Source: a bacterium
GTDB lineage: Bacteria; Eisenbacteria; RBG-16-71-46; CAIMUX01
DNA length: 64,000 nucleotides
Reading direction: 5' to 3'
NCBI GenBank assembly: GCA_030431975.1
Contig: JAUIHP010000002.1
Location: 186,001-250,000 of the forward strand
Shown here in pieces: positions 1 through 64,000 of this stretch. The position numbers and the translations under genes are program-made. The stretch's first letter is position 1; every line of letters begins with the position of its first letter. Below the pieces are notes generated by a model. That model was not told the DNA's origin, ran no database searches, and worked only from the letters and a program-made list of their open reading frames with translations.

Positions 1-1255
1 TCTTCTTCCGCTTCTTGTCTTTCCGGCTCCGCTTTCTCTTTGAGGAGTCATCGGACGCGGTGGAACGGCTTCCCCCTGCGATCGCAGGGTCTCGCGAAGT
101 ATCGGGCTGCACGTTTGGCAGCACGTTCGGCTGCACGTTCGGTTGTGCGTTCGGTTGTGCGTTCGGTTGTGCGTTCGGCTGCGTCCCCGGTTCCCCGCCG
201 GAATCCGTCGCATGCGAGTTCGTCCCAGACTCGTTTCCGCGCCTGGTCGCTTCGCCGTTCTGCGGGGCTCCGCTTCCCTTCTGATACGGGCTCGTCGGCG
301 ACTTCACGCTGAGATGAGCCCAACTGGTCTGCGTCACTTCGCGTTCTGGGTCGACAACTTCATGACGTTCCTGCGAGTCCCCATCGTCCTCCGAAATGAC
401 GGGAGGCCGTGTCGGTGGTGGGACCGCAGCACGAATCTTGGCCCCGGAACTCGCCTTGGAATCTGCCCAGATCGATCCCGGCTTGCTGCGCCCGCCCGGC
501 GCACGGGCGGAAGAGGGCGCCGGCGCCGCCGGGCGCGGCTTGTTGGACAAAGACTCCGCTCTGGCGCCGTCCGAACCGGTGACCGGTCCGATGGCGATGA
601 TTCCGAGGAGCGGATGGCCCGCGCCCTGAAGCTGTCGTGTACACGCCTCCAACTCGAACGGAGAGTGATCCCGGAAAGACGCAACGAAGGCCACGCCGTC
701 GAACGTCTTCTCACGAGGAAGGGCTGCACCCAGTTCTTCAGGGAGGGACTCCACCCAAAGAAAGGTCCAGTCCCCTCCAATCGACTCCTCGGGCGCTGAC
801 ATGGAACCGGAGCGGGGCACGACCAGTCGGACACCTTCCAGGTCGGTCGAAACGGCGACGTCGTTGGGACCGATTCGATCTCCCAATCGCTCCCGAGCAA
901 CTTTGGGAAGCGCGTAGGTCCGCGCACTTCCCTGCGGAGGAAGAAGCGCCCCGATCTGCGGTCCGCCAAGGAGGACCTCTCCACCGCCACGGGCCAATAA
1001 CTCGGCGATGCCGACAGCCCAGGGAAGTTGCTCCATGCCTCCATAGGGGGCTGCAAACCAAATGACGCTGTGTTGGGACGAGGATCCGAGATGGGCCGAG
1101 ATTCGGCTCCACGCGGAACCCGACGGGACGGGACCCGCGGCGCAGGCGGCAAGTCGCGTGTGCCGAACGAGCGCGCGCGCATCCGGCTCCGCCTGGCCCA
1201 GGAGTTCAAGTCCCAGGCGCTGGGCAGCGTCCTCAGCGGTTCGGAAGTAACTCAC
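1..1255 (-). CDS. Unknown protein, partial, overlapping selA
   Basis: The frame opens with GTG at 1255-1253, overlapping the selA stop (GTGA), and runs off the window edge without a stop, so the C-terminus is missing. Residues 1 to about 215 form an alpha/beta-looking region. It includes a stretch rich in Gly and Ala (GGMEQLPWAVGIAELLARGG) and a segment like FDGVAFVASF followed by HPLLGIIAIGP. This weakly recalls the C-terminal half of CpsD/MinD-type P-loop proteins, but I see no Walker A motif. The rest is a low-complexity tail with six 12-bp units encoding QPNA/QPNV-type tetrapeptides and then a Lys/Arg-rich stretch at the edge. In many genomes selB follows selA; this protein has no GTPase or SelB motifs. 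The four-base overlap implies translational coupling with selA. The function is unknown. Confidence 0.7.
   Translation of the reverse strand, partial: MSYFRTAEDAAQRLGLELLGQAEPDARALVRHTRLAACAAGPVPSGSAWSRISAHLGSSSQHSVIWFAAPYGGMEQLPWAVGIAELLARGGGEVLLGGPQIGALLPPQGSARTYALPKVARERLGDRIGPNDVAVSTDLEGVRLVVPRSGSMSAPEESIGGDWTFLWVESLPEELGAALPREKTFDGVAFVASFRDHSPFELEACTRQLQGAGHPLLGIIAIGPVTGSDGARAESLSNKPRPAAPAPSSARAPGGRSKPGSIWADSKASSGAKIRAAVPPPTRPPVISEDDGDSQERHEVVDPEREVTQTSWAHLSVKSPTSPYQKGSGAPQNGEATRRGNESGTNSHATDSGGEPGTQPNAQPNAQPNAQPNVQPNVLPNVQPDTSRDPAIAGGSRSTASDDSSKRKRSRKDKKRKK
107..178. repeat. Six 12-bp tandem units encoding QPN(A/V)
   Basis: Six consecutive 12-bp units of the form (c/t)(t/a)g(c/t)(a/g)cgtt(c/t)gg occupy 107-178. 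The three units at 143-178 are identical. Read on the minus strand they encode Gln-Pro-Asn-Ala/Val tetrapeptides inside the tail of the unknown protein downstream of selA. This is a coding minisatellite, not an intergenic repeat. Confidence 0.85.
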
Positions 1256-2682
1256 CGGAGTCCCTCCATCGCTGCGACGAGATCGTCCTCGTCTCCCTCC
1301 AGCAGGGTTCGGACATCCAGGAGGAACCGTCCTCCCTCGATCCGGCCGACGATGGAAGGGGTTCCTGTGCGCAGACGCAAAGACAGGTCATCAGGACGGA
1401 GCGGCCCCACCACGGACACCGCGCGTGATTCCAGTTCCTGTCCCGGAAGTGAGCCGCCGCCGACCTCGGCCACGCTTTTCACCACGTCTACCGTCCAATC
1501 CTGCCCCAGGGTGCTTCGAAGCCGATCTCTCAGCCGCATCGCTGCGTTCTCGAGAGTCGCGGGTTCCGCGGCCAACATCCGAACCAGGGGGACTTTACGA
1601 CGAAGCTCCTCCGGCGGCAGCAGGAACATCTCCAGAGTCCGTTCCAATGCGGCCAGGGCCGTTTTGTCGAGGCGAACGACCCGGGCGACCGGATGCGAAC
1701 GCAGTCGATCGATCCACGTCTTCTTCCCTACCAGGATTCCGCCCTGAGGGGCACCCAGGAGTTTGTCCCCGCTGAAGGCCGCAATGTCGGCGCCGGCCCG
1801 AAGTGAATCCTGAACCCGAGGCTCGCCGAACGTCAGTTCTCCGTGCTGGTCCAGGGCTCCGCTCCCCAGATCCTCGAAAAACGGAACGCCGTGTTCCCTT
1901 CCCAGGGCGGCCAGATCTTCGGAAGACGCCTCCTCGGTGAACCCGACCATCTTGAAATTGCTGGGGTGCACTTTGAGGATCAGCGCCGTATCCGGCCCGA
2001 TTCGGTCCGCGTAATCGGAAATGCGGGTGCGGTTTGTCGCGCCCACTTCAACCAAACGGACACCAGCGGCCTCCATGATGTCGGGCAACCGGAAGCTCCC
2101 CCCGATTTCGACGAGATGCGCTCGGGAGACCACGACTTCGCGCCCGCGGGCCAACGCGGAAAGAGTCAGAAAGACGGCGGCGGCGGTGTTGTGAACGGCG
2201 AACCCTGCCTCCGCGCCGGTCACCTTTGGAATCAGGTCCATGATGGGCCCGAGCCGGCTGCTGCGCTTTCCGGAGACCAGATCCATCTCGAGATTGCAGT
2301 AACCCGTCGCCGACTCCAGGTAGGCATCCCGCGCCGGGGGCGCAAGCGGCGCCCGGCCCAGGTTCGTGTGAATGAGGATGCCAGTCGCGTTGATGACCCG
2401 CCGGAGGACTCCATGATCGCGCTGAGTGGCTCGGTCCCCGATCCGTTGGCGCACCCAGTCCGTCCAGGACTCGCGGCCCTCGGCCGGGATCGTGGCCGCC
2501 TCCCCACGTGAAGCCGCCGTCCGCGCCGCGTCGAGCGTCTCGCGGGCTTCCGCCAAGGCGTCACGGATCCACGAGCGTAGGAGCACGCGCGGCACATCAT
2601 CCGCCAAGCCCTCTTCCTCGAGGAAGCGGTCGACGGAGGGAAGTTCACGGTACTGAGCCGCAATGCGATCGATATCGGTCAT
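1252..2682 (-). CDS. selA: L-seryl-tRNA(Sec) selenium transferase SelA
   Basis: SelA is the cytosolic PLP enzyme that converts Ser-tRNA(Sec) to Sec-tRNA(Sec) using selenophosphate. The 476-residue protein has the usual family length. It contains the N-terminal helical region, the NATGILIHTNLGRAPL signature near residue 100, and the PLP-lysine motif SGDKLLGAPQGG with Lys about 307. The ATG at 2682 fits the family N-terminus. The downstream gene overlaps its stop by four bases. Neither selB, selD nor selC is seen in this window. The presence of selA makes it plausible that in-frame TGA codons elsewhere in the genome are decoded as selenocysteine; two strong candidates occur at 39-42 kb. Confidence 0.95.
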   Translation of the reverse strand: MTDIDRIAAQYRELPSVDRFLEEEGLADDVPRVLLRSWIRDALAEARETLDAARTAASRGEAATIPAEGRESWTDWVRQRIGDRATQRDHGVLRRVINATGILIHTNLGRAPLAPPARDAYLESATGYCNLEMDLVSGKRSSRLGPIMDLIPKVTGAEAGFAVHNTAAAVFLTLSALARGREVVVSRAHLVEIGGSFRLPDIMEAAGVRLVEVGATNRTRISDYADRIGPDTALILKVHPSNFKMVGFTEEASSEDLAALGREHGVPFFEDLGSGALDQHGELTFGEPRVQDSLRAGADIAAFSGDKLLGAPQGGILVGKKTWIDRLRSHPVARVVRLDKTALAALERTLEMFLLPPEELRRKVPLVRMLAAEPATLENAAMRLRDRLRSTLGQDWTVDVVKSVAEVGGGSLPGQELESRAVSVVGPLRPDDLSLRLRTGTPSIVGRIEGGRFLLDVRTLLEGDEDDLVAAMEGLR

Positions 2683-2732
2683 GCGGACGCACCCGGAAGT
2701 CGGTTCAGGCGGTTTGTGTACATTCGTTTGGT

Positions 2733-2749
2733 CCGAACGAAGGGTTCGG
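2733..2749. other. Small inverted repeat upstream of selA
   Basis: CCGAAC and GTTCGG form a 6-bp stem with a GAAGG loop in the 136-bp gap between fusA and selA. It lies about 50 bases upstream of the selA start. It could be a leader hairpin, but its small size makes a chance origin quite possible. Confidence 0.25.
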
Positions 2750-2774
2750 CAGGTGCTGCGAATCGGCGTAACGT

Positions 2775-2807
2775 ATGAAAAGAGTTAGCGCGAACCTAGT
2801 TCTTGCT
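2775..2807 (-). terminator. Possible weak terminator after fusA
   Basis: Twelve bases past the fusA stop, the minus strand can fold AGC-aa-GAAC-tag-GTTC-gc-GCT. This is a short interrupted hairpin followed by aactctttt. The stem is weak, so this is only a tentative rho-independent terminator. Confidence 0.3.
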
Positions 2808-2818
2808 CACTTTGGCGG

Positions 2819-4879
2819 TCAACCCACGAATTGGTCGGTCCGGACCGCCGTGTCGAAATGCGAAAAGATCATCGAATAGGTGGCCCGTCCCTGCGAAGCC
2901 GATCGCAGATCGGTGGCGTATCCAAACATCTGGCTGAGCGGAGCTTCCCCTCGAAGAACCTGTACGGAGTCGCGTGGCTCGTTGGCCGTGACCCGGCCGT
3001 GGCGCTGAGCCAGACCGTTCATGACCCCGCCCAGGAACTCCTTGGGCGTCACGATCTCGAGAGACATGATGGGCTCGAGGAGGACGGGCTCGCCGTGTCG
3101 ACAGGCATCCCGAAACGCCGCGATGGCCGCATTGCGGAACGCCAACTCCGTCGAACGCCCCTCTTCGTAGACACCGCTCTGCAACGTCACTTTGACGTCG
3201 ACCACCGGATACCCGTACTGGATCCCGGACTCGGTCGCTTCACGAATGGCACGCTCGATGAGCGCGACGATCTCCGGCGGCAACTGCTCTGCGGGAGACT
3301 TGTCCGCGAACTGGATACCTTCGTCCCGTCCCAAAGGAGAGACCGTCAGTGAGACCTTGGCGAAGTTTTCGTTCCCGCCGGTAAAGCGATCGTACTCGGC
3401 CTCGGCCGCCACGTCCTTCGAGATGGTTTCCCGGTACGTGACCTGCGGACGTCCCAGTCGGATTTCGACATTGAACTCCCGGCGAATGCGTTGGGCCAGG
3501 ATGTCCAGATGAAGCTCGCCCATTCCGGAGATCAAAGTCTGACCCGTGTTCTCGTCCATGCGGACCCGAAACGTGGGATCGTCATCCGACAGTTTGTTGA
3601 GCGCCGTCTGCAACTTCTCCTCGTCGCCGGAACTCTTGGCCTCCAAAGCCGCAGAAACCACCGGCTTCGGAAACTCGATTCCTTCCAGAAGGACAGGCTC
3701 TCCTTCACAGAGCGTGTCACCGGTCGCGGCCAGCTTGAGCCCAGTCACCGCGACGATGTCTCCGGCCACCGCTTCCTTCAGGTTTTTGCGTTTGTCCGCA
3801 TGCATGCGGAAGAGCCGGGCCAGGCGTTCCTTCTCTCCCAGACGAGGCACCTCGACAGTCATGCCTTCCGTCACTTTGCCCGAGTAAATGCGAACGTAAC
3901 TCGTCCGCCCGCGATCTCTCTGCGTTTGCGTCTTGAAGACGAGACCGAGGAACGGTTGGTTGTTCTTCGGCTCGCGGACGATGCGTTCCTCTCCCTTGAC
4001 CGCAACGGCCACGGGACTGGGAATGTCGAGCGGAGACGGCAGGTACTCGACGATGGCGTCGAGCAACGGCTGGATGCCGATGTTGCGAAGGCTCGCTCCG
4101 GAAAACACCGGGAAAAAGCTGCGCTTGAGTGTGGCCTTACGCAACGCGGCATGAATCTCTTCTTCGGTGATCTCCTCGTTCTCGAGGTACTTCTGCAGGA
4201 TCTCCTCGTCCTCGCCGGCGATAGCCTCCAACAACTCGCCACGGTACTCCTCGTAGCGATCCCGCTCCGAATCGGGGATCTCCTCCACGTCGTACTCTGC
4301 GCCCTTCGTCTCGTTGTTCCAGACGAGAAACTTGCCGCGAACGACATCGACGATTCCCTGGAAGTCACTCTCGGTACCGACCGGGAAGTTGACGACGACG
4401 GGAGTGGCCGCGAGCTTGTTCCGCACATCGTCGAGAACCGACTCGAAGCTCGCCCCAAGGCGGTCCATCTTGTTCACGAAGATGATCCGCGGAATCTGAT
4501 ACCGCGTCGCCTGGTGCCAGACCATTTCCGACTGCGGCTCCACGCCACCGACTGCGCAGAGAACGACGACGGAACCGTCGAGCACACGCAATGCTCTTTC
4601 GACTTCGGCCGTGAAGTCGACGTGGCCCGGGGTGTCGATGAGATTGATGTCGTGACCGTTCCACTCCAGACGCGTCGCTGCGGAGACGATGGTGATCCCG
4701 CGCTCCCGCTCCTGGTCCATCCAGTCCATCTGGGTCGATCCGTCGTCGACCTCACCCAGAGAATGCGAGACGCCCGCGTAGTACAGGATCCGTTCTGAAG
4801 TCGTCGTCTTTCCGGCATCGATGTGCGCGATGATGCCGATGTTGCGGAGCTTCTCTATGGGGCTCTTCTTGCCGGACAT
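2819..4879 (-). CDS. fusA: Translation elongation factor G
   Basis: EF-G is the GTPase that drives ribosomal translocation and, with RRF, ribosome recycling. The N-terminal G domain shows the P-loop AHIDAGKTTTSE, the switch region QERERGITI, DTPGHVDF and the NKMD guanine-specificity motif. Domains II-V follow, ending in the EF-G C-terminal domain (ATYSMIFSHFD). I chose ATG at 4879 (686 residues), preceded by GAGGAAG and GGAG. The frame is open to an upstream ATG at 4984, but that would add 35 basic residues not typical of EF-G. The gene stands alone, away from the str operon genes (no rpsL, rpsG or tuf nearby), so it may be one of several EF-G paralogues. Confidence 0.95.
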   Translation of the reverse strand: MSGKKSPIEKLRNIGIIAHIDAGKTTTSERILYYAGVSHSLGEVDDGSTQMDWMDQERERGITIVSAATRLEWNGHDINLIDTPGHVDFTAEVERALRVLDGSVVVLCAVGGVEPQSEMVWHQATRYQIPRIIFVNKMDRLGASFESVLDDVRNKLAATPVVVNFPVGTESDFQGIVDVVRGKFLVWNNETKGAEYDVEEIPDSERDRYEEYRGELLEAIAGEDEEILQKYLENEEITEEEIHAALRKATLKRSFFPVFSGASLRNIGIQPLLDAIVEYLPSPLDIPSPVAVAVKGEERIVREPKNNQPFLGLVFKTQTQRDRGRTSYVRIYSGKVTEGMTVEVPRLGEKERLARLFRMHADKRKNLKEAVAGDIVAVTGLKLAATGDTLCEGEPVLLEGIEFPKPVVSAALEAKSSGDEEKLQTALNKLSDDDPTFRVRMDENTGQTLISGMGELHLDILAQRIRREFNVEIRLGRPQVTYRETISKDVAAEAEYDRFTGGNENFAKVSLTVSPLGRDEGIQFADKSPAEQLPPEIVALIERAIREATESGIQYGYPVVDVKVTLQSGVYEEGRSTELAFRNAAIAAFRDACRHGEPVLLEPIMSLEIVTPKEFLGGVMNGLAQRHGRVTANEPRDSVQVLRGEAPLSQMFGYATDLRSASQGRATYSMIFSHFDTAVRTDQFVG

Positions 4880-5215
4880 GTCTCCGTTGCTTCCTCTACT
4901 CGCGTTCTCGTGCATACGCCACGGGCGTACGCTCTTGCTTGCGGTTTGCCTGAGTCGTTTGCCGGCTTTGCTTCCGGCGCTCATGCCGATATCGGCGGAC
5001 CTGCCTCGGCGGCGCGCAGCCCGGGGGCATGAAGCTTCGAGCCTACAGCGTCGGCCGGGCTCTGACCTGGCCCCATCGGCACGGAAGAGATAAGGGTATC
5101 ACCTCGAAAGGATTCCGTCTCGTCCGACATCGGAACCGTTTCCCGAGTCTGGTCCAACGTCGGCGCGGATCTGCTAATCTCGACCCAACACCTGCCGGGA
5201 ACCGACCATGGAGGA
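4880..5215. promoter_or_regulatory. Divergent intergenic region fusA / TonB-like gene
   Basis: This 336-bp gap separates divergent genes and should hold both promoters. It contains one clear structure, the 9-bp hairpin at 4912-4932 on the fusA side. A TAATCT hexamer at 5175-5180 is a possible -10 for the plus-strand gene, but no convincing -35 element sits at the right distance. I see no convincing small gene. Confidence 0.4.
4912..4932 (-). other. Leader hairpin upstream of fusA
   Basis: Read on the minus strand, GCGTACGCC and GGCGTATGC form a 9-bp stem (one G-U pair) around a CGT loop. The hairpin ends 33 bases upstream of the chosen fusA start, probably within the mRNA leader. No T-run follows on that strand, so attenuation by a standard terminator is unlikely; a structural or protein-binding role is possible. 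Confidence 0.45.
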
Positions 5216-6001
5216 TTGGGACTGTACCGCCCGCCCTACCCGCGCCCCTTCCAAAAACCGGATCCGGTGTTTCGATCCCGAGGGGCCGGAGGAAATCTTG
5301 TCCTCGAGCGGATCCGATTCCTCAAGCGGGATCATCGACGGCTGTTGCTGTTCGGTCTGGTCCTGGCCGGCCTGTGCCACATCGTCCTGTTGGTCAGCTT
5401 TCCGGAACGAAGTCCCGTCGATCTCCCCCGGTCGGTCATCGGGTATGAAGGTCCCATCCAGGTCATGGAAATCACTCCGGTGGACCCCACCGATGCCCAG
5501 GATGAATTGGCTCGGACTCGCCGAAAATCGGGGGCACTGGTCGCGATCACGACCGAGGTGGACTCTGAAGTGGAGCGAACGGAACGGAAGCCCGAACCCA
5601 AGGTCGAAAGTCCGGCGCCCGCCCTACTGGTGTTCGAAGCCCCCCCGCCGATCATCGCCGCAGACGAACCCGTCATCATCGAACTCCGAGAGGACTTCAC
5701 AGTGGCCGCCACCTCACAGGCTGCCGCGCTCTCGGACAAGATCCGCACCCTGCACGTCGTGCGGCCGGAGTATCCGCGGATGGCGGTGGAGGACGACATC
5801 GAGGGGCTGGTTCGGCTGGAAGCCGAGGTCGGGATCTCGGGCCGGGTCCTGGCCATCAACGTACTGGAAACGCCGGACAGTCGCCTGACCATGGCCGCGT
5901 ACCGGGCCCTCCTGCTCTGGGAGTTTCAGCCCCTTCTGCTTGGAGACCAGCCGAAGGCCTTCCGGGTCGTCGTGCCGTTCCGCTTCAGCATCATCGGCTG
6001 A
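5216..6001 (+). CDS. TonB-family energy-transducer-like protein
   Basis: The protein has a short basic N-terminus and one membrane segment (LLLFGLVLAGLCHIVLLVSF, about residues 43-62). A charged periplasmic linker with Glu/Pro-rich stretches follows, then a C-terminal TonB-like domain beginning VVRPEYPRMAVEDDIEGLV and ending with VVPFRF. That layout fits proteins that pass inner-membrane energy to outer-membrane transporters. No exbB or exbD lies nearby. The start is uncertain: TTG at 5216 directly abuts GGAGGA, while CTG at 5222 would have ideal spacing and GTG at 5267 is a further option. The -WEFQPLLLGDQP- segment matches the end of TonB repeat domains, so the family call is good but the partner is unknown. 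Confidence 0.8.
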   Translation: MGLYRPPYPRPFQKPDPVFRSRGAGGNLVLERIRFLKRDHRRLLLFGLVLAGLCHIVLLVSFPERSPVDLPRSVIGYEGPIQVMEITPVDPTDAQDELARTRRKSGALVAITTEVDSEVERTERKPEPKVESPAPALLVFEAPPPIIAADEPVIIELREDFTVAATSQAAALSDKIRTLHVVRPEYPRMAVEDDIEGLVRLEAEVGISGRVLAINVLETPDSRLTMAAYRALLLWEFQPLLLGDQPKAFRVVVPFRFSIIG

Positions 6002-6080
6002 GAATCGACACCCTAGAATGGAGAGTGGGAAGACTCCGTCGATCGTCGAAACACGATCGTCGTTGCGATGACTCGGAAGC

Positions 6081-6653
6081 TCACGCTCCGGGAATGTCGA
6101 GCTCCCTGGCGTGCTGCACGGCGTACCCCACGTACAGATCCGACGCCTTGGCCAGGTATCCGGCTTCGTCCTTCGTCAGATCGCGGACGACTCGGGCGGG
6201 AACACCCAGTGCGAGCTTCCCGGCGGGAATGACCGTACCTGGGGAAACCACGGCCCCGGCGCCGACCTGTGCTCCTTCGGAAACGACGGCGCCGTCCAGA
6301 ACGATGGCCCCCATTCCGATGAGGCAACCGTCTTCCAAGGTGCAGCCGTGAATGATGGCGCGGTGCCCTACCGTGACGCGGTCGCCGATGACGGTGGGAT
6401 GGGTTCCTCCCGTCACATGAACCATGACCAGATCCTGAAGATTGGTGCGCCGTCCGATCGTGATGGAATGAACGTCACCACGAACGACGGTGTTGTACCA
6501 GACGCTGCTCTCGGCGCCGATCTCGACCTGCCCGATGACCTGGGCTCCCGAAGCGAGAAATGCGCCCGCGTCCAGCCGGGGAGAGACGCCCTCGTAGTCG
6601 AGAAGTCGGGCATCCGCCGCGACGAGCGGAGGTCGGGATGGAGCCGCGCTCAA
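6081..6653 (-). CDS. Gamma-carbonic-anhydrase-like hexapeptide protein
   Basis: This 190-residue protein is a left-handed beta-helix of the gamma-carbonic anhydrase/YrdA/PaaY family. Hexapeptide turns are visible (GAQVIGQVEIGAESSVWYNT, GDRVTVGHRAIIHGC). Three candidate zinc-ligand histidines occur in the typical places (HVTGGTH, VGHRAIIHG), together with the conserved NLQD. Family members either hydrate CO2 or have lost that activity, so the enzymatic role is not certain. Its start overlaps the stop of the upstream nuclease gene by four bases. It is the last gene of a run that begins at the parvulin lipoprotein. Confidence 0.88.
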   Translation of the reverse strand: MSAAPSRPPLVAADARLLDYEGVSPRLDAGAFLASGAQVIGQVEIGAESSVWYNTVVRGDVHSITIGRRTNLQDLVMVHVTGGTHPTVIGDRVTVGHRAIIHGCTLEDGCLIGMGAIVLDGAVVSEGAQVGAGAVVSPGTVIPAGKLALGVPARVVRDLTKDEAGYLAKASDLYVGYAVQHARELDIPGA

Positions 6654-7156
6654 AACTCGAACTTTCCAAAGTCCCGTGGAGAAAGTTCCTGAAGGTACTC
6701 TTTCACGCGGCGGGCACGCTCTTCGGCCGACATCTCGCTCTCGTCCGGTTGCGGACTGACGAGCCGATCGAGCTCGTCGGTAAAGAGCTTCTCGTTGACG
6801 AAGATCTTGGCCTTGGATTTCAGAGCAATGGCCAGGGAGTCACTTGGCCGCGCATCCACAGCCACGATCTCGTCCCCCTTCTTCATGTAGATCTTGGCGA
6901 AGAAGGTGTTGTCGCGAAGGTCGGTGATCTCGATCCGGGACACTTTGATGTCGAAACCGGAAAAGAGAGCGAGAATGAGGTCGTGGGTCAGTGGACGCTG
7001 GAACTTCTTCTTTTGAAGCTCCATCGCGATCGCGTTCGCTTCGGGCGGGCCGATCCAAATCGGAAGACGACGTTGTCGGTCCAGGCTTTCCAGAATGACG
7101 ACCGGAAACTGGTTCTTGTCGTCCAAAGCGAGGTGAAGGACCTTGACCTCGATCAC
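6650..7156 (-). CDS. Bifunctional nuclease (BFN/DUF151) family protein
   Basis: The 168-residue protein matches the BFN domain (DUF151) across residues 1 to about 135: VVILES, LPIWIGPPEANAIAMEL, RPLTHDLI and DARPSDSLAIAL are family hallmarks. A short charged helical tail follows. In characterised relatives this domain has RNase/DNase activity; many bacterial members are of unknown substrate. It overlaps the parvulin gene stop and the next start by four bases each, which indicates a translationally coupled trio. Confidence 0.9.
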   Translation of the reverse strand: MIEVKVLHLALDDKNQFPVVILESLDRQRRLPIWIGPPEANAIAMELQKKKFQRPLTHDLILALFSGFDIKVSRIEITDLRDNTFFAKIYMKKGDEIVAVDARPSDSLAIALKSKAKIFVNEKLFTDELDRLVSPQPDESEMSAEERARRVKEYLQELSPRDFGKFEF

Positions 7157-8430
7157 TGCCCCTTGCCTTTCCGCTTCTTTCGAGCGAGTTCACGGATTCG
7201 CGTCAACTCCGGATCGCCTTCGATCCCCCGCTCCATGTTTTCGATCATCCACTGGGCAGAAGGTACAAGCTCGTCATTGGGATAGTTGTCGATGACCTTT
7301 TGAAACTCCTGCCGAGCCTGGCCGAAGTCTTTCAAGTCCTCGGCAAGCACGAATCCCGCCATGAACCGCCCTTGAGGGGCAAGCACGCTGGCCGGGTGTC
7401 GCTCCGGAAGAGCTCTGTAGTAGACGAGCTTGGTCGCAGGGTCCGTTTCCTTTGCCGCGAACGCGATGGTTTCGACGTCACCCAGAATCGTCGTCGCGTA
7501 CCGGGCGAAGTTCACCGGATCCACCGCCGCACCCGTTCGGGCGCGGGCTTCATCCAGAGACCGGGCAAAGAGTTCGTTTGAACGCTTCTTGTAGATCGTT
7601 TCCTGGATCAGGTGTTTGACCGTCTCGAGCGGCTGGACCTCCGGAGCCTGGAACTCATACGCCCGAAAAACGGCCCAGCCGTTCGACAGCTGCACCGGCT
7701 CGGAGATTCCATTTTCTCCCAGAGACAGAATGATGTCGTTGATGTCGAGACGGTTGTTGTAACCCTTGGCTGCGATCCCGCGAGCGACCGTACCGACCCA
7801 CCCGCCGCCGGAAGCGGTGCGGTCGATCGAGACTTCCTTGACCACTTCGGTGAAGTCCTCCCCACCGAGCACACGGCGCCGCGCCGCGTCAGCCTCCTCC
7901 CGGGTGGGAACGACGATCTGCTGAGCCTTGCAACGCGCAACGGTCCGGAACTCGTCCGGATTCTCCTCGTAGTATTCGCGGATTTCCTCGTCGGTCGGTT
8001 CGGCCTTCGTGTACACCGACTTGTTCGAGGCGTGGTTGGCAAGGATGTACTTCCTGGAAAGCTCCAGGACGGCCAGGAACTCCTGATCCTGGTCCCAACC
8101 CGCCTGCTCCGCGACGTCCACCCAGCAGTACTGGTCGAGCATCTGCTGCAGAACCTGACGCTTCTGGGAAATGTCGGAGGCGCCTCCCGCTCCCGCCATC
8201 GCCGGCAGCTGAATCTTGATCTTGTGATGGAGGTCGCGAACCTTGATCTCGCGGTCACCGACGCGGGCAATGACGAGATCGTCCTCGGAATGGCCGGAGT
8301 CCGGAGACTCGACGTCGGACAGGGTCGTCTCCCCGGAACAGGCGACGAGGACCCCACAAAAGAAAACCGCTGCGGAGGCAACGGTCCAAGGATTCGCCCC
8401 CGACCACATTCGCTTCGAGAGTGAAGTCAT
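7153..8430 (-). CDS. Parvulin-type peptidyl-prolyl isomerase lipoprotein
   Basis: The 425-residue protein begins with a signal peptide ending in the lipobox LVAC (Cys about 31), so it is probably a periplasmic lipoprotein. It has a SurA/PrsA-like N-terminal chaperone region, then a parvulin domain at about residues 160-270 (CKAQQIVV, GGGWVG, ISEPVQLSNGWAVFR). A C-terminal stretch resembles a tetratricopeptide (FGQARQEFQKVIDNYPND). The likely role is folding of exported or outer-membrane proteins. It reads first in a coupled set with the BFN nuclease and carbonic-anhydrase-like genes, but those partners do not explain its job. Confidence 0.87.
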   Translation of the reverse strand: MTSLSKRMWSGANPWTVASAAVFFCGVLVACSGETTLSDVESPDSGHSEDDLVIARVGDREIKVRDLHHKIKIQLPAMAGAGGASDISQKRQVLQQMLDQYCWVDVAEQAGWDQDQEFLAVLELSRKYILANHASNKSVYTKAEPTDEEIREYYEENPDEFRTVARCKAQQIVVPTREEADAARRRVLGGEDFTEVVKEVSIDRTASGGGWVGTVARGIAAKGYNNRLDINDIILSLGENGISEPVQLSNGWAVFRAYEFQAPEVQPLETVKHLIQETIYKKRSNELFARSLDEARARTGAAVDPVNFARYATTILGDVETIAFAAKETDPATKLVYYRALPERHPASVLAPQGRFMAGFVLAEDLKDFGQARQEFQKVIDNYPNDELVPSAQWMIENMERGIEGDPELTRIRELARKKRKGKGQ

Positions 8431-8584
8431 GAATACCCTCCGGTCCCTGACGTGCTACCAGCCAGAGAGTCGAGTAGGCCGGGAAGCGTGATTCCGCCGA
8501 GGAGACCTCGGCGGTTCCGCTTCGATCCAAACCGCGCGGGATGCGAACGAACCACGAACGAGGACGAGGAGAAGACCCTCGTCA

Positions 8585-9028
8585 TCAGTCCTTCGTGACC
8601 AGGACCCGCACCTTCGCCTCGACGTCTTTGAAGATCTTGATTGGCACGTGATACACACCGAGTTCGCGCAACGGTTCCGCGAGGTCGACCGTACGCTTGT
8701 CAATGGTATGCCCCTCAGCGCCAATGGCCGTCGCAATGTCGTTGCTCGTCACCGAACCGAAGAGCTTACCGTCGTCGCCGGCCTGAACCTTCATGTGAAT
8801 GGTGAGTTTGTTGAGCTTCTCAGCTCTCTTCACCGCGTCGATCCGGAGCTTGTCCTCACGCTGTGCGCGGACCCGCTCGTGCTCCTGGAACTGACGTGCT
8901 CCGGCTCCCGTCGCTTCGAGGGCCAGTTTTCGAGGCAGCAGGTAGTTCCTTGCGTAGCCGCGCTCGACCTTGACCTGCTGGCCGCGGTCGCCGACTCCCT
9001 CCACCTTCTCGAGAAGAATGACTTCCAT
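8585..9028 (-). CDS. rplI: 50S ribosomal protein L9
   Basis: At 147 residues this is a full-length L9. The N-terminal domain has the signature MEVILLEKVEGVGDRGQQV followed by ARNYLLPR, then the long connecting helix and the C-terminal RNA-binding domain. It follows rpsF by about 106 bases; in most genomes rpsR, often with ssb, lies between them, but there is no room here for either. Confidence 0.97.
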   Translation of the reverse strand: MEVILLEKVEGVGDRGQQVKVERGYARNYLLPRKLALEATGAGARQFQEHERVRAQREDKLRIDAVKRAEKLNKLTIHMKVQAGDDGKLFGSVTSNDIATAIGAEGHTIDKRTVDLAEPLRELGVYHVPIKIFKDVEAKVRVLVTKD

Positions 9029-9134
9029 CGATCACATCCTCCGGGCGCTCTCTTCGCGCCGTCTCTTCGATTCGCGGTCATTGCGAACCGAGTCGGCTTG
9101 CGGAAGAACCGAGAGTCTCCCGCAAACCTCCGGG

Positions 9135-9542
9135 TCAAGCGTCGTTCGAACCTTCCGTAGCCGCAGCAGGTTCTGCCGGTGCGCCCGCAGCAGGAGCGCC
9201 TTCGGCGGCACCCTCTCCTGCGGTCGCCTCTTCTTCCGTTTGTTCCGACGGTCGCGGCGTGTCGGCCACGATGGTCAGATGGCGGACGAGGTTCTCGTTG
9301 ACCCGGAACCGCTTTTCGAGTTCAGCGAGGATATCGTCATTGCCCATGTAGCGGATCAGCGTGTAGACGCCGTCCCACTGCTTGTTGACTTCATAAGCCA
9401 GACGGCGCCGGCCCCACGAGTCGACAATGACGACCTCACCCCCCTTGGAGGTGATGATCTCTTCGACGTTCTTCACTTCCTGCGCCTGGCCGGCCTCGTC
9501 GAGGTCCACCCGGACGCAGATCGTGGTTTCGTACTCTTTCAC
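9135..9542 (-). CDS. rpsF: 30S ribosomal protein S6
   Basis: S6 binds S18 in the platform of the 30S subunit. The body (KEYETTICVRVDL, GRRRLAYEV, YTLIRYMG, VRHLTI) is followed by an acidic Ala/Glu-rich tail of about 35 residues, a common S6 extension. I chose GTG at 9542 because GGAGGA lies six bases upstream and the protein then begins MKEYETT as S6 usually does. The alternative GTG at 9548 sits against the ribosome binding site. The S18 gene rpsR is not in its usual adjacent place. Confidence 0.95.
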   Translation of the reverse strand: MKEYETTICVRVDLDEAGQAQEVKNVEEIITSKGGEVVIVDSWGRRRLAYEVNKQWDGVYTLIRYMGNDDILAELEKRFRVNENLVRHLTIVADTPRPSEQTEEEATAGEGAAEGAPAAGAPAEPAAATEGSNDA

Positions 9543-9575
9543 GTGCACTCCTCCGTCCCCGCTTCCGGAGACCCA

Positions 9576-9593
9576 GCGTCTCGACCGAGACGC
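9576..9593. other. 8-bp palindrome upstream of rpsF
   Basis: GCGTCTCG-AC-CGAGACGC is a perfect inverted repeat 34 bases before the rpsF start. It could be a leader hairpin or operator. Many bacteria autoregulate rpsF through an S6:S18-binding leader, but I do not see enough to assign that motif here. Confidence 0.4.
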
Positions 9594-9617
9594 GGCGGGA
9601 TGTTGGATTCAGCTTCC

Positions 9618-9646
9618 GACCGCTGCGTCCCGCGCGCGCAGCGGCC
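9618..9646 (-). terminator. Terminator-like hairpin after hppA
   Basis: On the minus strand GGCCGCTGCG and CGCAGCGGTC form a 10-bp stem (one G-U) with a 9-base loop, starting 22 bases beyond the hppA stop. There is no T-run, so it would be a GC-only, non-canonical terminator or an RNA-stabilising hairpin. It sits between hppA and the rpsF leader, where a transcript end is expected. Confidence 0.5.
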
Positions 9647-9668
9647 GATGGAACGACCGGAGTGGAGC

Positions 9669-11726
9669 CTAGAAAAGGCCGCCCACCCAGTCGTGAAGCT
9701 TGATGATCAACGGAGCAAAGACCAGCGAAACGATGGCCATGAGCTTCAGAAGAATGTTGAGGGCCGGACCGGACGTGTCCTTGAACGGATCGCCCACCGT
9801 GTCCCCGACGACAGCGGCCTTGTGGGTTTCACTACCCTTACCGCCGAAGTGTCCTTCCTCCACGTGCTTCTTGGCATTGTCCCAAGCACCGCCGGCATTG
9901 GCAAGCAGCAGGGCCAGCGGCACACCGCTGATCAGAGAACCGGCCAGCACTCCGGCCAGGGTCTCGGGACCGAAAACGATACCCATGAAGAGCGGAATGA
10001 TCACGGCCATGATGCCCGGAACGACCATTTCCTTGAGGGCCGCCTTCGTCGTGATGTCAACGCAGCGGGCATAGTCCGCCTTGGCCTCGGCCTTCCCCTC
10101 GAGCAGTCCGGGGATCTCCTTGAACTGACGGCGAACTTCGTTGACCACGCCCATGGCGGCGCGACCGACGGCGTTCATCGTGTCCGCGGCGAAGATGTAC
10201 GGAACGACACCACCGACGAAGAGACCGATGAGGACGTAGACGTTGGTCACGTCAATGGCCAGGTTCTCGATTCCCATGGCCTTGGAGACAGCCGCCTTGT
10301 AGGCCGTGAACAGCGCAAGTGCGGTCAGGGCCGCGGAACCGATGGCGAATCCCTTTCCGATGGCAGCGGTCGTGTTTCCGGCCGCGTCCAGGGAGTCGGT
10401 GCGACGACGCACGTCCGGCGGAAGGTGGGCCATCTCGGCGATACCACCGGCGTTGTCGGCGATCGGACCGTAAGCGTCGACCGCGACCGTCATACCCGTG
10501 GTTGCGAGCATTCCGAGAGCAGCCAGGGCGATGCCGAAGGATCCGGCCAAGGTGTAGGCCAGAAGAATGGCCAGGGCGATGAGGACGACGGGGAGAACCG
10601 CCGAGCGCATTCCCGTCCCGAATCCGGCAATGATGTTGGTGGCGCTTCCGGTCTGCGACGCGTCGGCAATCCTCTCGACCGACTTACCGGACGTGAAGTA
10701 CTCCGCAACGAAACCGACGATCATACCGGCGACCAGTCCGCCGACCGTGGCCAGGAAGTAGTTCATTCCAAAGTCCGGGAACATCCCGAAGGAGACCCCG
10801 GCGGCGCCGACTCCGTAGAGAATCCCCGAGGCCACCGTTCCGTTGCGCAGCGCGTTCTGCGGGTTGCCGCCCTCCTTCATTCGGACGAAGAAGACGCCGA
10901 CGATGGAGGCGACGATTCCGACCGCCGCCAGAAGCAGCGCGAAGGAAATCGCGTCGTTGGCATCGGTCCCGAGATCGCTGACCGCGATGACGATCGCGGA
11001 GATGATCGCGCCGACAAAACTCTCGAAGAGGTCGGCGCCCAGCCCGGCGACGTCACCGACGTTGTCGCCGACGTTGTCCGCGATGACGCCCGGGTTTCGC
11101 GGATCGTCTTCCGGAATTCCGGCTTCGACCTTTCCGACGAGGTCAGCGCCGACGTCCGCGGCCTTGGTGTAGATTCCTCCGCCGACGCGGGCGAAGAGGG
11201 CGACCGAGGACGCACCCATGGAGAATCCGGCAATGTCAGCGGCCGCGCTGGTCAGTCCGTGCTGCAGCCAGAAAACTGCGAGAATCGCGGTCAGACCCAG
11301 AAGCCCGAGACCGGCCACCGTCATTCCCATGACGGCCCCTCCCGGGAAGGCCACGCCCAGAGCGTCGTTGAAGCTCGTCCGGGCCGCCGCAGCCGTTCGG
11401 GCGTTGGCTGCGGTCGCGATTCGCATTCCAACGAATCCGGCGACCATGGAGCAGCTCGCTCCCAGGAGGAAGGCGACTGACGTTTGCCACCCGAGTCCAC
11501 CCACCATGAGGAGAACGACCATCGAGAGAACGAAGATCGCGATGTTCCGATACTCACGGTTGAGGAAGGCCATGGCGCCTTCACGGATGTAACCGGATAT
11601 TTCCTTCATCCGGTCGTTTCCCTGATCTTGAGGAAGCACCTTCACGTTCGCCAGGTAGACGGCGAAGAGGAGACCCAGGACTCCTCCCCCCAATGCCACC
11701 ATGACCCCCAACGGCAATTCACCCAT
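9669..11726 (-). CDS. hppA: Membrane-bound pyrophosphatase (ion pump)
   Basis: This integral membrane pump couples PPi hydrolysis to H+ or Na+ export. The roughly 685-residue protein has about 16 hydrophobic segments. It carries the signatures DVGADLVGKVE, EDDPRNPGVIADNVGDNVGD, and near the C-terminus GGAWDNAKK with DTVGDPFKDTSGP. The motif GNTTAAIGKGFA has Ala at the position where K+-independent enzymes carry Lys, so a K+-dependent enzyme is expected from family knowledge. The pumped ion cannot be told from this reading. ATG at 11726 is preferred because GGTGGAGGG lies upstream; ATG at 11753 is an alternative. The start overlaps the pth stop by eight bases. Confidence 0.95.
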   Translation of the reverse strand: MGELPLGVMVALGGGVLGLLFAVYLANVKVLPQDQGNDRMKEISGYIREGAMAFLNREYRNIAIFVLSMVVLLMVGGLGWQTSVAFLLGASCSMVAGFVGMRIATAANARTAAAARTSFNDALGVAFPGGAVMGMTVAGLGLLGLTAILAVFWLQHGLTSAAADIAGFSMGASSVALFARVGGGIYTKAADVGADLVGKVEAGIPEDDPRNPGVIADNVGDNVGDVAGLGADLFESFVGAIISAIVIAVSDLGTDANDAISFALLLAAVGIVASIVGVFFVRMKEGGNPQNALRNGTVASGILYGVGAAGVSFGMFPDFGMNYFLATVGGLVAGMIVGFVAEYFTSGKSVERIADASQTGSATNIIAGFGTGMRSAVLPVVLIALAILLAYTLAGSFGIALAALGMLATTGMTVAVDAYGPIADNAGGIAEMAHLPPDVRRRTDSLDAAGNTTAAIGKGFAIGSAALTALALFTAYKAAVSKAMGIENLAIDVTNVYVLIGLFVGGVVPYIFAADTMNAVGRAAMGVVNEVRRQFKEIPGLLEGKAEAKADYARCVDITTKAALKEMVVPGIMAVIIPLFMGIVFGPETLAGVLAGSLISGVPLALLLANAGGAWDNAKKHVEEGHFGGKGSETHKAAVVGDTVGDPFKDTSGPALNILLKLMAIVSLVFAPLIIKLHDWVGGLF

Positions 11727-12387
11727 CGTGTCTCGACCCTCCACCGTTCTCATCGCCGGGCGACGTTTCGTCGCCCGAAGACTCGGACCGGCCTTGCTCG
11801 TTTTTCGTTTCGCGGACCGGGTTGACCTCGTTCATGGCCGCCCCGATTCCACGTTTCAGAAGAAGACGCACGGCCTCCGCCGCGCTCTTCACGATCGACT
11901 CGAACTCATCCCGGACATCACCGGTCAGGGTTTCGAGCACGAACTCTTCCAGAGGCTGACCGCCGGGCGGCTGCCCCACTCCGATTCTCAGTCGGGGAAA
12001 CGACGTCGACTCGATGTGCTCGACGATCGACTCCATCCCCCGATGCCCCCCAGGACCTCCGTTGCGCCGTAGCCGCAGACGCCCGCAGGGCAGATCGATG
12101 TCGTCATAGACGACCAGCATTTCTTCCGGTTGGTATGGTTGCAGCTCGAAGACGCGTTCGACGGCCAAACCACTCCGGTTCATGAAGGTCCGGGGACGAA
12201 CGAGACGAATCTCGCGCTCCCCGTGAACCATCCAGGTTTCGTCCCAGTCTCCGAAGCTTTCCCACTTCCGGCGCGCATCCTGTTGAAGCGCATCCAAGAC
12301 AAGAAAACCCACGTTGTGACGGGTCATCTCGTAGCGGACGCCGGGATTCCCGAGCCCAACGATCACGCTTACCGGAGACGAAACCAA
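11719..12387 (-). CDS. pth: Peptidyl-tRNA hydrolase
   Basis: Pth releases peptides from peptidyl-tRNA that drops off ribosomes. The 222-residue protein shows IVGLGNPGVRYEMTRHNVGF with the catalytic His at about residue 24, PRTFMNRSG, VVYDDIDLPCGRLRLR and GGPGGHRGMESI. A hydrophilic tail of about 30 residues (rich in Glu, Gly, Ser, Asp) extends past the usual end and contains the ribosome binding site of hppA. It follows rplY by 18 bases in the widely conserved order prs-rplY-pth. Confidence 0.96.
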   Translation of the reverse strand: MVSSPVSVIVGLGNPGVRYEMTRHNVGFLVLDALQQDARRKWESFGDWDETWMVHGEREIRLVRPRTFMNRSGLAVERVFELQPYQPEEMLVVYDDIDLPCGRLRLRRNGGPGGHRGMESIVEHIESTSFPRLRIGVGQPPGGQPLEEFVLETLTGDVRDEFESIVKSAAEAVRLLLKRGIGAAMNEVNPVRETKNEQGRSESSGDETSPGDENGGGSRHDG

Positions 12388-12405
12388 CTTGGAACGACCT
12401 CGAGG

Positions 12406-13041
12406 TTAGCCCTCGGAGCCTCCCTCGGCCGGCGCGTCACCTTCACCGCCGCCCTCGGCAGCCTCCGCACCTTCAGCCGCCTCGATGTCCTTCTTCTTGG
12501 CCACGATCGTCATGATGACGAGCTCGGGCCGGGTGAGGACGCGAATCCCTTCCTGATTCACGTCCTTGACGTGAATGGACTCGTTGGCGTTGAGATGGCT
12601 GATATCGATGTCGATCGAGTCCGGAATCTCCGAGGCCACGCACTCGACATGGAGTTCGCGGATGACCTGCTGGATGCTTCCACCCATCTTCACTCCCGGC
12701 GAGGTACCGACAAAGTGAATCGGGACCCGAACCTTGACCTTGTGATCCATCTCGATGTGGATGAAGTCAAAGTGCAGTGGGCTACCGGTGATCGGATCTC
12801 GCTGGATCTCTTTGATCAGCGCTTTCATTCCGCTTCCATCGTCGACTTTGACATCGAGGACGGCGTTTCCCGCCGAGACATGGCGCAGGACCTTGCTCAG
12901 CTCCGCCATGGAAACGGACAGTGGCATGTTCTCACTCTTGCTATAGAGAATGCCCGGAACACGGCCGTCGCGACGCGCCTTGCGGGCGCCGCTCTTGCCG
13001 TTGGCCTCCCGTGTAGAGACCGCAATCTCCGTCGTATGCAT
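12406..13041 (-). CDS. rplY: 50S ribosomal protein L25/general stress protein Ctc
   Basis: The protein binds 5S rRNA. It has the N-terminal L25 domain (REANGKSGARKARRDGRVPGILY) and the Ctc-type C-terminal beta domain (VRVPIHFVGTSPG), then an acidic Glu/Ala/Gly tail. I chose ATG at 13041, which has GGAGG five bases upstream; ATG at 13059 with GGAAGGG upstream is also possible and would add six residues. It sits between prs and pth, a conserved arrangement. Confidence 0.94.
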   Translation of the reverse strand: MHTTEIAVSTREANGKSGARKARRDGRVPGILYSKSENMPLSVSMAELSKVLRHVSAGNAVLDVKVDDGSGMKALIKEIQRDPITGSPLHFDFIHIEMDHKVKVRVPIHFVGTSPGVKMGGSIQQVIRELHVECVASEIPDSIDIDISHLNANESIHVKDVNQEGIRVLTRPELVIMTIVAKKKDIEAAEGAEAAEGGGEGDAPAEGGSEG

Positions 13042-13099
13042 GCTTTCCTCCACGTTCATCCGTTCCCTTCCGGAACGGCACGTCTCTCACACTTCCCCT

Positions 13100-14032
13100 C
13101 TACACGAAGAGGGAACTGAGGGACCTCTCCTCGTGGATCCGGCGAATCGCTTCGCCGAGAATTCCACTGACGGTGAGGACCCGGAGCTTCCCACCCAGGT
13201 CAATATCCTTGGGTGGAAGCGAATCGGTGACCACGACCTCTTCGATCGGGGCCTGTCCCAAGACTTCCTGTGCCGCCGGAGCGAATCCGGCGTGGGTCAC
13301 TCCGACCCGGATACTGGCGGCTCCTCGCTTCTTGAGCTCTACGGCCGCACGGGCGATGGTCGAACCGGTGGAGATAATGTCGTCGAAGATGACGACGTTG
13401 CGCCCTTCGACCTCTCCGATCAGGTTCATGACCTCCGTCTGGTCCGCCCGCGTCCGCCTCTTGTCGACGAGGGCGAGTGTGGCCCCCAGTCGCTTGGAGT
13501 AGGCGCGTGCCATCTTCAAGGAACCGACATCCGGAGCGACGACCGTGAGATCCGTGATCTCCTTGCTCTGGAAGTACTCGATCAAAACCGGTGCGGCAAA
13601 AAGGTGATCCAGGGGAATGTCGAAGAATCCCTGGATCTGGCTCGAGTGCAGGTCCATCGTCAGCACCCGTTCCGCTCCCGCCGTCGTAATCAGATTGGCC
13701 ACGAGCTTCGAAGAGATCGGAACTCGAGGCTGGTCTTTGCGATCCTGCCGGGCATACCCGAAGTACGGAATCACCGCCGTGACGCGACGGGCCGAAGCCC
13801 GCTTCATCGCGTCGACCATGATCAGGAGTTCGAGCAGGTTTTCCGCCGGCGCACCCGTCGGTTGGACGATGAAGATGTCACAGCCCCGGACGTTCTCGTC
13901 GATCTTGACGTGAATCTCGCCGTCCGGAAACGCCTCGACCTCCGCCGCGCCCGGGTCCACTCCCAGGTAAGAACAAATCCGCTTCGCCAGCTCCGGGTGA
14001 GCGTTCCCGGTGAAGACTCTAAGTGAATCCAA
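13100..14032 (-). CDS. prs: Ribose-phosphate pyrophosphokinase
   Basis: Prs makes PRPP from ribose 5-phosphate and ATP for nucleotide, His, Trp and NAD synthesis. At 310 residues it has class I length. Visible motifs are ARQDRKDQPRVPISSKL, the divalent-cation site TMDLHSSQIQGFF, and the PRPP-binding VVIFDDIISTGSTI. PRPP is also the donor used by DPPR synthase, a homologue of which is encoded four genes upstream. The tRNA-Gln gene ends about 115 bases upstream of this start. Confidence 0.97.
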   Translation of the reverse strand: MDSLRVFTGNAHPELAKRICSYLGVDPGAAEVEAFPDGEIHVKIDENVRGCDIFIVQPTGAPAENLLELLIMVDAMKRASARRVTAVIPYFGYARQDRKDQPRVPISSKLVANLITTAGAERVLTMDLHSSQIQGFFDIPLDHLFAAPVLIEYFQSKEITDLTVVAPDVGSLKMARAYSKRLGATLALVDKRRTRADQTEVMNLIGEVEGRNVVIFDDIISTGSTIARAAVELKKRGAASIRVGVTHAGFAPAAQEVLGQAPIEEVVVTDSLPPKDIDLGGKLRVLTVSGILGEAIRRIHEERSLSSLFV

Positions 14033-14146
14033 GACTTGTACTTCCCAAGGTTCGGGGCGGGCTGCCCGAAAACATGCCGTTAGGACGCAAAACCGGGAGT
14101 GTACACGATCCGTTCTCTCTTGGGAAGAATCTGTACGGAAGGTAGT

Positions 14147-14221
14147 TGGCTGGGGCGGCAGGATTCGAACCTGCGAATGCCGGGACCAAAACCCGGTGCC
14201 TTACCACTTGGCGACGCCCCA
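14147..14221 (-). tRNA. tRNA-Gln(TTG)
   Basis: The minus strand folds as a cloverleaf with acceptor TGGGGCG/CGCCCCA, anticodon stem CCGGG/CCCGG, loop TTTTGGT (anticodon TTG, reading CAA), T-loop TTCGAAT and an encoded CCA end at 14149-14147. It lies between spoVG and prs. Confidence 0.95.
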
Positions 14222-14270
14222 GCAATCTCGTGAAGGCCGCGAGGGTCGCGGGCCGTCCGAAGGCGGAAGA

Positions 14271-14549
14271 TTACTGGACGAGGGCGTTGTTCTCCAACTC
14301 CTCGCGATACTTCTCGAGGATTTGCGCCTCGATCTCTTCGCGCGTGCTCTGGTTGATCGGGTGGCAGATGTCCTGATACTGACCGTCCGGCTTCCGCCGG
14401 CTCGGCATGGCGACGAACATCCCCTGATTGCCCTTGATGATCTTCATACCGCGGATGACGAAGCATTCTTCCAAGGTGATCGTGACGAACGCCTTGAGCT
14501 TCTCATCGTCCCGCAGGGAGACACGAATCTCCGTGATGCGAATCTGCAT
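14271..14549 (-). CDS. spoVG: SpoVG-family septation/RNA-binding regulator
   Basis: SpoVG proteins are small site-specific nucleic-acid-binding regulators found well outside spore formers. This 92-residue protein matches end to end: MQIRITEIRVSLRDDEKLKA, TLEECFVIRGMKII, GMFVAMPSRRKPDG, DICHPIN. It lies between ispE and tRNA-Gln/prs, which is the conserved ispE-spoVG-prs neighbourhood seen in many bacteria. Confidence 0.95.
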   Translation of the reverse strand: MQIRITEIRVSLRDDEKLKAFVTITLEECFVIRGMKIIKGNQGMFVAMPSRRKPDGQYQDICHPINQSTREEIEAQILEKYREELENNALVQ

Positions 14550-14621
14550 GGACCCACCGCCTTCCGTGCGTGCCCCAGCGCAGGGTTCCCTGGCGAACCG
14601 GGTTCGAGCCGCGTGCGCCTT

Positions 14622-15662
14622 CTAATCGGCCCGGCGACCGCGCTCGATCTGTCGAACTCGACATCCTCCCCGGAAGGGAAACACGGCCCGAGCCCAAAAT
14701 CCTTGGCTACGAAACCGGTTTACCCAGTGGTCCGCTTCGGAACCACTTCGGGCCAGACCAAACACGGATGACCCACTGCCGGTCATCCGGGTGAATGTCG
14801 AACCGAGTTGTTCAAAACTCTCGAGAACTGATCGGACGGGGGGACATACGGCCTCGACCCCAGGCTGGAGATCATTCCGAAGACTGAACCAGTCACCGCC
14901 CCAAAAGCCTCGCGGAATTTCAAGCTCGGCCATCCTAGCCAGGGGTCCCTGGGGTGTCAACGGCGAACTCAAGGCCCGAAAGACCGAACTCGTAGAGAGA
15001 AATACATTTGGCCAGACGAGCACGATGCGGCGGCGGGGCATTTCCGGGAACGGCCGAAGGCGCTCTCCCACCCCTTCGCCGAGCTTCGTGCCACCCACCA
15101 GCGGGAAGGGGACGTCCGCGCCGAGGCTGAGGGCGATTTCCTGGAGATCTGCCGGCGCGCGGCTTCCATCCCGCTTCAGTGTTCCGGGGCTTCGCGGGTC
15201 GGGCTTTGGCAGGCCGGGCTTTGGCAGGCCGGGCTTCAGCAGTTCGGACAGGCCGAGGAGGGTCGCGGCGGCATCGGCCGATCCCCCGCCCAATCCCGCG
15301 CCGACAGGGATCCGTTTGACCAGGGATGCCTCGACCCCTCGCCAACGTCCCTCGGAGGGCAACAGCCGTTTCGCGGCTCGGACGACGAGGTTGCTCTCGA
15401 CAGGCCCCAGTTCGAGCGGGGACGTTGCCCCGGAGAAGCCCCGCGCAATCTCGGACCGAACCCGAAGGTCGACCCCGGGTTGCTCGCGAAGCCGAAGGTC
15501 GAGCGTGTCCCCCAGGTGGACCGCTTGGAAGAGAGTGATCAGATCGTGGTAGCCGTCGTCGCGCCGCCCCAGGACCTCGAGTCCGAGGTTGATCTTGGCC
15601 GGAGCCCAAACCCGGACGAACGGCCGCCCCCGCGCTCCGTCAGATGTTCGTTGCGGGGGCAC
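14622..15662 (-). CDS. ispE: 4-diphosphocytidyl-2-C-methyl-D-erythritol kinase
   Basis: IspE is the GHMP kinase of the MEP isoprenoid pathway. The protein shows APAKINLGLEV with HDLITLFQAV and the ATP loop IPVGAGLGGGSADAA. A late MTGSGSSVFGL motif marks the C-terminal domain. I chose GTG at 15662, which has GGAGG six bases ahead; the GTG at 15677 directly after the upstream stop lacks that site. An unusual insertion of Pro-Gly-Leu-Pro-Lys repeats, about residues 145-165, is encoded by 15-bp tandem units. The product feeds polyprenyl phosphate synthesis, the acceptor side of the adjacent UbiA-family enzyme. Confidence 0.94.
   Translation of the reverse strand: MPPQRTSDGARGRPFVRVWAPAKINLGLEVLGRRDDGYHDLITLFQAVHLGDTLDLRLREQPGVDLRVRSEIARGFSGATSPLELGPVESNLVVRAAKRLLPSEGRWRGVEASLVKRIPVGAGLGGGSADAAATLLGLSELLKPGLPKPGLPKPDPRSPGTLKRDGSRAPADLQEIALSLGADVPFPLVGGTKLGEGVGERLRPFPEMPRRRIVLVWPNVFLSTSSVFRALSSPLTPQGPLARMAELEIPRGFWGGDWFSLRNDLQPGVEAVCPPVRSVLESFEQLGSTFTRMTGSGSSVFGLARSGSEADHWVNRFRSQGFWARAVFPFRGGCRVRQIERGRRAD
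15201..15240. repeat. 15-bp tandem repeat inside ispE
   Basis: The unit gggctttggcaggcc occurs twice exactly and a third time partially (gggcttcagcag). On the minus strand it encodes repeated Lys-Pro-Gly-Leu-Pro. It lies in a loop between kinase motifs and keeps the frame. Confidence 0.85.
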
Positions 15663-15677
15663 TCGTGTCCTCCGCAC

Positions 15678-16574
15678 CTAGCCGACTTCGCCGATCCCGG
15701 TCGTCAGGATCAGAATGACTGTGCCGACCCAAAGGACGACATTGACCAGCGTCGGCCCATCCGTCAGAAGGATCTCCGAGGGCGAGCCTCCCCGCTGTTT
15801 TCGGTAGACGAGGTAGAGATAGCGGAAGACTCCGAAGACCACGAACGGAATCGTGTAAACGAGGGCTCCCGTTCCAAAGTTTGCGATCGTGGCCGGGCTC
15901 ACCGTGTAGATGGCGTACGAGATCACCGTCGCGGCCGTGACCACCGGGAGCATTTGATCGATGAGCTCGGGCGGATACTCATGAAGCGTCGCCCGGTGCG
16001 CTTCGGCCGAGTCCGCCAGCAGGACGCGTTCCTGCCGTCTCTTGCAAACCGCCAGGAAGAGTGCCAGGAAGAGCGCACAGATCATAAGCCAGGGAGAGAT
16101 CTCTTCCTTTGCCGTGAGCAGCTCGACCCCGGCCACGGCTCGCAGGACGAACCCCATCGCGATGATCATGACGTCGAGGATGACGACGTGCTTGAGTCGA
16201 AGCGAGTACGCCACGTTCAGGACGAAGTAGCTCACTTCCAGAATGAGGAAGGACGTCCCCAGTCGGTAGCCGATGGTCGCCCCCGTTGCCAGCAGGAGAA
16301 ACATGATGACCCAGGCCGTGGGCACCCCGATCTCACCGGCCGCGATCGGGCGGAACCGTTTCTTCGGATGCACCCGATCCTTTTCACGGTCCTGGATGTC
16401 GTTGAGGACGTAGACGGCCGAGGCAAAGCAGGAGAAGGACAGGAAACCGAGAGAGGCCCGAAGAAGCTCCGGGACCTCCAGGAAGTGATTACTGAAAATG
16501 ACACCGGCAAAGAGGACGAGGTTCTTCGTCCACTGACGAATCCGGATCTGTCGGAGTAGGGATCCTAGCGTCAT
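15678..16574 (-). CDS. UbiA-family decaprenyl-phosphate phosphoribosyltransferase homologue
   Basis: The 298-residue membrane protein has several hydrophobic helices and the two Asp-rich motifs of UbiA enzymes: NDIQDREKDRVHPKKRFRP near residue 57 and a second one near YSLRLKHVVILDVM. The HPKKRFRPIAAG form is typical of DPPR synthases, which transfer phosphoribose from PRPP to polyprenyl phosphate. In mycobacteria this leads to decaprenylphosphoryl arabinose; in other phyla the end product is mostly unknown. Its neighbours are ispE (polyprenyl supply), prs (PRPP) and rfbD (sugar-nucleotide metabolism). It overlaps the rfbD stop by four bases. Confidence 0.85.
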   Translation of the reverse strand: MTLGSLLRQIRIRQWTKNLVLFAGVIFSNHFLEVPELLRASLGFLSFSCFASAVYVLNDIQDREKDRVHPKKRFRPIAAGEIGVPTAWVIMFLLLATGATIGYRLGTSFLILEVSYFVLNVAYSLRLKHVVILDVMIIAMGFVLRAVAGVELLTAKEEISPWLMICALFLALFLAVCKRRQERVLLADSAEAHRATLHEYPPELIDQMLPVVTAATVISYAIYTVSPATIANFGTGALVYTIPFVVFGVFRYLYLVYRKQRGGSPSEILLTDGPTLVNVVLWVGTVILILTTGIGEVG

Positions 16575-17443
16575 TCCGGAACGCTACCTCCCAGGGCCGG
16601 ATCCGGAACACTCAACCGTTCCCGAAGTGCGGTGTCCCATGAGGGCAGTTCGAGGCCGGTGCGCGCTTTCAGCGAATCGCCGGAAAGCACCGAGTAGGCA
16701 GGACGCGGCGCCGGGCGCCCCAGGTCTTCCGTTCGAATCGGTCGAACCCGGTTCGCGTCGAGGTCCAGGAGTTCGGCAGCCCGCCTTGCAAAGTCGAACC
16801 ACGTCGTTTCTCCGGAGCAGGTGGCGTGAAACGTGCCGGTTTCGGAACCGGTGACCAAACCCCAGACGACCGGCGCCAAAGCATCGACCCAGGTCGGGGC
16901 CAGATACTGATCGGTGACGATTCCCACCTCTCCCCGGCGAATCCTCGGAACGATCGCGGTGAGAAAGTCCTTCCCGCCCTGCCCGTAAAGACCACTCGTG
17001 CGAATGATTCGGTGGTCCGGCGTAGCCTCTCGGACGGCGCTTTCCCCGCGCCACTTGCTTTCGCCGTAGACGCTCTTGGGCCCGACTTCGTCGTCTTCGT
17101 GATAGGGAGTTTGCGACTCGCCCGAAAAGACGTAGTCGGTACTGATGAAGGTAAATCCTTGTCCACGTCGTTCTGCGCGACGGGCCGCTTCCCCCGGAGC
17201 CGTTCCGTTGATGAAGTAGGCCTTTTCCGGATCGGACTCACAGTCGTCGACGGCAGTCCATGCCGCTGCGACCAAGGTATGGGTGATCTCGTGAGCATCG
17301 AAGTGCGCTTCCAAAGCGTCCGAGTCTTCGAGAGCCAACCCGGGATACGGAGGCGCAAAAACCTCGACACTTTCCGGTCGGTGTCGAAGAAGTGCCCTTC
17401 CGAGCAGGCCCTCGCCTCCGATGAGGAGAACTCTATGTTGCAA
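16571..17443 (-). CDS. rfbD: dTDP-4-dehydrorhamnose reductase
   Basis: RfbD makes dTDP-L-rhamnose from the 4-keto intermediate with NAD(P)H. The 290-residue SDR protein has the nucleotide loop GGEGLLGRAL, the STDYVFSG stretch and the catalytic YGESK (Tyr-x-x-x-Lys). The other rhamnose genes rfbB and rfbC lie 45 kb away in this window and rfbA was not found. It is coupled by a four-base overlap to the DPPR-synthase-like gene. Confidence 0.9.
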   Translation of the reverse strand: MQHRVLLIGGEGLLGRALLRHRPESVEVFAPPYPGLALEDSDALEAHFDAHEITHTLVAAAWTAVDDCESDPEKAYFINGTAPGEAARRAERRGQGFTFISTDYVFSGESQTPYHEDDEVGPKSVYGESKWRGESAVREATPDHRIIRTSGLYGQGGKDFLTAIVPRIRRGEVGIVTDQYLAPTWVDALAPVVWGLVTGSETGTFHATCSGETTWFDFARRAAELLDLDANRVRPIRTEDLGRPAPRPAYSVLSGDSLKARTGLELPSWDTALRERLSVPDPALGGSVPE

Positions 17444-17508
17444 CTGTGATACCCCGCCTTCGTCTACGGTCCCTCAAGGACCTCTGACGATGGTACGGGT
17501 TCGACAGG

Positions 17509-17545
17509 GCTGATGACTAGGGCTGATGACTGGTGCTGATGACTA
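17509..17545. repeat. Three short tandem copies of gctgatgact
   Basis: The 10-bp core gctgatgact occurs three times in 37 bases (17509-17545), just downstream of the recX stop and upstream of rfbD. The 115-bp gap otherwise shows no clear structure. Confidence 0.85.
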
Positions 17546-17557
17546 GTTCGGCGTCGC

Positions 17558-18076
17558 CTACGGAGAGTTCTCTTCTGCCGTCACCTCTTCCATCGCGGTA
17601 CGGGCGGTCGACGCTGAGAATCCGAGTCGGGCCAGGTGGCGAAGTAGCCGATCCGGGTTGCGTTGCAACAAAGACCGTTTGCGCTGAACGGCCCGAAGGG
17701 CCATGGCCTCGTCGGATGTATCCTCTTCGTCTTCGATTCTTTGGAGCGCGGTCTCGACCGTTTCCTCGTCGCAACCTTTCTGTCGCAACTCTCGACGCAG
17801 TACGAACAGCGGAGCCGGCTTCGAGCGAATCCGGTAACGAAGAAACATCACCGCGAACCGGGTGTCGTTTAGCCATCCCTCCGCTTCGAGTCGCGAGACG
17901 GCTTCTTCCACACCCGAAGCCGAGTAGCCCTTACGGCGGAGTTTTGTCGCAAGGTTGGATCGAGACGACTCGTGAGCTGTGAGAGAACGGAGTCCGCTGC
18001 GGTAAGCTGCGGCAACGTCTGAGGCATCCGGATCGGATTCGTCTCCGGATGCCTCACGAACGTAGTCGGATCTCAA
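17558..18076 (-). CDS. recX: Regulatory protein RecX
   Basis: RecX binds RecA filaments and limits recombinase activity. The 172-residue protein has the three-helix repeats of the family (RSNLATKLRRKGYS, EAEGWLNDTRFA, LRRELRQKGCDEETV). It begins five bases after the recA stop, so the two genes are very likely co-transcribed, as in most bacteria. Confidence 0.92.
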   Translation of the reverse strand: MRSDYVREASGDESDPDASDVAAAYRSGLRSLTAHESSRSNLATKLRRKGYSASGVEEAVSRLEAEGWLNDTRFAVMFLRYRIRSKPAPLFVLRRELRQKGCDEETVETALQRIEDEEDTSDEAMALRAVQRKRSLLQRNPDRLLRHLARLGFSASTARTAMEEVTAEENSP

Positions 18077-18081
18077 CGCCT

Positions 18082-19224
18082 CTAGCCCTTGACCTTGGCC
18101 GCCGCTTTCGGGGCGGCCGCTCCATTGGCCGACGGCTTGGCTTTCTTGTCACTGCTCTTGGAGTCTTCGTCGGATGCGTCCGCCGCCGGCTCTTCTTTGG
18201 TTTCGACGACGGTCCCGTGAAGAGGCTTGAGACCCACGGTGACCCGAACCTGATCTTCGAGACGGTTCATCATGTCCGGGTTCTCACGAAGCGTCCGCCT
18301 CGCGTTCTCCCGTCCCTGGCCCAGTCGGTTCTCTCCGTAGGAGAGCCACGTTCCGGACTTCTGCAGAAGGCCCCCATCCAAACCGAGATCGATGAGTTCA
18401 CCCGTCTTGGAAATCCCCTCGTCGTAGAGGATGTCGAACTCGGCGTTACGGAACGGTGCCGCGACCTTGTTCTTGACCACGCGGACCCGGGTCCGATTGC
18501 CGATGACCTTGTCGCCGTCCTTGATGCTCGCGATCCGGCGAATGTCGAGACGAACCGACGAGTAGAACTTGAGCGCGTTTCCACCGCTGGTCGTTTCGGG
18601 GTTTCCGAACATGACCCCGATCTTCATCCGGATCTGGTTGATGAAGATGACGACGCAGTTCGAACGGTTGATGGAACCGGTGAGCTTACGCAGCGCCTGC
18701 GACATGAGTCGGGCCTGCAGACCGACGTGGGTGTCCCCCATCTCTCCTTCGATTTCCGCCTTCGGCACAAGGGCGGCCACCGAGTCGATGACGATGACGT
18801 CGACGGCCCCGGAACGAACGAGCTGATCCGCAATTTCGAGAGCCTCTTCCCCATGATCCGGCTGCGAAACGTGCAGCTTGTCGATGTCGACACCGAGCAT
18901 CTTCGCGTACGACGGCTGAAGAGCATGCTCCGCATCGATGAAGACGGCATTGCCTCCGACCTTTTGCACCTGCGCAATGACGCTGAGCGTCAGCGTCGTC
19001 TTTCCGGAGGATTCCGGACCGAAGATCTCGACGATCCGACCGCGCGGAACGCCGCCGACTCCGAGAGCGAGGTCCAGTCCCAACGAGCCCGTCTGATAGA
19101 CCGGGATGTCGATCTTGGACTTGTCGTCTCCAAGATTCATGATCGCGCCCTTGCCGAACTGCTTCTCGATCTGAGAGACCGCGAGGGCGAACGCTTTCTC
19201 TTTCTCCTTGGAGTCGTCTTTCAT
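18082..19224 (-). CDS. recA: Recombinase RecA
   Basis: RecA forms filaments on single-stranded DNA and drives strand exchange and the SOS response. Seen here are the Walker [10 protein letters not shown], the Walker [13 protein letters not shown], the L1 region [19 protein letters not shown] and the [19 protein letters not shown] segment, with an acidic/Lys-Ala-rich tail. ATG at 19224 (380 residues) is chosen because AGGAG sits nine bases upstream; the ATG at 19233 abuts that site. I see no obvious LexA box in the short gap upstream; transcription may start before thpR. Confidence 0.98.
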
Positions 19225-19261
19225 CGGTTTCATCTCCTTGTCACCGTTTCATCTGAGGATA

Positions 19262-19861
19262 TCAAAGCTTGGCTCGGACCGTCTCGACACGGGAGTACCG
19301 GGGTCCGGACGGGCGCAACTCACTTCGCATCAGCGCAACTTCATCGAGAACGAACGATCCCGCCGAGTCGACCGGACCGAAGTCATCCGGGCGGGCCCGC
19401 CAGTGCGCGTTGCGGGCTACCCTTCCCAACGTCAAGTGCGCCTTCCATGGTTTGTCCGACGGACCGAAGCCACTGTTCTGCAGTGACTCTTCGACGCCAC
19501 GGACGAACGCTCCCAAAGTACCTGGAGGACTCGAGTCCTCCCGCAAACCCAACCAGATCACCGCCGGTCGACGCCGATTCGGAAAGGCCGAAACCTCCGT
19601 AAACCGCACCGGCATCGGTTCGAACACCATCGACTGAACGAGGTACCTGGCCTCTTCCGCCTCATCCGGCTCGAGATTGCCGAAGAAGCGGAGCGTGAGA
19701 TGAAAGTTCGCGGGATCGACCCACCGAACCGAAGACCCGCCCCACTCGCGCTGCAAGCGCGACTGAATTCGGGTCGCCTCACGGACCATGACCTCAGGCA
19801 ACAGAATGGCCAGAAACGCACGGATCGCGGTGGGGCGTTCCGGGTATCGCGTTCGACGCAT
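19262..19861 (-). CDS. thpR: RNA 2',3'-cyclic phosphodiesterase (ThpR/LigT)
   Basis: ThpR belongs to the 2H phosphoesterase family and opens 2',3'-cyclic RNA ends. Both HxTx motifs are visible: NFHLTLRFFG and KAHLTLGRV. I chose ATG at 19861 (199 residues) because a purine-rich site with GGGGAG and AGGG precedes it; ATG at 19918 has none. It lies 37 bases upstream of recA. Confidence 0.9.
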   Translation of the reverse strand: MRRTRYPERPTAIRAFLAILLPEVMVREATRIQSRLQREWGGSSVRWVDPANFHLTLRFFGNLEPDEAEEARYLVQSMVFEPMPVRFTEVSAFPNRRRPAVIWLGLREDSSPPGTLGAFVRGVEESLQNSGFGPSDKPWKAHLTLGRVARNAHWRARPDDFGPVDSAGSFVLDEVALMRSELRPSGPRYSRVETVRAKL

Positions 19862-19975
19862 CGTCACCCTACTCCCCTCCCCTGCGGAATTCGTGCCGTC
19901 AGTCCGTAGCGTCCTCATTGGACGAGCAGGCTACCACACCAATGTTCGGCGGACAAGAGTTTGGGTTAGCCGAAA

Positions 19976-20575
19976 CTACATTTCCTTGCGGCCTTCGAGC
20001 GCCCGGGCCAGGGTGACCTGGTCGGAGAGTTCCAGATCGGCCCCGACGGGAACACCCCGTGCGATCCGTGTGACCTGGACTCCCCGGTCGACGAGGTTCT
20101 GATGAAGAAAATGCGCGGTGGCCTCACCCTGCGCGGTCGGATTCGTGGCGAGGATAACCTCCCGAACGTCTTCGTCCTGAACGCGCTGGTAGAGTTCGCG
20201 AATCCGAAGGTCGTCGGGCCCAACCCCGTCCAAAGGAGAAAGTGCACCCCGAAGGACATGGTAGTGACCCCGAAAGGCGCCGCTCTTTTCGACTGCGACG
20301 ACGTCACCCGGCTGCTCGACGACGCAGAGGATGCCGGCTTCGCGGCGAACGTCCGAGCACAGGTAGCAGGGCTGGGTCTCGGCGATGTTTCCGCAACGCT
20401 CACAGGTCCCGACTTCCTGGCGAATTCGGTGAATCGCCCGGGAAAGATCGAGAGCTTCCTGTTCGTCGCATCGCAGAAGATAGAAGGCCAGTCTCTGGGC
20501 CGTCTTCTTCCCGATGGTCGGGAGCCGGGAAAGATGCTCGATGAGCTCTTCCAGATAGCGGGAGCTGTACTGCAC
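19976..20575 (-). CDS. recR: Recombination mediator RecR
   Basis: RecR acts with RecO and RecF to load RecA at gaps. The 199-residue protein shows the HhH region LPTIGKKTAQRLAFYLL, the zinc finger C-x2-C...C-x2-C (CERCGNIAETQPCYLC) and the Toprim domain (ILCVVEQPGDVVAVEKSG, ILATNPTAQGEATA). It follows ybaB by 20 bases in the common order dnaX-ybaB-recR. Confidence 0.97.
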   Translation of the reverse strand: MQYSSRYLEELIEHLSRLPTIGKKTAQRLAFYLLRCDEQEALDLSRAIHRIRQEVGTCERCGNIAETQPCYLCSDVRREAGILCVVEQPGDVVAVEKSGAFRGHYHVLRGALSPLDGVGPDDLRIRELYQRVQDEDVREVILATNPTAQGEATAHFLHQNLVDRGVQVTRIARGVPVGADLELSDQVTLARALEGRKEM

Positions 20576-20595
20576 GAAAGCGACCTTCGTCCGGA

Positions 20596-20904
20596 CTAGA
20601 AGCCCGGGATTCCCATTCCGCCCGTGACCTTGGACATCTCCTGCTGCATGTGCTCGGAGACCTTGCGGTTGGCCTCGTTGATCGCAGTCTGGACCAGGTC
20701 CTCGAGCATCTCGACATCGTCCGGGTCGACGGCATCCGGCTTGATCTTCAGCGACAGGAGGTCATGGCGACCGTTGACGACGGCAGTGACCATCCCCCCG
20801 CCCGACGTTCCCGTCATGGTTTCCTCTTCCAGACGCGCCTGCATGTCGGCCATCTGGGCCTGCATCTTCTGCGCCTGCTTCATCAACTTCTTCATATCGT
20901 TCAT
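20596..20904 (-). CDS. YbaB/EbfC nucleoid-associated protein
   Basis: This 102-residue protein matches YbaB/EbfC, a small dimeric DNA-binding protein. MKKLMKQAQKMQAQMADMQ, GTSGGGMVTAVVNGRHDLLS and DLVQTAINEANRKV are typical. It sits between dnaX and recR, 18 and 20 bases away, as in many bacteria. Confidence 0.95.
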   Translation of the reverse strand: MNDMKKLMKQAQKMQAQMADMQARLEEETMTGTSGGGMVTAVVNGRHDLLSLKIKPDAVDPDDVEMLEDLVQTAINEANRKVSEHMQQEMSKVTGGMGIPGF

Positions 20905-20922
20905 GACTTCGTCTCCTTGAAA

Positions 20923-22992
20923 TCAGGCGGGACCGACCACGTCCCCGTCAAAGAATTCTACCAGTCGTTGGATCTTTTGCGCGTTGTTGGCGCCATCCGT
21001 TCTTTCCACCTTCGGACGCTTCGGTTTCGGCGGCTCCAAGCCCTCCACAGCGACGAATTTTACGCCCAACGGCTTCTTCCATGCCTTGGAAACCAGTTCG
21101 ACCAGGATCCGCTTGTTCTCGGCCGAATCCAAGAGATTGACCGCGACCTTCTGCCCGGCCGGAATCTCGATCCGAAGGATGGAGTCGTTTTCGACGACTG
21201 CCCGCGCCGAAGACAGGAAACCCTGGATCGCCGGCTTCTTCTTGCGAATCCCTTCCACGACCTCACCCCACGGCTCGGCCTCCTCCGGACTGGGTGCAGA
21301 ATCCGCGCGCTCGGCCTTCTCAGGACTGGGTGCAGAGTCCGCGGCCACCGCCTTCTCCGGACTGGATGCCGAGTCGGCGGGCGCGGGCGGCGCCGTCTTC
21401 ACGGTTGGGTCGTCCCGCCGAGGCGTCGTCGCCTCAGTGCTTCCGTTGCCCATGGGTCCCGCCGCGACCTCTCGCTTCCGGGCAGTGCCTGAATCTATCT
21501 GGGTGGACCCTGTTGTTGACGAGGGATGCGTAGGACGTGGCTTCCCGGAAGTGGTTGTGGGAACGGCGGAGGAGTGCCGTGGCGAACCCATCGGTTCGGG
21601 AGGCGAAGAGGGTGCCTTGGGCGAATCCGGGAGCGTGGCCGGCGCTGGCACTGCGCCCTCACTTCGACTGCCTTGGACAGTCGCGGGACCTGACCTGTCC
21701 TGCCCACTCCCGTCGACAGCGGCGGGACCTGAACTTCCCTTCCCCCTCCCGGCGACCGCTACGGAGCCTGAACTTTCCTCACCCCTCCCGGCGACCGGCG
21801 CGGGCAGGGGCGGGTGGGCTTTTGGGCGGGGGGCGTCCTCTGTATCTTCGCCGTCACCGAATCGCGCGCGCGCGGCCGAGACGAACCGCTTGAGGTCCAG
21901 GGCGCGCGGAAGTGTGCACATCTCTGCAAGCACGACCTCCTGGTGAACCCTTGGATAGGCGCTTCGCCTCATCTGCGTGATCGCGTCCATCTGCAGGCGA
22001 CAGAACCGAAGCAGGTCGCCGGCCTCGAAGCTTTGACCTTGCTCCGCGTAGAGAGCGCGTTCGTCGTCCGTTCCCTCGACCTGCTCCAGCAACTCGGGGT
22101 TCGTCGCCACGACCATCAGGTTGCGGAGGTGATCGAGGAACTGCTCGGCCAGTTCCTGCAGGTTGGAACCGGATTCGACGGCCTTGGCGTACGAAGACAA
22201 CACCGCTGGAGTGTCTCCGCTTCCGATGGCAGCGCTCCAGTCGAAGAAAAGTTCGCGACCCGCGATGCCCAAGGTCTCGCGCACGAGATCGGCCGTCATC
22301 GGTTCCACCCCGGTGGCCGCAACCTGATCGAGCAGGGTCAACGCGTCCCGCATCGATCCCTCGCCCTTCAACGCGATCAACGAAAGAGCATCGCGCTCAG
22401 CCGCCATACCTTCGGCTTCACAGATCTGCTCGAGACGGGCCGTCGCTTCGCTCGTACGCAGGCGTGCGAAGTCGAATCGCTGGCAACGGGACAGAATCGT
22501 TTGCGGAACTTTCAGGACTTCCGTCGTGGCCAGGATGAAGACGACGTGGGACGGCGGTTCCTCCAAGGTCTTGAGAAGTGCGTTGAACGCGTCCTGCGTC
22601 AACATATGCACCTCGTCGATGATGTAGACCTTGTGCGTCAGTCGCGCCGGGGTGTAGCGAACCGCTTCGCGCAGTTCGCGAATGTCATCGATCCCGCGAT
22701 TGCTGGCGCCGTCGATTTCGATGACATCGAGAGCGCGACCTTCGGTGATCTCGACGCAGGCATTGCACTCGCCGCAGGGAGCCGTCTCCGGATCCTTCTC
22801 ACAGTTGATCGCTTTGGCAAGGATACGAGCCGACGTCGTCTTCCCGACTCCGCGCGGCCCTGTGAAGAGGTAGGCATGAGCGGTCCGTCCGGACCGTAAA
22901 GCATTGGAGAGCGTGCGGGAGACGTGAGCCTGGCCGGCAACGTCTTCGAAGCGTTGCGGGCGCCATTTCAGAGCCAGAACCCGGTAGCTCAT
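20923..22992 (-). CDS. dnaX: DNA polymerase III subunit gamma/tau
   Basis: DnaX is the ATPase of the replicative clamp loader. It has the Walker A GPRGVGKTTSARIL, a four-Cys zinc module (NCEKDP...CGECNAC), Walker B IIDEVHMLT and sensor SRCQRFDF. Domain III (to about residue 370) is followed by a long Pro/Ser/Gly/Ala linker (about 380-570) built of degenerate repeats, then a C-terminal tau-like domain. I do not see an obvious slippery heptamer for a gamma-product frameshift. The gene heads the dnaX-ybaB-recR operon and starts about 50 bases after the SRP RNA. Confidence 0.96.
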   Translation of the reverse strand: MSYRVLALKWRPQRFEDVAGQAHVSRTLSNALRSGRTAHAYLFTGPRGVGKTTSARILAKAINCEKDPETAPCGECNACVEITEGRALDVIEIDGASNRGIDDIRELREAVRYTPARLTHKVYIIDEVHMLTQDAFNALLKTLEEPPSHVVFILATTEVLKVPQTILSRCQRFDFARLRTSEATARLEQICEAEGMAAERDALSLIALKGEGSMRDALTLLDQVAATGVEPMTADLVRETLGIAGRELFFDWSAAIGSGDTPAVLSSYAKAVESGSNLQELAEQFLDHLRNLMVVATNPELLEQVEGTDDERALYAEQGQSFEAGDLLRFCRLQMDAITQMRRSAYPRVHQEVVLAEMCTLPRALDLKRFVSAARARFGDGEDTEDAPRPKAHPPLPAPVAGRGEESSGSVAVAGRGKGSSGPAAVDGSGQDRSGPATVQGSRSEGAVPAPATLPDSPKAPSSPPEPMGSPRHSSAVPTTTSGKPRPTHPSSTTGSTQIDSGTARKREVAAGPMGNGSTEATTPRRDDPTVKTAPPAPADSASSPEKAVAADSAPSPEKAERADSAPSPEEAEPWGEVVEGIRKKKPAIQGFLSSARAVVENDSILRIEIPAGQKVAVNLLDSAENKRILVELVSKAWKKPLGVKFVAVEGLEPPKPKRPKVERTDGANNAQKIQRLVEFFDGDVVGPA

Positions 22993-23030
22993 CTTTGCTC
23001 TCCACGCGGCTTACCGCATTTCTGGTTTCG

Positions 23031-23040
23031 GGCCGAAACG
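23031..23040. repeat. Direct repeat flanking the SRP RNA gene
   Basis: ggccgaaacg occurs at 23031-23040 and again at 23171-23180, just outside both ends of the SRP RNA. The first copy is also part of a GTTTCGG-g-CCGAAAC hairpin (23025-23039) lying just beyond the RNA 3' end, which could help end transcription. Confidence 0.5.
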
Positions 23041-23043
23041 GTG

Positions 23044-23164
23044 CAGAGGTTGGTGGACCAGGCGATCCACGACGCCCGAGGCGAAACTGCGTACCGCTGC
23101 TACCTTCCGGTCCTGACGGGGTTGGCAGGACCTCGTCGTGTGGGACCTGGTCCACCAACCTCTG
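23044..23164 (-). ncRNA. ffs: Small SRP RNA (4.5S-type)
   Basis: On the minus strand the SRP consensus is clear: CAGGACCGGAAGGTAGCAGC followed by gGTA. The outer arms pair over a long stem: CAGAGGTTGGTGGACCAGG near the 5' end with CCTGGTCCACCAACCTCTG near the 3' end. The RNA is about 120 bases, a short Alu-less form. The molecule pairs with Ffh to deliver nascent membrane proteins. Ends are estimated from the limit of pairing. Confidence 0.95.
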
Positions 23165-23181
23165 CGTCCCGGCCGAAACGT

Positions 23182-23211
23182 CGATCGGCAAGCAGGCACG
23201 CTTGCCGATCG
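23182..23211 (-). terminator. 12-bp perfect hairpin between tRNA-Ala and ffs
   Basis: CGATCGGCAAGC and GCTTGCCGATCG form a perfect 12-bp stem around a 6-base loop. It lies about ten bases beyond the tRNA-Ala 3' end on the minus strand. The following bases (acgtttcgg) are only weakly T-rich, so it may act as a terminator or processing signal that separates tRNA and SRP RNA transcripts. Confidence 0.6.
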
Positions 23212-23221
23212 TTTCATCATG

Positions 23222-23294
23222 TGGAGATGAGCGGAATCGAACCGCCGACCTCCTCGTTGCGAACGAGGCGCTCTCCCAACTGAGCTACATCCCC
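23222..23294 (-). tRNA. tRNA-Ala(CGC)
   Basis: Acceptor GGGGATG/CATCTCC, D-arm TAGCTCAGTTGGGAGAGC, anticodon stem CCTCG/CGAGG with loop TTCGCAA (anticodon CGC, reading GCG), T-loop GGTTCGATTCC. No CCA is encoded (the next bases are CAT). Confidence 0.94.
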
Positions 23295-23324
23295 AAACGG
23301 ACCGAAACCCGTCTTCTACGAATC

Positions 23325-23412
23325 TGGCGGAGAGAGAGGGATTCGAACCCTCGATAGGTTTCCCTATACACGCTTTCCAGGCGTGCTCCTTAAGCCACTC
23401 GGACACCTCTCC
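23325..23412 (-). tRNA. tRNA-Ser(GGA)
   Basis: Class II tRNA with a long variable arm. Acceptor GGAGAGG/TCTCTCC, anticodon stem CACGC/GCGTG with loop CTGGAAA (anticodon GGA, reading TCC/TCT), T-arm GAGGGTTCGAATCCCTC, encoded CCA. Confidence 0.95.
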
Positions 23413-23522
23413 GGCGAACTTTCGGCGCCCAGGCCACCGTAGCCTCGTCATCCGACCGCGCTGTCGGCGGTGGAATCAAAGAGAACCGTGATTCTAAGAA
23501 ACCCGGCACAACGGCTCAAGGT

Positions 23523-24110
23523 TCAAAGGGAATCCGCTTCATCCGGGCCCGGATCGTCCAAACTGGCGGAGAGAGAGGGATTCGAACCCTCGGTGGAGTT
23601 ACCCCCACAGCGGTTTTCGAGACCGCCCGATTCAACCACTCTCGCATCTCTCCGCAAACTCTTGAAGAACTCCTTCATCATCGTCCCGGCTTCCTCGGCC
23701 AGGACCCCACCGACTACCTCGTAGCGGTGGTTCAAACCTTCGACGGTTGCCAAGTCCGTCCGGGAACCCAAAGCCCCGAACTTCGGCTCCCTGGCACCAT
23801 AGACCACACGGTCGACGCGGGCCAGAAGAAGAGCCCCGGCACACATGAAGCAAGGCTCCAAAGTGACGTAGGCTGTCGTTCCTTCCAGTCTCCAATCCCC
23901 GATCGTGGCCGATGCCGCGGAGATGGCGACCATTTCAGCATGCCCCGTGGCTTCGCCCAAGGCCTCGACCCGATTGTAACCACGCCCGACGATGCGGCGA
24001 CCCTGGACGATGACGCACCCGACCGGGACCTCTCCCGACTCATAGGCCTGCGCGGCCTGATCCAGCGCCGCCCGCATCCAAAGCTCGTGATCTACTGTCG
24101 AATCCAGCAC
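23523..24110 (-). CDS. tadA: tRNA(Arg) adenosine-34 deaminase; frame runs through a tRNA gene
   Basis: TadA deaminates A34 of tRNA-Arg(ACG) to inosine. The deaminase core is intact: HAEMVAI with the zinc His and the proton-shuttling Glu, PCFMC with two Cys ligands, and VVYGAREPKFGALGS. The usual family C-terminus (MMKEFFKSLR) is reached at about residue 155, but no stop codon is present there. The frame continues through the entire tRNA-Ser(CGA) gene (23653-23564), adding about 40 residues, and stops at 23523. The deaminase part is certain; whether the tail is translated is open. Its substrate tRNA-Arg(ACG) is encoded about 900 bases upstream. Confidence 0.93.
   Translation of the reverse strand: MLDSTVDHELWMRAALDQAAQAYESGEVPVGCVIVQGRRIVGRGYNRVEALGEATGHAEMVAISAASATIGDWRLEGTTAYVTLEPCFMCAGALLLARVDRVVYGAREPKFGALGSRTDLATVEGLNHRYEVVGGVLAEEAGTMMKEFFKSLRRDARVVESGGLENRCGGNSTEGSNPSLSASLDDPGPDEADSL
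23564..23653 (-). tRNA. tRNA-Ser(CGA), embedded in the tadA frame
   Basis: Acceptor GGAGAGA/TCTCTCC, anticodon stem GCGGT/ACCGC with loop CTCGAAA (anticodon CGA, reading TCG), long variable arm, T-loop TTCGAAT, encoded CCA (23566-23564). It lies wholly inside the open reading frame of tadA, on the same strand and in sense orientation. Confidence 0.95.
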
Positions 24111-24160
24111 CGTATTCTACTCAGAACGAAGCGACCTGCAATCGGCGAACTCCGACTCCA

Positions 24161-24892
24161 CTACGAAGGCAGCTCACCGAGCAGTTCCATCATGACGGCC
24201 GCGGCGACTTCATCGATAGGCGGCGGACTCGGTGCGGAATCGAGCTTGTTCTCGACACGGGATGCCCGTTGCGATTCGGCGGCGTTGCCTCCCTGACGGA
24301 GTTGCTCGTTACCTGTGGTCGGACGATACGGCAGCGAGTCCTTCCGCTTGGCCTGATCCGCTCCCCAGGCGATCTGCCCCGATTTCCCGCTGTAGATGTA
24401 GAGACCGATACCAACGCGTGACCAGGACGTCCCTTCCTGCGTCGACTCCAGCTGGTACTCGGTCCAGTCGTTGACTTCAGCAAAGAGAAGGGCGTCAACA
24501 GCGATCGCCTCGGCGAGTTCCTTGGCCAGGAACTGATCGACGGTCTGATCATCCTTCCAGACCTTTTGGATCCGACTCAGGACGTCCGACTTCCCCGCCT
24601 TTTCCGCGCGGTCCCCGATCGTCTTCTCACCGATGACGATGAAGCGGTCCTGGTTTCCTCGGATTTGTCCGGAGACGATTCGCTCGGCGGCTTCCATCGA
24701 CTGGCCATCGGTGTTGGTGGCCCGAAGCCCGATGTAGGCCAGGCTCTTGATGTCCATCTCTTCCCACTGGTCGCTGATGTAGACCTGGGTCTTCTTGTCA
24801 CCCTGGCGGGTCTTCTTGTTTCCGCAACCGGTGTTCGCGGCCACGGCAAACGCCGCGATGCCGACCAGCAACCAAAATGCTCGTCGTCCCAT
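24161..24892 (-). CDS. Putative lipoprotein, unknown function
   Basis: From ATG at 24892 (AAGGAGG seven bases upstream) the 243-residue protein starts with MGRRAFWLLVGIAAFAV and a lipobox ending NTGC. The mature region has the layout of CsgG/LpoB/DUF799-type periplasmic lipoproteins: a first strand (SLAYIGLRATN), a stretch ending RFIVIGEKT, a strand ALLFAEVNDW, and a VGIGLYIYSGKSGQIAWGA motif. That resemblance is only by eye. The tail is Ser/Pro-rich and then helical. It sits between tadA and tRNA-Arg, with no informative neighbours. Confidence 0.75.
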   Translation of the reverse strand: MGRRAFWLLVGIAAFAVAANTGCGNKKTRQGDKKTQVYISDQWEEMDIKSLAYIGLRATNTDGQSMEAAERIVSGQIRGNQDRFIVIGEKTIGDRAEKAGKSDVLSRIQKVWKDDQTVDQFLAKELAEAIAVDALLFAEVNDWTEYQLESTQEGTSWSRVGIGLYIYSGKSGQIAWGADQAKRKDSLPYRPTTGNEQLRQGGNAAESQRASRVENKLDSAPSPPPIDEVAAAVMMELLGELPS

Positions 24893-25011
24893 GACGAATC
24901 CTCCTTGCAGAGCGCCACGACGGGCCGTGGCGCGACTCGGATCGATATTCATCCGGTAGATCCAGTTCACTCTACTACGAGGTTTGGCGGCGGGTTCGTG
25001 AAGAAAAGAAG

Positions 25012-25088
<77 letters not shown>

Positions 25089-25102
25089 TGATTCTCTGTA
25101 TG

Positions 25103-25190
25103 CGGAGAGGGGGGGATTCGAACCCCCGGAGAGCTATAAACCCTCAACACATTAGCAATGTGCCGCCTTAAGCCACTCGGCCACCTCTCC
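25103..25190 (-). tRNA. tRNA-Ser(GCT)
   Basis: Class II tRNA with acceptor GGAGAGG/CCTCTCC, anticodon stem GCACA/TGTGT with loop TTGCTAA (anticodon GCT, reading AGC/AGT), long variable arm and T-loop TTCGAAT. The 3' end reads G-CAT, so CCA is not encoded. Confidence 0.94.
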
Positions 25191-25205
25191 GACCAAATCC
25201 GATTC

Positions 25206-25291
25206 TGGCGGAGGGAGCAGGATTCGAACCCGCGTGGCTTTCACCAAACGGTTTTCAAGACCGCCGCCTTCAACCACTCGGCCATCCCTCC
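25206..25291 (-). tRNA. tRNA-Ser(TGA)
   Basis: Class II tRNA with acceptor GGAGGGA/TCCCTCC, anticodon stem and loop CGGT-CTTGAAA-ACCG (anticodon TGA, reading TCA), long variable arm, T-loop TTCGAAT and encoded CCA. With the GGA, CGA and GCT genes nearby it completes a full serine isoacceptor set. Confidence 0.95.
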
Positions 25292-25326
25292 GTGATCGCG
25301 CACGGTACCAGTCCGGATAAAATCGG

Positions 25327-26451
25327 TCAAGACACCGAAACCATGGAAGAAACCCGAATTCGTCCCCCGCCCAGCATCCGGTCGTCCCGGTAAATGACAC
25401 AGGACTGCCCGGGCGCAATGGACATCTGGGGCTCGACAAACTCGACATCGAAACCATGGTCTCGGAACTGGACCCGAGCCGGAGCCGGCTCGTGCCGATA
25501 CCGGATCTTCACGTCCACCAAACCCTCTTCGATGTACGAGGTCGGCGCGAAAAGGTTTACGTCTTCGACCTCGCAACCGGATTTGAGAAGGGCCGCCGAC
25601 TCCCCCACGACCAGGGTGTTCCGGCGAGGATCGAGGCGGACGACGTGAAGTGGGGTCGGATGAGTCAGTCCCAACCCACGGCGCTGCCCCACCGTGAAGT
25701 GGGCCAACCCGGGATGCGTCCCCAGCACCTCGCCTTCCGTGTTCTCGATCGGACCCGGTTGAAAGAACGGGTGATCCGGCTTCCACGATTCTTTCAGGAC
25801 GTCGACATAGCTCCGCCCTTCGACGAAGCAGATGTCCTGGGACTCTTCCTTGTCCCAGACCGGCAGGTCGAGCTCGCGGGCCACCGAGCGGGCCGCCGTC
25901 TTGTCGAGATCGCCCAGCGGAAAGAGGGTCCGCTCCAACACCTCGGAATCGACACCCCAAAGAACGTAGGTCTGGTCCTTGTTCCGGTCGGACGCGCGCT
26001 CGAGAAGAACACGACTCTCTCCCCCAACCTCGGTCCGAACCGACCGCACGTAGTGACCGGTCGCAATCCACTCGTAGCCGTTCTGGCGGGCCCAACTGAG
26101 AAGCGGGCCGAACTTGACGTGGGTGTTGCACTGGACGCAGGGATTGGGGGTTCGTCCGCGTCCGTACTCGCGGCTGAAGTCGTCCATGACCGTCTTGCGA
26201 AAGAGTTCTTCCAGATCGAGAACCGTGTGGGGAATCCCAAGTCGGCGCGCCACGGACTGCGCGTCGCGCACGCCTTCGAGTCCGCAACAGGCCTTGGACG
26301 TTCTTCCCTCTTCGCCGTAGCAGAAGAGTTTGAAGGTAACGCCGGCGACATCCCATCCCTGGTCGCGTAGCAGGCCGACGGCGACGGACGAGTCGACACC
26401 ACCGCTCATGGCGACCAGTACGCGTTTGTCTTTGGTCTGATCTGCTTCCAT
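25327..26451 (-). CDS. mnmA: tRNA-specific 2-thiouridylase MnmA
   Basis: MnmA adds sulfur to U34 of Gln, Lys and Glu tRNAs. The 374-residue protein has the PP-loop AMSGGVDSSVA, the catalytic Cys in RTPNPCVQCNTHVKFG, ATGHYVR, the second active-site Cys in SQDICFV, and the C-terminal beta barrel. I chose ATG at 26451, preceded by AAGG elements. A longer frame reaches 26532, but that start would lie inside the terminator hairpin of the upstream gene. It closes a stretch rich in tRNA genes and tRNA-modifying enzymes. Confidence 0.96.
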   Translation of the reverse strand: MEADQTKDKRVLVAMSGGVDSSVAVGLLRDQGWDVAGVTFKLFCYGEEGRTSKACCGLEGVRDAQSVARRLGIPHTVLDLEELFRKTVMDDFSREYGRGRTPNPCVQCNTHVKFGPLLSWARQNGYEWIATGHYVRSVRTEVGGESRVLLERASDRNKDQTYVLWGVDSEVLERTLFPLGDLDKTAARSVARELDLPVWDKEESQDICFVEGRSYVDVLKESWKPDHPFFQPGPIENTEGEVLGTHPGLAHFTVGQRRGLGLTHPTPLHVVRLDPRRNTLVVGESAALLKSGCEVEDVNLFAPTSYIEEGLVDVKIRYRHEPAPARVQFRDHGFDVEFVEPQMSIAPGQSCVIYRDDRMLGGGRIRVSSMVSVS

Positions 26452-26490
26452 CACCTTGCCTTGGACTTGAACTTCGATCCTGCGGTTGAT

Positions 26491-26530
26491 AAAGAAGCGA
26501 TCCCTTCGCGTCGTCGACGGAAGGGATCGC
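26491..26530 (-). terminator. Rho-independent terminator
   Basis: On the minus strand GCGATCCCTTC and GAAGGGATCGC form a perfect 11-bp stem with a 12-base loop, followed by TTCTTTATC. It lies about 50 bases past the stop of the TPR gene and separates it from mnmA. Confidence 0.8.
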
Positions 26531-26581
26531 AATCAAACGTCTTCGGTGCACTCACTGGGCCACCGACAGTTTTGGACTCGA

Positions 26582-27772
26582 CTACTCGCCGGACTGTGCG
26601 GCCTTGGCCTCCAGCTTGTTGAGGCGGTCGAGAAGTTGGTCCTGTCGATCCTGCTGCGCAATGGAACTGTCGAAGCAGCGTGAAGCGGAAGCCACACCAG
26701 CGAACGCAGCCTTCGCGGACTTGTAATCACCGCGGGCTCCTTCCCAGTTCTTCTGCTCGGCCCGGGAGTCTCCTCGCTTCGAGAGTGCCTCGCCCTTCGT
26801 GTACGCCAGACAACCCCAACTTCCGTCGACCGCGAGTCCTTTGTCGGCAATGCGAATGGCCTCGGTCAGGCGACCGGAATCCATGAGAGCGATCGCGTAG
26901 AAGTAGTACGTGTTCTCTTCCGGACTCTCGTCCTTCTCGATGATGTACTCGTAGACGGGGAAGGCATCTTCAACCCGACCCGCCTGGCGCAAGCAGTACC
27001 CAAGCAACTGATAGTCGCCCAGCGTTCCCGGATCATCCGGGTGATCTGCAGTGAGTGCCTGGTACAGTTCGACTGCGGTATCCCAGTCTTCCGCCTTGTA
27101 GTGGAAGAAGGCGAGCTTCCGCTTCAAGCCAACGTTGTCCGGGGCGCGGTCGACCTGCCGACGCGTGAAGAGATAGGCCTGTTCCCACTGCTTCATGTCG
27201 AGAGACAGGTTTGTCAGCTTCTCTTCGAGACCTTCGATGGTCTGGTCGATCTGAAAGGCCTGCTGATAGAGATTGAAGGCTTCCGTCTTCTTGCCGTCCT
27301 GCTCATAGGCGACCGCCATGTACTGAATGGCACTGATGCGGGTGGGATCCTGTTCGAGGATGCCCGCGAAGATGTCGACGGCTTCGTCGTTGCGGCCGGA
27401 AGACTGGTAGGCGAAGGCCAAGGCTTCCTTGGCTTCCATGTCGTCGTCGTCAAGCTCGAGCGCTTTCTCGTAGTTCTTGACGGCCTCGTCCCAGTCGCGC
27501 AACTGAAGAGCCAGATTGCCGAGCTGAACGAACGCCTTGCGATACTCCGGGCACGCTTCGATGACCGTGTTGAACGCGTCTTTGGCGTCGACGAAACGGG
27601 AGTTCTTCTTGAACTCGAGACCGGAGGCGTACTGCCGGTTGCAGAGTTCCTCGACGTTGAAGGTCTTCTTGTCGGTCTTCTTCTTCCGACCCCGCTGAGC
27701 GTCCGCGTCGTCCGGCATGACGAGTCCGGCCATGAAGATTCCGCAGAGCGCGAAGCACATGATCTTTCGCAT
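26582..27772 (-). CDS. Secreted TPR-repeat protein
   Basis: The 396-residue protein starts with a signal peptide (MRKIMCFALCGIFMAGLVMP... to about DADA) and a short basic stretch. From residue 40 to about 350 it contains roughly eight to nine tetratricopeptide repeats (for example AFVQLGNLALQLRDWDEAVK, ALAFAYQSSGRNDEAVDIFA), and it ends with a short coiled-coil-like helix. TPR proteins of this kind serve as periplasmic scaffolds; nothing here tells the partner. It has its own candidate promoter and a strong terminator, so it is probably monocistronic. Confidence 0.88.
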   Translation of the reverse strand: MRKIMCFALCGIFMAGLVMPDDADAQRGRKKKTDKKTFNVEELCNRQYASGLEFKKNSRFVDAKDAFNTVIEACPEYRKAFVQLGNLALQLRDWDEAVKNYEKALELDDDDMEAKEALAFAYQSSGRNDEAVDIFAGILEQDPTRISAIQYMAVAYEQDGKKTEAFNLYQQAFQIDQTIEGLEEKLTNLSLDMKQWEQAYLFTRRQVDRAPDNVGLKRKLAFFHYKAEDWDTAVELYQALTADHPDDPGTLGDYQLLGYCLRQAGRVEDAFPVYEYIIEKDESPEENTYYFYAIALMDSGRLTEAIRIADKGLAVDGSWGCLAYTKGEALSKRGDSRAEQKNWEGARGDYKSAKAAFAGVASASRCFDSSIAQQDRQDQLLDRLNKLEAKAAQSGE

Positions 27773-27867
27773 TTACGTAGGTTTCTCCCCTGCGGCGTGG
27801 ATTCTAGGTCCCGAAGAACGGGCATGGCGCCGCGACGCAGATTTGATATCCGCCCAACCCTGCTCGC

Positions 27868-27896
27868 AGACTAGCATCGGGGTCCACCTTCGTCAA
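27868..27896 (-). promoter_or_regulatory. Candidate sigma-70-type promoter of TPR gene
   Basis: On the minus strand TTGACG (27896-27891) and TAGTCT (27873-27868) are separated by exactly 17 bases. Transcription would start near 27861, giving a leader of about 90 bases before the ATG at 27772. The rest of the 239-bp gap (27773-28011) shows nothing else. Confidence 0.45.
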
Positions 27897-28011
27897 CCGA
27901 GCCCATCCGTCGGCGAACGAGTGAACCCAATCTGCGACTTTCAGTTAGGACTGTGGCTCCAACGTCCCGGTCGGCAAACTCACCCACTTCTAATACCGAA
28001 CAGAAAGGGGT

Positions 28012-28668
28012 CTAGTTCCCGCCTCCCCGGAGGAGCGATTCCAGCACTTCGACGCCGTCCTTCGCTGCCAGCCCGATCTCGGACTCCGGATCGATTCGGA
28101 CCACCTTCTTCCACTCGGCGACGGCTTCGCGGTAGATTCCCGCGTCGGCGAACGAGACCCCGATGAGATAAGCGGCAAGTTGCGACTGCGGATCGATTTC
28201 CGCGGCGCGCTGATAGTGGTCGAACGCGTCGCTGTACTGACGCAGCGCATAAAGGGCTCGGCCCCGGTTGCAGAGGGCGTTGACGTGATCGGGATCCTCG
28301 GCCAGGACCATGTCGAACTCGGCAATGGCTTCGCGGGACCGGCCGGACTCATTCTTGACGACGCCGAGATTGATGCGGGCGCCGTCGTGTTTCGGATCCA
28401 ACGCCAGCGTAGCTTCAAACTGATCCTCGGCGTCCGAGCGGCGCCCCGCGTTGTAGAAGAGCATGGCCAGTTCAAAGGACGCCTCGACGTCCTTCGGGTT
28501 CTGGGCCAACCGCGCCCGAAGGTCGGTCTCGGTCGCAGACGCATCTTCGGTGGGGTTGGATGATGCACCGCTCTGCGCGAAGACCGGCGTGGACGCGGCC
28601 ACAACAAAGCAAGCGACCAGAGCCAGGATCCACGTCGCCCCGGCACGACAAGGTTTCGTTCGGATCAT
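28012..28668 (-). CDS. Small secreted TPR protein
   Basis: A cleavable signal peptide (TWILALVACFVVAASTPVFA, cut before QSG) precedes four or so tetratricopeptide repeats (ASFELAMLFYNAGRRSDAED, ARINLGVVKNESGRSREAIA, ALCNRGRALYALRQYSDAFD). ATG at 28668 gives the best signal peptide. In-frame ATGs also exist at 28692 and at 28722, the last overlapping the pgi stop as TGATG, so translational coupling to pgi with a longer leader is possible. No clear ribosome binding site decides between them. Confidence 0.8.
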   Translation of the reverse strand: MIRTKPCRAGATWILALVACFVVAASTPVFAQSGASSNPTEDASATETDLRARLAQNPKDVEASFELAMLFYNAGRRSDAEDQFEATLALDPKHDGARINLGVVKNESGRSREAIAEFDMVLAEDPDHVNALCNRGRALYALRQYSDAFDHYQRAAEIDPQSQLAAYLIGVSFADAGIYREAVAEWKKVVRIDPESEIGLAAKDGVEVLESLLRGGGN

Positions 28669-28685
28669 TCGAGATTTTCTATTCA

Positions 28686-28730
28686 GACTCATCACTTGCA
28701 GACTCAACACTCCAACACTCATCACTTGCC
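28686..28730. repeat. Spaced 13-bp direct repeat spanning the pgi stop
   Basis: actcatcacttgc occurs at 28686-28698 and 28718-28730. The latter copy contains the pgi stop codon; the former contains one of the candidate start codons of the following TPR gene. A related aacact element occurs twice in between, suggesting a local duplication. Confidence 0.8.
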
Positions 28731-30170
28731 GCCACCCAGAACCCACGCTTCGGTGCGGGACTGATAGGCAGCCAACTCTTCTCCCTTTTCATCGTAACCG
28801 GAACGGCCGAGCGCACCGTAGGTCAGATTCTTTCCTTCCTCGACTCCCGGCTGATCGAACGCATTCACGTTGTAGAGTTCGCCCGCAATGGCGGTGGCCA
28901 ACTCGTAGACCTGAAACAGCTGCCCGAGAACGTGCGGTCCGACGGTTCGACTCTTCCAGGTAAGCGTCGGCCGTTCCGCCCGCACGAGGGCCATCTCGGT
29001 CGCGGTTTGCTCAATGCGAAAAACCTCGCCCAGCGTGTGTCCCTGAAGATAGGCCAGCGTCGAATCCCCGTCCGTCAGTCCGGGCGCGCCCAACTCGATA
29101 TCCACACCCGGGTCTTCCACGCGAATCAACGTGAGGAGTTTGTCGTTCGGTCCTTCCGTGTAGAGCTGAATCTGCGAGTGCTGGTCGGTCGTCCCGAGCG
29201 CCCGGACCGGAGTCTGGCCGACCGGAGCCCGGTCCTCTCCCGAAGAACTCTTGTTCTTGCCCAGGCTCTCGGCCCAGAGCTGTCCGAACCATTCGGCGAA
29301 GGTCCGCAAACGATCGGAGTACGGCATGAGCACGGAGATCGTCTTTCCCTTGAGCCGGTCCATGAGGAAGTGAACCAGCGCCAGTACAGCCGCCGGGTTC
29401 GACTCGACCTCGACACCGCGGCATCGCGCGTTCATAGCCGCCGCTCCCCCGAGAAGGAGCTTTGGATCGATGCCCGTTGCCATGGCCGGAAAGAGCCCGA
29501 CCGGCGTCAGCACGCTGAAGCGTCCGCCCACGTTGTCGGGAATGTCCATGACAGGAACGTCGTAGCGATTGGCGGTCTCACGTAGAAAGCCGCGAATCGG
29601 ATCGGTGGTGAAGGCAAAGTGCTGAGGCGTGTTGTCGGCCCCGACGGCGTCACTGATCTTACGCCAGGCAATGGTGAGCTGAGCCATCGTCTCGACCGTC
29701 GAACCCGACTTGCTGATGACGTTGAACAGAGTCTTCTTCGGATCGAGCTGCTGCATGAGCTGAGCAAACCCATCGGGATCGATGTTGTCGGCAATAAGCA
29801 GCCGGCGGGACGGACCGCCCGGGGCGCCCACCTCGCCCATTCCGTATGGACCCCATGCAGTTTCGAAAATCGCTCGGGGACCCAGCGCGGAACCGCCGAT
29901 CCCAAGGACGACGACGGTGTCCTTGCCTTCCAGGGAACGCGTGCAGACACGCTCGACCTGGGCCATGAGGTCCCGACGCTCGGGTAGGTCGAGGAAGCCG
30001 TAATTCGCCTCTTCCACCGCAGCCACGGCCTCGCGGAGCCGCGGAAGCCACTCTTCCATCTCGCGGGTGGAAAGACCGTGGGTCGTTCCGAGCACATCGT
30101 CGAGCACGTTGGTCAGGTCGAGGACGAGGTCATCCTCGGGACGGTGCCGGTCGAGCGAGTTGAGCGTCAT
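28722..30170 (-). CDS. pgi: Glucose-6-phosphate isomerase
   Basis: Pgi interconverts glucose 6-phosphate and fructose 6-phosphate. The 482-residue protein is of the shorter bacterial type. It shows VVVLGIGGSALGPRAI, the sugar-phosphate binding SKSGSTVETMAQ, DNVGGRFSVLTPVGL (the PGI signature region) and QLWAESLGKNK. ATG at 30170 is chosen because GGAGG lies five bases upstream; the frame is open further up but codes for improbable sequence. Confidence 0.93.
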   Translation of the reverse strand: MTLNSLDRHRPEDDLVLDLTNVLDDVLGTTHGLSTREMEEWLPRLREAVAAVEEANYGFLDLPERRDLMAQVERVCTRSLEGKDTVVVLGIGGSALGPRAIFETAWGPYGMGEVGAPGGPSRRLLIADNIDPDGFAQLMQQLDPKKTLFNVISKSGSTVETMAQLTIAWRKISDAVGADNTPQHFAFTTDPIRGFLRETANRYDVPVMDIPDNVGGRFSVLTPVGLFPAMATGIDPKLLLGGAAAMNARCRGVEVESNPAAVLALVHFLMDRLKGKTISVLMPYSDRLRTFAEWFGQLWAESLGKNKSSSGEDRAPVGQTPVRALGTTDQHSQIQLYTEGPNDKLLTLIRVEDPGVDIELGAPGLTDGDSTLAYLQGHTLGEVFRIEQTATEMALVRAERPTLTWKSRTVGPHVLGQLFQVYELATAIAGELYNVNAFDQPGVEEGKNLTYGALGRSGYDEKGEELAAYQSRTEAWVLGGGK

Positions 30171-30258
30171 GTTTCCTCCGTAGTTCTTGGATCGCCAAAC
30201 GGGACTGTAGCTTCGATCTCGCCGGCGGAGGAAGGCCCAAGTATGGAACGCGGCCGGG

Positions 30259-30831
30259 TCAGGTGAGGTCGCCGGAATCCTCGTCCATCTCCTGACCCGC
30301 CTCCCGATCGGACTCGAAGGGAGATTCCTTGAGGAAATGACGTTCGACGTCCTCCAAGTCTTCGGCCGGCATCCACTTCTCCGGCACCCGAACAACCTGG
30401 GCGTGCAGGGCAACCAACGCGGATGGTGAAAGGGTGACGACACCGGGAGGAAGATGGTCGGCCAGAGTCCGCCGATCAGAGGTGACGACACAGGGGGTCT
30501 CCCCGGAAGCCAGGGCCGAGTTGGCCCATGTGCGAATGCGGTCGTCGGCTTCTTCCGGCGGAATTGAGTAGGCCACTCGAAGGTTCGGCCGATCCTGAGC
30601 CCCGGAGGAGGAGCCCTCCGGCGTGACCCGGCCATCGAACGCCAGCCAAATTTGGACTCCGAGGGCGCGCCCCAAATCCTCCAGCCACTGGACCAGACCT
30701 TCGCGAGCCTCTTTGCCGCGGTCCTCCAGTTGCAGCCGCTCCCACCGGGGCACCGCGAAGATGAAGTTGTGCCCGTCGACGATCCAACGATACCGGGAGG
30801 GTGTTTGGAGAAGCGGATTGCGAGGGCTCAT
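30259..30831 (-). CDS. NYN-domain (YacP/DUF901-like) ribonuclease
   Basis: The 190-residue protein begins with a PIN/NYN nuclease fold: RWIVDGHNFIFAVP, IWLAFDGR, EEADDRIRTWANSAL and VVTSDRRTLADHL supply the expected acidic residues. YacP/Rae1-type relatives cut mRNA at the ribosome. An acidic tail closes it. ATG at 30831 is the more likely start, though no good ribosome binding site is visible at it or at the alternative, 30894. It ends 88 bases upstream of pgi. Confidence 0.8.
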   Translation of the reverse strand: MSPRNPLLQTPSRYRWIVDGHNFIFAVPRWERLQLEDRGKEAREGLVQWLEDLGRALGVQIWLAFDGRVTPEGSSSGAQDRPNLRVAYSIPPEEADDRIRTWANSALASGETPCVVTSDRRTLADHLPPGVVTLSPSALVALHAQVVRVPEKWMPAEDLEDVERHFLKESPFESDREAGQEMDEDSGDLT

Positions 30832-30997
30832 GCATTCAGCATACCCCGCGGGAAAGGCAAACGCTGTCGTCGGAAGTGGGGTCGCCTCGCCCATTCACGG
30901 AGCCCAACCAAAAACGAAGACGGGAGAAGCGGTATCCTTCCGCTTCTCCCGCCTCGAGAGGCCGACCCGGGGCGCGAGCCGACCTCCACGTTTCCAA

Positions 30998-32125
30998 TTA
31001 GTCGCCGGCCTCCGGTGCACATCCCAGACACCACGCTCCGGAGAAGAAACCATCGACATCAGCGGGCCCGGAACCGGCGTCACCGGTCGCCCAACGGCCT
31101 CGAACCGATCCGCGAGCGTCCGCGTCTTCATCGAACCAGCCGCCACGGAACACGCCGGCGCCGTCGGCGAGGTCACCGTTCTGGACCTCGACGACTCCGC
31201 GCAGGAATCCCTGGAAGTTGCCGGTACGGTCAATGTACTTCCCGTAGAAGGCGATTTCCGCGGCCTCGTTGCCGCCGAGTCCGCCGGCTTCATCGCTCTT
31301 GCGTTCCGCAAAGTGGCCGCGCACGAAGCCCTGGACGCCGGAACGAGGGTGGACCCAGTGTCCGCGGAACTCACCGCGCTCGGCATCCTCGTCGTACTCC
31401 CAGCGACCGTTGAGCCAGCCGCGGATCGACGCCACCGCCCGGGCCTCCATGGAATTCATCCGGAGCAGTCCACCGGTCTCACCGGCCTCGTAGATCTCTT
31501 CCCATTCCTCGAGTTCGGACAAGTCCCAGGAGAGGTCGATGGCTGCGGTCTCCAGAAAGACGACGTCTCCCGCCGTGTCCAGCTCATCTTCCGGGATGTG
31601 AATGAGGACGGTCAGCCCGTCGGATCCACCCTGGGTCTCACTGACCCACTCCAGGATCTGGGGATCCTGGCGCGGAGCGATGGTGTGGTCCCCCGGCTCG
31701 AACCCAAGTACGCGAGTGAGGACGAGACGACCGGTGGAAACCCGAAGGGAGCCGCTCCAGTCGATGAGATCGCCCCCACCGCCGATTCCGCCGGCCGGAT
31801 CGCGGTCGAGGTCACCCCAACGCAGTGTCATGGCGTAGGTCTTGGTCCCGGGATCGTCTTCGAGTTCTTTGGTCTCGGGATCGGTCCCGACTTCGTCCGT
31901 AACGTCGACTTCGTCTTCGGTGGCAGACAGCAACTCGGCATCGCCGAAGCCGGGAGCTTCGCTGGTCGCCTCGTAGCCGCCAAAGTCATCCTGCGAGGTC
32001 TCCGGGTTGGTCGGCTGGCTCGCGTCGTCGGAGCAACCGACTCCGGCAACGAGTGCCAAGGTGACGGCGCCGAGCACGGTAAGTTGGCTCACCCGTTCGG
32101 TTGTGAATGGAAAGAAGCGCTTCAT
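30998..32125 (-). CDS. Unknown lipoprotein with RG-x-W/H repeats
   Basis: The 375-residue protein has a signal peptide with lipobox AGVGC (Cys about 31) and a Glu/Asp/Ser-rich linker. A beta-rich domain (TYAMTLRWGDLDRDPAG, SGSLRVSTGRLVLTRVL) follows at about residues 95-220. The C-terminal part contains at least six degenerate units built around (G/F)xx(V/F)RG(H/R/G)(W/F): WLNGRW, GEFRGHW, QGFVRGHF, QGFLRGVV, GVFRGGW, GSVRGRW. This suggests a small repeat sheet or propeller exposed outside the cell or in the periplasm. I recognise no family. Confidence 0.75.
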   Translation of the reverse strand: MKRFFPFTTERVSQLTVLGAVTLALVAGVGCSDDASQPTNPETSQDDFGGYEATSEAPGFGDAELLSATEDEVDVTDEVGTDPETKELEDDPGTKTYAMTLRWGDLDRDPAGGIGGGGDLIDWSGSLRVSTGRLVLTRVLGFEPGDHTIAPRQDPQILEWVSETQGGSDGLTVLIHIPEDELDTAGDVVFLETAAIDLSWDLSELEEWEEIYEAGETGGLLRMNSMEARAVASIRGWLNGRWEYDEDAERGEFRGHWVHPRSGVQGFVRGHFAERKSDEAGGLGGNEAAEIAFYGKYIDRTGNFQGFLRGVVEVQNGDLADGAGVFRGGWFDEDADARGSVRGRWATGDAGSGPADVDGFFSGAWCLGCAPEAGD

Positions 32126-32450
32126 GATCCTATGGCCTCCGTTTGGGACTCCGGCGGGTATCCCACCGCCAGGGCCAATTCTGAGGGGTCCCCACCTCTC
32201 CTCGTGTTATCGGAGATCGCGGCACCGACCTTGGACGGCGCCGGATTCTCGTTCATGCCCATGTTGGTTATGTAACCGCCGTGCCACCCAACGAGCCACC
32301 GCAACAACGCGCTCCCTATCAACCACTTGGGCGTCTTTGTTGCAGTGGACTCGTAAGCCCGGAACCTGGTACCTGCCAGCATGGCGGACCGGTGGGGACA
32401 GTCTTTGTCCCGGATGGAACGCTCCGTCGCAGGAGGTCAGCGGATTCGGG
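32126..32450. other. 325-bp intergenic region
   Basis: This gap lies between the lipoprotein start and the 3' end of the giant repeat-protein gene. It contains a small inverted repeat, GGTTA-tg-TAACC at 32266-32277, and the second copy of the stop-spanning duplication at 32435-32449. It should hold the promoter of the lipoprotein gene. I see no convincing gene. Confidence 0.5.
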
Positions 32451-32463
32451 TCAGCGGATTCGG
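32435..32463. repeat. 14-bp tandem duplication spanning a stop codon
   Basis: gtcagcggattcgg occurs at 32436-32449 and again at 32450-32463 with no spacer. The stop codon of the 1878-residue protein (tca at 32451-32453) is inside the second copy. Confidence 0.9.
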
Positions 32464-35400
32464 ACGAGTCGTTCCGCCGCCTCCCGGCCGTCCCAGCGGA
32501 GCCGGGCGAAGTAGATTCCCGAGGAAACACTGTGTCCACGGTTGGAGCGACCATCCCACTCCGCGACGTGAATCCCCGCTTCGACCTCGCTGTCGAGCAA
32601 CGTACGGACTCTGCGCCCGGATACGTCGAACACTTCGAGGCGGACAGCCCCGGTTCTGGGGATGGAAAAGCTCAGCGTCGCCTTGGCCGCAAACGGGTTG
32701 GGTAGGGACGGCCGCAACTCGAAACGAAGTGGAGCCAAACCCGATCGCGCGGTTTGCGGCCGCGAGTTGTCGAAATGACCATCGCTCGAGAGAACGACGA
32801 TCAGGTAGGCGTACCAGGCGCCCGCTTCGACCGTTTCGTCGACGAAGTCGTAGTCCCCAGGCCCGACGAACCGCTCCGCGACAGGAAGGAGTTCAAAGTC
32901 CTCGAGGTCCAGTTCCTCTTCCCCGCCCGGGCCTTCGACCTGTCGACGATAGATCAGGTACCGTGTGTCGCTACGGTCAGAGAAGCCTCGCCAACGCACG
33001 CGGACGCCACGCTCGTCCTCCGAGACCTGAAGTCCCACATCGACGATGGGCGTGACGTCGCCGACCAACGTGATCCGGCGGGGTTCGAGCATGGCCGTGG
33101 TGGCTGCGAAGGGCAGGAAGAGCCCTCCGATCTCGGCAAAGATGGCCCCGCGGGTCAGGCTCGGGTCACCTGGGGTGGCCTGACCGTCCACGATGATGAC
33201 CTGCCCGTCGCCGACCAGGAAAACGTCATGCGGCCGCGCGAACGCATTGTTGACCGCAGCCAGCTGTGGCGTGGCTCCGATCTCTTCCCGGAAGCTCCAA
33301 AGTGATCCGACCCCGCCTCCGCTCGGGGTGGCCGTCTGATCAAGCACGTAAACCGTCCCGTTGGGCGCCACGTCGATCGCGACCGGCGTTTCCCAGAACT
33401 CGGAGGTGGCCATCAGCTCCATGGACTCGGCTTCGAAGTCGATGGAGTACACGGCGCCGCGGCCTCCCTCTTCTCCATTCAGCTCCACATCGGAGTCCAA
33501 CAGAAGCCAACGCCCCGTAACCGGACTCTGGGCGATGTCTCGGAGCCGTACCCAGGTCGTATCGGACATGAGGACCGTACTCGTCCCCGACGTCGGTTCG
33601 ACGCGATAGAGTGCGCCTGGTCCGATCTGTGGATCGAACTCGAACGGGTCGGCCCAGGAATCCACGAGGATGAGGGAGCCGGAGTCGTAGGCATTGACCA
33701 CCTCGAGCTGCCCCCACGTCGAGTCTGCAACCGCGACCCGCCAGCTCTGATCGCTCGGATCGATCTCGTAGAGAGCGCCACGACCTCCCCCTTCCGGAAA
33801 AACGACCTGGTCGACGACGTAGAGGTTGGGTGTGCCGTCTCCCAGTGCGGCAATACCCACCGGGCGTCTCCAAGTCGGGTCGGACAGGTAGGGCGTCGTC
33901 GTTCCCGTTTGTTGCTGAACCTTGAGGACCGCTCCGGGACTGCGGCGAGTTTCGTAGGGATCGGCATCGCTGTCGACGACGTAGAAGTGACCAAGATCGA
34001 CCGCGACGAAGGTTGCGACTTTGAACTCGCGTTCGATCGTTCCCGCAACCGGGCCGCTGGCCTGTGGCCGAAACTCCAGGAGCTGACCCCGTGATCGAAT
34101 CGGATCGAGTTGGACCGAGTACGTCAGGTTCACAACCTCGCCGGAACCGATCGAACCCGTCCATCGAACGATGCCGTCATCGAGGTCGACCTCACCGAGG
34201 TCGGCATTCACCGTTTCGGGCAGGAGAACGACGGCCGCGTCCAGAGAGTCCACAAACGTCATCGCACCCGCGGCGGTCCCGATGTTCTCGAGACGAACCG
34301 AAATGTCCAGCTGGTCCGACGGCATAAGGGCGCCGCCGTCCTCATCGACGACTTCGTAGGACGTGAAATCCAAGAGGGAAGCCGGCAACTGGGCCAGGTC
34401 GGAAAGCACCGAGAAGGAGTCCGAAATGGCATACTCCGTCACCGTGCGGCCGACCGGGTTGTATTCAAAGACCAGGCCCGGCGATCCCGTCTGCCCGGAC
34501 GACGAGGCCGCCTGATCCAGGATGAGGAGGCTTCCGCCATTCTGCGGATAGGTCCGGTACGGACGTCGGAAGGAACCTGCGGCAAGGTATGTCTCGATCG
34601 TGCCGACGTCCGGATCGAAGGTGAAGAGTCCCCCAGATCCGTTTCCGCCTTGCTGTATCGCGACAAAGTCCGTGATGACGAGCGTGCCGTCCGCGAGTTC
34701 CGTAATCCCGGTGGGTTCCCGAATCTCCGGGAACTGCCATGCGTCGACGATGGCCCCGGTCGACGTGTTCAGTTCGAAAATGGTCGCGGTGTTCCCGCCG
34801 ACGCCGCCGACATCAGCTTGCCGGTCGGTCACGAAAAGGCGTCCGGATCCCGAGAAGATTCCCTCGGAAAGAAAGCGGAAGTCCGACTGTTCGGAGAAGA
34901 CCTCGACTTCGCCTTCGCCTCCGGGGAGACGGTAGATCATCCCTTTCCCGTCCGCATCGGGGTCCGAGTCGCCGTCGCGATCGAGGATGTAGAGGTCCCC
35001 GGCCGGACTCCAGAAGAGATCGACGGGCGTGAGAAGTCCCGCATCCGATCCGACCAACGGGGTCACGGATCCCGTTGACGTCTGCAGCCGGAAAACCCTT
35101 CCCGGATCGGATCCCAGTCGATCCGCGATGAGGAGATCCCCGTCTCCCGTCAGTTCCAGTGCTGCAGGGTCCTCGATCGGGAAGCCGGTGAGGGTGACCT
35201 CCGCGTCCTGCGATCGACCGCCGACCGAAAAGATGGTACCCGCACCGATACCGATGTCCGTCGGATCGGCGGACTCGTCGGAAAGGATGAGTGTCCCCGC
35301 CCGAAACGGAGCTGCCACCCGACGACGTCCTTCCCGTTCGATCAATGCGCCCCCGCCTTCCGCGGTGGCCCGAACAAACACATCCCCTCCGAAACCGATT

Positions 35401-38087
35401 CCTTCCCGAACCCGAACCGAACCGGCAACGCTGAGTGTGTCGCCGGAGTCGAGACGCCCCAACCACGTCGCACGCCGGATATCCGGGGCAGAAAGCAGCT
35501 GTCCGAACTCCGCAGATCCGGTCAGGTACTCGAGCCCTTCGGAGAACTCGAGATCCAGATAGAGTTCGGGCACGGCCTGGGTCGACGGGTTGAAGACGCG
35601 GAGGCTGTAGGTCAGCGTGTCTCCGATACTGACGTTGACGGCGCCGCCGACCAGACTCACGGTACTGAGAACCGGAGCGGCCGCGCTGAGCCCGGAGGGA
35701 CCATCCGGCCGGCGAACACCCGGAGAGGCCGCAGCGATCGAGAACCCGCCGGTTTCGAGGTCGATCCGAAAAACCGCTCCCGGATTCGTCACGTCCAGAC
35801 GCAGCGGGTTCGCGTCCCGGTCCGTGACGTACAGGACTTTGTTCTCGGCGAGGAAGACATCGGCAGGGTCGACGAGTAGGGCGTTTCGACTCGTAATGCC
35901 GTAAAACGTCTCTTCACCCCGCACCACCTGAAAGACACCACCATTGTCGATGACCGGATCTTCGTTCTCGTCTTCGAAGAACGTCGGATCCGTGATGTAG
36001 GCCGTGCCCTCCGCATCGATGGCCAGCCCGGTCGGGTCCCGGAACCAGTTGTCCCGAAGCGCGCGCCTCGACAAAACCTCTTCGACCGGATCGAACTCCC
36101 ACAGATCCCCGATCCCATCCGTCCCCTTGACGTCGACGGCTACGATCACTCCGTCGGGCGCGACGGCAACATCGAGCGGCTCTCGCATTCTGGCGTCGCT
36201 GAATACCGTGGTCAGAGTTCCGTCCGTCATCGAGACCGAGAATACGGCGCCGGGACCGAAGTCGCGGGAAAGAATATCCGGTTCGTAGTCCAGCTCGAAT
36301 GGGTTTGCTTCCCGGTCCACCAACAGAAGTCCCCCATCCGCGGACAAGGAAATGCCGACGGGGTCGACAGGGGCGTCGTCGATCTCCTTCGACCAAAGCA
36401 ACTGGAAGTCTGCCGAGCTTCGATCGTAGAGAAAGATCGCACCCTCTCCGAATCCCGGCTCGGGCTCGGCGCCCGCATCCAGAATGGCGAGCCGACCGTC
36501 TTCCAGGAACGCGGTGTCGACCGGTTGAACGAGTGGAGCACCCAAGTGGATCAGCGTAGGGGCGGTGTCCTCGGGGTTGACCGCATAGATGATCCCGTTG
36601 TCACCGTCGGAAAGCCGGGTCTGATCGACGAATACAATGGTGCCGGGTGTGAAGGACTCGCCCACTTCGGACTCGAAGGTGAATTCCTCGAAGATCGGAT
36701 CGACCCCAATGTACACACGATCCTCGATGTCCTGCCCGACCTCGACGTCTCGCGCGACCCGCAACTGATAGCGGACCGTTTCTTCTCCGAAGAGATCCAG
36801 ATCTCCCTTCCACCGCAGGATCCGATTCGTCGGGTCGTACGAGAAGGTGCCCGTCCCCGTGGAATCGGTTCCGGCAATGAAGTTGAGGCCGGCGTCGAGA
36901 GTGTCACTGAGGGTCACACCGAGCGGAGGCTCGGTCCCGTTCGAACGAATGGTCGCGCGAACCGTCAACACGTTGCCGCGCTCAACAGCACCCGGCGTTT
37001 CGTCGACCCACTCGACTGTGGAATCGTCGACGTCCGGACCTCCGGCGAAACTCAGGGAACGCGGATTCGCCGTGGACGGGGGATTGTAGATGAAGGTGCG
37101 AAGGCGGGTCGGAAGGTTGAACTGAAACAAGGCGCCGGTGGTCAGGGGCGAGTTGTCCGGATTCGCCGTCCGGTCCAGCACCCAAAGCTGCCCTTCCTCC
37201 CCCAAGGTCAGGTCGATCGGATCGACGAAGAGAGGATCGTCCAAGAGCGTGGTCAACGCTCCGGACTCTCGGTCGAGGCGGAAGACCGCACCATTCCCGT
37301 CCTCGAAACCACTGGGATCGGCTTCCGGATCCGCGATCGCATAGTCGCCGTCCGGCAGCAGAATGATCGACTCCGGCGTGACGACCGGGTCGTCCGGGCC
37401 AAACGCTTTGACGACCGCCACGTCGCCGGAGTTCGCGTCCACCCTGAAGACGGCTCCCGGAATCCCCCCTTGCCCCAAAGGATCGGCGAGTCGATCGAGA
37501 ATGACATAGGAACCGTCTGAATCGAGGGCCATGCTGATGGGCTGACGAAAGGCCGAAGTCGAGGCGATGACGTCGAAGTTCCCCGTCTCCGGATCTCCCC
37601 GAAAGAGACCTCCCGGACGCGTTCCGAGTCCGAAGGGATCGGAGTCCGCATCGAGGACGAGAATGCGTCCAAAGTCGTCGACGGCCAAGTCGGTTGGGTT
37701 GAAGAAGAGCGCCGAACTGAGGACCGGCTCGGCGACGGCCTGCCGCAGGACGTCGCTCGGATTGACGAGGAAGACGGCACCGGTTTCCCTGCCCAACCCA
37801 AGCGGGTCCGCAGCTTCGTCCAGTACGTAGAGTCGTCGGTCCGGAAGCAGCACCGTCTCGACGGGCCGGACGAATCCATCCGCGATCGAGGCAATGGCGG
37901 CTGCGGGAGCAAGGTACCGGATCGCGAACACGGCCCCGCGGTCCTCACCGACTCGCAACGGGTCGGCCGAGTCGTCAACGAGTAGAAGATTCGGGACCCG
38001 GACTTCGTCCGCCCGGGCGGTAGCTCCCAGGACGAAGATCAGGATCCCGACCCAAACCAGTCGGACGAAGAAATGTGCTCGGGTCAT
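32451..38087 (-). CDS. Giant secreted repeat protein with FlgD-like C-terminus
   Basis: The 1878-residue protein has a signal peptide ending at about residue 26 (ATARA-DE). Long arrays follow of 45-60-residue repeats of the form (L/I)LDxxADPxGxGxxxGAVFRVDxxTG, likely beta-propeller blades. Three DUF11-like adhesion/Ig domains interrupt them, at about residues 350-480, 800-930 and 1235-1355. The C-terminus has an Fn3-like segment, then a FlgD/type IX-sorting-like domain from about 1795 (PSLPNPFAAKATLSF, DVSGRRVRTLLD, SGIYFARL). The Asp-rich turns may bind calcium. A cell-surface or secreted role is likely; the ligand is unknown. It follows the PLP-enzyme gene by 11 bases. Confidence 0.85.
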   Translation of the reverse strand: MTRAHFFVRLVWVGILIFVLGATARADEVRVPNLLLVDDSADPLRVGEDRGAVFAIRYLAPAAAIASIADGFVRPVETVLLPDRRLYVLDEAADPLGLGRETGAVFLVNPSDVLRQAVAEPVLSSALFFNPTDLAVDDFGRILVLDADSDPFGLGTRPGGLFRGDPETGNFDVIASTSAFRQPISMALDSDGSYVILDRLADPLGQGGIPGAVFRVDANSGDVAVVKAFGPDDPVVTPESIILLPDGDYAIADPEADPSGFEDGNGAVFRLDRESGALTTLLDDPLFVDPIDLTLGEEGQLWVLDRTANPDNSPLTTGALFQFNLPTRLRTFIYNPPSTANPRSLSFAGGPDVDDSTVEWVDETPGAVERGNVLTVRATIRSNGTEPPLGVTLSDTLDAGLNFIAGTDSTGTGTFSYDPTNRILRWKGDLDLFGEETVRYQLRVARDVEVGQDIEDRVYIGVDPIFEEFTFESEVGESFTPGTIVFVDQTRLSDGDNGIIYAVNPEDTAPTLIHLGAPLVQPVDTAFLEDGRLAILDAGAEPEPGFGEGAIFLYDRSSADFQLLWSKEIDDAPVDPVGISLSADGGLLLVDREANPFELDYEPDILSRDFGPGAVFSVSMTDGTLTTVFSDARMREPLDVAVAPDGVIVAVDVKGTDGIGDLWEFDPVEEVLSRRALRDNWFRDPTGLAIDAEGTAYITDPTFFEDENEDPVIDNGGVFQVVRGEETFYGITSRNALLVDPADVFLAENKVLYVTDRDANPLRLDVTNPGAVFRIDLETGGFSIAAASPGVRRPDGPSGLSAAAPVLSTVSLVGGAVNVSIGDTLTYSLRVFNPSTQAVPELYLDLEFSEGLEYLTGSAEFGQLLSAPDIRRATWLGRLDSGDTLSVAGSVRVREGIGFGGDVFVRATAEGGGALIEREGRRRVAAPFRAGTLILSDESADPTDIGIGAGTIFSVGGRSQDAEVTLTGFPIEDPAALELTGDGDLLIADRLGSDPGRVFRLQTSTGSVTPLVGSDAGLLTPVDLFWSPAGDLYILDRDGDSDPDADGKGMIYRLPGGEGEVEVFSEQSDFRFLSEGIFSGSGRLFVTDRQADVGGVGGNTATIFELNTSTGAIVDAWQFPEIREPTGITELADGTLVITDFVAIQQGGNGSGGLFTFDPDVGTIETYLAAGSFRRPYRTYPQNGGSLLILDQAASSSGQTGSPGLVFEYNPVGRTVTEYAISDSFSVLSDLAQLPASLLDFTSYEVVDEDGGALMPSDQLDISVRLENIGTAAGAMTFVDSLDAAVVLLPETVNADLGEVDLDDGIVRWTGSIGSGEVVNLTYSVQLDPIRSRGQLLEFRPQASGPVAGTIEREFKVATFVAVDLGHFYVVDSDADPYETRRSPGAVLKVQQQTGTTTPYLSDPTWRRPVGIAALGDGTPNLYVVDQVVFPEGGGRGALYEIDPSDQSWRVAVADSTWGQLEVVNAYDSGSLILVDSWADPFEFDPQIGPGALYRVEPTSGTSTVLMSDTTWVRLRDIAQSPVTGRWLLLDSDVELNGEEGGRGAVYSIDFEAESMELMATSEFWETPVAIDVAPNGTVYVLDQTATPSGGGVGSLWSFREEIGATPQLAAVNNAFARPHDVFLVGDGQVIIVDGQATPGDPSLTRGAIFAEIGGLFLPFAATTAMLEPRRITLVGDVTPIVDVGLQVSEDERGVRVRWRGFSDRSDTRYLIYRRQVEGPGGEEELDLEDFELLPVAERFVGPGDYDFVDETVEAGAWYAYLIVVLSSDGHFDNSRPQTARSGLAPLRFELRPSLPNPFAAKATLSFSIPRTGAVRLEVFDVSGRRVRTLLDSEVEAGIHVAEWDGRSNRGHSVSSGIYFARLRWDGREAAERLVRIR

Positions 38088-38098
38088 GGGCTCCGTGC

Positions 38099-39232
38099 TC
38101 AGGCCAGGGCCTGCCTCAAGTCCTCAACCAGATCATCGGCGTCCTCGATCCCAACGGACAGCCGAAGAAGAGAGTCCGTGAAACCGATCCGCTCACGCTC
38201 CTCCTTGGGGACGGCGGCATGGGTCATGCTTGACGGATGGCAGAGCAGGGACTCGATTCCGCCCAGGCTTTCGGCCAGGGTGAAGACCCGAACCCGCTTC
38301 GCAAACTCCTGGGCCGCTCCGAAACTCTCAAGATCGAAGGAGACCATTCCGCCCGCCCCCCGCGTCTGCCTGCGGCTGATCTCATATCCGGAGTGAGTTT
38401 CCAGCCCCGGGTAGAAAACACGCTTCACCTTGTTCTGGCTCTGCAGGAACTCGACGACCTTGCGCGCGTTCTCCTCATGCCGCGGCATGCGGACTGCGAG
38501 GGTCTTCACACCCCGCAGTGCGAGGAAACAGTCCTGCGGACCGGGAACCGCACCTTCTGCGTTCTGGACGAAACGGAGCCGTTCGAGGATCTCGGCATTA
38601 CGGCTGGCCGCGATTCCCCCGACGACATCCGCATGTCCGCCCAGGTACTTGGTCGTGGAGTGCATGACGACGTCGGCTCCGAGTTCCAGAGGAGACTGAA
38701 AGAATGGCGTGAGGAACGTGTTGTCGACGACGAGGAATGCCCCCTGATCGTGAGTCAGGTCCGCAACCGCAGCGATGTCGCTGACGTTCATCAGCGGATT
38801 GGTTGGGGTTTCGACGAAGACCATTCGTGTGGCGGGTCGCATCGCCTCCCGCAGTGCGTCGAGATCCGAGGTGTCGACATAGTCGAATTCCAGTCCGAGC
38901 CGCCGGTAGATCTGCTCGAAGAGACGATAGGTCCCACCGTACATGTTGTTGCCGGCGACGACGTGGTCACCCGCCTTCAGGTTCTTGAGAATGGCCGAGG
39001 TCGTGGCCAGGCCGGACGAGAAAGCCACCGCTTCGTCCGCCTTTTCGAGGACAGCGAGGCATCGCTCCCACGCGGCGCGGGTCGGATTGTGCGTCCGCGC
39101 GTACTCGTAGCCGCGGTGCTGACCAATCGCATCCTGCTTGTACGTCGAAGTCTGATAGATCGGGACCGAAATCGCTCCCGTCTCCTTGTCCGGTGATTGA
39201 CCGCCGTGAATGGCGTCGGTACCGATGCCCAT
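38099..39232 (-). CDS. Cys/Met-metabolism PLP enzyme (cystathionine gamma-synthase/lyase type)
   Basis: The 377-residue enzyme belongs to the trans-sulfuration PLP family. It has YQTSTYKQD, SRTHNPTRAAWE-like YARTHNPTR, FSSGLATTSA, VFVETPTNPLM, VVDNTFLTPFFQSPLELGADVVMHSTTKYLGGH with the PLP lysine in STTKYLGG, and GGIESLLCHPSSMTH. Gamma-synthase, gamma-lyase and beta-lyase activities cannot be separated by eye. The start at 39232 falls after the upstream stop and is preceded by GAGGGG. It sits directly downstream of the selenoprotein candidates, so a link to sulfur or selenium amino-acid metabolism is tempting but unproven. Confidence 0.92.
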   Translation of the reverse strand: MGIGTDAIHGGQSPDKETGAISVPIYQTSTYKQDAIGQHRGYEYARTHNPTRAAWERCLAVLEKADEAVAFSSGLATTSAILKNLKAGDHVVAGNNMYGGTYRLFEQIYRRLGLEFDYVDTSDLDALREAMRPATRMVFVETPTNPLMNVSDIAAVADLTHDQGAFLVVDNTFLTPFFQSPLELGADVVMHSTTKYLGGHADVVGGIAASRNAEILERLRFVQNAEGAVPGPQDCFLALRGVKTLAVRMPRHEENARKVVEFLQSQNKVKRVFYPGLETHSGYEISRRQTRGAGGMVSFDLESFGAAQEFAKRVRVFTLAESLGGIESLLCHPSSMTHAAVPKEERERIGFTDSLLRLSVGIEDADDLVEDLRQALA

Positions 39233-39254
39233 CCCAAGTCCCCTCTTCGCGCGC

Positions 39255-40631
39255 CTACTTGTCGTGGCGCACCAATTCGTAGTAAGTCCCGAAGTCCCAA
39301 TCCTTGGCAAACTCGCCGCTATGGCATCCCGTACACGTCGCTTCGGCCATCGGTGTCGAGCCGCCGGTCCGGACGTGTTCCGTTCCGGGACCATGACAAG
39401 CTTCACACTGGACGTTCGTCAAGTCCGGCTTGTTGTTTCCGGCCACGTATCCACCCGTTTGCTCCCACCCCGTAACATGGCAGCCGGTGCATTCCGGGGT
39501 CCGCTCCATCCCGTGGTCAGAACTCAACGTTGCGAACGCACCTGCGTGCGGAGTCGTCTTCCAGTGGTCGTATTCTGCCGCGTGGCAACGCCGGCAGGTC
39601 TCCGCGCCCAGATACTTCACCGTCGCGAGGGCGGCCTGCTCCTGCCGGTCCGCCTCCACCGTGCCGGTTCGACGCAGCTCCTTGGAGATATCATCGGCCT
39701 CTTCCGCGCGGGCCAACATCTCCGGCTGCTTCGGTATTGGATCGAGCAGGGGCTTGTTGAACGAGCCGGAGTCGATGACGTTTCCATCCGGGTCGACGAT
39801 GACCGTGACCGAACCCATGTACTGCCCTCGGGATCCGGTCTGGTTGACGAGGGTTTCCCCGACCCATTGAGCTTCCGGCTTGAAGGAGGGGCGGTTCCCG
39901 TAGAGAGCGACATCCACCCCGGGAATCCGAGTCAGAAGATCATTCGCGGTACGCGATGACATCTGCGCCATCATGACCACCAGATCGACCTGCGGACGCA
40001 GCTCTTCGATCATTTCCTCCATCGCTTCTTCTGCGTCCTGGAACCGGACTCCTGACTCGACGGGCACGGCCGCGCCGGCAAACTCGGTGCCACCGATCAG
40101 ACCGAACAGACCGACGCGAACGCCGTCGACATCCAGAATGAGGTGTCGCTGCCAAAGAGGAATTCGCTCCCCCTCGACCTCACGATAGAGATTGGAGGAA
40201 ACGACCGGAATCCGACCATCTGCGACAAGCTCGTTGAAGAGGTCCCACTCCTCGATCTCGCGCGGACCGGGAGTTGTCGCATCGACGCCCATGCGCGCCA
40301 TTTCCGTCCAGAGAAACTGCGAGCGCTGCTTCTTGGAAAAGTCCTGGGTACTGATGAAGTTGCCCAGGTCCAGATGGAGGTGTGGGGTCCGCGATGCGTT
40401 GAGTGAATCGATGAGGGCAGCCCGCCGGGCCAGCCCGCCTTTACGTCCGCTCTTTCACCCACACTCCAACAATTCGCCCTGAACAGACCCGAAAGATACG
40501 AGGACGACCTCGGCGTTCGAGGGTCGCTTACCGGAGGAGCCCCCGGAAAACATCGGACCGGCGCATCCCCACGCCAAAGCGACCCACGGTGCGATAAGAA
40601 GGGCGATCACCCTCCATCTTGGTGCTTGCAC
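39255..40631 (-). CDS. Candidate selenoprotein: 5'-nucleotidase-like domain fused to four-haem cytochrome
   Basis: Reading the in-frame TGA at 40457-40455 as selenocysteine joins an N-terminal lipoprotein leader to a long downstream frame: 458 residues with Sec at about 59. Order: signal peptide (VIALLIAPWVALAWGC); first strand VVLVSFGSVQGELLECG-Sec; KSGRKGGLARRA; a degenerate metallophosphoesterase/5'-nucleotidase-like domain to about 310 (LHLDLGNF, TTPGPREI, PVVSSNL, VDVALYGNRP, VIVDPDGNVID); then CRRCH, CTGCH, CEACH, CTGCH as in c554-type cytochromes. The usual phosphoesterase metal ligands (DxH, NHE) are absent. GTG at 40631 has GAGGAG six bases upstream; ATG at 40637 and TTG at 40658 are alternatives. 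Without Sec decoding it would be two fragments, 40455-40631 and 39255-40301. Confidence 0.85.
40418..40432 (-). promoter_or_regulatory. Candidate bacterial SECIS hairpin 1
   Basis: Starting 22 bases after the TGA, the minus strand can form a 6-bp stem: two wobble pairs (U-G, G-U) around GCCC-GGC-GGGC. The loop begins with G, as bacterial SECIS loops require. The distance and small G-containing loop fit the loose bacterial SECIS model. Confidence 0.6.
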
Positions 40632-40768
40632 GAGCATCTCCTCTGAAAATCGGCTCAAAGGTTCAGTCTACCAGCCTCGGTCCGAAGGCCACAATCGGGA
40701 CGACGAGCAAAGGCCGGGCCGCGATGGCCCGACCTTGCTGTGATACCGGCTACCGTCCGAGTCGGAGT

Positions 40769-41785
40769 CTACTCATTCGACTCTTCCGACGACTCGTCCG
40801 TCAGAGTCCCCCGACGGACGTTCGCCTTCTCCTCGGTGACCTTCTTCATCTCGTCCTCGTGGGCGGCCACGAGGTCAGCGATGTCCGGACGCTCAGGTAC
40901 GTTTTCCGCCATCTTCATGTTCTTGGAGCCCCAATCGATGACATTACCCTCCGGGTCCACGATCATGACGAGGTGTCCCAGGTACTGCCCACGCGTCCCC
41001 GTCTGGTTGACGACAGCGTGCCCGACCTTGGAACAACTCTGAACCCACGAAGCCAGGTTGCCGTAGAGCGCGGCATCGATGCCATCCAACTCTTCGAGCA
41101 GCCGGTTCGTATCCGGAGTCGTCATTTGGGACATCAGGACCACGAGGTCCGCCTCGTCCTGAAGTTGCGGGACCAGTTCCTGCGCCGTCTTGAACGGATC
41201 TTCGAAGATGACTTTGACCTCATCCGGAATCCGCGCACTGCTGAACTGGCTTCCGCCCATCAGAGCGAAAAGCGCGACCTTCACGCCGTTCTTCTCGATG
41301 ATCACATAGCGTTCACCGAGCGGCTTTTCTTCCCCGTTCTCAACGTACGCCAGGTTCGAGGAGACGAACGGGATCGATCCCTCGTCCCGGAACTCCGTGA
41401 GCAGATCCCAATACTGCAGTTCCCGGGGACCCGGGGTGCACGCATCGAGCTCGAACTCGTTCATCATGTCCCAGATAAATCGCGTCGTCGGCTCGTCGAC
41501 GTGAGCACGATTGCTCGCGAAGTTGCCGAGATCGACGTGAATGAACGGGACGTTCTCGTTTCTCAGTGAATCAACATATGTCGCCCGCCGGGCGAGTCCG
41601 CCTTTACGGCCGGACTTTCACCCACAGGGCGCGACTTCGCCGTGAAGCGAGCCGAATGAAATGAGAGAAACATCGGCGTTGCTCAAGCGCTTGTCCCCTT
41701 GCTGGGGGGTGCTGGCACAGCCGACGACGAAAGCGGCAAAGAGGCCGAGGGCCCCGACCGCGGACATCAAACGAGCAGCGTTCAT
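40769..41785 (-). CDS. Candidate selenoprotein: 5'-nucleotidase-like lipoprotein
   Basis: The TGA at 41620-41618 lies in the frame of a lipoprotein with strong start signals: ATG at 41785, GGAGGAGAG upstream, signal peptide MNAARLMSAVGALGLFAAF and lipobox VVGC. With the TGA read as Sec the protein has 338 residues and Sec at 56. The context is SLHGEVAPCG-Sec-KSGRKGGLARRATYVDSL, followed by a domain paralogous to the upstream-numbered copy (IHVDLGNF, CTPGPRELQYWDLL, PFVSSNLAYVENG, IDAALYGNLASW, GTRGQYLGHLVMIVDPEG). It ends before any cytochrome domain, with a short charged tail. Without Sec decoding it would be a 55-residue peptide plus an orphan fragment, 40769-41467. The two paralogues lie in tandem, 137 bases apart. 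Confidence 0.85.
41581..41595 (-). promoter_or_regulatory. Candidate bacterial SECIS hairpin 2
   Basis: The same core GCCC-GGC-GGGC begins exactly 24 bases after the TGA. Here the two flanking pairs are U-A and C-G instead of the wobble pairs in the other gene, so the 6-bp stem is retained by paired third-position and first-position changes. Confidence 0.65.
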
Positions 41786-41911
41786 ATAGAAGACTCTCCT
41801 CCGAAACTCTTGGTGGGCGCTCATTTTCGACCAAGCGCCGCTTCGGTTACCACTTTATCGCCTGAAAGTTCCAACTTCCAGAGCCAGGATTTCACCAATC
41901 ATCTGTTCGCC

Positions 41912-44900
41912 TTAGTTCTGACTCTTGTACTCGACCTCGGGGATGTCGGTAATGTAGATCCGGAACAGGTAGTTCCCCGAGGACCGCCTCTCAAATCGGA
42001 ACTGCCAGCAGTGGAGGCTCCGCTCCAGGGAGAAGGAGTGGGAAATGAAGTCTTTCTCCGCCAGATCGTAATACGCGCTCGAGGTCACCCGCCAGTTCGC
42101 GGTTGGAGTGAATCCCAGGGACGCGTTCAGGCGGTTGTCCTTGCTGTCGGAACCGCGTCGCCCGCTGTAGCTGTGGGACAGGCGGAGATTCCACGGGATC
42201 GACGCCCCGCCCGACTGTTCGAGCTCCCGGTTTCCGATGTCGGTTCCTTTGAGTTCCGCCTGACCGAACTCACCGTACTCCAATCCGTCCGTCTCCGTGC
42301 TGTCGGACGCGGCCTTGCGCTGGAACATCGAGCTCGTGATCGAGAGATTGGTCCGCACGCTGTAGTTGGTGGCTACCCACTTGTAGGGATCGACAGTGAA
42401 GGAGTAGCTGGAATCGAACGTGCGGAACGGTCGGAACTGAACGGTGTTGCTGATCGAACTCCACGGATCCTCGTCTGCCAGGAAGTCGTAGCTGGTCGAG
42501 CTGTTGACCGAAACCACGTTCTCCTTCTTCACGACCTGCTCGCCCAACTGCCACTTCGTGTGGATGCTTTGGCCCACGGAAAGGTTGAGTCGCGCCGACT
42601 TCCTTCCAGACAACCCGATGCCCCCGACACTGGGGAAAGTGGACTGGTCCTCGAGCAAGACCGTCGTCGAATCGTTGATCACCTGGAATTCGTCATAAGT
42701 GAGACTTTCGAACTCCGGAGAGTAGCTGACACCGACGCTGGGGTTGATGACGTGCCGAAGACCGACCAGGGGCCCGACCTCCCAGGGAAGCGTTCCGTAG
42801 AGATTGTTTCTGGCCGTAAGTGAGGACGTCCAGGTAGCTCCAACCTGATTCTTCCGACCCCGGTTGTCTTCACGGAACCAGGCGACTCGCCCCGAGATCG
42901 AGGGCGAGACCGTGAGGTAGGGTCCCAGATTGCGATTGTCCGTCAGGGACCAGTCGCTGGCGGCGGCGGAGTTCTCTTCCTTCATCGCCGGGACGAAGGT
43001 CGAGTCCTCGACCGTAGCGAACGACTTGCGGAAGACGCGCCGGTACTGAAGTGAGTTTCTGAAGTAGGTGGTGGCCAGGAAAGGAAGCCGACCTCCCCTG
43101 CCGATCTCGTCCGGCACCTGACCGAGAGCAATCTGACTCATGCTCAATCGAACCGAGGGGAAGTTTTCGATGCGCTCGAGCCCACCCCCCGCCTGTTCAT
43201 CCAGGTACTGCGTACGCGAGGCGTCCGCACTCAAGGAAAGCCCGAGGAAGTCCCACGAGTTCTGGTAGGCCACGGAGGAATCGAGCTGCCGGTTCAGCCG
43301 CTCGTCCACTCCCGCGCCAATGTCGTAGTCTTCGATGAAGTTCTTGTCACTCCGGAAATCCGCCCGGACGCGAAGGTCGGATCGGTCGGACAGTTCCTGG
43401 ACATGCGAACCGTCAACGCTCCAGCGCCGCCGTCCTCCATTGTTACTACTTTCATCCAGATAGCTGGCCGAGAGGTTTCCATTGAGTAGATAGCGTTTTC
43501 GGTATCGAAACTCTCCGCTCAACTCGACCTCGGGCCCCTCATCGAAGTAGTCCATCCATGCCTTGGCGTCCATGTAGTCATTGATGGCCCAGTAGTAGCC
43601 GAGGTTCTCAATGAAGCGGCCTCGGTTGCTGAAACCGAATTCGATGTCCGGGAACAGGAAGCCGGAATTGCGTCCCTTGTTGATGGGGAAGAAGTAGTAG
43701 GGAATGGCGAATATCGGGATGTTCCGAATGTGAAGCACGACCGGGCGCGCCACCGCCTTGTCGTCGAGGATCAGCTTCATTCGCTTCGAATGGAAGTGAT
43801 AGTGCGGCGGGTCGTGCGAGCAGGTCGTGTAGTCCCCTTCCTGAACGAGGAGGATGTCATCTTCGAGTTTCTTGATCGCCTTGCCGTAGTAGAAGCCGCC
43901 GTCGTACTCCGTCTTGCCCTGGTAGACCATTCCTTCTTTGGAGTCCGTCCGGTAGGTCATGCGCTCGCCGATTACCTCGCTGCCGTCGTCGCGCAAGGTG
44001 GGTGCGCCCTCCGCAATGACCAGATCCTGATCTGCGAGAAAGTCGATCGACTCCGACTCCAACTCGTTTTGTCCGTAGTCCAGCTTTCCGGCGCCGCGGA
44101 TCGAAAGCTGATCGTCCGCCGTGTGAAAGCGAATCGTATCTCCGGAATAAACGACGATCTCGTCGTAGAGAGCTTCGAAGGGAGTGTCCAGGCTGTCGGG
44201 AAGTTCGAGCGTCCGGTTACTTCGGAAGTAGTCCAAACGCGGATCGATGGGCTTGCGCTCGACGTTCATCGCAGGTCGGGGCGGGGCGAACTCGTCGGGA
44301 ATCCGCGACCGTTCATCCCGGTACGCGGCGGCCTCGAGGTCGGCCAGGGAGTCGACGACGCTTTGCTGGGGTGAAAGCCAGTTCGAGTCCGGCGCCGCTT
44401 CGGTCACGATGGACTCGACATCCCGACGCGGCATTCGGGCACGGATTCTCGGCCCCTCGTCGATCTCCTCCAATCGTTCGCCGTGTTCGCGCTGTCCTTG
44501 TTGTTCGCGTTGTTCGCCGACCGAGTCCGGGTCCGGGTCTGAGTCCGGGTCCGGGTCCGGGTCCGGGTCCGGGTCTGACTCTGAGTCCGAGTTTGAGTCC
44601 GAGTTTGAGTCCGAGTTTGAGTCCGAGTCCGAGTCCGAGCCCGAATCCGTTTCCGAATCCGTCTCCGGGTCCGACCCCGAGCCCATTTCCGACTCTGCCC
44701 CTGCACCCGGGAGGTCCCCGAAGACCCGGCCTCCGCCGGCCGGGGAAATGGAGTCGACGTAGGCGGGGTCTCTCAACTTTCGCAGGGATGCGGGACTCGG
44801 ATAGCGGTACTCGCCCGACGCTTGTTCGATGAAGTCGACTCGATCGACTCCGCCGTCTCTCAGCGTGAGCTCGATTCGGCGCGCGTTCGTCAGGTTCTTG

Positions 44901-45985
44901 CCCGTCCCTCGCCTCATCTCGTCGAGATTGGGGGTGTAAAGGCTGTGGGCCTGCCCGGTCACATCGAGCCCGGTGACTCGCCCGCCGGAAATCACCGCGT
45001 CGAGGGTGTCCCCGAGGACGAACTGCGTCTCACCGGGGTTCTCCCGCGACCGGTAGTCCACGCTGACGTTGCCGTAGGCCCGCAGTACATCGTCCGACCC
45101 GGAGCGGAGCCGGATGTCCATCGTGTCCGCCCGAATCTCGCCTTCCAGATCCCAGGCGACGGGGTTACCGGTCAGGAGTGTTCGATTCCGAACGAGTTCA
45201 AAGATGGCCTCTTCCCCGATAGCCTGAACGTTTCCGCGCTGGATGCGAACGTTCCCATAAGCCACTCCCTGCCGACGGGGCTCGTTCATGGACAGGGTAT
45301 CCGCCCAAACCGTCAGATCCTGCTCCGGAGTGAGGCCGGGCCGGAAGAGCCATGGATTGCCGTAGATCCAGACGTCTCCGGTCGTGCGATCGTAGTGGGC
45401 GTGTTCGCCGTTGACCCAGGTCGAGTCGGCAAGCAGCAGAACGCGGACATCTCCATGCGCCTCACCGCGGCCGGTGCCGTTTTCGAACCGGACCCGATCG
45501 GCCCAGATGATGCGGGTGGTGTCGGCGATTTCCGGCCGACCGCGCAAATCGACCACCTCGTAACGACGGTCATAGGTCAGTTCGCGGGCGCGAAACTTTC
45601 CCTCCGGTCCGTTCCCCCGAACCTGTCCGGCCATGTCCAGAACGCGATCCAGTCTGCGGTAGACGCCCTGGTTGGCGGTGACGCGCCCCAGGCTGTCTTC
45701 GATTTCGACACTTCCGATGAGGACAAGAAGCGTCCGGTCGGAGTTGATCCGTCCACGTAGTGCCCGAACCCGAAGATCGCCGTGGCGAATGTTGGGACGC
45801 TCGATCTCACTTCCTGTTTCCCGCGAGCCCCACAGGCTGTCCCCGAGAACGACCCAAGGCTCCAGACTGACGGGCCCTTGGGCCTGAGGATCCGAGGCCT
45901 GAGCGAAGAGAAGAAGTAGGAAGAGGAGCGCCCCCGCACCGACGGGAAGATGTCGAAGAGAGACGTTTTTGCGACGGACGATCAC
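41912..45985 (-). CDS. lptD: LPS-assembly protein LptD-like
   Basis: LptD is the outer-membrane barrel that inserts lipopolysaccharide. The 1357-residue protein has a signal sequence. An N-terminal OstA/LptA-like beta region (about 60-400) follows with repeated strands such as GDVWIYGNPWLF and YGNVRIQRGNVQAIG. At about 435-490 lies a remarkable acidic linker of Asp-Ser and Asp-Pro dipeptides. A second OstA-like stretch (YSGDTIRFHTADDQLS) precedes the C-terminal barrel with IPIFAIPYYFFPINKGRNSGFLFP, typical of LptD, and alternating aromatic strands to the end. It is much longer than the enterobacterial protein. GTG at 45985 overlaps the ROK kinase stop (GTGA), with GGGAG upstream. Confidence 0.9.
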   Translation of the reverse strand: MIVRRKNVSLRHLPVGAGALLFLLLLFAQASDPQAQGPVSLEPWVVLGDSLWGSRETGSEIERPNIRHGDLRVRALRGRINSDRTLLVLIGSVEIEDSLGRVTANQGVYRRLDRVLDMAGQVRGNGPEGKFRARELTYDRRYEVVDLRGRPEIADTTRIIWADRVRFENGTGRGEAHGDVRVLLLADSTWVNGEHAHYDRTTGDVWIYGNPWLFRPGLTPEQDLTVWADTLSMNEPRRQGVAYGNVRIQRGNVQAIGEEAIFELVRNRTLLTGNPVAWDLEGEIRADTMDIRLRSGSDDVLRAYGNVSVDYRSRENPGETQFVLGDTLDAVISGGRVTGLDVTGQAHSLYTPNLDEMRRGTGKNLTNARRIELTLRDGGVDRVDFIEQASGEYRYPSPASLRKLRDPAYVDSISPAGGGRVFGDLPGAGAESEMGSGSDPETDSETDSGSDSDSDSNSDSNSDSNSDSESDPDPDPDPDPDSDPDPDSVGEQREQQGQREHGERLEEIDEGPRIRARMPRRDVESIVTEAAPDSNWLSPQQSVVDSLADLEAAAYRDERSRIPDEFAPPRPAMNVERKPIDPRLDYFRSNRTLELPDSLDTPFEALYDEIVVYSGDTIRFHTADDQLSIRGAGKLDYGQNELESESIDFLADQDLVIAEGAPTLRDDGSEVIGERMTYRTDSKEGMVYQGKTEYDGGFYYGKAIKKLEDDILLVQEGDYTTCSHDPPHYHFHSKRMKLILDDKAVARPVVLHIRNIPIFAIPYYFFPINKGRNSGFLFPDIEFGFSNRGRFIENLGYYWAINDYMDAKAWMDYFDEGPEVELSGEFRYRKRYLLNGNLSASYLDESSNNGGRRRWSVDGSHVQELSDRSDLRVRADFRSDKNFIEDYDIGAGVDERLNRQLDSSVAYQNSWDFLGLSLSADASRTQYLDEQAGGGLERIENFPSVRLSMSQIALGQVPDEIGRGGRLPFLATTYFRNSLQYRRVFRKSFATVEDSTFVPAMKEENSAAASDWSLTDNRNLGPYLTVSPSISGRVAWFREDNRGRKNQVGATWTSSLTARNNLYGTLPWEVGPLVGLRHVINPSVGVSYSPEFESLTYDEFQVINDSTTVLLEDQSTFPSVGGIGLSGRKSARLNLSVGQSIHTKWQLGEQVVKKENVVSVNSSTSYDFLADEDPWSSISNTVQFRPFRTFDSSYSFTVDPYKWVATNYSVRTNLSITSSMFQRKAASDSTETDGLEYGEFGQAELKGTDIGNRELEQSGGASIPWNLRLSHSYSGRRGSDSKDNRLNASLGFTPTANWRVTSSAYYDLAEKDFISHSFSLERSLHCWQFRFERRSSGNYLFRIYITDIPEVEYKSQN
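44521..44680. repeat. Hexanucleotide tandem repeat in lptD
   Basis: About 25 units of gggtcc, gggtct, gagtcc or gagttt run through 44521-44680. On the minus strand they encode alternating Asp with Ser, Pro, Glu or Asn (the acidic linker). The frame is preserved because the unit is six bases. Confidence 0.9.
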
Positions 45986-46872
45986 TCGATCTCCCGGGCC
46001 TGGGCTGCAGCGCCGATCCAGCCTGCAGCGTTACTCAGCTCCGCGACGCGGACCTCCGGCAGTTGGTCGGTGGGGGCTAGCGCCGCATCTTCCAGCGTCA
46101 CGCGGGCCGGTTTCAACAGAAGCTCGTTGGCCTTGGAGATTCCGCCCCCGACAATGAAGAGCTCCGGGTCGAATATGTTGGCCAACGAACCGAGACCGAG
46201 TCCCAGTCGGGCGCCGATCGCGTCCCAGGTGCGAATGGCAGCAGACTCTCCGGCTGCTGCACGATGGGCAACCGTTTCCGGGTCGGCCGCGTTCCTGCCT
46301 CCCTGGGCTGCGTACTCTTCGAGAATGGCCGCCCGGCAAACCAGAGCTTCGAGACACCCGCGGTTACCGCAGGCACAAAGCCGACCGCTCGCATCGAGGA
46401 TGACGTGGCCGAGTTCACCGCCGTACCCACTGCGGCCCGTGTGTAGCTTCCCTTGCAACACGATCCCGCCGCCGACTCCTGTTCCGATGGTCAATCCAAT
46501 GACGTCGTGAAAGCCCCGGCCGGCGCCGGTCCGGACTTCCGCGAGGACGAACGCGTTCGCATCATTCAACACCGCAACGGCGCGGGAGAGTTCCTGCTCG
46601 AGTGCACTTCGTAGCGGAAAGCCGCGGAGCTGAGGCAGATTGGGAGACGCCGCCACGAACCCGTCCCGGGCTCGGATGATTCCGGCGCAGGCGACCCCGA
46701 CCGGTAGCGACGAACCGAGTTTCCTGACGGCGTTCGCGATCTGGGAGACGAGTTCCTCAGGAGGCTGGTCGACCGGCGTGGAGAATCGGGTCTCCTCGCG
46801 TACCTCTCCATTCGGGCCCATCCGTCCCGCCTTGACGTCCGTGCCCCCGATGTCGAAACCCAGCGTATCCAT
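45982..46872 (-). CDS. ROK-family sugar kinase (glucokinase-like)
   Basis: The 296-residue protein carries the ROK hallmarks: GFDIGGTDVKAGRM phosphate motif, NDANAFVLAEV, IGTGVGGGIVLQG, a His/zinc segment GELGHVILDASG and the Cys cluster LCACGNRGCLEALV. Glucose is the usual substrate of such enzymes, but N-acetylated sugars are possible. It leads into lptD with a four-base overlap. Together with pgi in this window it could feed hexose 6-phosphate into glycolysis. Confidence 0.88.
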   Translation of the reverse strand: MDTLGFDIGGTDVKAGRMGPNGEVREETRFSTPVDQPPEELVSQIANAVRKLGSSLPVGVACAGIIRARDGFVAASPNLPQLRGFPLRSALEQELSRAVAVLNDANAFVLAEVRTGAGRGFHDVIGLTIGTGVGGGIVLQGKLHTGRSGYGGELGHVILDASGRLCACGNRGCLEALVCRAAILEEYAAQGGRNAADPETVAHRAAAGESAAIRTWDAIGARLGLGLGSLANIFDPELFIVGGGISKANELLLKPARVTLEDAALAPTDQLPEVRVAELSNAAGWIGAAAQAREIE

Positions 46873-46892
46873 TCGCTCTTTCGTCCCGGTGA

Positions 46893-48251
46893 TCAGCCGA
46901 CGGGAGCCGGAAGCTCCGCCCAGAGTTGTTCGGGAGGCGTCAGCCCAAGATGCCGGTAGCCTTCATCGAGAACGAAGAGCGACCCGGCGAGGACGGCCAG
47001 CGGTCCATCCGGATCTCTTGCGACCTCCAGAGCACGCTGCAGCCCCTCCCCCACGGACTCCGACCACTCGATATCCTGAAAGTCGGCGCGCCGTGCCGCC
47101 TCCTCCAGCTCGGACCGCTCCGCGGCCCTCGGGGTATCCGGCAAGACCAATCGGATCTTCGACGAGACGCGACGCAGGGACCGCAGATACCCGTAGTGAT
47201 CCTTCTTCGCCACCATTCCGACGACCAACTCGACCGGCCGATCACCGGCGTAGTCGAGAAGAGCACGCGAGAGTTGCCGTCCGGCCTGACGATTGTGACC
47301 GGCATCAAAGAGGAGCGCTTTCTCCGGGTCCGGCCGCAGAAATCGACCCGGCCAGGTCCAACGGGAAAGCCCTTCCGCCACGTCGGACCAACTCGGCCGT
47401 GTTGGAATTCCGCCGGGGATCCGAGCCGCCATCGCGGCCAACGCGGCATTGGAAACCTGGTGCCGACCCCACATCGGAATCTCGAAGTCCAGTCCGCCGG
47501 TCGGGATGCCCAGCCCCGCTGCAGTCTCATCGCGGGCCGCAACGTGGAAACCCGTGCGCAATTCTCCGGCGACCGGATGAATGTCCCGCACGTAGAGCGA
47601 TTGCGACCGCACGTAGAGCGGGCAGGCGAATCGACGCGCCCGCTCCTCGAGCTTCATCCGCGCCTGCGCGTAACCGCCCTGAATCGCGACAGGAACTCCA
47701 CGCCGGAAGATGCCGGCTTTCTCGGCGGCGATGCGGGGCAGGGTGTCGCCCAGGATGTGCATGTGGTCATAGCCGATCGCGGTCACGACCGACAGACAGG
47801 GCTCCGTCGTGTTCGTCGCGTCGAGACGTCCGCCGAGCCCGATCTCGAGTACGGCCAGGTCGACGCCGGACGTTCGGAACGAGGTCAGGGCCAGCGCCAC
47901 GGCGCACTCGAAGAAGGTCAGATCGTTCTGTTCCCAAACGGCCTTCGACGCCTCGACCTCATCCGCGAGATGCTCCGGCGTGATCATGCGCCCATCGATG
48001 CGGATCCGTTCCCGATAGTCGACCAGGTGCGGCGAGGTGAACAGCCCGACCCGTTGGCCGGATGCCTTCAGGATCGACGCGAGCGCACTCGCCGTCGAAC
48101 CCTTCCCGTTGGTTCCGGCAACGAGAACGATCGGGAACTGACGCTCCGGGTGTCCCAACTCGACAAGGGAGCGTCGCATTCGGGAAAGGTCGAGTTTGAT
48201 TCCCCGACTCTGAAGCGAAAGCAGATAGGAATGCGCGTCGTTCGGCGTCAC
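46893..48251 (-). CDS. folC: Folylpolyglutamate synthase/dihydrofolate synthase
   Basis: FolC adds glutamates to folates. It is a Mur-ligase-type enzyme of 452 residues with the ATP loop VAGTNGKGSTASAL, GLFTSPHLVDYRERIRIDG, LEIGLGGRLDATN and LLFDAGHNRQAG. A small in-frame duplication (LYVRSQSLYVRD, from two copies of cgcacgtagagcg near 47590-47625) lies in the central domain. It follows accD by 22 bases, the common accD-folC order. Confidence 0.94.
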   Translation of the reverse strand: MTPNDAHSYLLSLQSRGIKLDLSRMRRSLVELGHPERQFPIVLVAGTNGKGSTASALASILKASGQRVGLFTSPHLVDYRERIRIDGRMITPEHLADEVEASKAVWEQNDLTFFECAVALALTSFRTSGVDLAVLEIGLGGRLDATNTTEPCLSVVTAIGYDHMHILGDTLPRIAAEKAGIFRRGVPVAIQGGYAQARMKLEERARRFACPLYVRSQSLYVRDIHPVAGELRTGFHVAARDETAAGLGIPTGGLDFEIPMWGRHQVSNAALAAMAARIPGGIPTRPSWSDVAEGLSRWTWPGRFLRPDPEKALLFDAGHNRQAGRQLSRALLDYAGDRPVELVVGMVAKKDHYGYLRSLRRVSSKIRLVLPDTPRAAERSELEEAARRADFQDIEWSESVGEGLQRALEVARDPDGPLAVLAGSLFVLDEGYRHLGLTPPEQLWAELPAPVG

Positions 48252-48273
48252 CGGTGTTCAGCTACCTTCGGTT

Positions 48274-49128
48274 TCAGGAGAACTGGCGGTTCAGACGAGC
48301 GTCGGCGAACAGCTTGAGCAAGGTGGCCAGCGTCGAACGGATCTCGTTTCTCGGAACGATCCGATCCACCATCCCATGCGCGAGAAGGAACTCCGACTTT
48401 TGGAATCCCTCCGGCAGTTCCTGGTTGATGGTCTGCTCGATGACGCGCGGTCCGGCGAAGCCGATCAGCGCCCGCGGCTCGGCCAGGATGACATCGCCCA
48501 GCGTGGCGAAGCTGGCGGAGACTCCGCCCGTCGTCGGATGAGTCAGAAGAGAAATGAAAGGAATCCGGCGTTCCGCCAACCGCGCGAGCTGCGCGCTGGT
48601 CTTCGCCATCTGCATCAGGGAGAGAATGCCTTCCTGCATCCGCGCGCCTCCCGAACAGGAGACGATGAGAAGAGGGATCTCCCCCTGAAGCGAAGTCTCC
48701 GCCAAACGCGCCAACTTTTCGCCGACGACCGAACCCATGGATCCGCCGAGAAAGGAGAAGTCCATGACGGCGAGGCAAAGCTCGTTCCCATCGATCATCG
48801 CCTTCCCGGTGCGAACGGCTTCACGACCGGGAGCGTTGGCCGTTGCCGCCTTGATGCGGTCGGCGTACTTCTTCGTGTCCTTGAAACCGAGGGCGTCCAC
48901 CGGAGCTACGGTTCGAAAGTGCTCTTTGAAAGACCCAGGATCGACAAGCAACTCGATGTACTCGTCTGCAGAGATTCGGAAGTGATGCGTACACTTGGGA
49001 CAGATCCAGAAGTTGCGATTGACCTCTTTGCGGTAGAGGATCTCGCCGCAGTCGGGGCACTTCAGCCAGATGCCGTCGGGCATCTCTTTCTTCTTCACGT
49101 TCGGGGCTGGAGTCGGCTTGTCCGCCAT
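48274..49128 (-). CDS. accD: Acetyl-CoA carboxylase carboxyltransferase subunit beta
   Basis: AccD with AccA transfers the carboxyl group to acetyl-CoA in the first step of fatty-acid synthesis. The 284-residue protein has the N-terminal zinc ribbon with Cys24, Cys27, Cys43 and Cys46, then the carboxyltransferase domain (MDFSFLGGSMGSVVGEKLAR, SGGARMQEGILSLMQMAK, THPTTGGVSASFA, GFAGPRVIEQTI). accA is not adjacent. Confidence 0.97.
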   Translation of the reverse strand: MADKPTPAPNVKKKEMPDGIWLKCPDCGEILYRKEVNRNFWICPKCTHHFRISADEYIELLVDPGSFKEHFRTVAPVDALGFKDTKKYADRIKAATANAPGREAVRTGKAMIDGNELCLAVMDFSFLGGSMGSVVGEKLARLAETSLQGEIPLLIVSCSGGARMQEGILSLMQMAKTSAQLARLAERRIPFISLLTHPTTGGVSASFATLGDVILAEPRALIGFAGPRVIEQTINQELPEGFQKSEFLLAHGMVDRIVPRNEIRSTLATLLKLFADARLNRQFS

Positions 49129-49223
49129 GTCTGTTCCCTTTCCTGGAGTCGGCGTCCCCGCCGTCGAGCCGGCGATGGGCGCATCTCCCTCGACCCTTTC
49201 CGGTCGCAGCGGAGAAGTGGATT

Positions 49224-49742
49224 CTAGGCCGGATGCATCGGGGATTCTACCGGGGTCGAAGGATTGTCCGTTCCACCCTCGATACTGCAGATCATGATCA
49301 GCGCGTCCTCGCCGTCATCGGCATAGTACGCCTTGCGGATCGCGACCTTGCGAAAACCGAGTTTCTCGTAAAGCTGGATCGCGCTGTCATTGCTGACCCG
49401 AACTTCGAGCACGACCTGAACAGCTCCCGACATCCACCCGCCTTCTTTCAAGAGCTCGACCAGGACCTGACCCAGCTTCTTCCCGCGATGGTCCGGCGAG
49501 ACCGCGATGTCTCCGAGGTGAGCCTCGTCTCCGACGACCCAGGCCACCATGAACGCGGCCAGATCCCCGTCCTCATGTCGGACCACGTGGGAGAAGTTTC
49601 CGCGGCGCTCTTCGACCTCGGGGAGGAAGGCCGAGCGCGGCCACGGGTCCTGGAAGCAGACTTCCTCCAGCGCAACGACCTCGTCCAGGTCCTCGGGACG
49701 CATGGGTCGGATGAGATAGTCGTCCGGACAACGCGTGTTCAT
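49224..49742 (-). CDS. rimI: Ribosomal-protein-alanine N-acetyltransferase-like GNAT
   Basis: The 172-residue GNAT protein shows IRPMRPEDLDEVVALEE, the acetyl-CoA loop AVSPDHRGKKLGQVLVELL, LEVRVSNDSAIQLYEKLGFRKV and ends with a short extra tail. RimI acetylates the N-terminus of S18 in Escherichia coli; in other bacteria the target differs. Its start overlaps the tsaB stop by four bases, the common tsaB-rimI arrangement. Confidence 0.9.
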   Translation of the reverse strand: MNTRCPDDYLIRPMRPEDLDEVVALEEVCFQDPWPRSAFLPEVEERRGNFSHVVRHEDGDLAAFMVAWVVGDEAHLGDIAVSPDHRGKKLGQVLVELLKEGGWMSGAVQVVLEVRVSNDSAIQLYEKLGFRKVAIRKAYYADDGEDALIMICSIEGGTDNPSTPVESPMHPA

Positions 49743-50524
49743 GGGGCCGCCCTTTCGACAAGCTTCCCTGACGCAGTTCGCAGGGTCGGCTTTTTCGCGT
49801 CCGCCGCTCTCAGGTAAAGAGGCTCCAACTGATCGACGTCCAGTCCCCGCTTCAGCGGCTGCGAGCGGCGAGCCCCCAGGACCGCGACCGGCCCGGGCCG
49901 ACGGGCCAAGTCGAGAGGCCCCTTTGCGCAGCTTCCCTTCGCGAAGACTTCCGGGAATCGCTCTGCCAGTTGCGACACGGCCTCCCCGGCGAAGATCGTG
50001 GAGGAATCCGTTCTCTCGAGGACAGTCGGAAGCTCTTCGACGGGAATGCTCTGGTTCGCAAACTCGCTGACCCAGTCATGGCCACACCACTTCCCGACCT
50101 CCGTGAAGACCTGTCCCTTGCGAACGCCGGTCAGGATGATGACCCGACCGGGCGCCGCCCGGAACGGAAGGGCCAGGGCATGATGGGAAGAGACCGGAGC
50201 GATCGCGAGATCCGCCCCGAAGGCCAAATGCTGGGCCGCAGCAACCCCCACGCGAATGCCGGTAAAGGAACCGGGGCCGATGGAGACGGCGATCCGCGCC
50301 AAGTCGCGAACGCCCAGCGCGTGGCGGCGCAGGGTCGTGTCGGCAAGATCGAGCAATGACTCTTCCCTGCCCGCCCCAACGTCGACGGAACTCTCCGCGA
50401 CCAGACGCCCATCGCGCATGAGGGCGACACCGGTCAAACGTCCGCTGGTCTCAAAAGCCAGAACGGGTTCGGAAATGAACTCCGAGCCTTCCTCGTCATT
50501 ACGAATGTGGGGGACTTCCGACAT
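49739..50524 (-). CDS. tsaB: tRNA t6A biosynthesis protein TsaB
   Basis: TsaB works with TsaD and TsaE in making N6-threonylcarbamoyladenosine at A37 of ANN-decoding tRNAs. The 261-residue protein has the ASKHA-type start VLAFETSGRLTGVAL, SIGPGSFTGIRVGVAAAQHLAF and later LEPLYLR. The tsaE partner is encoded 5 kb away in this window; tsaD is not seen. Confidence 0.93.
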   Translation of the reverse strand: MSEVPHIRNDEEGSEFISEPVLAFETSGRLTGVALMRDGRLVAESSVDVGAGREESLLDLADTTLRRHALGVRDLARIAVSIGPGSFTGIRVGVAAAQHLAFGADLAIAPVSSHHALALPFRAAPGRVIILTGVRKGQVFTEVGKWCGHDWVSEFANQSIPVEELPTVLERTDSSTIFAGEAVSQLAERFPEVFAKGSCAKGPLDLARRPGPVAVLGARRSQPLKRGLDVDQLEPLYLRAADAKKPTLRTASGKLVERAAP

Positions 50525-50700
50525 CCTCGCATTGTAGCGCGTTCGTTCCCGGAGGGCGGAACCTGAGTTTCCCTCAAACCAGGAGTCCCTTTACCTTCGC
50601 CAAAGTCGTGCCGGATGGGAACGGTTCGTGCTAGACTCAAGTCTGGGTTTCCCTCTCCCCAGCGATTTCTCTTGGCACACCGGCAAAGAGGGAGAACTCC

Positions 50701-53700
50701 ATGCCAAACCCAGCCACCAAGTTTCAAGTCACCCTTACAAGGCGGGATAAAGTCCTGCGCGGTGACCGAACGACTTCGAAGTTTGCTCATCCGGGTTCGG
50801 AATCCGGATTCCCGCCAAAGACCTATTCCGGTCGCAGCCATTGGCCCTTTGTTCTGTTGGTCTTCCTTGGATTGGGCCTTACGTTCGATTCGGCCCGGTC
50901 CCGCGAGGGCATCGAAGCCCCGCTCGCCCAGCAAGCTCAGGACTCCCGCACTCAACCGATGGAGTTCGAACGTCCGGACCTACCGGCAGCTGAACCCCTA
51001 GCCCCCTCGTACCGTGCCGCCGACACCCTGAGCTTCGGTTATGTCGACGGAGACGGCTTCGCTGTCCTCGGTGACATCTGGTCATTCGATCACGGCGCGT
51101 CCGATCCTCTCGAGGGTTGGTACTCCGCGGACGTGACCGCCCAGTCAGCGGCCTACTGGCGTCACATCGACGCCGCGTCCTGGAACGCCGACCCCGAACA
51201 CACGGTCGCGGTGCCGGTTCTCCGCGGCAACGGCTCGGCCTGGGTCGGCGCTTTCGGAACCGAGTCGCTCGACCTCTGCTGGGAGGGCGGACTGGGCTAT
51301 GGAAACATGTGGTGCCAACGGCTCGTCTCCCCGCTCTTCGAGCACGACGGAACGACGCCGGTCGACATCAACTGGGTCCATTTCAACGACACGGAAGAGG
51401 ACTTCGACTACACGCTCATCTATCTCGAACCCGAGACCGGCCTGCGAACGGAACTCCGGCGTTACGCGGACCTGGTCGGGACGGATCCCGATCATCCGAA
51501 TGTCCCTCCACCGGGGATGGCGGACGGAGAAACACTCACCGCCGCCGAATTTGACGGAAACAGCGAGTTTCGGATCGTCTTCGAAATGACATCCGACGGC
51601 GGATGGGCGGACTCCGACGGTTTGTACACGACCGAGTACGGTCCCGCCGCCTTCGACAACGTAGCCCTCAGCGGGATCGGACCGGATGGAACGGCGTCCG
51701 TGCTCTTCGAGTTCGAGACCGACCTCGAGGGCTGGACGGCCGAACCCTGTGCGGGAGCCGGGTCCTTCCTGGGCGTCGCTCCGCTGGCGTCGTACTCCAT
51801 CGAAGAAGCGCTCTACTGCAGCATCTCGGGCAACGTCATGGGACTCCACAACGAGGACCTCGAGCACGACAACGGACAGCGCGAACTGGCCGTGAGCCCG
51901 AGAGTCGACGTCCTGAGCGACGTAACCCCCTACTTCGGCGGTGAAGACGGGATTCCCGCCGTCCTTGCCGAGTGGTCTCAATACTCCATCCTGCCGCAGG
52001 CCAACGGAGTCTTCTATCGCCCCGGGTGGATGTACTATCCCCGGATCTGCGAACTGACGGGCAACGACGGCTGGACCAACCGAATCGGTCAGAACTCTTT
52101 CTTCTTTGTCGGCGAAGATCCGGCCTGCACGGAGAACCTCAACATCGGATCGACCGTAGACGTCCCGATTCCCCCCGATGCCGAGCAGGTACGGTTCGTT
52201 TACGAGGTCTACGCCAGTTGTGATGCGTTCTCGATCTCAGAGACGGTCTGCACGGACATGACGAACTTCACTCCGCTGATCGACAACGTTCAGATCCGGT
52301 TCACACTTCGACCGGACGCTCCGGCGATCAGTTTCGACAATGGACTCCGGTATCAGGACGGGTTCAGTCAGGGCACGATCATCAACCTTCCCCACCAACC
52401 CGGGAATGCCGACGTGACCCGAAACCGCAACTTCGGCAACACCCCTCCGATCATCTTGGGGGACTCGCTTTACGTGAGTGGTCCTCTCCCCAACAGTGAT
52501 CCCGCGACTCAGTGGGAGTCCAAGCTGTGGTTCCGTGTCCCCCGGGTCGGTCCTTCTGCGGACGCGCGCTACACCGATTGGCGTGACCGGGTTGCCGACG
52601 GCAAGAACATCGATCCCCTGCTCGCGGGCGGTGGTCCGGTCGAGTTCACCTTCGCCTTCATGGACTCTTTCGAAGTTGGACCGAACCAGGCCAACAACAA
52701 GTTCGTCTCCTACTTCCGGGAGGACGACGACGACTTCGACCCTGGCAGCGGTGACCTCTCCGATCAAAACGAGATCATTGCCGACGGGGTGCTCTTTCCC
52801 GGAACCCAGGTCGAGTACTTCGTCTCGAGCAACTACATCGGAAGTCCACAGAGTTTCCTGCTGCCGGACACGGCGGGAGGCAACTGGCTCGAGTTCGAGA
52901 TCCTCCCGTCCTGGCGGGACGACGGCGGGGTCCTGAAGTACCCCTGCACTCTCTACATCGACGTCGCGAACGATGGTGAACAATTCATCGTCCAGTCGGC
53001 GTTGGACGAACTGGGAATCGTGCACGACCGGTACGACTACCTCGATGCACTGAGCAGCTGGAGAGCCCCGATGGCTCGTCATCCCTCGGCAGGATCGAAC
53101 AACGGTTGCACTCTCTACCAGCTACTGGGGTACAAGGCCATTCTCGTCGGAACCGGAACGACGAATAGTTTTCCCCAGATGTGGCCGGATGACTACAGCA
53201 TGTTCTTCGACTGGCTGACTGCGTCGGTGTGCTCCGGTCTCAGTTCGGGCCAACTCATGGTCTTCGCCGGAAACGGGGTTTCCAATTCCATGCGCGTCAA
53301 CGGTTCCGCGCTCCTGTCCTATGCAGGTGCGTCGCACCTCGACGACTCCTACCGGGAATTCAGTGGAGATGGGAACTACTGCGTGCAGCTGGAAGCCCCT
53401 TCGTCGTCGAGCAACCTCTTCGACACGTCTCATTCGCTTGGCGACTATGACATCGATGCCTTCGGCTCCGGCTTCCCGATGGACTTTGACTTCGACGTCC
53501 TCGCTCCGATCGGAGCCGGTGTTGGGAATCGCGTCTACAAAGACGTCGATCTCGGTCTCGAGACCGGCTATTCGCAGATCGCGATCGAAGCCGGGACCTC
53601 CGGGCGCAACCACGTCATCGTCGACGGGGTCTCCTGGAGCAGCCGATCGATGCGGGATCCAGTCGAAGAATGCACGTCGGACCTGCAAAGCACGATCGAT

Positions 53701-54108
53701 GCGACGACGAATGAACTTCGGGCCATCTTCGAGTGGGCTTTCGGCGCGGGTTTCACAGAGCTCGACGATCTCTGCCAGGACTCCTGCGCCAGTTCCGACG
53801 TCGACGATGACGGCGTGTTGGTGGGACGGGCGGTCACCGGGCTTCAATCCAGTTCCCCCAACCCGTTCAACCCGCGAACACAGCTGCGTTTCTCCCTGGC
53901 CACAGAGGGCGAGGCCCGGCTCGACATCTATGATGCTTCGGGAAGGAGAGTCCGAACCCTCTTCGACGGCGTCCAGGGAGCCGGGGCTCACCAGGTAACC
54001 TGGGACGGGACGGATGAAGACGGACAATCCCTGCCCAGTGGAGTGTACTGGGCACGGTTCCGGGCCGGAGACTTCGAAGGATCGTCGAAGCTCATTCGTT
54101 TGCAGTAG
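50701..54108 (+). CDS. Large secreted protein with FlgD-like C-terminal domain
   Basis: ATG at 50701 is preceded by GAGGGAGA. The 1135-residue protein has an N-terminal hydrophobic segment (WPFVLLVFLGLGLTFDSARS, about residues 47-66) and a mature part rich in Asp, Gly and aromatic residues. Several jelly-roll or Ig-like stretches look likely (YVDGDGFAVLGDIWSFDHG, FEFETDLEGWTAEPC, VRFVYEVYASCD). A stretch from about 745 to 1000 (YPCTLYIDVANDGEQF, HVIVDGVSW) resembles flavodoxin-like or caspase-like alpha/beta folds. The final 90 residues are a FlgD/type IX-sorting-like domain (SSSPNPFNPRTQLRFSL, DASGRRVRTLFDG, SGVYWARFRAG). No enzyme family is recognised. The gene stands alone on the plus strand. 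Confidence 0.85.
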   Translation: MPNPATKFQVTLTRRDKVLRGDRTTSKFAHPGSESGFPPKTYSGRSHWPFVLLVFLGLGLTFDSARSREGIEAPLAQQAQDSRTQPMEFERPDLPAAEPLAPSYRAADTLSFGYVDGDGFAVLGDIWSFDHGASDPLEGWYSADVTAQSAAYWRHIDAASWNADPEHTVAVPVLRGNGSAWVGAFGTESLDLCWEGGLGYGNMWCQRLVSPLFEHDGTTPVDINWVHFNDTEEDFDYTLIYLEPETGLRTELRRYADLVGTDPDHPNVPPPGMADGETLTAAEFDGNSEFRIVFEMTSDGGWADSDGLYTTEYGPAAFDNVALSGIGPDGTASVLFEFETDLEGWTAEPCAGAGSFLGVAPLASYSIEEALYCSISGNVMGLHNEDLEHDNGQRELAVSPRVDVLSDVTPYFGGEDGIPAVLAEWSQYSILPQANGVFYRPGWMYYPRICELTGNDGWTNRIGQNSFFFVGEDPACTENLNIGSTVDVPIPPDAEQVRFVYEVYASCDAFSISETVCTDMTNFTPLIDNVQIRFTLRPDAPAISFDNGLRYQDGFSQGTIINLPHQPGNADVTRNRNFGNTPPIILGDSLYVSGPLPNSDPATQWESKLWFRVPRVGPSADARYTDWRDRVADGKNIDPLLAGGGPVEFTFAFMDSFEVGPNQANNKFVSYFREDDDDFDPGSGDLSDQNEIIADGVLFPGTQVEYFVSSNYIGSPQSFLLPDTAGGNWLEFEILPSWRDDGGVLKYPCTLYIDVANDGEQFIVQSALDELGIVHDRYDYLDALSSWRAPMARHPSAGSNNGCTLYQLLGYKAILVGTGTTNSFPQMWPDDYSMFFDWLTASVCSGLSSGQLMVFAGNGVSNSMRVNGSALLSYAGASHLDDSYREFSGDGNYCVQLEAPSSSSNLFDTSHSLGDYDIDAFGSGFPMDFDFDVLAPIGAGVGNRVYKDVDLGLETGYSQIAIEAGTSGRNHVIVDGVSWSSRSMRDPVEECTSDLQSTIDATTNELRAIFEWAFGAGFTELDDLCQDSCASSDVDDDGVLVGRAVTGLQSSSPNPFNPRTQLRFSLATEGEARLDIYDASGRRVRTLFDGVQGAGAHQVTWDGTDEDGQSLPSGVYWARFRAGDFEGSSKLIRLQ

Positions 54109-54192
54109 CCGGCCAAGTCGGCAGCCCGATCCATTCGTAAAGGTCATGGTTCGGGCTCGTCCGATTTGGGGCCACACTCTGGTAACGTTTGC

Positions 54193-54230
54193 ACCTCCGC
54201 AGCCATCTCAACGAAGTTGGCTGCGGAGGT
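54193..54230 (+). promoter_or_regulatory. Hairpin hiding the nat ribosome binding site
   Basis: ACCTCCGCAGCCA (54193-54205) and TGGCTGCGGAGGT (54218-54230) form a perfect 13-bp stem around a 12-base loop. The 3' arm contains GGAGGT, the ribosome binding site of nat, whose ATG is at 54236. No T-run follows, so a terminator for the upstream gene is less likely than translational control. Confidence 0.75.
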
Positions 54231-54235
54231 AAACC

Positions 54236-55054
54236 ATGGGCACACCGGACTGGATCAAACACTACCTGGATCGTATTGGTGTAAGCGATCCGGCGCCTCC
54301 CACACGAGAAACGCTCTTTCGCCTCCACCGGGCGCATCTCTTTGCCGTCCCCTTCGAGAACCTCGACATCCACGTTCCGCGGCCGATCGTGCTGCGTCCG
54401 GAAGCACTTCGGGAAAAGATCATCGACCGAAGGCGCGGCGGGTTCTGCTTCGAACAAAACGGGCTCTTCCACGATGTCCTCTCCGGTCTCGGCTTCCGAG
54501 TCCGTCGTGTAGAGGCCAACGTCTATTCCGCGGAGCGAAAGGACTTCGGCATTCCGATGAACCATATGGCCCTGATCGTCGGACTGGAAGAAGGAGACGT
54601 GCTGGCCGATGTCGGCTTCGGCGCGAGCTTCATCGATCCGTTGCCCTTGGATTCCACTGAAGTTCAAGAACAGGATGCGGGGCTCTTCCGCCTGGAAGTC
54701 GTCGGGCAAGACCCAGCTCTCGTGGGTGGTGCGGTGGCCGGGGAAAACGCTGCGCACACGCTCTTTCACTGTCGGGAACTGGGTGCGCCGGACATGCATG
54801 TCGCGTATCGCTTCTACGATCGGGCCCACGAGCTGAACGACTACGACGCGGCCTGTCACTACATGCAGACATCGCCTGAAACCCACTTCACTCAGAAGCG
54901 GCTTTGCTCGCAGTGGACACCGTCGGGTCGCTCGACTTTGACTGACAGGAAGTGGATCCAAACGGACTGGACCGGAAGAAGAGTCGAAGTGGATGTTCCG
55001 GACGACTCGGAGTTCGAGGAACGGCTCGAGTCGGAGTTCGGGATTCGTCTCTGA
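54236..55054 (+). CDS. nat: Arylamine N-acetyltransferase
   Basis: NAT transfers acetyl from acetyl-CoA to arylamines and hydrazines. The 272-residue protein has the family length and the complete catalytic triad: Cys71 in RRGGFCFEQNG, His110 in MNHMAL and Asp125 in LADVGFGA. The N-terminal LHRAHLFAVPFENLDIH also matches. GGAGGT lies at 54225-54230, but it is embedded in a strong hairpin. The natural substrate is unknown. Confidence 0.95.
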   Translation: MGTPDWIKHYLDRIGVSDPAPPTRETLFRLHRAHLFAVPFENLDIHVPRPIVLRPEALREKIIDRRRGGFCFEQNGLFHDVLSGLGFRVRRVEANVYSAERKDFGIPMNHMALIVGLEEGDVLADVGFGASFIDPLPLDSTEVQEQDAGLFRLEVVGQDPALVGGAVAGENAAHTLFHCRELGAPDMHVAYRFYDRAHELNDYDAACHYMQTSPETHFTQKRLCSQWTPSGRSTLTDRKWIQTDWTGRRVEVDVPDDSEFEERLESEFGIRL

Positions 55055-55071
55055 AGATCAGTTCGCGAAGT

Positions 55072-55548
55072 CTACAGCGGTGGCGATTCTTCATCCGGAA
55101 GCATCGACTCGTCGAGGAAGTCGGCTTCACATTCCAATTTGAACTCCCGCGTCGAGTCATCCACCACCACCACCGACAAGCGCAACTGTCGATCCGGAAA
55201 GTCCTCCGCCCGTTCCGGCCATTCCACGAGAATGATCGCGTCCCGATTCTCGGCCCAACCGGCTTCGATGGATTCGTCACCCCCGTCCAGACGGTAGAGG
55301 TCCTGATGAAGAATGGACACGTCACCCCGGTACCGATTCTCCAGGATGAACGTGGGACTGCGAACCCGTCCCTGGTAACCCAATCCCTGAGCCAGACCCT
55401 GTGCGAGCCGTGTCTTCCCCGCGCCCATGGGCCCGGAAAGTCCGACCCACAGAGGCGGACGCAGTGCTGCGGCCAAGCGGCGTCCGAGTTCGATGGTTTC
55501 CTCTTCGGAACGAGTCCGCCATTGTCGTCTCACCACCGGATGACTCAT
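55072..55548 (-). CDS. tsaE: tRNA t6A biosynthesis ATPase TsaE
   Basis: TsaE is the small P-loop ATPase of the t6A complex. The 158-residue protein shows the Walker A LSGPMGAGKTRLAQGLAQGL, the SPTFILENRYRG motif, LHQDLYRLD and VEWPER. ATG at 55548 follows the porX stop by eight bases; the frame is open further upstream but would overlap porX and lacks family likeness. Confidence 0.93.
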   Translation of the reverse strand: MSHPVVRRQWRTRSEEETIELGRRLAAALRPPLWVGLSGPMGAGKTRLAQGLAQGLGYQGRVRSPTFILENRYRGDVSILHQDLYRLDGGDESIEAGWAENRDAIILVEWPERAEDFPDRQLRLSVVVVDDSTREFKLECEADFLDESMLPDEESPPL

Positions 55549-55555
55549 GGGACGA

Positions 55556-57121
55556 CTACTTCTTGGGTGAAAGGGTCGCGACCGGCAAGACCATTTCTTC
55601 GAGCGAGACGCCACCGTGCTGAAAGCTGTTCCGGTACTGACGCTCGAACTTGTGGAAATTGGTCGGATAGACGAAGTAGTAGTTTTCTTTCGCAAACACG
55701 TAGTGCTTGATCACGCTTCCCCCAGGCAACGCATAGTCCTCCGGCTTCTTCACGTGAATCGCTTCGCGCCCGTCCACGGCCAGATTGTCGCCGTACTTGT
55801 AGCGGATCGAAGTTGCGGCGTCACGGTTGCCCTTGATCTCCGAAGCCCGTTTGCACTGGACGACCCCGTGGTCGCTCGTCACCACGACCGTCGTGTCCTG
55901 TCGCGAGAGAACCTTGAGGATTTCAAAGAGCGAAGAGTGCGTGAACCAACTCTGAAGGACGTCGCGTAGCGCCGACTCGTCCGGGGCCAACTCCTCCATC
56001 AGTGCCGATTCCGATCGCCCGTGGGCCAGCATGTCCAGGAAGTTGAAGACGATGGAGAGAAAGCGATGTTCTCCCAACGTCCCGATCTTCTTGCGAAGGT
56101 TGTTGCTCTCCTGGGGGTTCAGAATCTTGATGTACTTGTGCGAGGGATCCGCCACGCCGTGCCGGGCAAGCTGTTCATCCATCAGCTCTTTCTCGAAGAG
56201 GTTTCGCCCCTCTTCCTTCGGCGCGTCCTCCTTCCACCACTTCGGATACCTCTCGGCGATCTCTTTGGGAGTCAAGCCGGCAAAGATGGCGTTACGACTG
56301 TACGGCGTTGCCGTCGGCAGCAGCGAACAGAACAAGTCCGTTTGGATGTCGAAGTAGGGGCCCAGAAGGGGTTCGAGCACCCTCCACTGATCCAGACGCA
56401 TGCAGTCGACGATGACCAGTGCGACGCGCTTGCCCTCGGACAGATGCGGGTGAACCCAGCGTGAAAAGATGTCGTGTGAAAGCGGCGGACGCTGGTCGGT
56501 GGGGCCGAGCACCCAGTCGCTGTAGCGATCCTCGATGAAGCGGGAGAACTCGCGGTTGAGTTCGGTCTTCTGATCGAGATGGGACTGACGGAGGCTGTCC
56601 TCCTCGATGCGGCCGAGTTCCAGATCCCATCCGATGACACGCTCGTAGAGTTCGGTCCAACCATCCCATCCAAGATCGCCATGGCGGACGGAGAGAACGC
56701 GATTGAACTCTGCGACATAGTCACGGGTGCGCTGGCTGCGCATGAGAGCTTCGCTTTCGAAGACTTTCTTGATCGCGAGGTGAATCTGCGATGGATTGAC
56801 CGGCTTGGTCAGATAGTCGGAGATCTGCCGCCCCAGAGCCATGTCCATGATGTTCTCTTCTTCGGACTTGGTGATCATGATGACGGGCAGGTTCGGGTGG
56901 CTTTCCTTGATCTTCTCCAGGGCTTCCAGGCCACCCATTCCCGGCATCATTTCATCGAGAAGAACGATGTCGAACAGTTCCTCGTCCGTCTTCTCGACGG
57001 CATCGGCCCCGTTCGCCACCGGAATCACTTCGTACCCCTTCCCCTTCAGGTAGAGGATGTGGGGACGCAACATATCGATTTCGTCGTCGGCCCATAGAAT
57101 TCGTTGGCTCTTCGTCGTCAC
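55556..57121 (-). CDS. porX: PorX-type response regulator with PglZ domain
   Basis: The protein starts with a CheY-like receiver (ILWADDEIDMLRPHI, phosphoacceptor in IVLLDEMMPGMGG, MITKSEEENIMD, YLTKP). A helical linker follows, then from about residue 200 a PglZ-type phosphatase-like domain (VALVIVDCMRLDQWRVLE, FCSLLPTATPYSRNAIFAGLTP, MLAHGRSESALMEELAPDE, VVVTSDHGVVQ). This fusion is the hallmark of PorX, which controls type IX secretion in Bacteroidota. I chose GTG at 57121, with GGAGG four bases upstream; ATG at 57139 is possible. A PorY-like kinase lies two genes away on the same strand, and secreted proteins in the window carry type IX-like C-terminal domains. Confidence 0.9.
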   Translation of the reverse strand: MTTKSQRILWADDEIDMLRPHILYLKGKGYEVIPVANGADAVEKTDEELFDIVLLDEMMPGMGGLEALEKIKESHPNLPVIMITKSEEENIMDMALGRQISDYLTKPVNPSQIHLAIKKVFESEALMRSQRTRDYVAEFNRVLSVRHGDLGWDGWTELYERVIGWDLELGRIEEDSLRQSHLDQKTELNREFSRFIEDRYSDWVLGPTDQRPPLSHDIFSRWVHPHLSEGKRVALVIVDCMRLDQWRVLEPLLGPYFDIQTDLFCSLLPTATPYSRNAIFAGLTPKEIAERYPKWWKEDAPKEEGRNLFEKELMDEQLARHGVADPSHKYIKILNPQESNNLRKKIGTLGEHRFLSIVFNFLDMLAHGRSESALMEELAPDESALRDVLQSWFTHSSLFEILKVLSRQDTTVVVTSDHGVVQCKRASEIKGNRDAATSIRYKYGDNLAVDGREAIHVKKPEDYALPGGSVIKHYVFAKENYYFVYPTNFHKFERQYRNSFQHGGVSLEEMVLPVATLSPKK

Positions 57122-57139
57122 CGCGCCTCCGTGCGTCAT

Positions 57140-57431
57140 ACCGGTAGCTTGGAGAGTAGGCAAGGTCAGCTCCTGTCGCAAACATGGAAAGTCTTTGAAG
57201 AAATGGAGAGGGCGGGGCCGCGAACTGCGATTCACACTTTGATACACAGCGGGCCGACGAGCGTTCCCGACTATTGCAGCGATCGGGCGCGAATCGGTCG
57301 GCAAACGGAGCCATGCGGCCGACGCCGGACCGTCCATCACCGTGCGCCCCGGTGGGCGGCTAGAGGATCACATACCCCACGAGCGCCATGACCGCGGCTA
57401 TCTCGCGTCAGCCTCGGTGGCTACCCGGTGG
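57140..57431. other. 292-bp intergenic region upstream of porX
   Basis: This gap lies between the methyltransferase stop and porX. It holds an 11-bp tandem duplication at 57415-57436 and presumably the porX promoter. I see no other feature. Confidence 0.4.
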
Positions 57432-57436
57432 CTACC
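57415..57436. repeat. 11-bp tandem duplication spanning a stop codon
   Basis: cggtggctacc occurs twice head to tail (57415-57425, 57426-57436). The stop codon of the methyltransferase gene (cta at 57432-57434 on the plus strand) lies in the second copy. Confidence 0.9.
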
Positions 57437-58178
57437 CGCCGCCGCTGACCAAGAGCATTTCTTTGATGAACCGCGTCCGTCCAACCTGATGTTCATACCG
57501 CCCCAGGCACTGAGCGTCCCAGGAAAACGGCGGCTCGGTCAGCCGCAGCGGACGGGACTCACCGACTTGGATTTCTCCGTTGGCGGGGTACCGCTCATGC
57601 CATCGCCAGAGGCGCCGGGGGCCGCCCTTGTAGAGCTTCTTCCAATCGTTGGTGATCAGTGCCCAGTCGTGACGGTGTAAGCGAGTTCCAAACCGGTGGA
57701 TCCAGTCGGAAGGCCAGTGCTGCAGAACATCCTTGATGATGACAAGTTCGGCATCCGGCCAGTCTTCGCGGGAAAAATCGGCGCAGAGAAACCTTCGCCG
57801 AGGGCCGCCAAACTCCGCGTTCAATGACTCGACCACGCTTGGGACGATGTCGATCCCGGTGTAGTTCACGTCTCCCCAGTCAATGAGTCGACTCGAGGCC
57901 CAATCCCCGCAACCGAGGTCGACGACGGAACGGACCTCCTTCTCCCGCAGGAGTCGGGTCAATGTCTCGCGGTATTCCTGCGTATTGGCCGGATCGGAAC
58001 CGGGGCCGCTGCGGGAAGCCTGGTCGCTTCCATCGGTCCACGCCTTCTCGGAATAGATCCCGGAGAACACATCTCGAGACGGCCTCGGGTTCGAGGTCGT
58101 AGACGAATTCGGATTGGGGTTCGTCGACTTCCGGTTCAACGGGCTACGTAGGGAAAGAGATCGCCATTGTCGTTCCAC
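57432..58178 (-). CDS. Class I SAM-dependent methyltransferase
   Basis: The protein has the Rossmann signature VVDLGCGDWASSRLID, an acidic second strand YTGIDIVPSVVE, and LVIIKDVLQHWPSD as motif IV. This points to a small-molecule or sugar methyltransferase. The N-terminal 35-40 residues are low-complexity and overlap the 3' end of the histidine kinase gene by 35 bases; an internal GTG at 58070 (before FSGIYSEKAW) is a plausible alternative start. Substrate unknown. It lies between porX and its kinase and may simply be co-transcribed. Confidence 0.8.
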   Translation of the reverse strand: MERQWRSLSLRSPLNRKSTNPNPNSSTTSNPRPSRDVFSGIYSEKAWTDGSDQASRSGPGSDPANTQEYRETLTRLLREKEVRSVVDLGCGDWASSRLIDWGDVNYTGIDIVPSVVESLNAEFGGPRRRFLCADFSREDWPDAELVIIKDVLQHWPSDWIHRFGTRLHRHDWALITNDWKKLYKGGPRRLWRWHERYPANGEIQVGESRPLRLTEPPFSWDAQCLGRYEHQVGRTRFIKEMLLVSGGG

Positions 58179-59412
58179 GGCCCGGCGCCGACTTCTCGAC
58201 CCAGATCTTGCCGCCGTGGTAGTCCTCGACGATGCGCTTGGCCAGCGTCAGGCCCAATCCCCAACCGCGGGTCTTGGTCGTGAAGCCGGGACTAAAGATT
58301 TGCCGTGCTTCCTTCGAAGTCATGCCGCGTCCGCGGTCGGTGATTCGCACCATCACCGACTCGATGTCCTTCCGATAGACGACATCGACATCGATCGAAC
58401 CGCGCCGGTCGTCTGTGGCGTCGACTCCGTTCTTGAGCACGTTCTCTACGACCCACTCGATGAGTTCCTTGTTGATGCTGACCGGAGGAACGAGGTCATA
58501 CCGTTCGCGAATCTCGATGTCCTTGCCGAGATGAGGAATCCGTCGCCGGAAATAGCGCACCGCCTCGGAAACGATGGGAGCCACGTCGGCGATTTCCAGA
58601 CGCGGCATCGATCCGACCTGACCGAAGCGGGTCGCCACCTTTTGCAGACGTTCAGCGTCGGACTCCATCTCGTCGAGCATCTCGCCGAAGAACTCCTTCG
58701 GAAGCTCGATCGTGTCCTTGTCCTCGTCGTTTTCGAGTTGCCGCTCGCGAAGGAGCTCTACCCAACCCAGAAGCGAAGAGATCGGCGTCCCGAGCTGATG
58801 GGCCGTCTCTTTGGCCAGGCCGATCCAAATCGCACGCTGCTCACTGGTCTGAATGCTGCGATAGCCGAGGTAGCCCAGCCCGATGAAGAGAAGGATGCCG
58901 GCGAACTGTAGAAGAGGAATCCAGCGCAATTCGCGGACAAGTGCGGTCTCGCCGTAGTAGACGTAGCCGAAGGTTTGCTCTCCGCTTGGGGTGAGGATGC
59001 GAACGGGCTCATTGTGCGCCGCATACTCGTCGCGAATCGCGAGAAGCTCGGCGAGAAGCCCTTCCGTAGGGGGATTCTCCGGATCCATCTGGGCGCTGGT
59101 GTCGAGGTCGATGGCATCGAACTTCTTGTCGACCAGCCGCCAGACGAACGGCCGGCCCTCGGCGTCCGTCAGAATGACCGGAACGTCGGCCTCGTTGACC
59201 ACTTCCTCGTAGATCCGCCGCACCTGGGGGTTCTCGATCGCCGGAAGCGTCGCCTCGGCCGTGAAGCGGGCGACCAACGTCGCGACGTCGCGGGACTGCT
59301 CGTTGAGCTTGCTGATCTGGCGATTGGTGTAAAGAACGCCTGCCGTGACGAGAAGCAGGGCTCCGACGATGAGATAGGTCTTGAGAAGAAGAGGAAGATT
59401 TCTCTGAGCCAC
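58144..59412 (-). CDS. PorY-like sensor histidine kinase
   Basis: The 422-residue kinase has two membrane segments (LLKTYLIVGALLLVTAGVLY at about 9-28; WIPLLQFAGILLFIGLGYLG at about 163-182) flanking an extracytoplasmic sensor. The H box is IGLAKETAHQLGTPISSLLG, and the ATPase domain shows VVENVLKNGVDAT (N box), ITDRGRGM (G1) and TTKTRGWGLGLTLAKRIVE (G2). The AHQLGTPISSL form is shared with PorY kinases that partner PorX. The pair being two genes apart supports this assignment. Confidence 0.87.
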   Translation of the reverse strand: MAQRNLPLLLKTYLIVGALLLVTAGVLYTNRQISKLNEQSRDVATLVARFTAEATLPAIENPQVRRIYEEVVNEADVPVILTDAEGRPFVWRLVDKKFDAIDLDTSAQMDPENPPTEGLLAELLAIRDEYAAHNEPVRILTPSGEQTFGYVYYGETALVRELRWIPLLQFAGILLFIGLGYLGYRSIQTSEQRAIWIGLAKETAHQLGTPISSLLGWVELLRERQLENDEDKDTIELPKEFFGEMLDEMESDAERLQKVATRFGQVGSMPRLEIADVAPIVSEAVRYFRRRIPHLGKDIEIRERYDLVPPVSINKELIEWVVENVLKNGVDATDDRRGSIDVDVVYRKDIESVMVRITDRGRGMTSKEARQIFSPGFTTKTRGWGLGLTLAKRIVEDYHGGKIWVEKSAPGRGTTMAISFPT

Positions 59413-59485
59413 GCCTACCGCCCGTCCTTCACCGCAGAGAATTGAAACAAACGATCTGCCACGCTAGCACACCCCCGAACAGCCG

Positions 59486-60517
59486 TCAAAGAACGTTGAG
59501 TGTAGCACTTGCGGGTGTCGCCTCCCCCGGAACGGTTCCCACCCGGAGGGCCAGCCAGGCAAGAAGGATCGACGATGCAATGAGGAGCGCAAAGACCGCC
59601 TCGTCCCGCCCCAGGGCCCGGGCCAGGACGTGGGTGGTGTGGTCCCGTCCCCCCTTCCAGGGGGCTCTTCCGGCGGCGAATCGACGTACGGTGACGAAGA
59701 GAAGATCGAACAGTGGCCAGGTGAAGGGCAGAACGACGGCCCAGGCCTCGAGCCCGGAGGTTGGGCCGGATCCCCAGCCGGAGCCGGATCCCCAACCGAG
59801 CCCGAATCCGGAGCCAGAACCGAGCCCGGAGCCGGCACCGAGAGTCGCATCGCCCGACAGCAGGTTTCTTCCGACCAACCCCGCTGCCAGCATGGAGACG
59901 GCCTGGCTTCCCGCATTCCCGAAGAAGACCCGGGCAGGAGGCCGATTCTGGATGAGGAAGCCCACCGACGCGGCGGCGCCGAACCAAGCCAGGGTACGGG
60001 CGCCCGGGTCTCCGGGTAGCGCGCCCAAGACGGCGAAGCCGCAAGCGGAGACCGTACCGAGGGCGCCGTCGATGTTGTCGAAGATCTGCAGCGCGATCAG
60101 CAGAGCCAACACCAGGACGAAGACCAGGGCGGCTTCCATCGACAGAGCCGGCCGCCAGGCCCCCGAGAAGACGAAAACACCCAGGAGTCCGGCCTGGAGT
60201 CGCCCCTTCCACCCCGATCGAATCCAACCCCGGTCATCGATGTAGCCGAGAACGAAAGCTCCGATCACAGCAAGTACGGCGGCCAGAGTGGACCGGTCCC
60301 AGTTGACGCTGCCGACACTGATCGAGACGACACCCAAGCCGAGCAGCCAACCGGAGAGCCAGGCCGGCCCGCCCGTTCGGGGAACGGTTCGGGAACTGTG
60401 TCGATCCCGGCGAGGAGCGTCGATCCAGGGTGGACGCCGAAGAAGGCGGTTCCACAGAAAGACCGAACCGAAGGTGGCGGCCACAGTCATCGCGAGAAAG
60501 CCGGAGAGCGATGACAC
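59486..60517 (-). CDS. WecA/MraY-like polyprenyl-phosphate sugar-1-phosphate transferase
   Basis: The 343-residue membrane protein has many hydrophobic segments and the family motifs YIDDRG, LQIFDNIDGALG, FFGNAGSQAV and the cytoplasmic GGRDHTTHVLAR. Enzymes of this group start polysaccharide or O-antigen chains by moving a sugar phosphate to undecaprenyl phosphate. A Gly-Ser-Gly/Trp/Phe repeat linker (about residues 222-254), encoded by tandem ccggagccg-type units near 59756-59850, is an unusual insertion. It heads a run with sugar-nucleotide genes downstream in the window. Confidence 0.85.
   Translation of the reverse strand: MSSLSGFLAMTVAATFGSVFLWNRLLRRPPWIDAPRRDRHSSRTVPRTGGPAWLSGWLLGLGVVSISVGSVNWDRSTLAAVLAVIGAFVLGYIDDRGWIRSGWKGRLQAGLLGVFVFSGAWRPALSMEAALVFVLVLALLIALQIFDNIDGALGTVSACGFAVLGALPGDPGARTLAWFGAAASVGFLIQNRPPARVFFGNAGSQAVSMLAAGLVGRNLLSGDATLGAGSGLGSGSGFGLGWGSGSGWGSGPTSGLEAWAVVLPFTWPLFDLLFVTVRRFAAGRAPWKGGRDHTTHVLARALGRDEAVFALLIASSILLAWLALRVGTVPGEATPASATLNVL
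59756..59850. repeat. Gly/Ser-coding tandem repeats in WecA-like gene
   Basis: Degenerate units of the form cccgagccggagcc repeat across this stretch and encode the Gly-Ser-rich loop of the transferase. The purine-rich GGAG/GAGC bias is visible on the plus strand. Confidence 0.7.
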
Positions 60518-60527
60518 CGGCTACGGA

Positions 60528-61790
60528 CTAGACCGCGGGAGAGGAGCCGGCGGAGGTGCGCAGACCCAGCCTGGCGGCGCGCTCGACCGGAGCACCCGTT
60601 CGCGAGTCCGTCAAGTCCGAGTCCGCCGTGCTTGCCGAGTCGGCTGTCCGTGCCGAATCGTCTGCGCATGCCGAGTCCGCTGTGCCCCCCGCTTCCGCCG
60701 CTACGTCGGCCGTCGCGTCACCGCCGGCGTCTGCCCGCTGGGTCAACCAACCGTGGATCGAGGACAGGATCTCCTCGAGCGGCGTCTGGTCGTTTCGATT
60801 CGTGAAGGAACGAAGCTTGGAGAGACTCGGACGGCGATGGGGAGACTCTTCGAAGCCCGGGCCGTAGGCCGTTTCGAACGGCACGAAGGAAATCTCGGAC
60901 CTGGATCCGGTCATCGAACGAATCTGATGGGCCAACTCGAGGACGGAAACGGCCTCATCGGACCCGACGTTGAAGACTTCGCCCACCGCCCCGGGATGCT
61001 GAGCAAGATCGAGCACGCTGGCGACGACGTCTCCGACGAAGGAGAAGCACCGGGTCTGCGATCCGTCGCCGTAAACGGTCAGCGGCTCGCCCGCAAGGGC
61101 CTGCCGGAAGAATCGGGGGATGACCATCCCGTAGGTGTCAACCTGCCTGGGACCTGCCGTGTTGAAACAACGAACGACCGTTGTCGGGACTCCATGCTGC
61201 CGGGAGCTGCCGAGGGCGAGATACTCGCCGGTGATCTTGGCTGCCGCATAGGACCATCTCGGCGCGTCGGCCGGCCCAATGATGAAGGGTGAGGTCTCTT
61301 CCAGCCGCTCCGTCGAACTCTTGCCGTAGACCTCTGAGCTCGAGAAGTAGACGACCCGGGACACCGGCGAACCCGATCTCAGCAGGCCAAAGAGTGTCCG
61401 AACGCTGTCGATGTTGTTTTCGAGACTTCCGAGCGGATCGTCCGTCACCGTTCCCACACCGACCGATGCGGCCAGGTGGAAGATCGTGTCGCAACCGGCA
61501 AGCGCGGAGCGAACCGCTTCGGGGTCCGCCGCGTCTCCCACCCGTATGTCTACGGCAGAGGAGTCCGCGACCGCCGAAAGATTGTCTCGGCTTCCTGTCG
61601 AGAAGTTGTCAAGGATCCGAACCGTCCGGCCCCGGCGGACCAGTTCTTCCACGAGATGGGATCCGATGAAGCCGGCGCCACCGGTCACCAGGACTTTGTT
61701 TTCCAGAGTCTTGACCCTCGCTTGGAGAAATCGGACGGAAGCCCGGGCCTTCGCGCAGAGGCGGGGCCAACCCGGGACAGCCTGGTCCAA
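60528..61790 (-). CDS. NAD-dependent nucleotide-sugar epimerase/dehydratase
   Basis: The SDR fold starts at KVLVTGGAGFIGSHLVEEL. It has the catalytic region SSSEVYG and WSYAAAKITGEYLA (Tyr-x-x-x-Lys), followed by VVRCFNTAGPRQVDTYG and YGDGSQTRCFSFV. It looks like a UDP-glucose/GDP-sugar 4-epimerase or dehydratase-type enzyme. The tail beyond about residue 345 is a low-complexity stretch rich in Ala, Asp and Ser (SARTADSASTADSD). The start is uncertain: TTG at 61790 is the longest option and adds about 30 residues with no clear ribosome binding site. Confidence 0.85.
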   Translation of the reverse strand: MDQAVPGWPRLCAKARASVRFLQARVKTLENKVLVTGGAGFIGSHLVEELVRRGRTVRILDNFSTGSRDNLSAVADSSAVDIRVGDAADPEAVRSALAGCDTIFHLAASVGVGTVTDDPLGSLENNIDSVRTLFGLLRSGSPVSRVVYFSSSEVYGKSSTERLEETSPFIIGPADAPRWSYAAAKITGEYLALGSSRQHGVPTTVVRCFNTAGPRQVDTYGMVIPRFFRQALAGEPLTVYGDGSQTRCFSFVGDVVASVLDLAQHPGAVGEVFNVGSDEAVSVLELAHQIRSMTGSRSEISFVPFETAYGPGFEESPHRRPSLSKLRSFTNRNDQTPLEEILSSIHGWLTQRADAGGDATADVAAEAGGTADSACADDSARTADSASTADSDLTDSRTGAPVERAARLGLRTSAGSSPAV

Positions 61791-61949
61791 AGACCAGTCT
61801 AGTTCTCATTACTTGTGACGCTACAAAGAGTTCCCGGTGAGGTCAACCGCGGATTCTTCAGACCGTGGCGGCGGATTCCAGCCGCACGTGGGCAGATCGC
61901 AGCGCTGAAGGACCTTACCGACCAGGGGGCGCCGATGCGGAAGGCCAAG

Positions 61950-61976
61950 GCCGGGACGAAACAGCGACGTCCCGGC
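61950..61976 (-). terminator. Hairpin downstream of rfbB
   Basis: GCCGGGACG and CGTCCCGGC form a perfect 9-bp stem with a 9-base loop about 20 bases after the rfbB stop. No T-run follows. A short duplication (ggcgcgttcc, twice) sits between it and rfbB. The remaining gap to the epimerase gene (61791-61949) shows nothing clear. Confidence 0.5.
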
Positions 61977-61995
61977 GCGTTCCGGCGCGTTCCGG

Positions 61996-63051
61996 CTACT
62001 TGCCCTTCTCTTCCGGTAGGAACTTGTAGTTCTTCTTGTAGTAGTCGAGGAACTCACCGCTCTTCAGCGGCCGCCACCAGTCCTCGTGAGCCTGATACCA
62101 CTCGACCGTCTGTTGGACGCCGGCCTCGAATTCGACTTCCGGCTTCCAGCCCGTCGCCCGGTTGAGCTTCGTCCAATCGACCTGGTAGCGCCGATCGTGT
62201 CCCGGACGGTCGACGACCTGCTTGAGCAGCGAGGCCGGCTTACCTGTGTGGTGCAGCAGACGGTCCGCAACCTCGAGGACGTTCTTCTCGGTGTCGGCTC
62301 CAATGTTGTAGATCTCACCCTCGACCCCATCGGCCCCGCAGATCGTGAGGATGGCCGCCGCGTGATCGCGTACGTGAATCCAGTCCCGCGTGTTCTTCCC
62401 CGATCCGTAGACCGGCAGGGGTTCATCATCGATGGCGTTGGTGATGAAGAGCGGCATCAACTTCTCCGGGTACTGATATGGCCCGTAGTTGTTGCTGCAA
62501 CGCGTGACCACGACCGGGATTCCGTAGGTCGCGTAGTAGGAATAGGCCAGCCGGTCTCCCCCGGCCTTCGAGGCGGCGTAGGGGTTGCGCGGCATGAGCG
62601 GCGCTTCCTCGGTCGATGCCCCCTCCATGACCTCTCCGTAGACTTCGTCGGTCGAGATCTGGACGAAAAGAGAAACCGGGTGCGCCTTGACCGCTTCAAG
62701 GAGTCGGTAGACACCGAAGACGTCTGTAGTGACGAAAGACGCCGGGTCTCCGATGGAACGGTCGACGTGGGTTTCGGCCGCGAAGTTGATGACGAAGTCG
62801 AAGCCTTCGGCGATCAACGGAGTGACCAGAGACTCGTCGGAGATGTCCCCCTGAACGAATCGGAAACCGGCTTTGTCCCGAACAGGATCGAGATTTTTCG
62901 GATTGCCGGCGTAGGTCAGTTTGTCGAGGACCGTGACCTTGGCCTGAGGATATCGCTCCATGAGCAGGTGCACGAAGTTCGCACCGATGAAGCCCGCCCC
63001 ACCCGTGACGAGATAGCGGCCGGTCTCGACCGGCCGGTTGTGATTGGCCAA
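61996..63051 (-). CDS. rfbB: dTDP-glucose 4,6-dehydratase
   Basis: RfbB makes the 4-keto-6-deoxy intermediate of dTDP-rhamnose. The protein (351 residues from TTG at 63051) has YLVTGGAGFIGANFV, NFAAETHVDRSI, QISTDEVYGE, NPYAASKAGGD (catalytic Tyr and Lys) and TRCSNNYGPYQYPEKLMP. TTG at 63051 has AAGGA eight bases upstream and starts directly after the rfbC stop; upstream ATG codons overlap rfbC and look unlikely. The closing steps (rfbD) are encoded at 16.6 kb. Confidence 0.95.
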   Translation of the reverse strand: MANHNRPVETGRYLVTGGAGFIGANFVHLLMERYPQAKVTVLDKLTYAGNPKNLDPVRDKAGFRFVQGDISDESLVTPLIAEGFDFVINFAAETHVDRSIGDPASFVTTDVFGVYRLLEAVKAHPVSLFVQISTDEVYGEVMEGASTEEAPLMPRNPYAASKAGGDRLAYSYYATYGIPVVVTRCSNNYGPYQYPEKLMPLFITNAIDDEPLPVYGSGKNTRDWIHVRDHAAAILTICGADGVEGEIYNIGADTEKNVLEVADRLLHHTGKPASLLKQVVDRPGHDRRYQVDWTKLNRATGWKPEVEFEAGVQQTVEWYQAHEDWWRPLKSGEFLDYYKKNYKFLPEEKGK

Positions 63052-63052
63052 G

Positions 63053-63508
63053 CTAGCTGTCCTTTCGCGCCCAGTCATAGGGCACATCGTTGTCATGCGG
63101 ATCGACGCGGAACTCGTCCGGGTCATCGTAGCGGTAGTGTTCCGTGGGAATGTTGAGGAGGACTCCGGTCTCGGTCCCGACGCCCTTCATCCCGTGAAGG
63201 ACGTGGGTCGGTATGCGAAGAACGATGGGGTTCTTCTCACCCATGAAGAACTCGTTGACCTCTCCGTGGGTCGGAGACCCCTCGCGTCCATCGTAAAGCA
63301 CGACCTTGACCATGCCCTTGACGACACAGAAGTGATCGACCTGCTTCTTGTGAAAGTGCCAACCCTTGACCACGCCCGGATAAACCGCGGTGATGTAGGC
63401 CTGCCCAAACTTTTCATAGAAGTCGTCGTCGTCACGAAGAATCTCCATGAGATATCCCCGCTCGTCGGGAATGACGTTGAGCTTCTTGATGACGACACCT
63501 TCGATCAC
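63053..63508 (-). CDS. rfbC: dTDP-4-dehydrorhamnose 3,5-epimerase-like cupin
   Basis: The 151-residue protein is a cupin of the RfbC family: VIPDERGYLMEILRDDD, VKGWHFHKKQVDHFCVVKG (metal/substrate His cluster) and IPTHVLHGMKGVG. GTG at 63508 is chosen because GGAGG lies five bases upstream. It overlaps neither neighbour and leads straight into rfbB. Other sugar-nucleotide isomerase activities of this cupin group cannot be excluded. Confidence 0.88.
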   Translation of the reverse strand: MIEGVVIKKLNVIPDERGYLMEILRDDDDFYEKFGQAYITAVYPGVVKGWHFHKKQVDHFCVVKGMVKVVLYDGREGSPTHGEVNEFFMGEKNPIVLRIPTHVLHGMKGVGTETGVLLNIPTEHYRYDDPDEFRVDPHDNDVPYDWARKDS

Positions 63509-63601
63509 CGCTGCCTCCCCCGTTGTCTTGCCCGCCTTGCGGGTCGCTTCCAAGAGCACAGCTCGCCGGCCGACCGGCCAACGAGCCAAACGCCGGCTGG
63601 T

Positions 63602-64000
63602 CTACTTCTTCTTCTTACGTGCAGGCTTCTTCGCTTCGGAAGAACCGCTGAACCCTTCGTTCATCGCGCGTCCCACGCTTAGGTACTGGAAGCCGGCCGC
63701 ACGCATCTTTTCCGGATCATAGATATTGCGACAGTCGACGACCTTCGGGGACCTGAGCAGCTTCTTGATCTTGTTCATGTCGAGCTGCCGGAACTCATTC
63801 CACTCCGTCGCAATGACGAGTGCGTCCGCTCCCTTGGCCGCAGCGTAGGCGTCCTCGCTGAACTCGACGTTCCGAACTTCCTTGGCCGCCGTCTCCATGG
63901 CGATCGGATCGAAGGCGCGGATGGTAGCGCCCTTGCGCTGCATGCCCTTGATCATCTCGATGGCAACGGAGTCACGAACGTCATCCGTCTGCGGCTTGAA
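63602..64000 (-). CDS. ugd: UDP-glucose 6-dehydrogenase, C-terminal part
   Basis: The gene enters from beyond the window edge; the visible 132 residues are the UDP-binding C-terminal domain. It begins FKPQTDDVRDSVAIEM, the nearly invariant FKPxTDDxR motif, then ADALVIATEWNEFRQLD and VVDCRNIYDPEKM. A Lys/Arg-rich tail ends it. Ugd makes UDP-glucuronate for capsule or polysaccharide. It belongs with the downstream rfbC-rfbB-epimerase-transferase set. Confidence 0.93.
   Translation of the reverse strand, partial: FKPQTDDVRDSVAIEMIKGMQRKGATIRAFDPIAMETAAKEVRNVEFSEDAYAAAKGADALVIATEWNEFRQLDMNKIKKLLRSPKVVDCRNIYDPEKMRAAGFQYLSVGRAMNEGFSGSSEAKKPARKKKK

Follow-up and report, generated by a model that had tools for sequence, protein, structure and literature searches.

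A predicted selenocysteine codon in a UshA-like tetrahaem protein gene and in its haem-less tandem neighbour in an Eisenbacteria genome

The UshA-like family and the two window genes

UshA-like proteins with a CxU motif are listed as a selenoprotein family in a 2008 paper on ocean data (PMC2398784), and the family model NF041198 is listed with the CxU motif in PMC13188914. NF041198 (UshA_like_PCGU, UshA-like (seleno)protein) has a curated equivalog cut-off of 275 bits, and its profile spans a selenocysteine (Sec) domain at about positions 20-270 and a c554 tetrahaem domain at about 345-518. Two genes related to this model lie in tandem in the window, which is the whole stretch of 64,000 nucleotides that was analysed. 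One is a fused Sec/haem gene and the other is a paralogue:

39255..40637, minus strand: gene of a UshA-like tetrahaem Sec protein, 460 aa with TGA translated as U (NF041198 3.2e-62, Cytochrome_C554 1e-17)
40455-40457, minus strand: predicted Sec codon TGA of this gene, in ..LLECGU-KSGRKGGLARRA.., with Sec or Cys in all homologues
39738..40502, minus strand: 5'-nucleotidase/SoxB-like domain with a degenerate metal site
39258..39620, minus strand: c554-like tetrahaem domain, from motif positions, PF13435 and the 1bvb match
40769..41785, minus strand: tandem UshA-like Sec lipoprotein paralogue with no haem motifs, 338 aa from ATG 41785, lipobox VVGC (NF041198 2.9e-35)
41618-41620, minus strand: second predicted Sec codon TGA, in PCGU-KSGRKGGLARRA, of which CGU-KSGRKGGLARRA is common to both tandem copies

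If TGA is Sec, the fused gene is an open frame of 460 codons from ATG 40637 to TAG 39255-39257, with GTG 40631 (which has a better-spaced AGAGGAG) and TTG 40658 as alternative starts. The Sec would be residue 61, and 399 codons run on past the TGA. Four CXXCH sites are found in the protein (39582-39596, 39477-39491, 39393-39407 and 39321-39335), and its C-terminal domain matches Pfam Cytochrome_C554 (PF13435) at 1e-17. A first-pass annotation of this DNA had described an in-frame TGA at 40455-40457, some 400 further codons and four CXXCH sites, and the Sec translation bears this out. It had also described a lipoprotein leader ending in Cys-Gly-TGA. That part does not stand: the likely lipobox Cys, in AWG-C, lies 36 residues ahead of the Sec codon, and Cys-Gly-Sec is the start of the folded domain. 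AWGC is atypical as a lipobox, and the fused protein is probably exported and lipid-anchored. Apart from the lipobox Cys, the mature N-domain has Cys 59 as its sole further Cys.

The paralogue adjoins the fused gene upstream, contains no CXXCH site and has a good lipobox motif in VVGC. Its in-frame TGA was absent from the first-pass annotation. The window pair clusters with a copy from genome G002 in a quick N-domain tree (support 90), so that the haem-less copy looks, from sequence, like a local duplicate.

The two window proteins score 210.8 bits (fused) and 121.8 bits (haem-less) against NF041198. Both scores are under the cut-off, so the proteins are taken as divergent homologues and not as equivalogs. 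Both carry Cys-Gly-(Sec/Cys) followed by GG-x-x-RR, as ECGUKSGRKGGLARRA in the fused protein and PCGUKSGRKGGLARRA in the paralogue. The fused copy also aligns to profile positions 357-518, the C-terminal c554-like part, which the paralogue is without. Their assignment to the UshA-like (seleno)protein family is made with high confidence.

The first-pass annotation had suggested that a Sec domain fused to a multihaem cytochrome would be a new selenoprotein architecture. Literature searches found no paper discussing the haem domain of a UshA-like selenoprotein, and none joining selenoproteins and Eisenbacteria; the scores under the cut-off could also be counted in favour of novelty. Against it, NF041198 covers both domains, so the Sec/haem fusion is a known form of the family, and the UshA-like CxU family was already listed. 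Fused copies above the cut-off occur in 13 of 47 genomes of the phylum, and a fused protein of Syntrophaceae reaches 318 bits, again above the cut-off. Fused forms were seen in Krumholzibacteriota, Acidobacteriota, Gemmatimonadota, Myxococcota, Thermodesulfobacteriota, Rokubacteria and Pseudomonadota, and those seen in Nitrosomonas communis and Gammaproteobacteria carry Cys. A first-time fusion is very improbable and was rejected on the coverage of NF041198. The TGA is almost certainly read as Sec, in an architecture that is not new.

The TGA codon in homologues and in the host genome

The first-pass annotation had proposed counting Cys against TGA at this position in homologues. A contig scan with a single window protein as query gave no relatives, and the 44-row alignment offered no stretch conserved enough to scan with; with a closer alignment the scan gave at least 450 relatives. 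The phylum set comprised 40 loci, with the two window copies counted in. Its 44 homologues have TGA at the Sec codon in 36 cases and Cys in eight, under a search pattern that permitted only U or C at the site. The wider loci gave the same picture. Across 80 of them, a looser pattern also permitted Ser and Ala, and the haem-bearing copies show U or C only. Loci missing the looser pattern were read directly; they have U or C wherever the stretch reaches the site, and CTU and CNC occur as variants. Since Sec or Cys is the sole choice in every homologue that reaches the site, the TGA is not a matter of chance.

This comparison bears on whether a sequencing or assembly error produced the TGA, or whether the gene is a pseudogene cut by a stop. 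The host genome is a draft assembly (6.19 Mb in 59 contigs, 97% complete), and point errors occur in such data. The same TGA is nonetheless present in the tandem paralogue, in 34 further copies from the phylum and in many from other phyla, and past it the frame retains both its conserved residues and the four haem sites. An error or pseudogene is scarcely credible, and was rejected because the TGA recurs in independent genomes.

The quick N-domain tree implies at least seven changes between Sec and Cys and at least four changes in haem presence. A Cys copy often stands beside a Sec copy (G011, G017, G019, G022, G026 and G029). Tandem Sec and Cys copies in single loci (L067, L074, L076, L078, L080 and L081) arose several times, and their Cys copies are without the SECIS core described below. 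On the same tree, a second Sec tetrahaem copy of G001 (L050:4448-5725) is very divergent and sits on a long branch.

The machinery for Sec was sought in the host genome. The window itself holds one of its genes, which the first-pass annotation had correctly noticed:

1252..2682, minus strand: selA, L-seryl-tRNA(Sec) selenium transferase (TIGR00474, 493.7 bits at G000:C10:187264-188652, which is window 1264-2652)

A search for selB, selC and selD in the same genome had also been proposed, and selB, selD and a tRNA-Sec with anticodon TCA are all present. The genome therefore encodes SelA, SelB, SelD and tRNA-Sec, the set expected of a bacterium with selenoproteins. Its selD carries an in-frame TGA of its own (L017, G000:C52:182266-183189), so SelD is itself likely a selenoprotein. 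Within the relatives set of 20 genomes, 17 have selB. Elsewhere in the window, six tRNA genes, four of them for Ser, are clustered beside a small SRP RNA (23053-25291, minus strand).

The frame would stay open whatever residue goes in, and this leaves room for TGA encoding another amino acid by reassignment (Trp or Gly, for example) or being read through occasionally without Sec. The sole alternative at the site, however, is Cys, not Trp or Gly, and tRNA-Sec and selA, selB and selD are present. Most ordinary genes near the fused gene end in TGA as a normal stop, which indicates that the code is not reassigned. Reassignment was rejected on these three grounds, and together with readthrough it is highly improbable.

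A SECIS-like element was then compared across the copies:

40415..40436, minus strand: predicted SECIS-like hairpin of the fused gene, GGGC-U-GGCCC-GGC-GGGCU-GCCC with a bulged U, its loop beginning 28 nt past TGA
41581..41595, minus strand: predicted SECIS-like hairpin core of the paralogue, UCGCCC-GGC-GGGCGA

The core, GCC CGG [C/A]GG GC (GCCCGGCGGGC in the window gene), spans the codons of Ala-Arg-Arg-Ala, and its loop lies 25 or 28 nt past TGA. It is present in 35 of 36 Sec copies (the 36th has ACC CGG CGG GCC) and in none of the eight Cys copies, for a Fisher value of 5e-8 over sequences that are not independent. The residues that the Cys copies encode there are nearly identical, yet these copies lack the core; its chance occurrence is about 5.5% per copy under the window's codon usage. 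The pair (8,20) is compensatory (C-G, G-C, G-U, U-A and U-G) and is paired in 36/36 Sec copies; none of 2000 shuffles did as well. Folding the hairpins as single sequences gave nothing significant (z 0.31 for the fused gene, z -1.80 for the paralogue), and no Rfam family reached its gathering threshold in the SECIS region. The conserved core and the covariation thus point to a SECIS-like hairpin shortly past the UGA, by a comparative route in which the shared codons also encode the conserved ARR residues. Sec copies of Acidobacteriota, Myxococcota and others do not have the exact Eisenbacteria core, so the core would be the form that the signal takes in this lineage. Complete Sec machinery, the tandem paralogue, Sec/Cys exchange and the SECIS core together strongly support Sec decoding.

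Fold, metal site and possible chemistry

The structure model has a pLDDT of 89.9, and its best PDB matches are 5'-nucleotidases. With the family profile, the matches are 5'-nucleotidases, SoxB and cytochrome c554 (1bvb). The metal ligands of the family were compared with those of two genuine 5'-nucleotidases from this phylum, over the motifs NDxH, GD, GNH, xSH and GHxH. The di-metal ligand set was not found in the family: at the columns for the Asn and His of GNH and for the second GHxH His, the common residues no longer include these ligands, and the His of NDxH is rarely kept. Judged by sequence position, the Sec would be near the old active site, several residues past the former NDxH motif and in the loop just after it.

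The N-domain may nevertheless still function as a periplasmic nucleotidase or as a SoxB-like hydrolase, with Sec as a metal ligand or structural residue and the haems serving another function. Its kinship to 5'-nucleotidases and SoxB, in both fold and sequence, is in keeping with this, and some members of the family keep one Asp and some of the His ligands. Across the family, however, other residues stand in for the Asn and His of GNH and for the second GHxH His, and Sec and Cys swap freely, as they do in redox enzymes. Such a hydrolase is unlikely. Since the di-metal site is lost family-wide, phosphoesterase activity of the N-domain is likewise judged unlikely.

The preferred reading is a redox one. 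The N-domain is a fold of the 5'-nucleotidase/SoxB type stripped of its di-metal ligands, with a Sec, usually in Cys-Gly-Sec, placed after the former NDxH. In this reading, the selenol of the Sec may be the redox-active centre of catalysis. Its partner would often be the -2 Cys and, in one clade, might be a Cys standing where a metal-binding His used to be. The site could oxidise or reduce a thiol, low-valent sulfur or a similar substrate outside the cytoplasm, and electrons could pass to or from the haems of the c554-like module. The haem-less Sec paralogue would probably work beside the haem copy, with that copy or another cytochrome as its partner. A Sec redox mechanism joined to haems in the envelope is given an even chance.

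The first-pass annotation had the Cys-Gly-Sec pair exchanging electrons with the haems, and this is plausible. It cannot hold everywhere in that form, because five Sec homologues do not have the -2 Cys and because haem-less Sec copies exist; the latter also mean that some members need no haem transfer in cis. Three copies without the -2 Cys, G007, G008 and G010, form one clade and have a Cys at the xSH metal-His column, which was found in no other copy. This suggests, short of proof, one evolutionary event in which the partner of the Sec moved. By locus, the Sec copies with VGU or TGU in place of the -2 Cys motif and a Cys at the former metal-His position are L061:4608-6104, L063:4889-6283 and L064:2216-3601, whereas the motif is AGU in L122 and L124, which retain the His.

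The genes on either side of the pair were compared by tblastn, because long shadow frames in the GC-rich DNA disturbed gene clustering:

41912..45985, minus strand: lptD, syntenic, upstream of the family genes (PF19838 4e-60)
38099..39232, minus strand: Cys/Met metabolism PLP enzyme of the cystathionine gamma-synthase type, downstream (PF01053 1.3e-150)

In the window, as in many Eisenbacteria, the family gene comes after lptD, and lptD is also nearby in loci of Krumholzibacteriota, UBP1 and Gemmatimonadota. Ten loci have an enzyme of the cystathionine gamma-synthase type close to the family gene. This neighbourhood shows an old, stable locus, and no function is read from it. LptD needs disulfides, and a functional link to lptD or to the PLP enzyme was considered; adjacency alone was held to be weak. 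A protein of 1878 aa encoded in the same gene run (32451-38087, minus strand) combines NHL repeats and DUF11/DUF7927 with an FlgD-like Ig domain at its C-terminus.

The statement as a whole, that the TGA is Sec in an exported UshA-like tetrahaem protein of the NF041198 family with a redox role, is considered probable on the sequence evidence, with the weight of that judgement towards the identity of the protein. A broader proposal is more tentative and somewhat doubtful: that a dead metallophosphoesterase fold became an extracytoplasmic redox enzyme that depends on selenium and is connected to a tetrahaem module, that the repeated Sec/Cys or haem/haem-less tandem pairs of Eisenbacteria are two-component systems, and that the partner Cys of the Sec can shift from -2 to a former metal-ligand position. 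For this widespread UshA-like selenoprotein family, the metal-site loss, the Sec/Cys position common to all members and the natural Sec and Cys tandems in one genome provide handles. Eisenbacteria, in turn, are an uncultured phylum in which alignments directly show one conserved SECIS core.

Comparison with known systems

NF041198 and the window proteins have the same domain order, the CG(U/C)..GGLARR motif, Sec/Cys exchange and a c554 domain within one model. The window differs in having a neighbour copy without haem motifs, and its fused copy has Glu, not Pro, ahead of Cys-Gly-Sec. The N-domain is akin in fold and sequence to 5'-nucleotidase/UshA/CD73 and to the SoxB thiosulfohydrolase, whose di-metal ligands are lost here. 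In 5'-nucleotidases the C-domain binds the nucleotide, and the haem domain takes that place in the UshA-like fused protein. That haem domain is homologous to the tetrahaem cytochrome c554 of Nitrosomonas (PF13435, PDB 1bvb) and is here the C-terminal module of a Sec protein.

The COG0737 UshA-like CxU selenoprotein (PMC2398784, PMC13188914) has the same CxU motif and belongs to the same family; the passages located on it make no mention of a haem domain. UshA-like (seleno)protein family 2 (NF049981) has a related Sec-containing UshA-like domain, which the window matches weakly (30 bits against a cut-off of 140). Its listed motif is CxxU (PMC13188914), whereas the window proteins have CxU. ExtKL (NF040886), to which the window protein has a trace match (E 0.0065), is already listed as a multihaem cytochrome (seleno)protein (PMC13188914), so that the combination of Sec and haems is itself not new.
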